This document shows, one piece after another, positions 1 through 37,665 of a DNA stretch of 37,665 nucleotides; the first letter of the stretch is position 1, and every line of letters starts with the position of its first letter. Origin of the DNA: Bacteroidales bacterium (GTDB taxonomy: Bacteria; Bacteroidota; Bacteroidia; Bacteroidales; GWA2-32-17); assembly GCA_013314715.1 (NCBI GenBank), contig JABUFC010000034.1, positions 1-37,665 of the forward strand, read 5' to 3'. The notes beneath the pieces are model-generated. The model made no database searches and was not told where the DNA came from. It saw only the letters and a list, made by a program, of their open reading frames with translations. The translations under genes were made by a program, and so were the position numbers.

Positions 1-2
1 AC

Positions 3-377
3 GAAACGCAGTTAGTAGCCGTTACCAATAAGGGTTGTACCGATACCGCCAAGGCTATCATAAAAATACTTGAGCAATATACGTTCTATGCTCCTACTGC
101 CTTTAGTCCCGATGGCGACCGCAACAACGACTTTTTCTATGTGGTAGCTCATGGTATTAAAGAAGAAGGCTTTTATTTAGAGGTTTACGATCGTTGGGGC
201 GAGGTTATTTGGAGCACTAAGACCTACAGCAAGCTCGATGAGCGTAGCGAAAAATGGGACGGACGTGCTAAAAACCATGAAATTGTGCCAATCGGCACCT
301 ATACATGGAGGGCTGTGTTTAGAGATAGTTTTGATAAGTTACACGAAGAAACAGGTTCGGTTACAATTGTAAGATAA
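3..377 (+). CDS. C-terminal end of a T9SS type B (gliding-motility-associated C-terminal domain) surface protein, 5' partial
   Basis: The reading frame is open from the left edge to the TAA at 375-377, so the start and most of the protein lie outside the window. What remains (about 124 residues) is a complete type B sorting domain: the opening motif FSPDGDRNNDFF, then YDRWGEVIW, then the WDGRAKN and VPIGTYTWRAVF segments typical of the CHU_C / gliding-motility-associated C-terminal family. Such domains direct outer-membrane translocation by the type IX secretion system and retention on the cell surface. The residues before it (TNKGCTDTA) look like the end of a PKD or SprB-type repeat. The function of the rest of the protein cannot be read here. 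Confidence 0.9.
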   Translation, partial: ETQLVAVTNKGCTDTAKAIIKILEQYTFYAPTAFSPDGDRNNDFFYVVAHGIKEEGFYLEVYDRWGEVIWSTKTYSKLDERSEKWDGRAKNHEIVPIGTYTWRAVFRDSFDKLHEETGSVTIVR

Positions 378-424
378 AATAATTTATAAGGCTGTAAGCA
401 TAAAAGCAAATCGTGTGCAAATTA

Positions 425-466
425 AAAAAGGGCTTCAAACTAAAAAACGTCTGAAACCCTTTTTTA
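425..466. terminator. Bidirectional intrinsic terminator between the type B gene and tRNA-Val
   Basis: An imperfect stem (GGGCTTCA pairing with TGAAACCC, one mismatch) is flanked by an A-run on the left and a T-run on the right. It can therefore end transcription from the + strand gene and from the - strand tRNA. Confidence 0.6.
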
Positions 467-470
467 TTGG

Positions 471-545
471 TGGGAGCAATAGGATTCGAACCTATGACCC
501 CCTGCTTGTAAGGCAGGTGCTCTGAACCAGCTGAGCTATGCTCCC
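471..545 (-). tRNA. tRNA-Val (anticodon TAC)
   Basis: On the minus strand a complete cloverleaf can be drawn. The acceptor stem GGGAGCA pairs with TGCTCCC, the D-stem is GCTC/GAGC, and the anticodon stem CCTGC/GCAGG encloses loop CTTACAA with anticodon TAC (window 508-510). The T-arm is ATAGG-TTCGAAT-CCTAT and the discriminator base is A. CCA is not encoded. The 75-nt length is normal. Confidence 0.95.
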
Positions 546-661
546 AATTCTTAATTTGAGGATGCAAAGATATATGTAAAAAATAATATCTCCAAATTTT
601 TCTTAAAAAAAAATATAAAATAAAATATGAACAATATAGTAAATAATTCAAAATTATATAC

Positions 662-669
662 TATATTTG
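662..669 (+). promoter_or_regulatory. Bacteroidota -7 promoter element TATATTTG
   Basis: TATATTTG matches the Bacteroidota -7 consensus TAnnTTTG and lies 23 nt before the ATG at 693. No clear TTTG is seen at -33. Its position argues against translation beginning at the upstream in-frame ATG at 627. Confidence 0.5.
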
Positions 670-692
670 TCAAAAATTCAATTCTTATGGTT

Positions 693-3600
693 ATGAAAAA
701 ATCATTGATTTTAATTACTTTTAGCTTTTTAGCTGTGAGGCTATTGGCTCAAACTTATTATGTGGGTCATAAACAATTTAATTTTGTAGATCCTGCAAGA
801 AGTAGAACTATTCAAACCGAGGTTTATTATCCGGCAACAAGTGCGGGTGATAATACACCTTTTGCCAGTGGTCAATTTCCGGTTTTAGTGTTTGGTCATG
901 GTTTTGTAATGTCGTGGGACTCTTATCAATGGCTTTGGGATAGTTTAACAACCAAAGGTTATATTATGGTATTTCCTCGAACAGAAGGAAGTATTTCTCC
1001 AAGTCATGCTGAATTTGGTACGGATTTAAAGTTTTTGAATGATTATGTTTTGTCAGAAGGTTCTAATTCCTCATCGTTTTTTTATCAGCACATATTAGGA
1101 ACGAGTGCTATTATGGGGCATTCGATGGGTAGAGGAAGTTCGTTTTTAGCTGCAGCCAACAATACTAATTTAACTACATTAGTAAATTTTGCTGCTGCCG
1201 AAACAAACCCAAGTGCAATTGCAGCTGCTGCCAATGTTACGGTTCCTGCTGTTGTATTTTATGGCGTAAACGATGGTGTTGCTCCTCCGGCAAATCATCA
1301 GATACCTATGTACAACGCTTTAGCATCATCGTGTAAAACTTTAATTGGAATTGTGGGAGGTGGACATTGTTATTTTGCCGATTATAATTTTAACTGTAGT
1401 TTTGGCGAAGGAACCACAAATCCGCAGCCTACCATTTCGCGTGAACAACAACACGAAATTGTTGCTCAATTATTGATACCTTACTTAAATTATATGTTGA
1501 AAGGTGATGCTAGTGCCGAACAAATATATTATCAACGTTTAAACAGCATGAACACCATTGTTTTTCAGCGTAATTGCTTAATGAATTATGATGTAGCATT
1601 GCGTGGTTTTGTTTCTCCAAGTAATAGTTGTGGTTTAAATGCTAATCAGACGGTTAGTGTTATTGTAAAAAACAATGGTATTAATCCTGTTAGCAATGTG
1701 CCTCTGTCTTTAGTATTCAACAATCAGACACCTATTCAGGAAATATATACAGGAACGATTAACCCCAACGATTCTATAATTTATACATTTACGCAAACCG
1801 TAAATGCAGGTCAACCAGGTGCAACTTATCAATTTGTGGTTTATAGTAGTTATACCAACGATGAATATATTTATAATGATACCGTTAGTGTTAGTTATAC
1901 CAATACAACGGTTGCTTTACCCATTAGTGTTGATTTTACGGGTTACGATGGGACTAATTTAGCAACCGTATTTCCGGGGTGGAAAGAAGCTCAAGGAATT
2001 GTTCCAACAGGCAATACATCTGCTTGGGTTTCGCGAACCGGTATAGGGGGTACAACCAATGTTACTGCTAAAGTCAATTTTTATAGCTCACCTATTCGAG
2101 AATGGATTTTAGGTCCCGGATTTTTATGTGGACCATATACCAAGCTCTCTTTTGATGTTGCTGTTACTGCTTACAATAGCAATAATGCTTATGTTAATGG
2201 AATGGGAACCAACGATAGTTTAAAAATATTATATTCAACCGATTGTGGTGCAACATGGAAAAGACTTACTGCTTATGGGAAAAATGCTAATTTTACTAAC
2301 GCTTTACAAACCATAGAAATTAATTTATCGTCGTTTAATGGGCAAGGTATTGCTATAGCTTTTGAAGCATTTCGCGAAACTACGGTAAGCAACGATTATG
2401 ATTTACATCTCGATAATATTTTGATTAAAAATTATGCACCTTACGATTTGGTTGCAGAAAGTTTCGTTAGTCCTATCGAACAAAATTGCTTCGGCACCGA
2501 GTCTGTTGAAGTAACCATTAAAAACAACGGATTAAATGCTATTGATTTTAGCGTAAATCCAGTTACTATCGATGTTCAAGTTACAGGCGTTGTAAATCAA
2601 ATGTTAACTTATCAATTAACTTCTGGTAACCTTGCAAGTCAGGCAAGCATGAACCAGATGATTGGAACAATAGATATGTCGCAAAATGGTAATTATACAT
2701 TTACACAACGTATTTATTTTACTTTAGACGACGATACTACTAATAATGACTTATCGCATACGGTTACTGTTTCGAATCCTGAACTTAGCATACAAGGTAA
2801 TACCCAGATTTGTAGTGGGCAATCGACTACCTTAACTGCTCAAGCAAATGTTACGGGAATGGTGTCATTAATTAGTTCAAACTCGACTTCAGTAAGTATT
2901 CCCGACAATAATAGCACAGGAATAACTTCTAATATTACGGTTTCAAACATAAGTTCATCTTTAATGGCTGCCAATGTATTAAAAAAAGTAATTATAGATT
3001 CGTTAACACATACGTATGTAGGCGATTTGAAAATAGATTTAATAGCACCCGATAATAGTACAATTAATTTAGTCAACCAAAGAGGTAGTAGCGGTGATAA
3101 TTTTATTGGTACCATATTCGATCCTACAGCCACAACTCCAATTTCATCGATTACTAGTGCAAATGCTCCTTTTACAGGAAGCTATAGACCCGAAAATAAT
3201 TTTAATATGTTAACCGGACCAGCTTTGGGCACATGGAAGTTAAAAGTTAGTGATTTAGCTTCAAGTGATGTGGGTGTTTTACATAAATGGACACTTGTGC
3301 TCGAGGTTAACAATTATATTGTAAGTTATAGTTGGAGCAATGGACAAACAACACCCGATATTACAGTAAGTCCATCGCAGAATACTACCTATACATTAAC
3401 TATTACCGATGCTAAAGGATGTACAAAAACCGATAGCCTATCAGTTAACGTAGGTCAAACGAGTAATATGCTTAATTTAGGTCAAGATATTGTTGTTTGC
3501 GAAGGACAAATAGTTACATTAGATGCCGGTAATGGTTTTAGTTCGTATTTATGGAATACAGGAGCAACAACACCTACTATTCAGGTTACAACAAGTGGTA

Positions 3601-4367
3601 CCTATTCGGTACAAGTTAGCGATGCCTGCGGAACTCAGGACGATACCGTAGTAGTAACCATCAATCCTAAACCAATTGTAAATTTAGGACCTGATGTAAA
3701 TATCTGTTTAGGGAATTCTGCTACTCTAACAGCTCCTGCTAATTTAACCTATAACTGGTCAACTGGAGAAAACACACAAGCGATAACGGTTACACCAGCA
3801 GCCTCTGGTACTTATACCTATATGGTTATGGTAAGTGATGCTAATAGTTGTGTAAATTCAGATACTATTGATGTTCATGTGTTTGATTTACCAACAGTAG
3901 AATTAGGCGCTGATACCAGTATATGTCATACCGATCAATTAACCTTATCGGCTGGCAATTTTGCACAATATAGCTGGTCTAATGGCAGTACATCGTCAAC
4001 ACTTACTGTTGATGCTAATCAGTTACAAAATGGTGCTTATACATACGCTGTAACAGTAACCGATAATTTAGGTTGTACCGCTACCGATCAAATAACGATA
4101 ACCATCGTTACATGTAATGAAATAAATGATTTCGGTACGAATCAGATTATGTTATATCCCAACCCGGCTACTGTAGAAGTATTTTTTGATGGCTTAACTT
4201 TGCATTCTACCATTATCATTATGAGCGAAGATGGAAAAGTAGTATATCAAAACAACAACATAGAAACCACTGCTCTTAAAATTGATATTTCGCAGTGGTC
4301 ATCAGGGATATATTTCGTAAAAAGCATCAATGAACCAATGCAGACATATACGTTCATTAAACGTTGA
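693..4367 (+). CDS. Secreted alpha/beta-hydrolase with CARDB-like, P-domain and Ig-like modules and a T9SS type A sorting domain
   Basis: About 1224 residues from ATG 693. This start gives a clean signal peptide (MKKSLILITFSFLAVRLLAQ) and lies after the -7 box; ATG 627 and 687 are in frame but fit less well. Residues about 20-270 are an alpha/beta-hydrolase of the dienelactone-hydrolase/PAF-acetylhydrolase type. The nucleophile elbow GHSMG is at about 142-146 (Ser144), a likely acid is Asp194 in VNDG, and a likely catalytic His225 lies in GGGHCY. Two CARDB-like stretches and a jelly-roll-like segment follow. A proprotein-convertase P-domain lies at about 722-871 (HTYVGDLKIDLIAPD, GTWKLKVSD), then Ig-like repeats beginning LGxDxxxC. 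The last 75 residues are a type A sorting domain (MLYPNPATVEVFF). It is probably a T9SS-exported esterase or lipase-like enzyme; the substrate is unknown. Confidence 0.88.
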   Translation: MKKSLILITFSFLAVRLLAQTYYVGHKQFNFVDPARSRTIQTEVYYPATSAGDNTPFASGQFPVLVFGHGFVMSWDSYQWLWDSLTTKGYIMVFPRTEGSISPSHAEFGTDLKFLNDYVLSEGSNSSSFFYQHILGTSAIMGHSMGRGSSFLAAANNTNLTTLVNFAAAETNPSAIAAAANVTVPAVVFYGVNDGVAPPANHQIPMYNALASSCKTLIGIVGGGHCYFADYNFNCSFGEGTTNPQPTISREQQHEIVAQLLIPYLNYMLKGDASAEQIYYQRLNSMNTIVFQRNCLMNYDVALRGFVSPSNSCGLNANQTVSVIVKNNGINPVSNVPLSLVFNNQTPIQEIYTGTINPNDSIIYTFTQTVNAGQPGATYQFVVYSSYTNDEYIYNDTVSVSYTNTTVALPISVDFTGYDGTNLATVFPGWKEAQGIVPTGNTSAWVSRTGIGGTTNVTAKVNFYSSPIREWILGPGFLCGPYTKLSFDVAVTAYNSNNAYVNGMGTNDSLKILYSTDCGATWKRLTAYGKNANFTNALQTIEINLSSFNGQGIAIAFEAFRETTVSNDYDLHLDNILIKNYAPYDLVAESFVSPIEQNCFGTESVEVTIKNNGLNAIDFSVNPVTIDVQVTGVVNQMLTYQLTSGNLASQASMNQMIGTIDMSQNGNYTFTQRIYFTLDDDTTNNDLSHTVTVSNPELSIQGNTQICSGQSTTLTAQANVTGMVSLISSNSTSVSIPDNNSTGITSNITVSNISSSLMAANVLKKVIIDSLTHTYVGDLKIDLIAPDNSTINLVNQRGSSGDNFIGTIFDPTATTPISSITSANAPFTGSYRPENNFNMLTGPALGTWKLKVSDLASSDVGVLHKWTLVLEVNNYIVSYSWSNGQTTPDITVSPSQNTTYTLTITDAKGCTKTDSLSVNVGQTSNMLNLGQDIVVCEGQIVTLDAGNGFSSYLWNTGATTPTIQVTTSGTYSVQVSDACGTQDDTVVVTINPKPIVNLGPDVNICLGNSATLTAPANLTYNWSTGENTQAITVTPAASGTYTYMVMVSDANSCVNSDTIDVHVFDLPTVELGADTSICHTDQLTLSAGNFAQYSWSNGSTSSTLTVDANQLQNGAYTYAVTVTDNLGCTATDQITITIVTCNEINDFGTNQIMLYPNPATVEVFFDGLTLHSTIIIMSEDGKVVYQNNNIETTALKIDISQWSSGIYFVKSINEPMQTYTFIKR

Positions 4368-4391
4368 TAATTTTAGGATTATCAATTTTAA

Positions 4392-4420
4392 AGGAGGCTG
4401 GAATTTCCAGCCTCTTTTGT
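4392..4420 (+). terminator. Intrinsic terminator after the hydrolase gene
   Basis: GAGGCTGG (4394-4401) pairs perfectly with CCAGCCTC (4407-4414), followed by TTTTGTTTT. It lies about 25 nt after the stop codon of the hydrolase. Confidence 0.85.
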
Positions 4421-4570
4421 TTTACCCAGATTACGCATTAGCAATGCGTAAACGATAAAGTGCTTGTAATCAATTCAAAAGTATTTGAATTGAAACAATC
4501 ACTAAATCGGGGTTATCCCAAATAAATCAAGTAGTTTGGCTCATACTTCACCTCCTATTGATTAATTTCC
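4421..4570 (+). repeat. Dispersed structured intergenic repeat A, copy 1
   Basis: Shares a long non-coding sequence with 20294-20459 in the same orientation, including an ungapped near-identical core (CACTAAATCGGGGTTATCCC and flanks, about 4497-4545). Hairpin 1 is TTACGCATT/AATGCGTAA (4431-4439 with 4443-4451). Hairpin 2 is CAATTCAAA/TTTGAATTG (4471-4479 with 4484-4492). The 3' part can fold back through AAATCAAGTAG and CTATTGATT. No protein is encoded. It may be a MITE/REP-type element or a structured RNA. Confidence 0.8.
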
Positions 4571-4611
4571 TCTAAAAATATTACTATAAGACCTTTGCAA
4601 AACTTCTTTTT

Positions 4612-4760
4612 TGGTCGAGTCCAACCTTTTTGTCGTCATTCTGAGCTTGTCGAATTTCCCGTCATTCTGAGCTTGTTGAAGAATAAACCCATTGCTCATT
4701 TAGTTTTGCGTATGGTTATACCTCGACAGGCTCGGTATGACGGTGGGTGTAGAGTTTGTT
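4612..4760 (+). repeat. Dispersed intergenic repeat B (GTCATTCTGAGC type), copy 1
   Basis: Contains two copies of GTCATTCTGAGCTTGT and the segment CCTCGACAGGCTCGGTATGA. It recurs inverted at 10808-10990. An open frame passes through it (4595-4792) but it has no protein-like features. Between this repeat and the regulatory site at 4825 is only AT-rich sequence. Confidence 0.8.
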
Positions 4761-4824
4761 CTTCTAAAAATATTATTATTTTTTTAGCCTGATTAATTTT
4801 GTTTATCTATCCTACTTGGGTTTA

Positions 4825-4880
4825 ATAATAATTTGCTAACGTTTTATTAACAATTATTTAAAAACTATACATCACATTTG
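4825..4880 (+). promoter_or_regulatory. Pho-box-like 11-bp repeat operator and promoter of the TonB receptor
   Basis: Four hexamers, ATAATA (4825), CTAACG (4836), TTAACA (4847) and TTAAAA (4858), are separated by 5 bp each, giving an exact 11-bp period. Ten bp later comes ACATTTG (4874-4880), a -7-like element, then 12 nt to the ATG at 4893. The same geometry occurs at 10618-10673 and 20143-20198. PhoB/PhoP-type regulators bind 11-bp direct repeats, and the Bacillus PhoP unit is TTAACA-like; phosphate control here is inferred. Confidence 0.6.
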
Positions 4881-4892
4881 AAAAAAAATGTA

Positions 4893-6776
4893 ATGTCTAA
4901 AATAGTTATTTTATTTACTCTAATATCGACCTTGGTTTCTGCTCAGGATACGATTAAATTGAAAGAAGTTGTAGTTAGTGCTACACGCTATGAAAAAAGC
5001 TTAAATCAAACTTCTGATTACATTAAGTTAATATCTAAAAGAGATATAGAAAAATTAACTTTGGTATCGCCCGGTGAGCTTTTAAATAATACAGCTGGTA
5101 TCAATGCAGAAAATGGAACGGGTAAGGGTTATCCTAAACGTAGTACCATTAATATGAATGGATTTCCGGCAAACTATAATCTAAGTATGCTCAATGGTGT
5201 TAAAATATTAACAGAACATATCCATACTGGTCAAAACATTGATTACATACCCATAGAAATGATAGATAGAATAGAGATTATCGAAGGTGCTGCTTCTGCT
5301 CAATATGGCTCCGACGCTATGGGAGGAGTTATTAATATCATAACTAAAAAGCCGTCTGATAAACCAAATGGACAAATTACAACATGGGGCGGTAATAATG
5401 ATAATTATCTTGTTAGTAATTATATCAATACAAAGGTTAATAAGTTTGGTATTTCATCGTGCATGGGGTGGGAAAAATCAAATGGAATAGATATAACAAA
5501 ACCTACCAACAGAAAAAATTTTATGGGTTATTCGCGTCAATACATACTTAATAATTTAATGTATAATCTTTCAAATACATTTACAATACATTCGATGCTC
5601 AATATTTTTAACAACCGTATGGAATGGAATGATGGTGTAGATAAATATGCACATTTATATATGCCCAGTATAGGATATAGTTTACGTTTAAAAAAACTTG
5701 ACCAAAAGTTTAATGTTAATTATTCGCACTGGGAAGCACAGTTGTCGTCTGAACTAAATCAATTGATACAACCCGAATTAAATAATAAGCTAATTATAAA
5801 CGACCAACATGCTTTATTTTTTGGGGGTGATTTTAGATATATCATATTTCAACGCGAAAAAGTAACGAAAAATCATCAACAAATGGTTGGAGCTTATATA
5901 ACCAGTGATTCAAAATATGGAAAAGCATGGTATTCTACCTTATCGGTTAGAATGGATTATCCCGAAGAATATAAAGCGGTATTTTCGCCCAAATGGTCGT
6001 TAATGTATCGTCCCGATTCATCTTTCTTTGCCATAAAAACATCGATTGGGCGTGGTTTTCGTTATCCAACCGTACAAGATAAATATGAGTTAGCATTTGG
6101 ACATAGCGGTAGTGCCCTGCGTTTTGGGAATCCTGACTTAAAACCCGAATATAGTACCACATTGACTTTGGCCGGTGAGTTTATTCCTATTAAATACTTG
6201 AGTATTCAAGGCAAATATTACTACAATATGATACAAGATATGATTATACCTGTTTTACAAGGCAAATGGGATGTAGATACAACCAAATATGTATGGATGC
6301 GACAGAATATACAAAATACCGTCATTCATGGATACGAAATAAGTGGCATCTTTACGTTTAATAACGTTTCGTTTCAATTAGGATACAGCAATTCTATCTA
6401 TTCTTTCAATCAAAATATACGTCAGTTGGCTTATATTCCCGGAAGCTCATTGAATTCAAAAATTACATTCGAACAAAAAATAAATGACCATTTAGTGGTT
6501 AATATAAATTTCTTGTACAAGCAAGTATGGGGTCGTAAGGCATGGAACTGGAAACCAGCAGCAGGAAGCTCATTCGACGACGCAAGCGGGTTACTTACCG
6601 AATTAAAAGATTATCAATTATTATCGGGTGGTGTTCGATTAAAATACAAACAAACCGTAGGCATTTTCTTAAACGTAGATAATATGTTGAAACAAGAACT
6701 CGAATTATTAGATGATGCACTTATGATTATTGAACCTAAAATATATTATAAAGCCGGTTTAAATTTTTATTTTTAA
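4893..6776 (+). CDS. TonB-dependent outer-membrane receptor (BtuB/FepA-like)
   Basis: About 627 residues from ATG 4893. The frame also contains a TTG at 4878, but that overlaps the -7-like element, and ATG 4893 keeps the 29-nt spacing from the operator seen in two other genes. A signal peptide (ending LVSAQ) is followed directly by the plug domain (EVVVSATRYEKS, LNNTAGINAENG, IEMIDRIEIIEGAASAQYG, MGGVINIITKKP; about residues 20-150). The remainder is a beta-barrel rich in alternating aromatic strands and ending in the terminal Phe of outer-membrane proteins (GLNFYF). No CarboxypepD-like N-terminal extension and no SusD partner are present, so it is not a SusC-type receptor. It imports a ligand using TonB energy. 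The promoter and the downstream phosphatase-family gene suggest a phosphorus compound, but vitamin or metal chelates remain possible. Confidence 0.92.
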   Translation: MSKIVILFTLISTLVSAQDTIKLKEVVVSATRYEKSLNQTSDYIKLISKRDIEKLTLVSPGELLNNTAGINAENGTGKGYPKRSTINMNGFPANYNLSMLNGVKILTEHIHTGQNIDYIPIEMIDRIEIIEGAASAQYGSDAMGGVINIITKKPSDKPNGQITTWGGNNDNYLVSNYINTKVNKFGISSCMGWEKSNGIDITKPTNRKNFMGYSRQYILNNLMYNLSNTFTIHSMLNIFNNRMEWNDGVDKYAHLYMPSIGYSLRLKKLDQKFNVNYSHWEAQLSSELNQLIQPELNNKLIINDQHALFFGGDFRYIIFQREKVTKNHQQMVGAYITSDSKYGKAWYSTLSVRMDYPEEYKAVFSPKWSLMYRPDSSFFAIKTSIGRGFRYPTVQDKYELAFGHSGSALRFGNPDLKPEYSTTLTLAGEFIPIKYLSIQGKYYYNMIQDMIIPVLQGKWDVDTTKYVWMRQNIQNTVIHGYEISGIFTFNNVSFQLGYSNSIYSFNQNIRQLAYIPGSSLNSKITFEQKINDHLVVNINFLYKQVWGRKAWNWKPAAGSSFDDASGLLTELKDYQLLSGGVRLKYKQTVGIFLNVDNMLKQELELLDDALMIIEPKIYYKAGLNFYF

Positions 6777-6814
6777 CCCCAATATCGTAATTTTACAAGA
6801 AATTTAAAGCTTTC

Positions 6815-7864
6815 ATGACACTTTTTAAATCTTCGTTACGATTATTAGCTGTAATTGTTGTTTTGTTTATTGCTTATTTTATTGGGGTAATATTGCTTAA
6901 TACGCTTAACGATTACAAGCCCCAAAATCGTTATACCCGAATAACTGACAACGATGTTATGGAGAAAGATACGTTACATTTGCTTTCGTGGAACATTGGT
7001 TATGCCGGTATGGGCAAAGAAATGGATTTTTTTTACGATGGTGGTACTATGGTGCGTCCTTCGTATGATTATTACAAACAATGTTTCGATTCTATTTTAC
7101 ATTTTTTAGCTTCTATGGACCAGAAAAATGATATATACCTATTACAGGAAGTTGATTTCGATTCCAAACGTTCTTATTACATAAATCAAAAACAACAGAT
7201 TGCCCAAGTTCTTCAAAGTAAACAATATGCCGATTCGCTCATCAATTATCAGGTTTCGTTTGTTGCTTTTCCGTTGCATAATCCTATGGGAAAAGTATCG
7301 GCCGGTTTGGTAACTTTTTCAAAAACAAAACCAGTATGGTCCTTGAAGGTGTATTTGGGCGAAACCTATTCATGGCCTAAACAAGTATTTTTTCTCGATC
7401 GCGGTATATTGATTCATGCTTTTAAAACCCGAAAAGGGAAATACTTGTTTGTTGTAAACGTTCATCTATCGGCATTTGACGATGCCGTCGAAGCAAGGTC
7501 AAAGGAGTTAAGCATGTTGCAAACACTTGTCTCCGCTATTCTAAAAAATAATCATTACTTAATGGTTGCCGGCGATTGGAACATCAATCCACCTCAATTT
7601 CACTTCTCTAATAAGGTTAAATTTAAATACTTTTATACCGAACCCAATACTTATGAATTTAAAAATGCAACTTTTTATTCTGATACCTTAGTGCCAACTA
7701 ATAGAAAAGCCAATATGCCTTATATTAAACACAAAACACCTGTTACAACGTTAGATTATATTTTATGTTCAAATAATTTAGATATCATAAACTATAAAGT
7801 AATTGATTTAGATTTTAAGTTTTCTGACCATAATCCTATTGCCTTTTCGGTAGTGCTTAAGTAG
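6815..7864 (+). CDS. Membrane-anchored endonuclease/exonuclease/phosphatase-family protein
   Basis: 349 residues. An N-terminal hydrophobic segment (about 8-30) anchors the protein or serves as an uncleaved signal, placing the catalytic domain in the periplasm. The DNase I-like fold is recognised by its ordered motifs: WNIGY (Asn60), LLQEVDFDS (Glu112), VNVHLSAF (His217), VAGDWNINP (Asp254, Asn256), LDYILCSNN and FSDHNPIAF (Asp338, His339), so the catalytic set looks complete. The gene starts 38 nt after the TonB receptor stop with no terminator between, so co-transcription is likely. The family cuts phosphodiesters or phosphomonoesters in nucleic acids, phospholipids or inositol phosphates; the substrate cannot be read. 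The neighbourhood suggests phosphate release from an imported molecule. Confidence 0.88.
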   Translation: MTLFKSSLRLLAVIVVLFIAYFIGVILLNTLNDYKPQNRYTRITDNDVMEKDTLHLLSWNIGYAGMGKEMDFFYDGGTMVRPSYDYYKQCFDSILHFLASMDQKNDIYLLQEVDFDSKRSYYINQKQQIAQVLQSKQYADSLINYQVSFVAFPLHNPMGKVSAGLVTFSKTKPVWSLKVYLGETYSWPKQVFFLDRGILIHAFKTRKGKYLFVVNVHLSAFDDAVEARSKELSMLQTLVSAILKNNHYLMVAGDWNINPPQFHFSNKVKFKYFYTEPNTYEFKNATFYSDTLVPTNRKANMPYIKHKTPVTTLDYILCSNNLDIINYKVIDLDFKFSDHNPIAFSVVLK

Positions 7865-7902
7865 ATGTATCAGTATATAACAAGATCATTATTGTTAATA
7901 AT

Positions 7903-7926
7903 ATTTTAATCTTAAGAGATTAAAAT
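7903..7926 (+). terminator. Possible terminator hairpin after the EEP gene
   Basis: ATTTTAATCT pairs perfectly with AGATTAAAAT around loop TAAG, 39 nt after the stop codon. There is no T-run after it, so a terminator function is uncertain. Confidence 0.35.
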
Positions 7927-7987
7927 AAATTATCAGATTAATAGGCATATAAAATATAGAAAATTTAAAAGAATATTATTAATTAGT

Positions 7988-8017
7988 TTTGAGAATTGTC
8001 TAAAAGTAATATATTTG
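7988..8017 (+). promoter_or_regulatory. Bacteroidota promoter, TTTG - 18 bp - TATATTTG
   Basis: A -33 TTTG (7988-7991) and a -7 TATATTTG (8010-8017) are separated by 18 bp, matching the phylum consensus. The predicted leader is about 35 nt. The spacing is the same as at the ftsX promoter. Confidence 0.7.
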
Positions 8018-8056
8018 TGTCGATAATTTAAATATTTAATTATTAATTTTAACTAT

Positions 8057-9361
8057 ATGAAAATTAGATTATTATATTTTTCATTGTGTTATATTTTTTT
8101 TATTTCACAATTGTTTTCACAAGTTTCAATAAATACTTCAGGAAATAATCCTAATTCTTCATCAATGCTCGATGTAAGTAGTACTCAGCATGGAATGTTA
8201 ATACCACGTATGACTACTAGCCAAAGGAATGCAATAAAAACACCTGCTTCTGGTTTAATTATCTACAATACTGATAATAATATGTTGAACATATACACAA
8301 ATAATGGATGGTATGTTTTAGAAAGTATTTCAGTAGGAAGTTCAACAGGAACACTCTCATTGGGTGGTGGAGTAGCTATTAATGAAGATGGTTCTAGTCC
8401 AAGTAATTCTGCAATCTTAGATGTTAAATCAACAACAAGAGGAGTTTTATTACCAAGAACAACTACTGGTTCAATTTCAACTCCTGCGCAGGGTTTAATA
8501 ATATATAATACTTCAACCAATAAATTAAATTATTATAATGGCTCTTCTTGGATTAGTCCATGTCAAAGTTTTATTACTAATACAACTGGAACAGGGTCAT
8601 TATCACAAATAGGACTTTCTATAAGTGAAACATTATCATTGCCCGATCAAAGTGCTATCTTAGAAATTAAATCATCGAATAAGGGTTTATTAATACCTAG
8701 ATTATCTGAGGCACAAAGAAACGCATTATCACCCGTTCGGGGACTATTGTTGTATAATACGACATCAAATAAAATAAACTATTGGAATGGTTCTATGTGG
8801 TACGAAGTTTTAACTGCTCCACCTACAATTGGCGCTATAAGTGGAAATACTAATGTGTGTGCTGGTACAACGCAAAACTATAGTATATCACCAGTATCAG
8901 GTGCAACAAGCTATACGTGGACAGTCCCCTCAGGATGGACAATCAATAGTGGGCAAGGGACGACGTCTATTAATGTAACTGTTGGAACCTCGTCAGGGAG
9001 TGTGAGTGTTTTTGCAAGTAATGGATGTGGAAATAGTACAACACAAACATTAGCAATTACTGTAAATACTATTCCTAATGCACCTGTTGCTCAAGCCGCT
9101 TCAAATGTAGCAGATTATTCATTTACTGCAAATTGGTCTTCAGTATCTAACGCAACTACCTATTATTTAGATGTTAGCACAGATGATTTTAGTACTTTTG
9201 TCGCTGGATACAACAATTTAAATGTTGGGAATGTTACATCATATAATGTAACAGGATTAGAATGCTGGACAGTATATTTTTATAGAGTTAGAGCAGGAAA
9301 TGCCTGTGGAATTAGTGATAATAGTAATGAAAAAGATATTAAAACAACTTCTTGCAAATAG
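8057..9361 (+). CDS. Secreted protein with three tail-fibre-like repeats, a PKD/Ig-like domain and a fibronectin III domain
   Basis: 434 residues with signal peptide (ends QLFSQ). Residues about 23-256 hold three repeats of a pattern common in Bacteroidota exported proteins: SxxLDVxST-x-G-LIPR, then PAxGLIIYNT, then YNGSxW (about 23-90, 95-168, 180-250). Residues about 257-337 are a PKD/Ig-like domain (VCAGTTQNYSISPVSGATSY, then WTVPSGW) and about 340-434 a fibronectin type III domain. The protein stops at ECWTVYFYRVRAGNACG...TTSCK without any type A or type B T9SS sorting domain, which is unusual for this composition. It has its own promoter and is convergent with the PHP gene, 29 nt away. 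A structural or adhesive role is likely; no enzymatic motif was seen. Confidence 0.75.
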   Translation: MKIRLLYFSLCYIFFISQLFSQVSINTSGNNPNSSSMLDVSSTQHGMLIPRMTTSQRNAIKTPASGLIIYNTDNNMLNIYTNNGWYVLESISVGSSTGTLSLGGGVAINEDGSSPSNSAILDVKSTTRGVLLPRTTTGSISTPAQGLIIYNTSTNKLNYYNGSSWISPCQSFITNTTGTGSLSQIGLSISETLSLPDQSAILEIKSSNKGLLIPRLSEAQRNALSPVRGLLLYNTTSNKINYWNGSMWYEVLTAPPTIGAISGNTNVCAGTTQNYSISPVSGATSYTWTVPSGWTINSGQGTTSINVTVGTSSGSVSVFASNGCGNSTTQTLAITVNTIPNAPVAQAASNVADYSFTANWSSVSNATTYYLDVSTDDFSTFVAGYNNLNVGNVTSYNVTGLECWTVYFYRVRAGNACGISDNSNEKDIKTTSCK

Positions 9362-9390
9362 TTTTATGATATGTTACATGCTTATTTTTG

Positions 9391-10605
9391 CTAAATTTTT
9401 TCGAAAATCAATGTTTTCGATACATCATTAAATTCAACTTTTAATAAATAAAAACCGCTTGGCATGGGGCTAATATCGAATAAAAATTGATAATTATTTT
9501 TGTCGATGTATTCGTTAGCTACGTTTGTAATAAATTTTCCTTCGAGTGTTAATATATCGAGTTTTAGATTTCCAGCCTGCCGCGATTTAATGTCGATGGT
9601 TGCCATGCCGTAGTTGGGGTTAGGATAGAGTTGAATGTACGGAATATCGTTTTTATTGTCTGCCATATGCAACGGATTATTAAGAAATACGGGTTGTGTC
9701 CATGCATACGTATTGCTCATGCCCAATATGCCTTCGTTAATAAGCTCAATTCTTACATATGAGTGGCTTTGTAAAATAAACGATGCCGATGATCCGTTAA
9801 CTTCTTGTAAAACCTGATGACCTGGACCCCAAAATTTAATTTTGTTAGCATTCGACGATGAAATGTTAATACTTTTGTAGGTTCCATAGTCGTTAACTTG
9901 GTATTCTGTAATTTCTACCCCAGTAGAAGCATAGAATTTTCCATTGAGTAAAGCATTATATACCGCTTCTTTGGTAAGTGTATCTAACCATATCATATTC
10001 CATCCCTTGTTAAACTCTAAGGCTTCACTAACGGATGGATGAAAATCGTCGGTAGCACTTCCCCATACCACTTTACCGGCTGTAAGTACGGCGTCCCAAA
10101 TGCTTTTATCGTCGTGTGTTTGAACGGTTTCGGTGCCGGTATTCCAAATTTCGAGCATATGGGGTCCGTTTTGAAAAGAGATAATTTCTGGAGCACCTAC
10201 TTCCCAATTATCGTCGGTAAATGGACCTGGGAAATAATGGTTTAGCTGAATAAGCCCGCCTTGAGCAATAACCGAATCGATGGCTTGTTGGCAGGTAAAA
10301 TTTTCGTCGGGCATAATATTTTTCGATAAGAAAAATCCGTTCATGTGTCGTTTAAATGTTATCTCTTCGCTTGGAATACATAATACACCAGGCACATATA
10401 CGCTATCGGTTAAGAAATTATGATCGGTAATGAACATTATTTCGTATCCCTTATCTTTATATTTATTTACCAAGTCAACCGGACTATATCCACCATCACT
10501 GTTTGTTGTATGGCAGTGCATTTGGGCTTTGTAATATCGCCCTTGTCCATTAACTAATAATTGAAAGGTTGTAAAAATTAAAACGAAAAATAATTTTGTC
10601 TTCAT
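9391..10605 (-). CDS. T9SS-exported PHP-domain (CehA/McbA-like) metallohydrolase
   Basis: 404 residues. The signal peptide ends LLVNGQ. The PHP domain occupies about residues 23-235 with metal ligands in MHCHTTNSDGG (His30, His32, Asp37), ITDHN (Asp61, His62), IPSEEITF, LIQLNHYF and GSATDDFH. A short beta-domain follows. The last 80 residues are a type A T9SS sorting domain (IQLYPNPNYGMATIDI through LIFEKI). PHP-domain proteins hydrolyse phosphoester bonds, and the CehA/McbA branch includes esterase-type enzymes, so the substrate is open. Its promoter has the same 11-bp repeat array at the same distance from the ATG as the porin operon, which favours a phosphoesterase role on the cell surface. 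It is a single-gene unit separated from the next - strand gene by repeat B. Confidence 0.87.
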   Translation of the reverse strand: MKTKLFFVLIFTTFQLLVNGQGRYYKAQMHCHTTNSDGGYSPVDLVNKYKDKGYEIMFITDHNFLTDSVYVPGVLCIPSEEITFKRHMNGFFLSKNIMPDENFTCQQAIDSVIAQGGLIQLNHYFPGPFTDDNWEVGAPEIISFQNGPHMLEIWNTGTETVQTHDDKSIWDAVLTAGKVVWGSATDDFHPSVSEALEFNKGWNMIWLDTLTKEAVYNALLNGKFYASTGVEITEYQVNDYGTYKSINISSSNANKIKFWGPGHQVLQEVNGSSASFILQSHSYVRIELINEGILGMSNTYAWTQPVFLNNPLHMADNKNDIPYIQLYPNPNYGMATIDIKSRQAGNLKLDILTLEGKFITNVANEYIDKNNYQFLFDISPMPSGFYLLKVEFNDVSKTLIFEKI

Positions 10606-10617
10606 CTTTTTTTTTTC

Positions 10618-10673
10618 TAAAAGTATAAGTGTTTTATTAACAGTATGTTATTCTATCTTAAAGAGATTATTAA
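10618..10673 (-). promoter_or_regulatory. Pho-box-like 11-bp repeat operator and promoter of the PHP gene
   Basis: Reading the minus strand, hexamers TTAATA (10673-10668), TTTAAG (10662-10657), ATAACA (10651-10646) and TTAATA (10640-10635) follow an exact 11-bp period; the second unit is the weakest. Ten bp on is ACTTTTA (10624-10618), which with the preceding T reads TACTTTTA, one mismatch from TAnnTTTG. The ATG follows after 12 nt. The distance from array to ATG is 29 nt, as at 4825 and 20160. Confidence 0.5.
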
Positions 10674-10807
10674 GAATTAACCATCAATATTAAGTTAATA
10701 TTATTGGTAAGCAATTTTAGAACTATTGTAAAAACCCAAGTACCATGAATAAACAAATTCAACCAGACGAATCAAAATAGTAATATTTTTAGATTAAAAA
10801 TAAGTAA

Positions 10808-10990
10808 TTCAAATAATCCTACACCCACCGTCGTACCGAGCCTGTCGAGGTATAATCATACGCAAAACTAAATGAGCATTGGGGTCATTCTTCGTCAAGC
10901 TCAGAATGACGAGGAGTACGACAAGCTCAGAAAGACCAGCCATTCAAAACGCTCAAAATGACGGGAAATTCGATAGGTTCAGAATGATCT
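10808..10990 (-). repeat. Dispersed intergenic repeat B, copy 2 (inverted)
   Basis: The reverse complement of the 4612-4760 repeat, including ACCGAGCCTGTCGAGGTATA and the stretch GCAAAACTAAATGAGCATTG. It is extended by three or four decayed AAGCTCAGAATGAC units up to 10990. The remainder of the 10606-11026 gap is the PHP promoter and AT-rich sequence with no gene. Confidence 0.8.
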
Positions 10991-11026
10991 TTAATTCGAT
11001 TATTTTTTGTAGGTAACTTCAATTTA

Positions 11027-11920
11027 TTAAAGTAATTTTTGCGATGAAGGTGCTTTAAAACGATAACCTAATGATATTTCGTGATAAGAACTAGGAACAT
11101 ACATTTTTAAAAAGCTATTAAAACCATAACTGTATGAAAAAGAAAACGGTTGATAAATGATTCCGGCTGAAATGCCAAATTCTTTATATGATGCATACGA
11201 TATGCCTAAAGAATATTTTTCGTCGTATATGGCGGTTGTACTAAAATCGATATATACTTTTTGATATGAGTTTTTTGAAAATAAAATTGAAGGTTGAATC
11301 TCTATATTGTCCGAAACTTTAATTCTGTATGTGCCATGTAAAGTAAAGTATCGCGATATTTTATTTTGTTCATCGTCGTTTAAAGTAAGTTTGTAATTAT
11401 TTTGCAGTACATTTAAAACACTTAATCCAATATGAGCAACGCTATTATATAAAACTACACCGGTATTAAAATTAGGAACAATTGAACTTTCTTTAGAATA
11501 CGACAATGCAGGGTCGTTAACATCGGTAGGTGTATAATTGGTTTGGTTTAATGAAAATTGATTGATGCTGAGGCCTAATCCGGCAGCAAAGTTAAGCTCA
11601 TCGTTTAATTTAGCACGATATGCATAATTTAAACGTAACGAAAAATTATTCATATTCCCCCAACGGTTATTCAACAAACTGACTCCCCAGCCGGCTTGTT
11701 GATTGGTTCCGTTAGCAACAATTCCTTGAGTATAAGGGTGATTTTTTACATTTATCCATTGCTGATGCGTAAATAAATGTATAGAAGTATATTCGTAAAG
11801 ATAAATGCACGATGGGTTTATAATAGAATAATTGTTTGTATAGAAACGGTTGGGCATAATATTTTGACCGTTTACATTTAATGCTGCCAATAAGGTTATG
11901 GCTAAAAATATCTTGTTCAT
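11027..11920 (-). CDS. PorP/SprF-family T9SS-associated outer-membrane protein
   Basis: 297 residues with a signal peptide (ends LNVNGQ). The N-terminal pattern NIMPNRFYTNNYSIINPS, the QWINVKNHP segment and the glycine-rich alternating beta-strand body (GWGVSLLNNRWG, LRLNYAYRAKL, FAAGLGLSINQF) are those of the PorP/SprF family, of which SprF of Flavobacterium is needed for surface delivery of its partner SprB. It starts 11 nt after the SprB-repeat type B gene and is the last gene of the five-gene run. Such PorP-like proteins usually sit directly downstream of the type B substrate they serve, so it probably anchors or exports the 723-residue protein. Confidence 0.88.
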   Translation of the reverse strand: MNKIFLAITLLAALNVNGQNIMPNRFYTNNYSIINPSCIYLYEYTSIHLFTHQQWINVKNHPYTQGIVANGTNQQAGWGVSLLNNRWGNMNNFSLRLNYAYRAKLNDELNFAAGLGLSINQFSLNQTNYTPTDVNDPALSYSKESSIVPNFNTGVVLYNSVAHIGLSVLNVLQNNYKLTLNDDEQNKISRYFTLHGTYRIKVSDNIEIQPSILFSKNSYQKVYIDFSTTAIYDEKYSLGISYASYKEFGISAGIIYQPFSFSYSYGFNSFLKMYVPSSYHEISLGYRFKAPSSQKLL

Positions 11921-11931
11921 AATAGTTTGTT

Positions 11932-14094
11932 TTAATAAATAATATCTAAGGTTCCGCTAAAAGGTTCTTTATCGCTTAGTTTTAAATCGATGATATAAAA
12001 ATAGGAGCCCATAGGTAATTTTTTGCCATTGAGAGTTCCATCCCATGGTTCATAAACACCTGTATTTTCGTAAAGTTTTTTTCCACTGTTATCAAAAACA
12101 ATAACCGTTGGGTTGTTATACATTTCAATAAATTTTATTTCCCACGTGTCGTTTATACCATCCGCATTGGGAGTGAAAACATTGGGAATATCGAGGCAAA
12201 AATCATAGATAGATTCTAATTGTATGTTTTCAACTTTGCTGCAATTATGATTATCTGTAATAGTAACTTGATATTGTCCTAAGTGCAAATTACTTATTAA
12301 GGTATCGGTTTTTTGGTTCGACCAAAGTAAACTATAAGGTGGTGTTCCGCCCCATGTACGCAATACAATAGAACCATCATTTTTGCCATTGCAGGTCTCT
12401 TTATTTATAATGGCTAATGTAACCAATGAGTCGGGCTGTTGTATATTATATGTTTGTAGTTTGGTGCATTGATGTTGGTCTGTAATAGTTATAGTGTAAG
12501 TATTTGCTTGAAGCTGATTTATAGAATGATTGGTAGAACCATTATTCCACTGATAATTATAAGGCAAAGTTCCACCTGTAACGTTTAATTCAATAGCACC
12601 ATCGGCATTACCATAACATGAAACATTGGTTATGCTTGCTTCCACATGAATAGAATCGGGTTGGTTTACAAAAATAGAAAACATTCGTAAACATTGATTT
12701 TGATCCATGACGGTTAAGACATATTCATTGGCTTCGAGGTTTTGTAAGTTTAATTCTGTAGGTCCATGCAACCAAAAATGAGTAAAAGGTGCAGTACCCT
12801 GTGTAATGGTTACTTCAATGGAACCATTGTTACCACCAAAACAACTTACATGGTTAACCGTTGACTGAATTTCTATGCCTTGTATGTAATTAACAGTTAA
12901 AATGGTTGGTGTGCTTATGCATCCACGAGTTGTATCTTTTTGTACAATATAATACTGATAGGTCCCTGGTAGTTGCTCTTGTAGGTATAATGTATCGCCT
13001 TGATTAACAAGAGTTGTTAAGTTTTGATCAGCATACCAAAATAGGGGATATGTACCTTGAGCGACAATGGGTTGTAAAACTTGCCCGGTACATACCGTAA
13101 TATTGTTTTGCTGAATAATAGGAGAAGCTAAACGCGATACCGAATATTGTGCTATTGATGGATTGCTTTCACAGCCGGTAATATTGTCGGTTTGAACAAC
13201 ATAATAGCTAAAAACACCTTCTTGCGAGGTATTGGGCGAAATGCTGTTTCCTACTGCAAAAACATTGGTTAAAAGACTATCGGTGTACCAGCGAATGATT
13301 GAATTTGTATTGCCAGTAGCTGTTATATTTTGAGCTTGTTCGCCTAAACAATAGCTCAAATTATTGGGACTAATAATAGGAGCATTGGGCGACTGGTAAA
13401 CCGTAACGGTGGCACTATCGTGATAGGTTGTAACCGGTTTATAAAAATATGCATCAAAAATAAGTCCTCCGTTTACATAGTGAAGTGTAGTATTACCAAA
13501 AGTACTGCTGTTATTGGCGGGTAAGGTTATTACGGTAGCCACACCTGGCTGGTTTTCGGAGTCATCTACACAATTATCATTGCCATCCATTGAATCGTAG
13601 TCCCAAACCCAAAGAAAATAGGGTGGGTTATTGAGTTGAATATTAAATCCCCATGAATAAGGTGGGTTTTGATCGTTTATGTAATTGCTTTCTGTTGTAA
13701 AAACGGTATTATCGTTAACATCTTTGATAATAATATATGGATCTTGTGCTCCACCGAAGGGATCGTTGCAGTTTACTTGCGTAACAAGTATGCCTGTAAG
13801 ATAAAAACCTACTGTGTCGATGGTACAATCGTAGTGTATCGTATAGGTGCCAGGTTGAGAATAATTTGCAGTCGGGTTTTCAAGAGTTGACGTTTGTCCG
13901 TTGCCAAAATTCCATTGATAACTAAATCCGGTGGTTAAAAACGGATTAGGCGAAAAATTATTTGAAGGATGATTGTTCTGAATATTCAATTGGAGGGTAT
14001 TGCAGCCAGTACTTTGTTGAATAGTGAAATGCGTTTGAGCATAAACAACATCTATCAAAATAAAACTTAATAATAAAGATAAAATGTTTTTCAT
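11932..14094 (-). CDS. SprB-repeat surface protein with PKD-like domain and T9SS type B sorting domain
   Basis: 720 residues from ATG 14094, which gives signal peptide MKNILSLLLSFILIDVVYAQ and lies one base after the PhoD stop; ATG 14103 is also in frame and would overlap that stop. Residues about 40-235 form a PKD-like domain (FSYQWNFGNGQTSTLENPTA) apparently interrupted by an insert (GGAQDPYIIIKD). Two Ig-like repeats with CLGEQ/CTGQ motifs follow. Three SprB repeats begin near residues 411, 488 and 561 (VSCFGGNNGSIEVTITQGTAP, then related copies VSCYGN and ETCNGK). The C-terminal 90 residues are the gliding-motility-associated type B sorting domain (NVFTPNADGINDTWEI). It has no catalytic motif. 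As the non-enzymatic partner between phosphatases and PorP/SprF, it may be a surface scaffold or adhesin. Confidence 0.88.
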   Translation of the reverse strand: MKNILSLLLSFILIDVVYAQTHFTIQQSTGCNTLQLNIQNNHPSNNFSPNPFLTTGFSYQWNFGNGQTSTLENPTANYSQPGTYTIHYDCTIDTVGFYLTGILVTQVNCNDPFGGAQDPYIIIKDVNDNTVFTTESNYINDQNPPYSWGFNIQLNNPPYFLWVWDYDSMDGNDNCVDDSENQPGVATVITLPANNSSTFGNTTLHYVNGGLIFDAYFYKPVTTYHDSATVTVYQSPNAPIISPNNLSYCLGEQAQNITATGNTNSIIRWYTDSLLTNVFAVGNSISPNTSQEGVFSYYVVQTDNITGCESNPSIAQYSVSRLASPIIQQNNITVCTGQVLQPIVAQGTYPLFWYADQNLTTLVNQGDTLYLQEQLPGTYQYYIVQKDTTRGCISTPTILTVNYIQGIEIQSTVNHVSCFGGNNGSIEVTITQGTAPFTHFWLHGPTELNLQNLEANEYVLTVMDQNQCLRMFSIFVNQPDSIHVEASITNVSCYGNADGAIELNVTGGTLPYNYQWNNGSTNHSINQLQANTYTITITDQHQCTKLQTYNIQQPDSLVTLAIINKETCNGKNDGSIVLRTWGGTPPYSLLWSNQKTDTLISNLHLGQYQVTITDNHNCSKVENIQLESIYDFCLDIPNVFTPNADGINDTWEIKFIEMYNNPTVIVFDNSGKKLYENTGVYEPWDGTLNGKKLPMGSYFYIIDLKLSDKEPFSGTLDIIY

Positions 14095-14095
14095 A

Positions 14096-15994
14096 TTATT
14101 CATATTTAATTAGAGTTCTACTAATTATGTTTTTATTAGTATTGATAAATAAATTATAAGTCCCTGGTGCTAAATTTTCCGGAATCATCAATTGTAAATA
14201 TTCTAAATCGTGCAATCCTAATATAACTTTTTTATTAAAAACAACTTTCCCATTTATGTCGATGAGTTCTAGTTGAGCATCCTCAATATTTTTAGAATAT
14301 AATTGTAAATTTATGATTTGTTTAAATGGGTTTGGAGCAAGTGATAATAAAACCAAGTCGTTGGAGTAATTATGGGTTAAATGTGCTACAGAAGTTTGAA
14401 TAGGTAAAAAAGGTGCAAATGGCGGATTTGAATGAATAGGTAAGGCAAAAACCGAAGATTGACGAATAAAATTCTCGTTAAGTAATACATACCACGATTG
14501 GGCATTATATTCGTTTGTGCCTCCATAATTATTAATATCATCAACAAAAAACCAGTCGGCTTGAACCTTATTGGGTCGGATGTCTAAAATATAATAACCT
14601 CGATGTTCTAAATCTACCCAACGAATATGAGCATTAGAAGCATAAATAGCTGAGGCTCCAATACCACCACCAAATGAAATAGAGGGTGAGGTAATACTTG
14701 GTGATACAAATTCTACAGTGCCTACTCCTTGTCCGTTAGGACCATATTGACCAATGGTTTGATTGGGTACATCACAAGCCCACGAAGTATGAATATCACC
14801 GGTAGTAACAACCGTATTTTTTATATTCCATCCATAAAGATAATTTAAAAGACGTTGACGCTCGTATCGATAGCCATCCCATTGATCTTTATTTACTACT
14901 TGTCCGGCGATTAAAAGTGGACTAATCATTACTTGATTAACTAATATTTTCCATGTACAAGTATCGGTGTATTGCGATTTGTATAATTCGTTTGTAAGCC
15001 AATTATATTGCTTGGTTCCAAGAATAGTTTTATTAGGATCGTCTATACCAAGCCCGTTAGGGTCATCGCGACCTTCTAACCTTGTGTCGAGGCAGAATAA
15101 ACGAGCAAGTTTCCCGATTTTAAATAGGCGGTGAATTTTATTGTCAGGGTTTTGCGGGTCGTTTATTTCGCGAATCGGTATCCATTCATAAAAAGCTTGT
15201 TGACCTGCGTGTTTTCTATCTATCCAATTTCCTTCATTAGTTTGATGGTTTTCAGCACCATCTTTCCAACTATTGTTAGCTGTTTCGTGATCGTCATATG
15301 TTACAATCCATGGGTATTGTTGATGAGCTAAACGCATATCGGGGTCGAGACGATAATGAGCATAACGCATACGATAATCTTCGAGTGTAATACATTCCCA
15401 GTTGGGAGATAGTTCTCTATCGGGGTGTGTTCCATAATGATTGGTTTCGTATTCGTAAATATAGTCGCCATTGTGAATAATTAGGTCAATATTGTTTTTC
15501 ATGGTTAATGTATTAAGGGCGTTGTAATATCCATTATTGTAGTTAGTGCCTCCGATAAATGCTATTCGAAAATTGTCAAACGAGCTGGATTCAGCGGGTA
15601 ATGTTTTAGTTCTTCCAATAATTGAGTATAAATTAAATGCTTTAAAACGATAAAAATACCATGTGTTGGGTGATAAGCCCCCTACATCAATTTTTACTGT
15701 AAAATCGCGATTAGCACGGGTCCATTTTTGTCCAAATTTTACAATTTGTGTAAAATTGGTATCCAATGCCATTTGCCATTCTACTAATATGCTATCTACT
15801 TGTCCTGATGGAGTTACGCGGGTCCATATGATTACGGCAGTATCAAGGGGGTCGCCCGATGCTACACCGTGATAAAAAGGTGCATAAGCCGGATCTAAAG
15901 AAAAACTTAAACGATTTTTAAATTTATATTCTCGATGGTTTTGCGATAACATGCAAAGTGGCAATATTATTAATATTGCAATAAATAATTTCAT
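14096..15994 (-). CDS. PhoD-like alkaline phosphatase with T9SS type A sorting domain
   Basis: 632 residues. A signal peptide (ends CMLSQ) is followed by the PhoD N-terminal Ig-like domain (VASGDPLDTAVIIWTRVTP). The catalytic domain carries the metal-binding motifs IHNGDYIYEY (about 171), YDDHETANNSW (about 233) and TTGDIHTSWACD (about 398), with LDTRLEGRDDPNG between them. The end (LSLAPNPFKQIINLQL through LIKYE) is a type A sorting domain, so the enzyme is exported by T9SS rather than left in the periplasm. PhoD enzymes are Ca/Fe-type phosphomonoesterases or diesterases induced by phosphate starvation in many bacteria. Its ATG overlaps the TGA of the upstream phosphatase gene by four bases (ATGA), so the two are translationally coupled. 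Confidence 0.93.
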   Translation of the reverse strand: MKLFIAILIILPLCMLSQNHREYKFKNRLSFSLDPAYAPFYHGVASGDPLDTAVIIWTRVTPSGQVDSILVEWQMALDTNFTQIVKFGQKWTRANRDFTVKIDVGGLSPNTWYFYRFKAFNLYSIIGRTKTLPAESSSFDNFRIAFIGGTNYNNGYYNALNTLTMKNNIDLIIHNGDYIYEYETNHYGTHPDRELSPNWECITLEDYRMRYAHYRLDPDMRLAHQQYPWIVTYDDHETANNSWKDGAENHQTNEGNWIDRKHAGQQAFYEWIPIREINDPQNPDNKIHRLFKIGKLARLFCLDTRLEGRDDPNGLGIDDPNKTILGTKQYNWLTNELYKSQYTDTCTWKILVNQVMISPLLIAGQVVNKDQWDGYRYERQRLLNYLYGWNIKNTVVTTGDIHTSWACDVPNQTIGQYGPNGQGVGTVEFVSPSITSPSISFGGGIGASAIYASNAHIRWVDLEHRGYYILDIRPNKVQADWFFVDDINNYGGTNEYNAQSWYVLLNENFIRQSSVFALPIHSNPPFAPFLPIQTSVAHLTHNYSNDLVLLSLAPNPFKQIINLQLYSKNIEDAQLELIDINGKVVFNKKVILGLHDLEYLQLMIPENLAPGTYNLFINTNKNIISRTLIKYE

Positions 15995-18636
15995 AATTTT
16001 TGAAATTTATGTCTGGTTATAATGTTGTTTTTCTGAATAAATAGTATATAACTGCCAGAGGGTAATGAGCTAAGGTCTATTTCGTGGTATTTTTCATTTA
16101 TCGATTTTGTTTCTTTCAGTAAATGTCCCAAACCATTATACAATTGTAGGGTAGATGTGGTTGGAATATCAAATTCAATTTTAATTTTGTTTTTTGCAGG
16201 ATTAGGATAAACTTTAACATCATGATCTAAATTGTTGATAGATATATCATTTGATACATTGAAGAGAATAGAATATATTTTAGTGGTTACTTGGTCGGTG
16301 GCTTTTACTAAAACTATACCCGTTCGTTGAGACATGTTACCATATAAATTTGTAGGAGGATAAATAGTTACAGTAGCTGCTGGGTCATTGGGTTGTGCAA
16401 AAATTTCGACACTTGTTGTGCCCTGAGGAAGTTCAACCGTATAATTGGTTGTTGATGGCGAAAACGATGGAGCTAAAGAACCGGGATTAACAGATAAAGA
16501 ACTTAGGGTTGCATCGTTGTTCGTAGAATTTAATATTACCTCAGCGGTGTAAGTACAGGTTGAATTGTCGGCAGCAGTAACCGTATAGTTTACTGGGTTT
16601 GTAAAATCCTGAGCGACTCCCGATGCCGGACTTACACTAACACCCGTTATGGTTATCGTTGGCGTAAGAGAGGTTACATTAGTGCCCATTGGCATGTTTA
16701 CAGTTATATGAAGAGTTTGTTGATTGATAACGGTATTTCCAATTTGACCAGGTATGTTAAAAGCGACAATTTCTTTTGCTGAACCAGGAGCTACTGAAAA
16801 AGTTACACTATAAGTATTTTGAGCACTTTGATCAGAAGAGGTAACGATTACCGTTGCTGTTCCATTTACCGACGTCGCTTGTGTTATTTGAACAGTGGCT
16901 TGTGGGTCTTGTGGAGTAGCCGAAACAGTTGGAACCGTTGTGGTACCATATGGTAACGTTACACTGTAATTAAAAACTTGTGCATCAAACGGAGGAGTGA
17001 GTGTTCCCTGACTTACCGTTAAGTTGGATAAAAAGGCATTAGGTTGATTGGATAAAACAAATTCAACATTGTAGTTTGCTTCATTAACACCATTTTCGGC
17101 AATAACTTTAATTTTAGTTGTACGTTCGTTTTGATTTCCTTGTAAATTTGTAGCTTGGGTAATATAAACCGTTGCCCCCTGATGTTGTGGAACTGCTGTA
17201 ACGGTTGGAATAGTTGTAGTATTATAAGGTAGTTGAACGGTATAGTTAAAAGTATTGGCATTAAATGCTGGGTTTAAGCTACCATTATTAACATTTATGG
17301 AGTTTAGTAGAGCATTGCTGCTTAAATTTAAGTTATCTGTAATTTCTATAATTTGACCATTTGAAGGTGTCCAATATACCAATCCCGATGGAAGTGTGGC
17401 AGGGGGAGCATTTAGAGGAACCTGTTGAACATTTGCAGCATCGGAGGCATCGTTAAATTTTACAACTTGAATTTGAATTTTTTGCTTGGTAACCTTTATT
17501 ACGCCAAAACCGGCAAATTTTCCTTGGTTTCTAGTCCAATTAAAGGCTTGATTAGCATTATAGTAAGTATATAAGTTGCGTAAAGGAGCCCCCCAACACC
17601 CTTCGCCAAAGAATACAGTGCCGGCAGTATCATTTCGAATAAAGCCATTATCGCTACCCGATGCATTCGACGGAATAACAGGCCACGTTACTTTTTGAAC
17701 GTGGGTGTGTCCTTCCATTGCTAATCTCACTTTATATTGTTGAAATAAAGGTGCCCAACAGCTAATAAGTGTTGAAGTGGGTGAGTATTCGCCATGAGGT
17801 ACCAAAGGAATATGATATTGAACGGCCTTCCAATAGGGGGTATTATTAGAGGTTGAATATAATTGTAAATCGTTGGTGAGCCAGTTTAATTGTGTAGCAT
17901 CACAATCAATTTCAGAATTAAGATTATATATGCGAAGTAAATTGCCTCCAAAACTTAAAGCAAAATAAGCATTTACATTAGGTATATCAAAAAATTTTTC
18001 AATATCTTCCGATAATTCATGATTACCAAAAACCGGTACAATAGGAATCAATAATTTATTAGTGCCCAATGTTAATTGCCAATCGGTAAACCAGTCTTCC
18101 CAAAGGGAGTTGGTAGAGTTTGTAAGTACATAATCGCCACTAAATGCTACAAAATCGGGGCGTATTTTGGCAACTAACTGATTACCACGCTGACGACGTG
18201 GACGGCATTCGCTGGTTTCGAATTCTACAATAGGAACTCCGGTACGTGTATCGCCACCCGAAATAAATAAAATGGGAACATTAGGGTCATTCGAAAGGGT
18301 TTTGAATATCATACGTTGACTAACTCCCTGATCGTCTTTAATTACAAAGTAATAATAGGTATTGGGTTGAAGGTTGGTAATACGAGCAAAACGATTATTC
18401 ATGCCACGATGGCTGATGGTTCTATCGATAGACTTTGTAAATGGATATGAGTTGTAGTTTGTTCCATAATCGGTGGTTCCATAATATACGGTAGCATTGG
18501 TACTTGTGCCATCATCGCACCAGCCTATAACAATACTAGTTGAGGGATCGTCGCGAAATGATGCACGATAATATCTGGTTCCTGCAAAAGATGTTAATAT
18601 TTGAATGGCAAATAAAATACTAATAAGGGTTCTCAT
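15991..18636 (-). CDS. Purple-acid-phosphatase-like metallophosphoesterase with cadherin-like repeats and T9SS type A sorting domain
   Basis: 881 residues. The signal peptide ends TSFAG. Residues about 22-115 are the fibronectin-type N-domain of purple acid phosphatases (TSIVIGWCDDGTSTNATVYY, NLQPNTYYYFVIKDDQG). The metallophosphoesterase domain has GGDTRTG (about 127), FSGDYVL (about 165), GNHEL (about 204), QYHIPLVPHGEYSP (about 275) and EGHTHVQ (about 308), so all five metal-site blocks are present. Three cadherin-like beta-sandwich repeats follow (LNSINVNNGSLNPAF, LSNLTVSQGTLTPPF and LSSLSVNPGSLAPSF). A related domain (KEIVAFNIPGQIGNTVINQQ) lies between the second and third, and a type A sorting domain (VKVYPNPAKNKIKI) ends the protein. 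It would act on organic phosphate at the cell surface. It starts 12 nt after the porin stop. Confidence 0.92.
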   Translation of the reverse strand: MRTLISILFAIQILTSFAGTRYYRASFRDDPSTSIVIGWCDDGTSTNATVYYGTTDYGTNYNSYPFTKSIDRTISHRGMNNRFARITNLQPNTYYYFVIKDDQGVSQRMIFKTLSNDPNVPILFISGGDTRTGVPIVEFETSECRPRRQRGNQLVAKIRPDFVAFSGDYVLTNSTNSLWEDWFTDWQLTLGTNKLLIPIVPVFGNHELSEDIEKFFDIPNVNAYFALSFGGNLLRIYNLNSEIDCDATQLNWLTNDLQLYSTSNNTPYWKAVQYHIPLVPHGEYSPTSTLISCWAPLFQQYKVRLAMEGHTHVQKVTWPVIPSNASGSDNGFIRNDTAGTVFFGEGCWGAPLRNLYTYYNANQAFNWTRNQGKFAGFGVIKVTKQKIQIQVVKFNDASDAANVQQVPLNAPPATLPSGLVYWTPSNGQIIEITDNLNLSSNALLNSINVNNGSLNPAFNANTFNYTVQLPYNTTTIPTVTAVPQHQGATVYITQATNLQGNQNERTTKIKVIAENGVNEANYNVEFVLSNQPNAFLSNLTVSQGTLTPPFDAQVFNYSVTLPYGTTTVPTVSATPQDPQATVQITQATSVNGTATVIVTSSDQSAQNTYSVTFSVAPGSAKEIVAFNIPGQIGNTVINQQTLHITVNMPMGTNVTSLTPTITITGVSVSPASGVAQDFTNPVNYTVTAADNSTCTYTAEVILNSTNNDATLSSLSVNPGSLAPSFSPSTTNYTVELPQGTTSVEIFAQPNDPAATVTIYPPTNLYGNMSQRTGIVLVKATDQVTTKIYSILFNVSNDISINNLDHDVKVYPNPAKNKIKIEFDIPTTSTLQLYNGLGHLLKETKSINEKYHEIDLSSLPSGSYILFIQKNNIITRHKFQKL

Positions 18637-18648
18637 AATTTTTAATTT

Positions 18649-20130
18649 TTAAAATTTGTACTGTAATCTGAATGTAAAAACATCGTCTTTAATATCTTTT
18701 TCATATCCCGGCGAGGGCATACGTCCTAAGCGAATATCGCCGATATAAGGCTTAATTTTAGCTTTTTCGTTTACTACATGTTCGTAATAAAAGCAAGCCT
18801 TGAGATTTTTGTTTAGGGCTAAATTCAATCCAATACCATATGTCTCAAATTTAATGTCTGCGGGGCTTAAATAAGGCTTTATATAAGTCGGGTCGTTAAA
18901 GTACAAAGCTTCGTCGTAAATAATATCTTTGCCGGTAACTTGCGTATTAGGATCGTACCAATCGTATTTAAAAACAAGTTGATGTTCTGTTTTAAATAGG
19001 TTTTGTATAAAATAAATATATCCTCCATCGAAATTTCTTACAAAAGTATGATGAAACTTGTTGGTTGGACTTACAATAACAGGGTTATAGGGTTGGGGCT
19101 GATCGTACATAGGCCACGAAACACCTAATACCGGTCCACTTGGACTAAAGGAGTTCATGCCGTTATAAATTATATAAGCTTGTTCAACATCTTTGTAATT
19201 TACAGCGGCTGGTTGTATGCCCCAAATATACTCAGCCCTAATGGTTAGTCTGCCTAATGGAGAATTGAATTGTATTTCGCCATCAACTCCGTAATAGCGA
19301 CGTTCAATTCCTTTGCCCATAGTGCCAGCCGATTTGGATTCGTCCATTTTGATAACAAAACCTTTTGAGGTTCTGCCAGTAGTATCTTCAATGTTTTCGA
19401 AACGATAAATATAATATTTAGTGTTTGTATTGGAAGCAATGGTATCTACGGGTTCGTAAATATGATTTATTTGACCATTGTATAATGAAAAGCCTAACTT
19501 AATAGAGGTCTCATTTTTTTGAGTTTTAAAACCTATTCTACCTATAATGTCTTTAAAATTGTTTGTTTCATAATTGGTACCATTACCATTAACCACAGCC
19601 AAAGCAGCATCAAATTTGGAGAGTATATCTTTTTTACTATCAAAACCCAATTCAAAACCAAGGTCACGTTCATTGGGGAATAATGTTTGCACAACTCTTG
19701 AACGCTCGGGCGTTTCACGAAGCGATGACGATAGACCGATTTCTTGTCCAAAAGATCTGTTAAACATACCTCCTTTTAAATAGATAGATTCTATTAAAGG
19801 CTCAAAATATTGAAAATAAACGTCTTTTATTGCAATTCCACGCTCTGTTAAATCGAATGAAAAACGTGCATGGTTTCGTTGGTTATAGTAAGTAATATTT
19901 ACCCTGCCTCGTCTTATTGTAAAGCGATTATTGGTAAATCTGTTTACAAAATTACCTCCCGAAAAAGTAGCAAAACTATTGGTTGCAGCACCAACCGTAT
20001 CGGGAATAAAAAAGTACTGATATTGGCTTTGAATGTATCCGTTTACTTTAGTACTGTCTTTTTTTTCTTGTGCAATTGAATGACTATAATACCACACAAC
20101 TATAAGAAAAGCCAAAAAGAATGTTTTCAT
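18649..20130 (-). CDS. Phosphate-selective porin O/P-family outer-membrane channel
   Basis: About 493 residues from ATG 20130; an in-frame TTG at 20145 is embedded in the -7-like element and is rejected. The signal peptide MKTFFLAFLIVVWYYSHSIAQ is followed by the family's opening (KVNGYIQSQYQYFF), the NRFTIRRGRVNITY and FDLTERGIAIKDVYFQYFEP strands, the GGMFNRSFGQEIGLSSS loop, RSRVVQTLFPNERDLG, and a barrel ending DDVFTFRLQYKF with a terminal Phe. This is the OprO/OprP superfamily, whose Pseudomonas members import phosphate or polyphosphate; Bacteroidota members are numerous and not all tested. It is the first gene of the phosphatase operon, so uptake of the liberated phosphate is a reasonable inference. 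Confidence 0.88.
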   Translation of the reverse strand: MKTFFLAFLIVVWYYSHSIAQEKKDSTKVNGYIQSQYQYFFIPDTVGAATNSFATFSGGNFVNRFTNNRFTIRRGRVNITYYNQRNHARFSFDLTERGIAIKDVYFQYFEPLIESIYLKGGMFNRSFGQEIGLSSSLRETPERSRVVQTLFPNERDLGFELGFDSKKDILSKFDAALAVVNGNGTNYETNNFKDIIGRIGFKTQKNETSIKLGFSLYNGQINHIYEPVDTIASNTNTKYYIYRFENIEDTTGRTSKGFVIKMDESKSAGTMGKGIERRYYGVDGEIQFNSPLGRLTIRAEYIWGIQPAAVNYKDVEQAYIIYNGMNSFSPSGPVLGVSWPMYDQPQPYNPVIVSPTNKFHHTFVRNFDGGYIYFIQNLFKTEHQLVFKYDWYDPNTQVTGKDIIYDEALYFNDPTYIKPYLSPADIKFETYGIGLNLALNKNLKACFYYEHVVNEKAKIKPYIGDIRLGRMPSPGYEKDIKDDVFTFRLQYKF

Positions 20131-20142
20131 GATTTTTTTTCT

Positions 20143-20198
20143 CAAATTACTTGTTTTTCTATTATGAAATTGTTAGCAGATTATTAAGAAAATGTTAA
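20143..20198 (-). promoter_or_regulatory. Pho-box-like 11-bp repeat operator and promoter of the porin/phosphatase operon
   Basis: Reading the minus strand, hexamers TTAACA (20198-20193), TTAATA (20187-20182), CTAACA (20176-20171) and ATAATA (20165-20160) recur every 11 bp. Ten bp on lies TAATTTG (20149-20143), then 12 nt to ATG 20130. The array covers roughly the -19 to -57 region where PhoB-type activators usually bind. Phosphate regulation is inferred from this layout and the operon content. Confidence 0.62.
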
Positions 20199-20293
20199 TA
20201 ACCTTTTGAAAAGCAAACACTAAAAATGTGATTTATAAAAAATAATATGATTTTCGTAAAAAATTAACAATTAAAATAGCAGATATTCTTTTT

Positions 20294-20459
20294 TTTACCC
20301 AGATTACGCATTGAAATTCGTAAACGACAAAGTGTTTGTAATCAATTCCAATATTGGAATTCGAATAATCACTAAATCGGGGTTATCCCAACTAAATCAA
20401 GTAGTTCGACTTGTCTCGTTATTAAACAAATACCGAGACTCTTATTGATTAACTTGGGC
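20294..20459 (+). repeat. Dispersed structured intergenic repeat A, copy 2
   Basis: Shares with 4421-4570 the opening TTTACCCAGATTACGCATT, the segment GTAATCAATTC and the core CACTAAATCGGGGTTATCCC, same orientation. Hairpin 2 is AATTCCAA/TTGGAATT (20344-20351 with 20354-20361), in which one A-T pair of copy 1 is replaced by C-G. The 3' part folds as CCCAA...AATCAAG with CTTATTGATTAACTTGGG and encloses a TCTCG/CGAGA stem absent from copy 1. It fills most of the gap between the porin promoter and the radical SAM gene. Confidence 0.8.
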
Positions 20460-20471
20460 TTAATATTGTTT

Positions 20472-21398
20472 TCAATTGTTATGCTCAAAAGGATGCGACT
20501 TATGAAAGTCGGGCTGGTAAAAGTCGGCACTTTCAAATTCCTGAATCCAACCTTTATTTATTCCTAGTTCTTGTGCATAGTCAACAACTTGTTGATAGGC
20601 AGCCTTGGTTAGTTTGCCTTGAAGCTCCTTTGGCAACGTTAAGTCATGAGGTGGGTAATACTGAGCCATGAGCGAAATGGCAATGCGAGGGCTAAGTTCA
20701 TTGGCAATCAAGTCTAAAATGTTTAAACTGTTTTCGGTATGATGAGGTAAAACTAAATGGCGAATAATAAGACCGCGTTCTATTTCTCCATTATTATTGA
20801 GAACAAGAGTATTTCCTTTTTGATAATACATTTCTTTAATGGCAAGTATAGCTGTTTGTGTGTAATTTTTTATTTTCGAATAGCGTAATGCCAAACCATC
20901 GTCGCTGTACTTAAAGTCGGGCAAATAAACATCTATATAAGCTTCGAGCATACGCAATGTCTCAACTTTGTCGTAGGCATTAGAGTTCCATATGGTAACG
21001 GGCTTGTAGCCTAAATGCCACAGTTGTTCGATGATGTCGATAACTTGTATAGCCATGTGCGATGGCGAGACAAAACCTACAGCACGTATGCCTTTATCTA
21101 AAAAAGCGATGATTTGTTTGACCACTGCTTCGGTTGTCATTATTTCTTCTAAAGGAGAAATATGTCGGCTAATTTGATGATTTTGACAATAGACGCACGA
21201 TAAATTGCAGTACGAAAAAAAAACATTGCAAATGCCATTTTTGCCGCTTATAGCTGGTTCTTCGCCACGATGAATGCAAATGGAAGCAATGTGTTGTTGA
21301 GCAGAAGCTCCACAAACACCTATTTCTCCATTGTTTCGGTTGGCTCCACATTCGTGCGGACATAAGGTGCAATGATGGTATGCTTCGTATAAAATCAT
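20472..21398 (-). CDS. PflX-like radical SAM protein (pyruvate-formate-lyase-activating-enzyme related)
   Basis: 308 residues. The radical SAM cluster motif CNLSCVYC (Cys64, Cys68, Cys71) is present. An N-terminal Cys set (Cys10, Cys13, Cys17, Cys29 in CTLCPHECGANRN...VCGA) is characteristic of the PflX/COG1313 group of putative Fe-S activating enzymes. The segments ICNVFFSYCNLSCVYCQNHQ, VGFVSPSHMA and YLPDFKYSD fit this group. It transfers no recognisable peptide substrate in the neighbourhood and no glycyl-radical enzyme is in the window, so the reaction is unknown. It is a single-gene unit, divergent from ftsX. Confidence 0.85.
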   Translation of the reverse strand: MILYEAYHHCTLCPHECGANRNNGEIGVCGASAQQHIASICIHRGEEPAISGKNGICNVFFSYCNLSCVYCQNHQISRHISPLEEIMTTEAVVKQIIAFLDKGIRAVGFVSPSHMAIQVIDIIEQLWHLGYKPVTIWNSNAYDKVETLRMLEAYIDVYLPDFKYSDDGLALRYSKIKNYTQTAILAIKEMYYQKGNTLVLNNNGEIERGLIIRHLVLPHHTENSLNILDLIANELSPRIAISLMAQYYPPHDLTLPKELQGKLTKAAYQQVVDYAQELGINKGWIQEFESADFYQPDFHKSHPFEHNN

Positions 21399-21406
21399 AA
21401 TAAAAG

Positions 21407-21414
21407 CAAAAATA
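21407..21414 (-). promoter_or_regulatory. Possible -7 element TATTTTTG before the radical SAM gene
   Basis: Matches TAnnTTTG on the minus strand but is only 8 nt before the ATG, so the transcript would have almost no leader. Confidence 0.3.
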
Positions 21415-21562
21415 CTAAAATTACTAAATACATTTACTCTTTTAACCTATTACCATTCTCTAAAAAATTATTTTAGACTGAAAGTAAGTGAACAGAAAGT
21501 GAACAAAAATAAGAAAACAGTAAAAATTTTATTTTTATTAACATTCACTGTAAATTTAGATT

Positions 21563-21592
21563 TTTGATTTTTAAAAAAATAGACTAAGTTTG
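21563..21592 (+). promoter_or_regulatory. Bacteroidota promoter of the ftsX operon, TTTG - 18 bp - TAAGTTTG
   Basis: TTTG (21563-21566) and TAAGTTTG (21585-21592) match both consensus boxes with the same 18-bp spacing as the promoter at 7988. The leader to ATG 21606 is short. Confidence 0.75.
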
Positions 21593-21605
21593 CACTCGAA
21601 AAGTT

Positions 21606-22484
21606 ATGGCAAAAAAGAAAAATAAAAGTCACTGGTTTAGAATAGTAAATTCTTATATAACAACAACTTTTAGTATTACTTTATTGTTGTTTTTATTAGG
21701 GATTATAGCATTACTTTATTTAAGCAGCAGTCAAATAAGTAATTATGTGAAAGAGAATATAAGCTTTAGTGTTTTTATTAAAGAAGATGCTAAAGAAGTC
21801 GATATTCTTAAACTTCAAAAAATATTAGATGCCAAGCCCTATGTTAAGTCAACGTTTTATATTACTAAAGATATGGCTGCCGAGCAGCTAAAAAAAGACT
21901 TAGGTGAGTCGTTTTTAGAATTATTAAGTGAAAATCCGTTGCCACCCTCTATAGAAGTAAAATATAGAGCAGATTATGCTGTTCCCGATAGTATTAAAAA
22001 AATTGAAAAAGAAATAAGCCAATACCCTATTGTAGAAGAAATGTACTATCAAAAAGATTTGGTTTATATTATTTATAAAAATTTAAATACTATCAGTTTT
22101 TTTGTTTTTATAATTAGTATCTTTTTATTAGTAGTGGCAGTTGCTTTAATTAATAATACGATACGTTTGCTCATATATTCTAAACGCTTTTTAATTAAAA
22201 CAATGCAATTGGTAGGAGCTACCAAAGGCTTTATTAGAGCACCTTATGTATTAAAAGCTTTTTATCAGGGTATTATTGCTTCGTTTTTGGCTATGGCTCT
22301 CATAACAGGTCTTATATATTTTCTTCAACAACAATTGAGCGATATTGTTAATTTTTACGATTTACGCCTAATGGGCATTACATATACAATTATTTTATTA
22401 GCCGGTATGATTGTAAGTCTATTGTCGTCATATTTTGCTGTTAATCGTTATTTGCGTTTAAAGACTTCTGAATTGTATTTTTAA
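21606..22484 (+). CDS. ftsX: Cell-division protein FtsX (permease-like)
   Basis: 292 residues. The FtsX topology is visible: a Lys-rich cytoplasmic start, TM1 (about 20-42), an extracytoplasmic domain (SFSVFIKEDAKEVDILKLQK, NPLPPSIEVKYR), then three further membrane segments (about 160-185, 210-235, 258-280). The conserved cytoplasmic loop TMQLVGATKGFIRAPYVLKA lies between TM2 and TM3. With the ATPase FtsE it couples septal peptidoglycan hydrolysis to division; ftsE is not in the window. It heads an operon with DUF3098, uppP, truB and queA. Confidence 0.93.
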   Translation: MAKKKNKSHWFRIVNSYITTTFSITLLLFLLGIIALLYLSSSQISNYVKENISFSVFIKEDAKEVDILKLQKILDAKPYVKSTFYITKDMAAEQLKKDLGESFLELLSENPLPPSIEVKYRADYAVPDSIKKIEKEISQYPIVEEMYYQKDLVYIIYKNLNTISFFVFIISIFLLVVAVALINNTIRLLIYSKRFLIKTMQLVGATKGFIRAPYVLKAFYQGIIASFLAMALITGLIYFLQQQLSDIVNFYDLRLMGITYTIILLAGMIVSLLSSYFAVNRYLRLKTSELYF

Positions 22485-22496
22485 AAACCTTAATAT

Positions 22497-22736
22497 ATGG
22501 GCAACGAAAATTATTCTGTATTTGGCAAAATGAATGTATTAATAATTGTTTTGGGACTTTTATTAATTGTTTTTGGTTTTATAGCGATGTCGGGTGGTGG
22601 TACTCACGATCCTAATGTTTTTGCTGGTGATACTTTATTCGATTTTAGACGCTTGAGCTTATCTACCATTCTAATTTTATTAGGCTTTGCATTCGAAATT
22701 GTAGGCATTCTTTATCGCCCCAAAAAAAACAATTAA
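22497..22736 (+). CDS. DUF3098 small membrane protein
   Basis: 79 residues with two transmembrane segments (about 12-30 and 53-71) separated by a loop containing GGGTHDPNVFAGDTLFDFRR. This matches DUF3098, a small family known from Bacteroidota and commonly found between ftsX and uppP. It starts 12 nt after ftsX and ends 3 nt before uppP. Its role is unknown; the context suggests cell envelope or division. Confidence 0.88.
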   Translation: MGNENYSVFGKMNVLIIVLGLLLIVFGFIAMSGGGTHDPNVFAGDTLFDFRRLSLSTILILLGFAFEIVGILYRPKKNN

Positions 22737-22739
22737 AAA

Positions 22740-23519
22740 ATGGGTTGGTTCGATGTTATTGTATTAGCCATTGTCGAAGGGTTAACCGAATTTCTGCCCA
22801 TTTCGTCAACAGGGCATATGATCATTGCTCAACATCTGTTAAATGTTCCTTCGTCTGAATTTTTAAAAACTTTTATCGTTAATATTCAGTTTGGTGCTAT
22901 TTTGAGTGTCGTTGTTTTGTATTATCAACGTTTTTTTAAATCGTTTAAGTTTTATTATACGCTTTTCATAGCTTTTTTACCAGCAGCTATTATAGGTTTT
23001 TTATTAGGTGATTATATAGATGCATTATTAGAAAATGTTTTCGTTGTTGCAATTGCACTGTTATTAGGTGGGTTGGTATTTTTATTTATAGATAAATGGT
23101 TCGAAAAGAATACTTATGAAAATGAACCTACTTATAAAAATGCTTTTATCATTGGCTTGTTTCAATGTATCGCTATGATCCCTGGTGTTTCGCGATCTGC
23201 AGCAACCATTATTGGTGGTTTAACACAAAAATTATCGCGTAAAACAGCGGCCGAGTTTTCATTCTTTTTGGCAGTTCCTACCATGTTTGCCGCTTCGGCG
23301 TATAAATTGCTTAAAACCTATACGTTCATTAATTCAGAGAATTTAAAATATTTACTTGTAGGCAATTTTGTTTCATTTATTGTAGCGATGTTGGCTATTA
23401 AATTTTTTATTTATTTTCTTACAAAATATGGTTTTAAATGGTTTGGATGGTATCGTATTTTGGTGGGACTTATAATTTTAGTATTATTAAAAATGGGTTA
23501 TAGTCTTGCAGTAGTTTAA
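22740..23519 (+). CDS. uppP: Undecaprenyl-diphosphatase UppP/BacA
   Basis: 259 residues, an integral membrane protein with about eight hydrophobic segments. The two signature motifs are present: [14 protein letters not shown] (residues 13-26, with Glu13 and Glu17) and [13 protein letters not shown] (Arg near 150). It dephosphorylates undecaprenyl diphosphate to recycle the lipid carrier for peptidoglycan and other surface polymers; overproduction in other bacteria gives bacitracin resistance. Its stop overlaps the truB start (TAATG), indicating coupling. Confidence 0.95.
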
Positions 23520-24217
23520 TGAATGAACTGATAGAAAAAAGCGGGACGTTTTTAATAGATAAGCCTTATCGTTGGACTTCGTTCGATGTAGTTGCTAAAA
23601 TCCGAAGTTTGTGCAAACAAACATTGGGTGAGCGACTTAAAATAGGGCATGCTGGTACACTCGATCCTTTAGCTACCGGTTTGTTAATTATTTGTGTGGG
23701 AAAAGATACCAAAACAATCGATAAACTTAGTGGTTTAGATAAAGAATACATTGCAACCATAAATATTTCAGGTAGTACATTATCGTTTGATCTGGAGAAA
23801 CCAATTGATAAAAAGTTTGATTACGAAATGGTTCATTGTGATCAAATTCAACAAGTTTTGCTTTCCTTTACAGGTAAGCAAATGCAAGTGCCACCTTCGT
23901 TTTCGGCAAAATGGGTTAATGGCGATCGTGCATATCATATGGCTCGTCAAGGAATTGACCCACAACTAAAAGCTAACGAAATTAACATATACGAATTGGA
24001 ATTATTACGATGTGAATTACCAGAAATTGAAATTCGAGTTAAATGTAGCAAAGGTACCTATATTCGTTCTTTGGTTAGAGATATAGGATTAAAGCTTACA
24101 GGAGGCGCTTATTTATCTGCATTGCGACGTACAGCAATAGGCCCTTATAGCGTTGATAACGCTATTAAAATTGAAGAATTTGAAGAAATATTAAAAAACA
24201 TAAAAATTGGCAAATAA
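23519..24217 (+). CDS. truB: tRNA pseudouridine(55) synthase TruB
   Basis: 232 residues. Conserved N-terminal DKPYRWTSFDVV, the catalytic block GHAGTLDPLATGLLIICVG with Asp49, and the KCSKGTYIRSLVRDIG motif identify TruB, which makes pseudouridine at position 55 of tRNA T-loops. It lacks the C-terminal PUA domain of longer homologues, as is common for short bacterial versions. Its ATG shares one base with the uppP stop. Confidence 0.95.
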   Translation: MNELIEKSGTFLIDKPYRWTSFDVVAKIRSLCKQTLGERLKIGHAGTLDPLATGLLIICVGKDTKTIDKLSGLDKEYIATINISGSTLSFDLEKPIDKKFDYEMVHCDQIQQVLLSFTGKQMQVPPSFSAKWVNGDRAYHMARQGIDPQLKANEINIYELELLRCELPEIEIRVKCSKGTYIRSLVRDIGLKLTGGAYLSALRRTAIGPYSVDNAIKIEEFEEILKNIKIGK

Positions 24218-24270
24218 TTTGTAACCCATTTAAATATTTTCCGTATAAAGGTTGATTAAAAATTTATCAT

Positions 24271-25320
24271 ATGAAACTATCACAATTTAAATTCAAACTT
24301 CCAGATGAGTTAATTGCATTGTATCCATCAGAAAATCGCGATGAATCGCGATTAATGGTTGTTGATAGAGCAACTGGCGAAATCCATCACAAAGTATTTA
24401 ATGAAATTTTAGATTATTTTGATGAGCAAGATGTCATGGTTTTTAATAATACCAAGGTTTTTCCTGCTCGTTTATACGGTAATAAAGAAAAAACTGGAGC
24501 ACGAATCGAGGTGTTTTTATTGCGTGAATTAAATCGTGAACAACGTTTATGGGATGTAATGGTAGAGCCTGCTCGAAAAATTCGTATAGGAAATAAATTA
24601 TATTTTGGCGAAAACGATGAGTTAGTAGCAGAAGTTATTGACAATACAACTTCGAGAGGGCGAACATTACGCTTTTTGTTTGATGGCGATTATGAAACAT
24701 TTAAGAAAACCTTATATTCTTTAGGTGAAACACCATTACCACGCTTTATTAAACGGGAAGTTGAAGAGATAGACAACGAACGATATCAAACAATTTTTGC
24801 TCAAGAAGAAGGGGCTGTTGCTGCTCCTACGGCCGGTTTACATTTTAGTAAGCACTTGCTCAAACGCTTAGAAATTAAGGGTGTACAATTAGCATACATC
24901 ACTTTGCATGTTGGTTTGGGTAACTTCCGACAAATTGACGTCGAAGATTTAACCAAGCACAAAGTCGATTCTGAACAAATAAAAATTACGCCCGAAGTTT
25001 GTGAAATTGTAAATAAAGCTAAAGAAAATCGTAAACGCGTTTGTGCTGTGGGAACAACAGTTATTCGCACTCTTGAAAGCTCTGTTTCTACAAATGGAAT
25101 GTTAAAGCCTTTTGAGGGATGGACCAATAAATTTATTTTCCCTCCTTATCAGTTTAATGTGCCCACTGCAATGATTACCAATTTTCATTTACCTATGTCG
25201 CAACCAGTAATGACAGCGGCTGCTTTTATTGGGTACGAAAAATTTGTAGAAGCCTACAAAATTGCTATTAAAGAAAAATATCGGTTTGGAACGTATGGCG
25301 ATGCTATGCTTATAATTTAA
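24271..25320 (+). CDS. queA: S-adenosylmethionine:tRNA ribosyltransferase-isomerase QueA
   Basis: 349 residues, the full family length. Diagnostic segments are [75 protein letters not shown] and [20 protein letters not shown], ending [11 protein letters not shown]. It adds the epoxycyclopentane ring in queuosine synthesis at tRNA position 34. It follows truB after 53 nt with no clear terminator, so it probably belongs to the same operon. Confidence 0.96.
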
Positions 25321-25342
25321 TTATTAAAGAATATTAATGAGT

Positions 25343-25378
25343 TTTGCCAAAAGTTGATGTTCAAATAAAATTGGCAAA
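25343..25378. terminator. Possible bidirectional hairpin between queA and envC
   Basis: TTTGCCAA (25343-25350) pairs with TTGGCAAA (25371-25378) across a 20-nt loop in the 60-bp gap between convergent genes. The U-tracts are weak. Confidence 0.35.
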
Positions 25379-25380
25379 TG

Positions 25381-26742
25381 TTAGTTAGAATGCGCAATCC
25401 ATAATTCAGGATTGAGTTTTATATTACCATTCCATATTTGAAGTTCAACATAGGTTTTATCTTCGTCGAGGTCGGTACTGGCAGTACCAATATTTTGTTT
25501 TGTTTTAACCTTTTGACCGGGTTGAACAAATACGTCACTCAAGTTGGCATATACTGTAAAGTAATTACCATGTTTAATAAGTACTATTTTGTTTTTACCT
25601 GGAATGGCTAATACTTTTGATACTTCGCCATCGAATATGCTCCGAACTTTGGCATTGGGTAATGTACTTATATAAACGCCATCGTTGCGAACCTTAACAC
25701 CTTTTAATACAGCATGTTCATGTTCGCCATAAGACGATAAAATAACTCCACGTTCGGTTGGCCATGGTAATTTACCTCTATTGGCTTCGAATTTATCATT
25801 TAATAATTGCTCTTCGGGTGTAAGCAATAGTTCTGTGTGAGTTGATTTATTCTCATTGGTCGAAGTTGTTTTATTGGCAACGTTGGTTTCTGTTTTATTG
25901 TTTTTATTTTTAGCATTTTCTTTTGCTCTTTGTTCGGCAAGTGCTTTGGCTTTGCGTTCTGCCTCTTCGCGGGCTTTACGCATTTCTTCGGCAATAAGGC
26001 GTTTAATACTTTCTTGTAATTGCTTATCGGCTTTTTTCTGTTCGTTTAGTTTTTTTAGTAGCTCGCTTTCTTGTTTTTTCAAATTACTTAATATTTTAGT
26101 TTGTTCTTCTTTGTCTTTTGAAAGTTCGAGTTTTTCTTTTTCGGTTTCCGATTTGAGTTGTTCTTTTTGATTTTTCTTTTCTTTTAATTGTAGTAAAATG
26201 TTTTTCATTTCGGTTTTTGTGTTGATGATGTGTGTAATTTGTTTTTGTCGATATTCGCCATAGTATTGTAAATAGCGAAGACGACGATATGACTTATTAA
26301 AGTTTTCGGCCGATAGTACGAAAATGAGTTTGTCGTAAGCAGAACGTGTTTTATATGCAAAAACAATCATTTGGGCATAGGCATGTTTGAGTTGAATTAA
26401 ATCTTTCTCAAGGGAGTCGAGTTTTATATTTAGTATATTGATTCGACTATCGAGGTATTGTATTTCAGATTGCATGTTATTGATGAGTTCTTCGCGAGCG
26501 CTTATTTTTTTGTTGAGTACCAGCAACTGATTCATGGAATTTTTCTTTTCTAAACGTGTTTTTTTTATGAGAGAATTGGTATATTCAATTTCTTTTTGTG
26601 TTTTTTTGCGTTTTATTTCGAGTTCTTTTCTGTCTTGGGCTTGTAATTGAATAGAAAAGAATATCGATATCAAAAAAGCTATCCAGAATTTGGATCGAGG
26701 GAGCTTATGTTCAAAAAAAATATGTATTTGATTTGTTGTCAT
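25381..26742 (-). CDS. EnvC-like murein hydrolase activator with degenerate LytM/M23 domain
   Basis: 453 residues. An N-terminal hydrophobic segment (about 19-36) acts as signal, then a long coiled coil rich in K, E and Q (about 38-280), a low-complexity N/T/K linker, and a LytM-like domain (about 325-453: GVILSSYGEHEH, KGVKVRNDGVYIS, IVLIKHGNYFTVYANLSD, QPGQKVKTKQNIG). The zinc-site positions are altered: the first His is replaced in VRNDGVYI, YxHL is YANL, and the HxH block reads TYVELQIW. It is therefore probably non-hydrolytic and, like EnvC, would activate amidases at the septum. It is the last gene of the dut operon, with an ATGA overlap with the DUF4292 gene. Confidence 0.88.
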   Translation of the reverse strand: MTTNQIHIFFEHKLPRSKFWIAFLISIFFSIQLQAQDRKELEIKRKKTQKEIEYTNSLIKKTRLEKKNSMNQLLVLNKKISAREELINNMQSEIQYLDSRINILNIKLDSLEKDLIQLKHAYAQMIVFAYKTRSAYDKLIFVLSAENFNKSYRRLRYLQYYGEYRQKQITHIINTKTEMKNILLQLKEKKNQKEQLKSETEKEKLELSKDKEEQTKILSNLKKQESELLKKLNEQKKADKQLQESIKRLIAEEMRKAREEAERKAKALAEQRAKENAKNKNNKTETNVANKTTSTNENKSTHTELLLTPEEQLLNDKFEANRGKLPWPTERGVILSSYGEHEHAVLKGVKVRNDGVYISTLPNAKVRSIFDGEVSKVLAIPGKNKIVLIKHGNYFTVYANLSDVFVQPGQKVKTKQNIGTASTDLDEDKTYVELQIWNGNIKLNPELWIAHSN

Positions 26743-27635
26743 GGCAAACGGTTATATGATTTAGGTATGTTAAATGAAAAATTTGTTTCTCCATTTACGG
26801 TAATTTTTGTGTATTCGAGTTTTACTTGGAATGTTTTTAAGGAGTCTTTTAAAATAAAATCCACTGTTTGTGGGAATAATTGATTATTTATAGGTTCAAA
26901 TTGATTATAATTAATTTGAAGTTGACGGTTATCAATATAATCTAAAATTTCTATATTACTTATTTTAAATGTTTTAGGTGTTATTTTGATGTTTTCTACA
27001 ATTAATTCTTTAGCATTTCGACGAATAGATCGTTTGATTTTGTGTTTGCGATGGGTTTTTAATATGTAGTTTACAGAGTCTTTATCTTTAAAAAACGTCT
27101 TTTTTATATAATCGCGTTCGTTGCTATTGGGGTTCATTTCTAAATTTTTTTCTTCATCGGTTTCAGAAAATAAAAAAAGTTGGTTGGTTAAGATGGCTTG
27201 TAAGTCTTTAAATTCTAGTTCAACTTTATAACTATTTTCAAAGAACGAATAGGGTTTAATAAAATATTCTTTTTTTAGCTTATTCAAAAAATAAATACTG
27301 TCTTGAGTGAGTAAAATACGTGCTGCCTCAATCCCAAGTGGGGCAGTGAGGCTTATCCAAATTAAGCTATCTTTTTTTATGCGGTAAACACCGTCTAAAT
27401 TATGGCTTTCGTCTGAAAAATCGACCGATATTTTAAATTTTATAGAAAGAGTATCGAAGTTTAAATAATGTAGAGTTATGGAATCGATGAGTTTTCCGAT
27501 GCCATAATTTTTGAATTTAACAACATTATTGCTAAAGGATGGCGTATCTTTTTTTAGCGTGCTTTGAGTTGTTTTGCAAGCGATAAAAAAGATGGTTAGT
27601 ATGAGCGGTAATATTAAATAGTGTAATTTTTTCAT
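26739..27635 (-). CDS. DUF4292 lipoprotein
   Basis: 298 residues. The lipoprotein signal is MKKLHYLILPLILTIFFIAC with Cys20 as the acylated residue. The body has the DUF4292 pattern: DGVYRIKKDSLIWISLTAPL, GIEAARILLTQDSIYFLNK, KKEYFIKPYSFF, and a later ISNIEILDYIDNRQLQINYN. This LolA/LolB-like beta-sandwich family is of unknown function; an outer-membrane lipoprotein or lipid-transport role is only a guess. It overlaps both neighbours by four bases (ATGA), so it is coupled to the TPR protein and EnvC. Confidence 0.87.
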   Translation of the reverse strand: MKKLHYLILPLILTIFFIACKTTQSTLKKDTPSFSNNVVKFKNYGIGKLIDSITLHYLNFDTLSIKFKISVDFSDESHNLDGVYRIKKDSLIWISLTAPLGIEAARILLTQDSIYFLNKLKKEYFIKPYSFFENSYKVELEFKDLQAILTNQLFLFSETDEEKNLEMNPNSNERDYIKKTFFKDKDSVNYILKTHRKHKIKRSIRRNAKELIVENIKITPKTFKISNIEILDYIDNRQLQINYNQFEPINNQLFPQTVDFILKDSLKTFQVKLEYTKITVNGETNFSFNIPKSYNRLP

Positions 27636-29335
27636 TCAATGAGTTTTTTTTGAATTACTTTTTGTTCGAGATAAATGCTTCCTTTACCGGTTTTATATGC
27701 TTCGTTCCACATTTCGATGGCTTGTTCTATATTACCCGTTTTGTATAGTATATCGCCATAGTGCTCTATGATAAGGGCGTTATTTTTTTGAAGGAGGTAA
27801 GCTTTTTTTATGTATTCGAGTGCTTTTTCGAGTTTGTTTTGTTTATACAATACCCATGCATATGTGTCTAAAAATGTTGGATTGTTGGGTTCCAATTCAA
27901 TACAAATAAGACTCATACGTTCGGCTTTATCGAGGCTATCGGAGCGAAGGGATAAATAGTAGCTATAGTTGTTGAGTACTATTTTGTTGTTTTTATCTAA
28001 TTGTAATACTTTTTCCATTGCTTGGTCTGATTGTTGGTTTTTTCCCAAAGCATGTAGTATCTCACCGTGTAAGGCATAGATTTCGGTTTCTAAATCTTTG
28101 TTTTGAATAGGAAGGCTTTCGGCATAGCTAAGAGCCTCATCGGCTTCCTGAAGTTTTGAAAGTTGCTGTGCTGCAAGTGCTTTGAAATAATAAAGATTGG
28201 TTTGCTCAGGAAAATATTCTATGGCTTTATTGCTATGTAAATAAAGCGAATCCCATTGAGATTGCAAATATTCAATCATTAGCAATTGTTCCCAAATAAT
28301 ATAACGACTTGGGTCAAGAAGGGTAATTTGGTACAATTTATCGTATGCTTTGTTCGGATTGTTGCTTCGTAAGAGTAAATCGGCTTGAAGTGTAAGTACT
28401 TTTGCATTATTGGGATATACATGCGTCAAAATGCTCAATAAGCTATCTATTTCATGGCTTAGCATGATGTCTTTTTCGGCGTAGTTTGTGAGCGTTATAA
28501 GCATTTTAATTTTAGTGTCTATATCGATATCGGGGCTTTTGTATGCTAAGCGTAAATGATAAAAAGACTTATTAAGGTTTTGCTGAATTCTATAAAAATC
28601 GGCTAATGAAAGATTAACTAAGCCATTTAAGCTATCGATGCTAAGCATTTGCGTATATATTTGCTGTGCTTCTTCCATTTTGTTTTGCGATACATACGAT
28701 TCTGCCAGCATACCTAAATAACGTATTTCGTTTGGGTTTGATTGAATAAGTTTTTTTATTTCGTTATTCGCTTTCTGGTATTCTTTGCGGTATGTATATA
28801 TTTTTTCTTTCTCTAAGCATAATATTTCATCTAAGCCAAATAAATTTTCAATTTTATCAAATGTTTGAATGGCTTTATTGAGTTTACCTGTGTACATATA
28901 CAAATATGCTAACTCATACCAAAAATCTATTCGGGTGGGGTCTTTTTGTATAAGTTTTTTATAAATTTTATTGGCTTTCGAAAACTGACGGTTTTGTTTG
29001 TATAAAACTCCCATCAAAGCCTGATACCAAAGATTATTGGGCGAAAGTGCAATGGCTTTTTGAGCATAAGTAATAGCTTTCTCTAAATTGTTTTGTTGAA
29101 TATAATAGGAAGCTAATTCATAATAAGCAACTGCACTATTGGGATTGAGTTCGATACACTTTTCGTAAAGCGAACGAACAACCTCGAAATTGCCAAGTAT
29201 TTTTTGGCGATTAGCTTCGATGAGGGTATGAGTATATTCAGGGTTATAAATGACACTTTTTTTCTTTTGAGAATAAACAAAGGGAGCATTTAATAAGAAT
29301 AAAAGAGTTAATATGGTTAAAGTTTGATGTTTCAT
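27632..29335 (-). CDS. Exported tetratricopeptide-repeat protein
   Basis: About 567 residues from ATG 29335 (MKHQTLTILTLLFLLNAPFV). The longer in-frame start at 29368 would run into the upstream gene and bury the signal peptide, so it is rejected. After the signal peptide the protein is almost entirely TPR repeats, for example AVAYYELASYYIQQNNLEKA, IDFWYELAYLYMYTGKLNKA and PTFLDTYAWVLYKQNKLEKA, with fourteen or more helical pairs. TPR arrays act as protein-binding scaffolds; the partner is unknown, though the coupled DUF4292 lipoprotein is a candidate. It starts 4 nt after the nucleotidyltransferase stop. Confidence 0.88.
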   Translation of the reverse strand: MKHQTLTILTLLFLLNAPFVYSQKKKSVIYNPEYTHTLIEANRQKILGNFEVVRSLYEKCIELNPNSAVAYYELASYYIQQNNLEKAITYAQKAIALSPNNLWYQALMGVLYKQNRQFSKANKIYKKLIQKDPTRIDFWYELAYLYMYTGKLNKAIQTFDKIENLFGLDEILCLEKEKIYTYRKEYQKANNEIKKLIQSNPNEIRYLGMLAESYVSQNKMEEAQQIYTQMLSIDSLNGLVNLSLADFYRIQQNLNKSFYHLRLAYKSPDIDIDTKIKMLITLTNYAEKDIMLSHEIDSLLSILTHVYPNNAKVLTLQADLLLRSNNPNKAYDKLYQITLLDPSRYIIWEQLLMIEYLQSQWDSLYLHSNKAIEYFPEQTNLYYFKALAAQQLSKLQEADEALSYAESLPIQNKDLETEIYALHGEILHALGKNQQSDQAMEKVLQLDKNNKIVLNNYSYYLSLRSDSLDKAERMSLICIELEPNNPTFLDTYAWVLYKQNKLEKALEYIKKAYLLQKNNALIIEHYGDILYKTGNIEQAIEMWNEAYKTGKGSIYLEQKVIQKKLIE

Positions 29336-29339
29336 TGGT

Positions 29340-30344
29340 TTATAGGGTAAGTGTGTTGTAATCGCCAACGTTTAAGTCTTTAAATTTACCAATGATATCG
29401 CTGTTGTTTCCAACAATAGAATGTTGAATGAGCAAATTTTCTACATGGGAGTAGCGTTGAATAATAGATTCTTTGATAATACAATTTTTTATATGCGTAT
29501 GCTTACCAATAGAAACATGAGGACCAACGACAGAGTTTTCGACAATAGCATCAATGCCAATAAAGCAGGGTGGAATTATGATAGAATTAATAATTTTGGC
29601 AGTTGGCATAATAAGCTCATTGGGATTGCTAAGTTCAAGTATGCGTTTGGTTGTTTGTAAAGTAGCTTCTTTGTTTCCGCAGTCAAACCATTCGTCAATG
29701 GTTGAGGCTTTGAGTATGAGACCTTTGTTTTTCATGTTTTGCAATGCGTCGGTGAGTTGGTATTCGCCTTTTACTTTTATGTCATTGTCGATTAAGAATT
29801 GTAATTCTTGTCGTAGTTGTTCGCCGTTTTTAAAGTAATATATTCCAATAATGGCCAGATTGCTAATAGGTGTTTGAGGTTTTTCGATAAAGTCGGTAAT
29901 AATACCTTCGTTGTTTAATTTTACAACGCCAAATTGCGAAGGATTTTCGACTTCTTTTACCCAAATTAAGGCATCGGCATGATTGCCTTGTATGGATGAT
30001 GTTCTAAACAAGGTATCGGCAAAGGCAACCACAACTTCACCTTGTAACGAAGGGGCAGCACATAATACTGCATGAGCCGTTCCCAAGGGTTCGTTTTGAT
30101 AATAGATACTACCTTGAGTGCCCATGTCGCTGGCAATTTGTAGTAGTGAGCTTTCAACGTCTTTACCAAAATCGCCAATAATAAAAGCTATTTCGTCTAT
30201 GGGTTTTTGAATGGTCGTTTTTAAGTCTTCGACTAATCGCTGAACAATCGACTTTCCCGCAATGGGTATTAAAGGTTTTGGTATAGTAAGCGTGTGTGGA
30301 CGCATACGTTTACCCATACCGGCCATTGGTATTATTATTCTCAT
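29340..30344 (-). CDS. Sugar-phosphate nucleotidyltransferase with left-handed beta-helix C-terminus
   Basis: 334 residues. The nucleotide-binding signature is at the start (MRIIIPMAGMGKRMRPHTLT, then IPKPLIPIAGK), with LGTAHAVLCA, VVAFADTLF, KGEYQLTDAL and WFDCGNKEA following as in RmlA/GalU/GlmU-type enzymes. Residues about 245-330 are hexapeptide repeats (VGPHVSIGKHTHIKNCIIKE) forming a left-handed helix. It makes an NDP-sugar; whether glucose, mannose or GlcNAc cannot be told. The start codon follows dut after 6 nt. Confidence 0.88.
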   Translation of the reverse strand: MRIIIPMAGMGKRMRPHTLTIPKPLIPIAGKSIVQRLVEDLKTTIQKPIDEIAFIIGDFGKDVESSLLQIASDMGTQGSIYYQNEPLGTAHAVLCAAPSLQGEVVVAFADTLFRTSSIQGNHADALIWVKEVENPSQFGVVKLNNEGIITDFIEKPQTPISNLAIIGIYYFKNGEQLRQELQFLIDNDIKVKGEYQLTDALQNMKNKGLILKASTIDEWFDCGNKEATLQTTKRILELSNPNELIMPTAKIINSIIIPPCFIGIDAIVENSVVGPHVSIGKHTHIKNCIIKESIIQRYSHVENLLIQHSIVGNNSDIIGKFKDLNVGDYNTLTL

Positions 30345-30350
30345 ACTATT

Positions 30351-30788
30351 TTATTTTCTTCCTGTATGTCCAAAACCACCTTCGCCACGAACCGTTTCTT
30401 GCAAAAATTCTACATTTTGCCATTGAATGGTTTCGTGTTTTGAAATAATCATTTGACAAATACGGTCGCCATCGTTAACTACAAATTCTTCGTTTGAAAG
30501 GTTTATCAAAATTACGCCTATTTCGCCTCGATAGTCTGCATCGATAGTGCCAGGTGTGTTTAGTACGGTAATTCCTTTTTTTAATGCTAAACCGCTACGT
30601 GGTCGAATTTGTGCTTCAAAACCCTCGGGTAGTTCTATAAACAAACCTGTAGGAATTAATGCACGTTCGAGAGGTTTTAATATTATAGATTTGTCAATAT
30701 TCGCTCTAAGATCCATCCCCGCCGATAAAGAAGTGCTGTATTCGGGATTGGGGTGTTTTGATTTATTTACAATTTTTATTTGTATCAT
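30351..30788 (-). CDS. dut: Deoxyuridine 5'-triphosphate nucleotidohydrolase (dUTPase)
   Basis: 145 residues, the usual trimeric dUTPase length. Conserved motifs appear in order: [32 protein letters not shown] (with the catalytic Asp), [10 protein letters not shown], and the C-terminal [10 protein letters not shown] arm. It hydrolyses dUTP to dUMP, keeping uracil out of DNA and supplying thymidylate synthesis. It is the first gene of the dut-envC operon. Confidence 0.96.
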
Positions 30789-30808
30789 AAATTGTTATTT
30801 TTTTTAAG

Positions 30809-30816
30809 CAAAGTTA
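30809..30816 (-). promoter_or_regulatory. -7 element TAACTTTG of the dut operon promoter
   Basis: An exact match to TAnnTTTG, 20 nt before the dut ATG. At the expected -33 position only a TTTT-like sequence is present. Confidence 0.55.
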
Positions 30817-30896
30817 TGAAATATTAAGTAAAGTAAAAAATGAAAGCAAATAGTATGATTGTAATTAGATGGTAATAGAGAGCATATTTATAGCCC

Positions 30897-30921
30897 AAAA
30901 ACTCGATTTTGGTGAGTTTTT
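30897..30921. terminator. Bidirectional terminator after the small-lipoprotein/large-lipoprotein cluster
   Basis: AAAAACTC (30897-30904) pairs with GAGTTTTT (30914-30921) around a 9-nt loop, giving a T-run on either strand. It separates the cluster from the dut promoter. Confidence 0.65.
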
Positions 30922-30928
30922 AAGTTAT

Positions 30929-30968
30929 ATGAGCATTTGTTATATTGTGTATATTTTTAAATGCTCAT
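30929..30968 (-). terminator. Second hairpin directly at the stop of the last small lipoprotein gene
   Basis: ATGAGCATTT (30929-30938) pairs with AAATGCTCAT (30959-30968) across a 20-nt AT-rich loop. Together with the hairpin at 30897 it forms a double end-of-transcript structure. Confidence 0.4.
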
Positions 30969-31222
30969 TATTCGTAAGCTACAAAGATTATTTGTTGTGT
31001 TTTTTTATTGCGATATTTATCGCACAGGGTTCCATCTATTATGACAGAATCTTCTAATAATTCCCATTTAGTTGTGTCTTTAACTAATTCTTCTATTTTA
31101 ACTCCTTTTTTATTTTGTGCAAAAGAGTCGTTTGATACTTTTGATTCTGTTGTCTTTTCAACATTGTTTGTTTGGTTGCATGCCATCAAAAAAACAAATA
31201 ATCCAAATAAAATAGTTTTCAT
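30968..31222 (-). CDS. Short lipoprotein related to the cluster's small proteins
   Basis: 84 residues with an intact lipoprotein signal, MKTILFGLFVFLMAC (Cys15). The segment KWELLEDSVIIDGTLCDKYRN aligns with DWVLTKSSIIVEGTVCDEYQN of the small proteins at 32903 and 37365, so it belongs to the same family. It stops soon after the first Cys of the family and lacks the C-terminal CX6C pair. It follows the last large lipoprotein by 31 nt and closes the cluster. Its intact signal peptide is evidence that the family is normally lipidated. Function unknown. Confidence 0.72.
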   Translation of the reverse strand: MKTILFGLFVFLMACNQTNNVEKTTESKVSNDSFAQNKKGVKIEELVKDTTKWELLEDSVIIDGTLCDKYRNKKTQQIIFVAYE

Positions 31223-31253
31223 CGTTCTTTACTTAATTAAATTAAACATAAAA

Positions 31254-32900
31254 TTATTTAGCCTCAAAGTTATAAAATTTCAACAATCGTTCTATAAGCA
31301 AATCTAAGTTATCGGGCATATATATCGTATCGGAGACGATTTTGTTGTTCTTGACTAAAACAAGGCGGGGATTGAAATATTTATAAGGATGATAAGCATT
31401 ATACGCATTGGGGTTATCTATACTAAATTTAGGGATTTTTTGTTTATTTAATTGATTTTTATACAATTCAAATTTTTTAGTAATGTAAACTAAATATAAG
31501 GGACATTCCTTTTTAAGTAACAAAAAATTGTTTAATGATAAGAATTTTAAGAAATATTCGTTGCACGATGAACATCCATATTCATGTAGTATTAACGCGG
31601 CAAAGGACGGTTGAATATTTTCAATTTTATGTTTAAAATAATTTTGTATATTCTGCTGCTTTTTATTTGTGTTTTGAGTTGCATTACATGTTTCTATTTT
31701 ATTTATGGGTTTAGGCATTTTGCTTAATTTACGATTAAATTCTTTTAAATTAAATTTTTTTTCTATAGGACAAAGTTGTTTGACTATAAACGAATCATTT
31801 TCTATTTCAGCATTAAAGTATATATCGTGTGCTTGAAAACGAAAAAATTTATTTTCGTCTATAAATTCTTCGCCTATATAATTATATTTATCATCGTATG
31901 TAACGATAGAATAAAAAAATTCATCATTTATTCTTCGTGAAATATAGCGAATATATTTATTTAATGATTTAATATAAAAGATTCTTCCATAAATAAAAGA
32001 ATTATACTCTGGAGTAGCATTTTTATCGAAAACAGAAGACGCATCGATCCATTTACATGCAAAATTGATATTTTGTTTTTCATCGGTTTCAGGGTTAATT
32101 TTATAAACAATAGGACTAAAAGAAAAACTAAGCCATATTTCATTTTTTTCTGGAATTAAAGAAAGAGATGTTTTAGTAATGTTTTCAGGATAATTAAAGA
32201 CTTTTATTTTTTTTTCTACTGGATATGAAATGTCATTGTAAACAATAGTTTTTTTCTTATTAAAATCGTAATATCCTAAAACAGGAGTAGTTGGTTCAGA
32301 TAAAAACTTATTATGATCGATATTTAAAACAAAGTATACTTTTGAATTTATACATGGATTTTCTGAAATAAAATATGGGAAAAGCTGATTAAAATATGTT
32401 TGCTCATCTAAATGAGACAAATTGAAATATGATGAACTTATTATATTCTTGTGGTTTAAACCGAATGAATATTTAATTTTACCATTAATATCAATTACAA
32501 TAATGGCAGTGTCATAATAATATTTATCAACTCCCGAAGAAAAAATTAAAATAGAATCTTTATTAATATAATTAAAGCCATCAAAATTGAATGAATGATT
32601 GAGCGGAATTTTATTTATTAAGTTCTTCGATTTCAAGTCAAATAAATATAACGTATCTATTTCGTAAAATTTTACAAGTAATTGCTGATTATTTTCTATA
32701 AATTTTACCGAGTAAGGATAAGTGTTTAAATACTGTGATGAATTTATGACTCCTCTGGGTAATGGCAAAGACCAACGCTTAATTTGTTTAAAATTAACAA
32801 TGGTTTGATTTGGATTAAAATTACATTCTGATAAAATAATAATTAAGAACAAAAGCAAAAATGCTTTTGTTCTTAATTTATTTGAAGTAAAATTAATCAT
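31254..32900 (-). CDS. Large lipoprotein with propeller-like body and C-terminal thioredoxin-like CxxC domain (module 1)
   Basis: 548 residues. The signal ends LIIILSEC, giving an acylated Cys26. The first 380 residues have repeated beta-strand patterns (YLFDLKSKNLI, IDINGKIKYSFG, YKINPETDEKQ) reminiscent of six-bladed propeller lipoproteins of the DUF4221/BF3164 type. The C-terminal 150 residues resemble a thioredoxin fold: SFAALILHEYGCSSCNEYF with Cys443 and Cys446, then PLYLVYITKKFELY and a near-constant tail FNPRLVLVKNNKIVSDTIYM. The start lies inside a strong stem-loop and follows the small gene by 2 nt. The tail is shared with modules 2 and 3. Function unknown; a redox or periplasmic-binding role is inferred only from CxxC. 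Confidence 0.75.
   Translation of the reverse strand: MINFTSNKLRTKAFLLLFLIIILSECNFNPNQTIVNFKQIKRWSLPLPRGVINSSQYLNTYPYSVKFIENNQQLLVKFYEIDTLYLFDLKSKNLINKIPLNHSFNFDGFNYINKDSILIFSSGVDKYYYDTAIIVIDINGKIKYSFGLNHKNIISSSYFNLSHLDEQTYFNQLFPYFISENPCINSKVYFVLNIDHNKFLSEPTTPVLGYYDFNKKKTIVYNDISYPVEKKIKVFNYPENITKTSLSLIPEKNEIWLSFSFSPIVYKINPETDEKQNINFACKWIDASSVFDKNATPEYNSFIYGRIFYIKSLNKYIRYISRRINDEFFYSIVTYDDKYNYIGEEFIDENKFFRFQAHDIYFNAEIENDSFIVKQLCPIEKKFNLKEFNRKLSKMPKPINKIETCNATQNTNKKQQNIQNYFKHKIENIQPSFAALILHEYGCSSCNEYFLKFLSLNNFLLLKKECPLYLVYITKKFELYKNQLNKQKIPKFSIDNPNAYNAYHPYKYFNPRLVLVKNNKIVSDTIYMPDNLDLLIERLLKFYNFEAK
32841..32878 (-). other. 17-bp stem-loop overlapping the signal-peptide codons of the module 1 large lipoprotein
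   Basis: AATTAAGAACAAAAGCA (32841-32857) pairs perfectly with 32862-32878 around a 4-nt loop. It lies 22 nt inside the coding region and encodes part of the hydrophobic signal. Modules 2 and 3 have stem-loops at the same junction, but there outside the coding sequence. Confidence 0.75.
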
Positions 32901-32902
32901 AA

Positions 32903-33264
32903 TTAATTAGCAGTTGACGCACCGACTTTGATTATTAAAACATGATCACTTCCAATAATTGCTTTATAGCAAGTATGACCAGGTGCTTTACAATCTAAGT
33001 GCTGAAATTGATCGATATAATACGGAGTTTTGTCATAAGTTATTTGTTTGGAATCCTCTTTGCCTTCATAAACAATTTGACCGGTAATTTGGTTTTGATA
33101 TTCATCACAAACAGTTCCTTCAACAATAATTGAACTTTTTGTTAATACCCAGTCGCTTGTTTTCCACGAATGACCTTGTTGGTTTGTTTCTTTTTTCATT
33201 TCTTCTTTTTTGCAGGCAGTCGTCATAATTCCTCCTGCCAAAAGTAATAAAAATAATTTTTCAT
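32903..33264 (-). CDS. Small Cys-containing lipoprotein-like gene, module 1, with a one-base shift in the signal sequence
   Basis: Only the frame from 33241 down is open, but it has no ATG until M6 (TTAC) and begins mid-signal. At 33264 an ATG followed by five A's lies one base out of phase. Adding one A gives MKKLFLLLLAGGIMTTAC and then KKEEMKKETNQQ, a normal lipoprotein start of a 120-residue protein. The mature part has HSWKTSDWVLTKSSIIVEG, a Cys in GTVCDEY, and a terminal CX6C (CKAPGHTC). The large lipoprotein follows after 2 nt. It could be a pseudogene, a slippage-expressed gene or an assembly error. No function is recognised. Confidence 0.62.
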
Positions 33265-33599
33265 AAGCGTTAAATTTTTAAATTAAACATTTTTTTGCGT
33301 TTTAATGAGCTCAATTAAAACATAACAAATTTCATAAAAAAAAAACAAAAACAATGACATTTGTCATGTTTTGAAAATTATTAGTAAATGTAACATTTTT
33401 TATGTAAAAGTATGTAGTTTGTTAGTAAATATTGTTTTGAATTTAGTGAATAGTTTTTGCCATTATGGTTTACTATTTTTCTTCTACATCGAAGTTATAA
33501 AATTTCAACAATCGTTCTATAAGCAAATTTAAATTATCGGGCATATAAATAGTGTCGGAGACGATTTTGTTGTTCTTGACTAAAACAAGGCGGGGGTTG
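33222..33599 (-). repeat. 378-bp inter-module repeat, copy 1
   Basis: Identical to 35508-35885 at a spacing of 2286 bp. It spans the last 42 codons of the module 2 large gene, the whole intergenic spacer and the first codons of the module 1 small gene. Similarity, but not identity, extends to about 33150. The large-gene tail part is also found, diverged, at 31257-31370. Confidence 0.9.
33354..33367. promoter_or_regulatory. Palindrome ATGACATTTGTCAT upstream of module 1
   Basis: A perfect inverted repeat (ATGACA, 2 nt, TGTCAT) about 90 nt before the small-gene ATG. A second palindrome, AAATGT-A-ACATTT, lies at 33386-33398. Both recur in the identical spacer before module 2 (35640-35653). They are candidate operator sites; the regulator is unknown and no -7 box is obvious. 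Confidence 0.4.
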
Positions 33600-35146
33600 T
33601 TTTCTTGAAAAGGATTAAAATATTTGTAAATGTTTTGTGATTGTTTTAAAATGCGATTATTGTCTATTAAACTGTAATTATTCAAAAAAAGTTTTATTTC
33701 TTGTTCATTTTTATATACATAGGTCAAATAAAAAGGTGTTTTTTTTATATTAAAAAATACAGATTGATTTATTGATATATTTTTAGCAATGTAATCATTA
33801 CATGAATGACAAGCGTTTGATGATATTATTAATAATGCAAAAGAACTGTCGTTAATTCCAATATTTCGAAAATATTTAAAATAATCATTTTCCGTTTTAT
33901 TTTCACTTTTTATTTTATTTCCCATTATTTTACAATACTGTTCTTCATGTAGCTTTTTTGTAGCCCTTTTTATTGAATCAAGTTGAGTTTTCAATAATGT
34001 TTTATTCATTTTCGTAAATTCAAAATTAAAGAATTTAATATGTAATGAATCGTTTTCAATGGTGGCATTATAAAACATATTTTGATAAAAACCATGTATG
34101 GCAAAATCAGTAGCATAAATTGCTTCTCCTTTATAATTAAAATTTGTATCTGCAAATATTATTAATGCTTGATTATTATAATCATCGCCTAAAACTGCAT
34201 ATCTAAAATATAATTGGTGGTTAGGAGCATAATATATACCTAAATAATACGGGTCTTCTTTATCAGATTTGCTAATAGGTGATTTATAAGCATTTATCGT
34301 ATCGATAAATTGAGAGGCTAATTTATAACTATTATTATGACCTTTTATGTCCCATTCGTAAACGAAAGGAGTATATCTAAAGCTTATTAATAAATTATTT
34401 CTATGATTAATACTTCCATCTACGAAATAATATTCTGCACTAGTATTGTAGGGATAAAATACAGAATCGTTAATATAAGGATAAAATAAATCTTGATTAA
34501 AAACAATTTTTTTGTTTGTAATATCATAATATCCTGCTATTGGAAGTTTATTATATTTTGTTTTCTTTCCGTTTAAAGTGTTTATAGAAGTGAAAAATAG
34601 TTTTTGTTTACATAATAATTTATTTAAATAACCATTGTTGTAAAGAAAAAGGACTGAATCTAAAATAGATGTATTAATATTATTTGTCAATAAACTCGGA
34701 TTTTTTTTTATTGATAAGATATTAGGATGATAAAAACCATAATATTGCAATACTTCTCCATTAAAATTAATCAATGCTAAAGCCGAATCGTAATTATAAT
34801 AATTAGACGAATGAAAGAATACCCATAAAGAATCGTTTCCATTAAATTGAAAGTTTTCGATTTTTAATGCAAGCTTTATTTTTCGTAAAATATTTTTGGT
34901 TTTCAAATCATAGATATATATCAAATTATCTTGAGGATAAAACTTTACCAAGGCATAAACTTTATCTTCAATGTTTATAATTTTTACTGTACAATCAATG
35001 ATGCCCTTACTGGGTAAAGGTAGTTTTATTATATTTTTAGTAACAATATTTTTTATAGTAATTAAATTAACACTTTCTTTGCATGCAAAAAGTAAAATTA
35101 TTGAAAGGATAAGTATAATTGGATTAAATAATAATTTACGAAACAT
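33473..35146 (-). CDS. Large lipoprotein with propeller-like body and C-terminal thioredoxin-like CxxC domain (module 2)
   Basis: 557 residues. The lipoprotein signal ends IILLFAC (Cys22). The propeller-like body includes IYIYDLKTKNILRKIKLALK, LINFNGEVLQYYGF and ISFRYTPFVYEWDIKG. The C-terminal segment SFALLIISSNACHSCNDYI has Cys446 and Cys449. It is preceded by a conserved EEQYCKI cysteine and followed by the shared tail NPRLVLVKNNKIVSDTIYM. Residue identity with modules 1 and 3 is low across the body but close to complete over the last 45 residues. It is separated from its small gene by 51 nt that include a terminator-like hairpin. Confidence 0.75.
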   Translation of the reverse strand: MFRKLLFNPIILILSIILLFACKESVNLITIKNIVTKNIIKLPLPSKGIIDCTVKIINIEDKVYALVKFYPQDNLIYIYDLKTKNILRKIKLALKIENFQFNGNDSLWVFFHSSNYYNYDSALALINFNGEVLQYYGFYHPNILSIKKNPSLLTNNINTSILDSVLFLYNNGYLNKLLCKQKLFFTSINTLNGKKTKYNKLPIAGYYDITNKKIVFNQDLFYPYINDSVFYPYNTSAEYYFVDGSINHRNNLLISFRYTPFVYEWDIKGHNNSYKLASQFIDTINAYKSPISKSDKEDPYYLGIYYAPNHQLYFRYAVLGDDYNNQALIIFADTNFNYKGEAIYATDFAIHGFYQNMFYNATIENDSLHIKFFNFEFTKMNKTLLKTQLDSIKRATKKLHEEQYCKIMGNKIKSENKTENDYFKYFRNIGINDSSFALLIISSNACHSCNDYIAKNISINQSVFFNIKKTPFYLTYVYKNEQEIKLFLNNYSLIDNNRILKQSQNIYKYFNPFQENNPRLVLVKNNKIVSDTIYMPDNLNLLIERLLKFYNFDVEEK

Positions 35147-35164
35147 ATACTTTTATTTAAAAAC

Positions 35165-35191
35165 TATGAGCTGCAATACTTACAGCTCATA
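35165..35191 (-). terminator. Stem-loop between small and large genes of module 2 (attenuator-like)
   Basis: TATGAGCTG (35165-35173) pairs with CAGCTCATA (35183-35191), followed on the minus strand by GTTTTTAAAT. It would let the small gene be expressed more than the large one. Confidence 0.5.
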
Positions 35192-35197
35192 ATCAAA

Positions 35198-35550
35198 TTA
35201 TCTTGTGTTATCTTTTAACAAAATGACAGGTTCGCCATCAATTGTAACGTTTTTACACTCATTACCTGCATCAGAACAGTATGCTGGATGTGTTAACGAT
35301 TTTTCATGAAAGTCCTGATCAAAGTTGATTGCTTTTGAGCAAAGTATTACTTCGTAAAGCTTTTGTCTGGTTTTTATGTCAGTATATTCATTGCAAATAG
35401 AACCGTTGATTTGAACATTTGATTTTGTCAATATCCAGTCGCTAGTTTTCCACGAATGACCTTGTAGGTTGGTTTCTTTTTTCATTTCTTCTTTTTTGCA
35501 GGCAGTTGTCATAATTCCTCCTGCCAAAAGTAATAAAAATAATTTTTCAT
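35198..35550 (-). CDS. Small Cys-containing lipoprotein-like gene, module 2, with the same one-base shift
   Basis: As in module 1, the ATG at 35550 followed by five A's is one base out of phase with the open frame (35527 down). One extra A restores the same lipoprotein signal and a protein of 117 residues. The mature part is HSWKTSDWILTKSNVQING, then SICNEYTD, YEVILCSKAINF and a terminal CX6C (CSDAGNEC) followed by KNVTIDGEPVILLK. Its C-terminal half differs from modules 1 and 3 while its first 20 mature residues are nearly the same. Function unknown. Confidence 0.6.
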
Positions 35551-35885
35551 AAGCGTTAAATTTTTAAATTAAACATTTTTTTGCGTTTTAATGAGCTCAA
35601 TTAAAACATAACAAATTTCATAAAAAAAAAACAAAAACAATGACATTTGTCATGTTTTGAAAATTATTAGTAAATGTAACATTTTTTATGTAAAAGTATG
35701 TAGTTTGTTAGTAAATATTGTTTTGAATTTAGTGAATAGTTTTTGCCATTATGGTTTACTATTTTTCTTCTACATCGAAGTTATAAAATTTCAACAATCG
35801 TTCTATAAGCAAATTTAAATTATCGGGCATATAAATAGTGTCGGAGACGATTTTGTTGTTCTTGACTAAAACAAGGCGGGGGTTG
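35508..35885 (-). repeat. 378-bp inter-module repeat, copy 2
   Basis: Identical to 33222-33599. It joins the 3' end of the module 3 large gene to the 5' end of the module 2 small gene and includes the palindrome at 35640-35653. Identity breaks off just upstream of the shared NPRLVLV codons. Confidence 0.9.
35640..35653. promoter_or_regulatory. Palindrome ATGACATTTGTCAT upstream of module 2
   Basis: Second copy of the inverted repeat at 33354-33367, at the same distance from the small-gene ATG. Confidence 0.4.
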
Positions 35886-37309
35886 AAATATAGATATGGA
35901 TGGAAACGGCTATATAGTTGTGAAGTATCAAATTTTATTCTTTTTTGAGTATTATTATTAATGATATTTTCATTGGCTGAAATTATAGAATTAATGTTTG
36001 AATTTTCATTAATAAATATTAAATAAAAAGGAGAATTATTTATTTTAAATAAAACGTTTTTATTTATAGTTATAAATCTTAATATGTTCTTATTACACGA
36101 ACCACAACCATAATTATTTATAAATATAACAGAAAATGAAGAATCTAAGATATTAAACTTATTTTTTAAATATTCTCTAATATTTTTTGAATCATTAATA
36201 ACATTTTGCTTATTTATTTTACAATATTCATTTTCAGTATGATTTTTTATGTTTTTTAATGTATCTAAAATATTTGAAACATTTTTCTTTTTAAAAATAA
36301 AATTAGCATTTATAAGTGTTAATATTTGATTTTTTTCTGAAAATAAATTAAAACGACCATTTGTTTTTAAATCATCGCAATAATAATTATTTATTAAACT
36401 TTCTCCCATGTAATTGCCATATTTATCCGCATAAACATATAATAGTAAATTATTATATGATTTTGAAAAACGAACAACACGAAAAAACATTTCGCTTTTG
36501 GGCGAATACCAAACTTCACCATACATGGGTAAATCTGAATTTACTTCTACAGGATGAGTTTCTGATGGAATTGTATCTATAAATTGACATTTCAATTTCT
36601 TTAATTTTAAATTATTTGATTCAATATCCCATATATAGTAAAAAGGTGTATATCTAAAGCTAACAATTGCCATGTTTTTTCTGAAATATCGTAGTCCTAT
36701 AAAATAATAATCAAAATTTCCATTTGGATAATAGGTATTTTGAGTTAAAAATGGATATGTACAATTATTGTTTAATATGATTTTATTTTTTTTTAAGTCA
36801 AGATAACCTATAACAGGCTTTTTTAAAATTTTGTTTTTGTCAATAGGAGATAGAGTAAATAATATTTTATTATTTATAATAATAAAGTCGTTAATTATTG
36901 GATATGCCCATTTAATACTATCAAATAATGGGAATTTTTGCTTTATTTTACCAGTTTTATTTAATAGAAATAAACATCCTTGATTATAATTATAGTCACC
37001 ATAAATCCAGATACTATCATCATTTATATATTTAAAACTATTTATATAAAATTCATTAAATTTTAATGTGTCTATTGCATTATCATTTTTTAAACTATAT
37101 ATTATTATGTTGTTATTATCTGGATAATAAGTTATTAATATGCTATCTCCATATGCTTGAACACAAATTGAGTTTACACCACTGAATTTAATGTTATGTT
37201 TTTCATTAATAATTATATCATCAATTATTAAAATGCTATTTTTATTATTTGTAATATGATTACACCCACAAACAATTATTAAAAAAATTATTATTATTTT
37301 CTTCTTCAT
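35759..37309 (-). CDS. Large lipoprotein with propeller-like body and C-terminal thioredoxin-like CxxC domain (module 3)
   Basis: 516 residues from ATG 37309, chosen because it gives a lipoprotein signal (MKKKIIIIFLIIVCGC, Cys16). The frame stays open upstream to 37384, but that would read through a hairpin and overlap the small gene. The body has IIYSLKNDNAIDTLK, LLNKTGKIKQKFPL and VSFRYTPFYYIWDIES, with close matches to module 2. The thioredoxin-like segment is FINNYGCGSCNKNIL (Cys402, Cys405). The last 45 residues are the shared tail. It is richer in A+T and Asn than modules 1 and 2. Function unknown. Confidence 0.75.
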   Translation of the reverse strand: MKKKIIIIFLIIVCGCNHITNNKNSILIIDDIIINEKHNIKFSGVNSICVQAYGDSILITYYPDNNNIIIYSLKNDNAIDTLKFNEFYINSFKYINDDSIWIYGDYNYNQGCLFLLNKTGKIKQKFPLFDSIKWAYPIINDFIIINNKILFTLSPIDKNKILKKPVIGYLDLKKNKIILNNNCTYPFLTQNTYYPNGNFDYYFIGLRYFRKNMAIVSFRYTPFYYIWDIESNNLKLKKLKCQFIDTIPSETHPVEVNSDLPMYGEVWYSPKSEMFFRVVRFSKSYNNLLLYVYADKYGNYMGESLINNYYCDDLKTNGRFNLFSEKNQILTLINANFIFKKKNVSNILDTLKNIKNHTENEYCKINKQNVINDSKNIREYLKNKFNILDSSFSVIFINNYGCGSCNKNILRFITINKNVLFKINNSPFYLIFINENSNINSIISANENIINNNTQKRIKFDTSQLYSRFHPYLYFNPRLVLVKNNKIVSDTIYMPDNLNLLIERLLKFYNFDVEEK

Positions 37310-37328
37310 ATTAAGAAATAAAATTAGA

Positions 37329-37355
37329 GAGGCTGATAGAAAAAATATCAGCCTC
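37329..37355 (-). terminator. Stem-loop between small and large genes of module 3 (attenuator-like)
   Basis: GAGGCTGATA (37329-37338) pairs perfectly with TATCAGCCTC (37346-37355). On the minus strand it is followed by TCTAATTTTATTTC. It lies in the 55-nt gap before the chosen ATG. Confidence 0.55.
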
Positions 37356-37364
37356 GAGAAAATA

Positions 37365-37665
37365 TTAATTAGTTGAAGCTCCATCTTTTATGAGATATGC
37401 ACGTGCACCATCTATATTAACAATTTTACAATTATTTCCACTTGATGGACAACTTATTTTTCCAAATGGGTCTGTAGTTACTGCTTTATCATAAACAATT
37501 TCTTTATTGTTAATTTTGCCTTCATAAACAATTTGACTGGTAATTTGGTTTTGATATTCATCACAAACAGTTCCTTCAACAATAATTGAACTTTTTGTTA
37601 ATACCCAGTCGCTTGTTTTCCACGAATGACCTTGTTGGTTTGTTTCTTTTTTCATTTCTTCTTTT
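37365..37665 (-). CDS. Small Cys-containing lipoprotein-like gene, module 3, 5' partial at window edge
   Basis: The frame is open to the right edge, so the signal sequence is not seen and it cannot be told whether it carries the A-run shift. The visible part begins KKEEMKKETNQQGHSWKT and continues DWVLTKSSIIVEGTVCDEYQ, then CPSSGNNC (CX6C) and IVNIDGARAYLIK. Its first 149 visible bases (37517-37665) match 33061-33209 of the module 1 gene with a single mismatch noticed. Its 3' half is distinct. It is followed by the hairpin at 37329 and the module 3 large gene. Confidence 0.65.
   Translation of the reverse strand, partial: KEEMKKETNQQGHSWKTSDWVLTKSSIIVEGTVCDEYQNQITSQIVYEGKINNKEIVYDKAVTTDPFGKISCPSSGNNCKIVNIDGARAYLIKDGASTN

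Follow-up and report, generated by a model that had tools for sequence, protein, structure and literature searches.

Tandem 11-bp arrays in a fixed promoter register as predicted Pho boxes of a Bacteroidales phosphate regulon

Three promoters in the window, a 37,665-nucleotide stretch of DNA from a Bacteroidales bacterium (32% GC), share one architecture: four TTAACA-like hexamers that recur every 11 bp, followed at a constant distance by a -7 element. These arrays (A, B and C) are predicted to serve as the Pho boxes of a phosphate regulon in Bacteroidales, a reading to which we give a probability of about 0.84. The first-pass annotation had proposed a phosphate-starvation regulon, and on sequence grounds this proposal is supported by sites ahead of the genome's own sixA-ppk genes, ahead of a lipoprotein and TonB receptor, and at C and A, as well as by porin-pst gene runs in relatives.

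Arrays, register and downstream genes

Array A lies on the forward strand (4825-4863, ATAATA-N5-CTAACG-N5-TTAACA-N5-TTAAAA); arrays B (10635-10673, TTAATA-N5-TTTAAG-N5-ATAACA-N5-TTAATA) and C (20160-20198, TTAACA-N5-TTAATA-N5-CTAACA-N5-ATAATA) lie on the reverse strand. Each consists of four 11-bp units, present letter for letter where they had been annotated. The 8-bp -7 element (consensus TAnnTTTG) is separated from the last hexamer by 9 nt and reads CACATTTG in A (4873-4880, +), TACTTTTA in B (10618-10625, -) and GTAATTTG in C (20143-20150, -). The common register claimed for this element is borne out, TTTG or TTTA starting in all three at offset 52 (counted from the first base of the array), and the same offset is found in the five further sites of the own genome that were written out. 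Because the array ends 9 nt before the -7 element, it covers the -33 region.

Each array also ends 29 nt before an ATG (4893, 10605 and 20130), as read from the sequence. The ORF lister puts the starts of the genes behind A and C 15 nt further upstream, at TTG codons 4878 and 20145, with which the ATGs are in frame. Taken as a general rule, the distance of exactly 29 nt fails, since other phosphate-type sites differ in leader length: from the end of the 56-mer that spans array and -7 element to the ATG there are 11-12 nt in A, B and C, and 19, 26 and 31 nt at three other phosphate-type sites of the own genome. The invariant is the spacing between array and -7 element; the fixed 29 nt is a by-product of short leaders and not part of the code.

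Behind A lie a TonB-dependent receptor with Plug and barrel (4893-6776, +) and, as second gene, an endonuclease/exonuclease/phosphatase family protein (6815-7864, +; PF03372). The receptor has no match at E<=1e-40 in 40 other genomes, and A has no orthologue for comparison. Array B precedes a CehA/McbA-type PHP-fold metallohydrolase with a T9SS sorting tail (9391-10605, -; NF038032, TIGR04183), which scores above the cut-off of NF038032 and matches Pfam PHP only below its cut-off. Array C heads a gene run that begins with an OprO/OprP-like outer-membrane porin (18649-20130, -), continues with a purple-acid-phosphatase-like metallophosphoesterase (15991-18636, -; PF16656, PF00149) and a PhoD-type alkaline phosphatase (14096-15994, -; PF09423, PF16655), both with a T9SS tail (PF18962), and a SprB-repeat protein with a type B T9SS tail (11932-14103, -), and ends with a PorP/SprF-family membrane protein (11027-11920, -; PF11751). 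The porin is assigned by profile and model evidence. It has no Pfam match of its own, PF07396 (phosphate-selective porin O/P) included; 10 of the 27 aligned members of its family match PF07396 at E<=0.1, and a PDB search with the porin profile picks out Porin O (E 1.7e-5) and Porin P (7.3e-4), aligned across its last ~80 positions. The best fold match of the structure model is OprP, which is only supporting because the model is poor (mean pLDDT 56, low confidence).

An independent matrix and the chance level

De novo learning on 30 promoters, all from homologues of the porin gene behind C and none from the window or from known loci of the same genus, yields a matrix with the same architecture. 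Out of 35 porin upstream regions, four from the same genus and one near-duplicate were dropped, leaving 26 promoters from other genera and 4 named-record loci of unstated kinship; motif width (56) and forward strand were set by hand with the window arrays already known. The resulting motif comprises four 11-bp TTAACA units and a TA..TTTG -7 element, and 28 of the 30 training promoters score at least 12.6. Porin promoters from many families of Bacteroidales carry the same hexamers in the same register. Applied to the window, the matrix places the three sites at ranks 1, 2 and 3 of 75,220 positions, A and C jointly first (12.1 each) and B third (8.7), with the next position at 4.3. A profile search of the window, based on an alignment of 23 promoters hand-picked from the 30, finds C (15.9 bits, E 0.00084) and A (13.9 bits, E 0.0037); B is absent from the match lists of both window and own genome. 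Scoring with a hand-made TTAACA consensus makes A and C the top sites of their respective strands; B (19.2) equals an AT-rich site at 37138 (-) and falls below one at 37102 (+, 19.4). The case is strong for A and C and weaker for B.

The base composition invites another reading, namely that promoter DNA rich in A and T produced the arrays by chance, as T/A runs that happen to be phased (curvature or UP-like elements) next to an ordinary -7 element. At 32% GC, TTAACA patterns are indeed no commoner than the control: genome-wide, two-unit patterns occur 75 times against 86 for the reversed patterns, and three-unit patterns 33 times against 40. With no enrichment over the control, the argument was moved from pattern frequency to position. 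Column-permuted matrices (n=300) reach a best window score of at least 12.0 in 3 cases; however, a third-best score of at least 8.6 occurs in one, and it is the independent matrix that ranks the three sites first to third. Given also that, across many families of the order, hexamers and register recur ahead of porin genes, chance is a very improbable source of the arrays.

Array B on its own is a closer case. Simulated 37.7-kb single strands (n=60) have a mean maximum of 5.9 and a highest score of 10.0, so that B alone is not beyond chance. If only A and C were Pho boxes, B would be a fortuitous resemblance and the PHP gene would stand outside the regulon. Its -7 element (TACTTTTA), its absence from the profile lists and the weak sites of its two genus orthologues (3.5 and 2.6) point that way. 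Against this, B is the third-best site in the window, lies about 11 nt ahead of its gene in the common register, and has an in-phase counterpart directly before the gene in both genus orthologues. We consider a chance origin of B unlikely, though it deserves serious weight.

Sites in the own genome and in relatives

In the own genome, 150 of 6952 first-look candidates were scored with the profile. Among these, the sixA-ppk site ranks 1 (19.3 bits), an FI/FII-like lipoprotein 2 (19.2), C 3 (15.9), A 6 (13.9) and the TonB receptor of that lipoprotein 13 (12.8), with weak E-values throughout (best 0.005). Six of ranks 1-13 are placed as promoters. Five of them lie ahead of sixA-ppk, of the lipoprotein and the TonB receptor, whose type is induced by starvation in Flavobacterium, and of the window genes at C and A; the sixth (C5:72579) is a poor array ahead of a secreted 721-aa WD40-like protein, with no known phosphate gene. 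Ranks 4 and 5 are not promoters, and no known phosphate gene lies behind ranks 7-12. Genes were inspected behind 17 of the 43 profile matches, the lower ranks of which include further possible promoter positions. Two profile matches were rejected as sites, C16:19648 for lying between converging genes and C6:64675 for lying inside a gene; the C85 sites were discarded as an 11-bp tandem repeat, not a promoter. Exact pattern matches at C20, C26 and C30 have no clear phosphate gene in their neighbourhoods. The pattern matches at C46 repeat those of C20.

Within 242 kb of own DNA, a non-random sample that includes the window, counts one 3-kb stretch twice and was partly picked by pattern or profile matches (longer stretches around those at C29, C2, C41 and C60 were taken in), 14 sites score at least 7. 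An ORF follows seven of the 14, namely A, B and C, the sites of sixA-ppk, of the lipoprotein and of its receptor, and one more. At the own phoR promoter there is a weak in-register array (score 1.0), and at the pit promoter a modest one. No match to PF12849 (PstS-type) was found in the own genome, and the single PhoU domain (PF01895) belongs to a protein truncated at the edge of a contig; the genus member G001 has a PstS-type match.

In relatives, such arrays stand before porin-pst gene runs. Of the 28 genomes searched for both genes, a set that includes the own genome, 21 have the porin next to a PstS-type gene. In G008, a PhoB-like regulator is followed by the porin and then by domains of PstS, PstC, PstA, PstB and PhoU, and the ORFs of G004 are arranged likewise, with a regulator of that type. 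With the porin-trained matrix, 15 of 28 lipoprotein-family promoters score at least 8 (28 of 29 loci analysable), compared with 0 of 27 PhoR-like kinase promoters (27 of 29 loci), for which weak in-register sites are seen in the genus only. The remaining 13 lipoprotein promoters stay below 8; the best site lies elsewhere in 13 of the 28 loci, and a site of at least 8 lies elsewhere in 9. Pit-type promoters score at least 5 in 5 of 19 cases (20 of 25 loci tried, of which 19 had sufficient upstream DNA), with -2.8 in the genus member G002.

These observations can be set against what characterizes a Pho box. The three arrays and the de novo motif all have at least two tandem direct repeats of about 11 bp, with four units each; the helical register to the core promoter is fixed, the motif running ungapped over 56 columns in relatives; and the sites lie ahead of genes for phosphate uptake or scavenging, namely porin-pst in relatives and sixA-ppk and porin-PhoD in the own genome, with pit modest.

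Candidate regulator and comparison with known systems

The candidate PhoB is an OmpR-family regulator at C58:8664-9353, adjoining a PhoR-like kinase. Phosphate starvation would lead to phosphorylation of this response regulator, which would then occupy the four 11-bp units in head-to-tail order. Bound over the -33 region, it may recruit sigma-ABfr RNA polymerase in place of a -33 element. Array A would then switch on the TonB receptor/phosphatase pair, array B the secreted PHP hydrolase, and array C the gene run of the OprP-like porin and the T9SS-secreted phosphatases.

The arrays could instead bind another OmpR-family regulator, the phosphate genes being targets of that system. Other members of the family also use tandem sites, and the own genome has two OmpR-family regulators. 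The candidate misses the NCBIfam PhoB cut-offs (212.5 vs 296.2 and 210 vs 270), by sequence it is closest in the PDB to MtrA, RegX3 and PrrA rather than PhoB, and the adjoining kinase has PnpS and PhoR as best NCBIfam families, likewise below cut-off. However, both NCBIfam families that the candidate matches best are PhoB models, and PhoB-like regulators stand directly before the porin run in G008 (49% identical to the candidate) and G004 (same best families). The clear target genes, moreover, are phosphate genes. Control by a different OmpR-family system is accordingly improbable, and the candidate PhoB is preferred.

A fuller picture, which we hold only tentatively and consider rather doubtful as a whole, would be an order-wide Bacteroidales Pho code, with four TTAACA-N5 units in exact sigma-ABfr TAnnTTTG register and PhoB replacing the -33 contact. 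In an own genome without PstS or a normal PhoU, it would drive T9SS phosphatases and the OprP-like porin, from window mRNAs that are nearly leaderless (about 12 nt from -7 element to ATG).

PhoB control is already known in Bacteroidota from mutant and EMSA work, and Pho boxes are a known kind of site; the Bacteroidales consensus and register seem undescribed in the searchable literature, and no published Pho box sequence for Bacteroidota was found in the literature searched. A base-level consensus with fixed register would make phosphate regulons predictable in Bacteroidales from the gut, soils and the sea, in which several lipoproteins and TonB receptors induced by starvation lack a known role. 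The register also offers a concrete model for response-regulator activation of the unusual sigma-ABfr promoters, and, with no PstS match in the own genome, one may ask what conveys the phosphate signal to PhoR.

In Bacillus subtilis, PhoP boxes consist of TTAACA-like hexamers with ~5-bp spacers. The arrays share both features; the phylum and the sigma factor differ, and the string TTAACA for PhoP boxes has zero occurrences in the literature searched. The E. coli Pho box overlaps the -35 region. Its unit is CTGTCAT, unlike the four TTAACA-like units with a Bacteroidota TAnnTTTG -7 element described here. The two nevertheless have in common tandem 11-bp direct repeats at phosphate genes, the PHO box being built of 11-nt units (PMC4415409). 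For the sigma-ABfr promoters of F. johnsoniae, it was not possible to identify the -33 element (PMC7366714). B. fragilis PhoRB is closer in phylum: there PhoB binds a pstC promoter fragment by EMSA, and the passages on it give no box sequence (PMC3547664). In F. johnsoniae, phosphate depletion strongly induces the lipoproteins FI and FII, the adjoining TonB receptors and a polyphosphate-kinase-like gene, a set that resembles the present one. It differs in that OprP is not induced and an endo/exonuclease/phosphatase gene is induced only slightly (1.15, Table 1), and its main text mentions no Pho box, promoter, motif or binding site (PMC8115612). Marine bacteria have putative Pho boxes near plcP that are, like the arrays, predicted PhoB sites in phosphate-starvation genes (PMC4796936).

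Three arrays in a common register

Arrays A (4825-4863, +), B (10673-10635, -) and C (20198-20160, -) each consist of four TTAACA-like hexamers with an 11-bp period, and all three are present in the sequence as the first-pass annotation described them. They share one register: hexamers at offsets 0, 11, 22 and 33, TTTG or TTTA at offset 52, where a -7-like element had been claimed, and, 29 nt after the array end, an ATG in frame with a long ORF. For the genes behind A and C, the ORF lister places the start 15 nt further upstream, at TTG. The gap from -7 to ATG is only 12 nt in all three (4880-4893, 10605-10618, 20130-20143), and transcripts started from these elements would therefore have almost no leader; 5' UTRs below 10 nt are rare in B. 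thetaiotaomicron (about 3.7%, PMC7366714).

Array A precedes a TonB receptor followed by an endonuclease/exonuclease/phosphatase protein, and array B a PHP hydrolase of the CehA/McbA type that carries a T9SS tail. Array C is followed by genes for a porin-like protein, two T9SS-tailed enzymes (the first purple-acid-phosphatase-like, the second a PhoD phosphatase), an SprB-repeat protein and a PorP/SprF protein. No Pfam family matches the porin itself, but 10 of 27 aligned family members match Phosphate-selective porin O and P; a PDB search with the family profile retrieves Porin O and Porin P, and a low-confidence predicted structure suggests OprP as the closest fold.

A motif learned from porin promoters

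The porin was found in 33 of 149 genomes, the window's own included, and six additional loci were taken from named records. Upstream stretches of 250 nt were collected for 35 porin genes, and removal of four same-genus loci and one near-duplicate left 30: 26 from other genera and four named-record loci (51-66% identical, kinship unstated). Motif width (56) and strand were chosen with knowledge of the window arrays, the letters without it, by an EM search from 1,980 seeds drawn solely from these 30 sequences. The best motif, TAACa.t....TAAt......tTAAc...gagGtAACA.t.......Ta..TTTGC, comprises four units in 11-bp steps plus the -7 element, and 28 of the 30 promoters score at least 12.6 (exceptions L033 and L037). 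By eye, the porin promoters of L082 and L083 contain no clear TTAACA units. These two loci and L081 come from records of one SulCav project that bear the titles Nitrosospira, Acetofilamentum and Paludibacter; of these, at least Nitrosospira seems a wrong title for a gene of Bacteroidales type.

Across the 75,220 window positions, this matrix gives 12.1 for A, 12.1 for C and 8.7 for B, the next best site scoring 4.3. Column-permuted matrices reach a best score of at least 12.0 in 3/300 cases and a third-best of at least 8.6 in 1/300. Array B is weaker than A and C: because simulated strands score up to 10.0, B alone is within reach of chance. In a scan with a hand-made consensus, A is the top plus-strand and C the top minus-strand site, and B (19.2) equals 37138 (-) and falls below 37102 (+, 19.4). 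The array and its register are conserved across families of the order and accompany the gene set described here.

Arrays elsewhere in the genome

A sequence-only profile from 23 promoters yields 43 matches at E <=10 in the window's own genome. Rank 1 lies 33 nt upstream of sixA-ppk, rank 2 lies 27 nt upstream of a secreted lipoprotein gene, and rank 13 lies 20 nt upstream of the TonB receptor adjoining that lipoprotein; C is rank 3 and A rank 6. Neither rank 4 nor rank 5 is a promoter. Ranks 7-12 comprise an 11-bp tandem repeat on contig C85, a WD40-like secreted protein on contig C5 and four short matches with no evident gene start behind them. The array before the genome's phoR gene is in phase and weak (1.0). 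The pit operon, located via an exact TTAACA-N5-TTAACA match, has an array in the common register; with the porin-trained matrix its promoter has a modest score of 5.4, against 14.8 and -2.8 in the same-genus genomes G001 and G002, and 5 of 19 pit-type loci, this one included, reach 5. Within 242 kb of the genome's DNA, 14 sites score at least 7 and seven of these precede an ORF: A, B, C, sixA-ppk, the lipoprotein, its receptor and, at 7.1, the WD40-like protein.

The C85 repeat (L215, about 4310-4440) resembles TAATGATTATG and has a VapE-like gene upstream of it; by its appearance it may be an array of iteron type belonging to a mobile element. Contigs C20 (L012, 2875-2934) and C46 (L015, 630-689) share the same two TTAACA-pair matches, spaced by 43 bp; those on C20 lie near genes that by eye look like Cas genes (150-aa Cas2-like, 348-aa Cas1-like).

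The rank-2 lipoprotein has no Pfam, NCBIfam or PDB match at the thresholds used. It is tentatively labelled FI/FII-like, after the F. johnsoniae lipoproteins, on the strength of a start that resembles a lipobox, the TonB receptor next to it and the general traits of that family. Promoters of its relatives (28 loci, one of the same genus) were kept out of matrix training; 15/28 score at least 8 with the porin-trained matrix, compared with 0/27 PhoR-like kinase promoters, and such sites occur elsewhere in the locus in 9/28 and 6/27, respectively. In L235 (G118, contig C77) and at G102:C23:53510-55693, the starvation-type lipoprotein region is doubled in a single open frame (1,012 and 1,230 aa).

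Regulators and known phosphate systems

In 21 of the 28 porin-bearing genomes covered by both searches, the porin and a PstS-type gene (PF12849) are no more than 1.2 kb apart; in six (G039, G042, G052, G098, G141 and the genus member G001) the PstS-type gene is elsewhere, and the window's own genome has no match. In G008, domains and order give the run OmpR-family regulator, porin, PstS, PstC, PstA, PstB, PhoU, and G004 shares this ORF layout. For both regulators, PhoB models are the two top-ranked NCBIfam families, with scores under cut-off; the G008 regulator is 49% identical to the PhoB candidate of the window's genome. That genome, listed as 99.5% complete, has no PstS-type match in the domain search, and PstS seems absent; a PhoBR-like pair and pit are nevertheless present. 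Its PhoU is doubtful, and its single PF01895 domain belongs to a protein truncated by a contig end.

The phosphate-regulon interpretation of the first-pass annotation is supported. A PhoB-like regulator would bind the array units head to tail, may take the place of the -33 contact, and could activate these promoters under phosphate starvation. In the literature, the -7 consensus is TAnnTTTG and -33 is uncertain (PMC7366714), the PHO box consists of tandem 11-nt units whose consensus differs between species (PMC4415409), and putative Pho boxes are reported near plcP in marine bacteria (PMC4796936). B. fragilis PhoB binds a pstC promoter fragment, the text examined giving no box sequence (PMC3547664); no Bacteroidota Pho box sequence was found described in the titles and abstracts listed, the subscription literature being mostly beyond reach. 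In phosphate-depleted F. johnsoniae, FI, FII, TonB receptors and a polyphosphate-kinase-like gene are strongly induced, whereas OprP is not (PMC8115612). The kind of system is already known; the box sequence and register look new for Bacteroidales.
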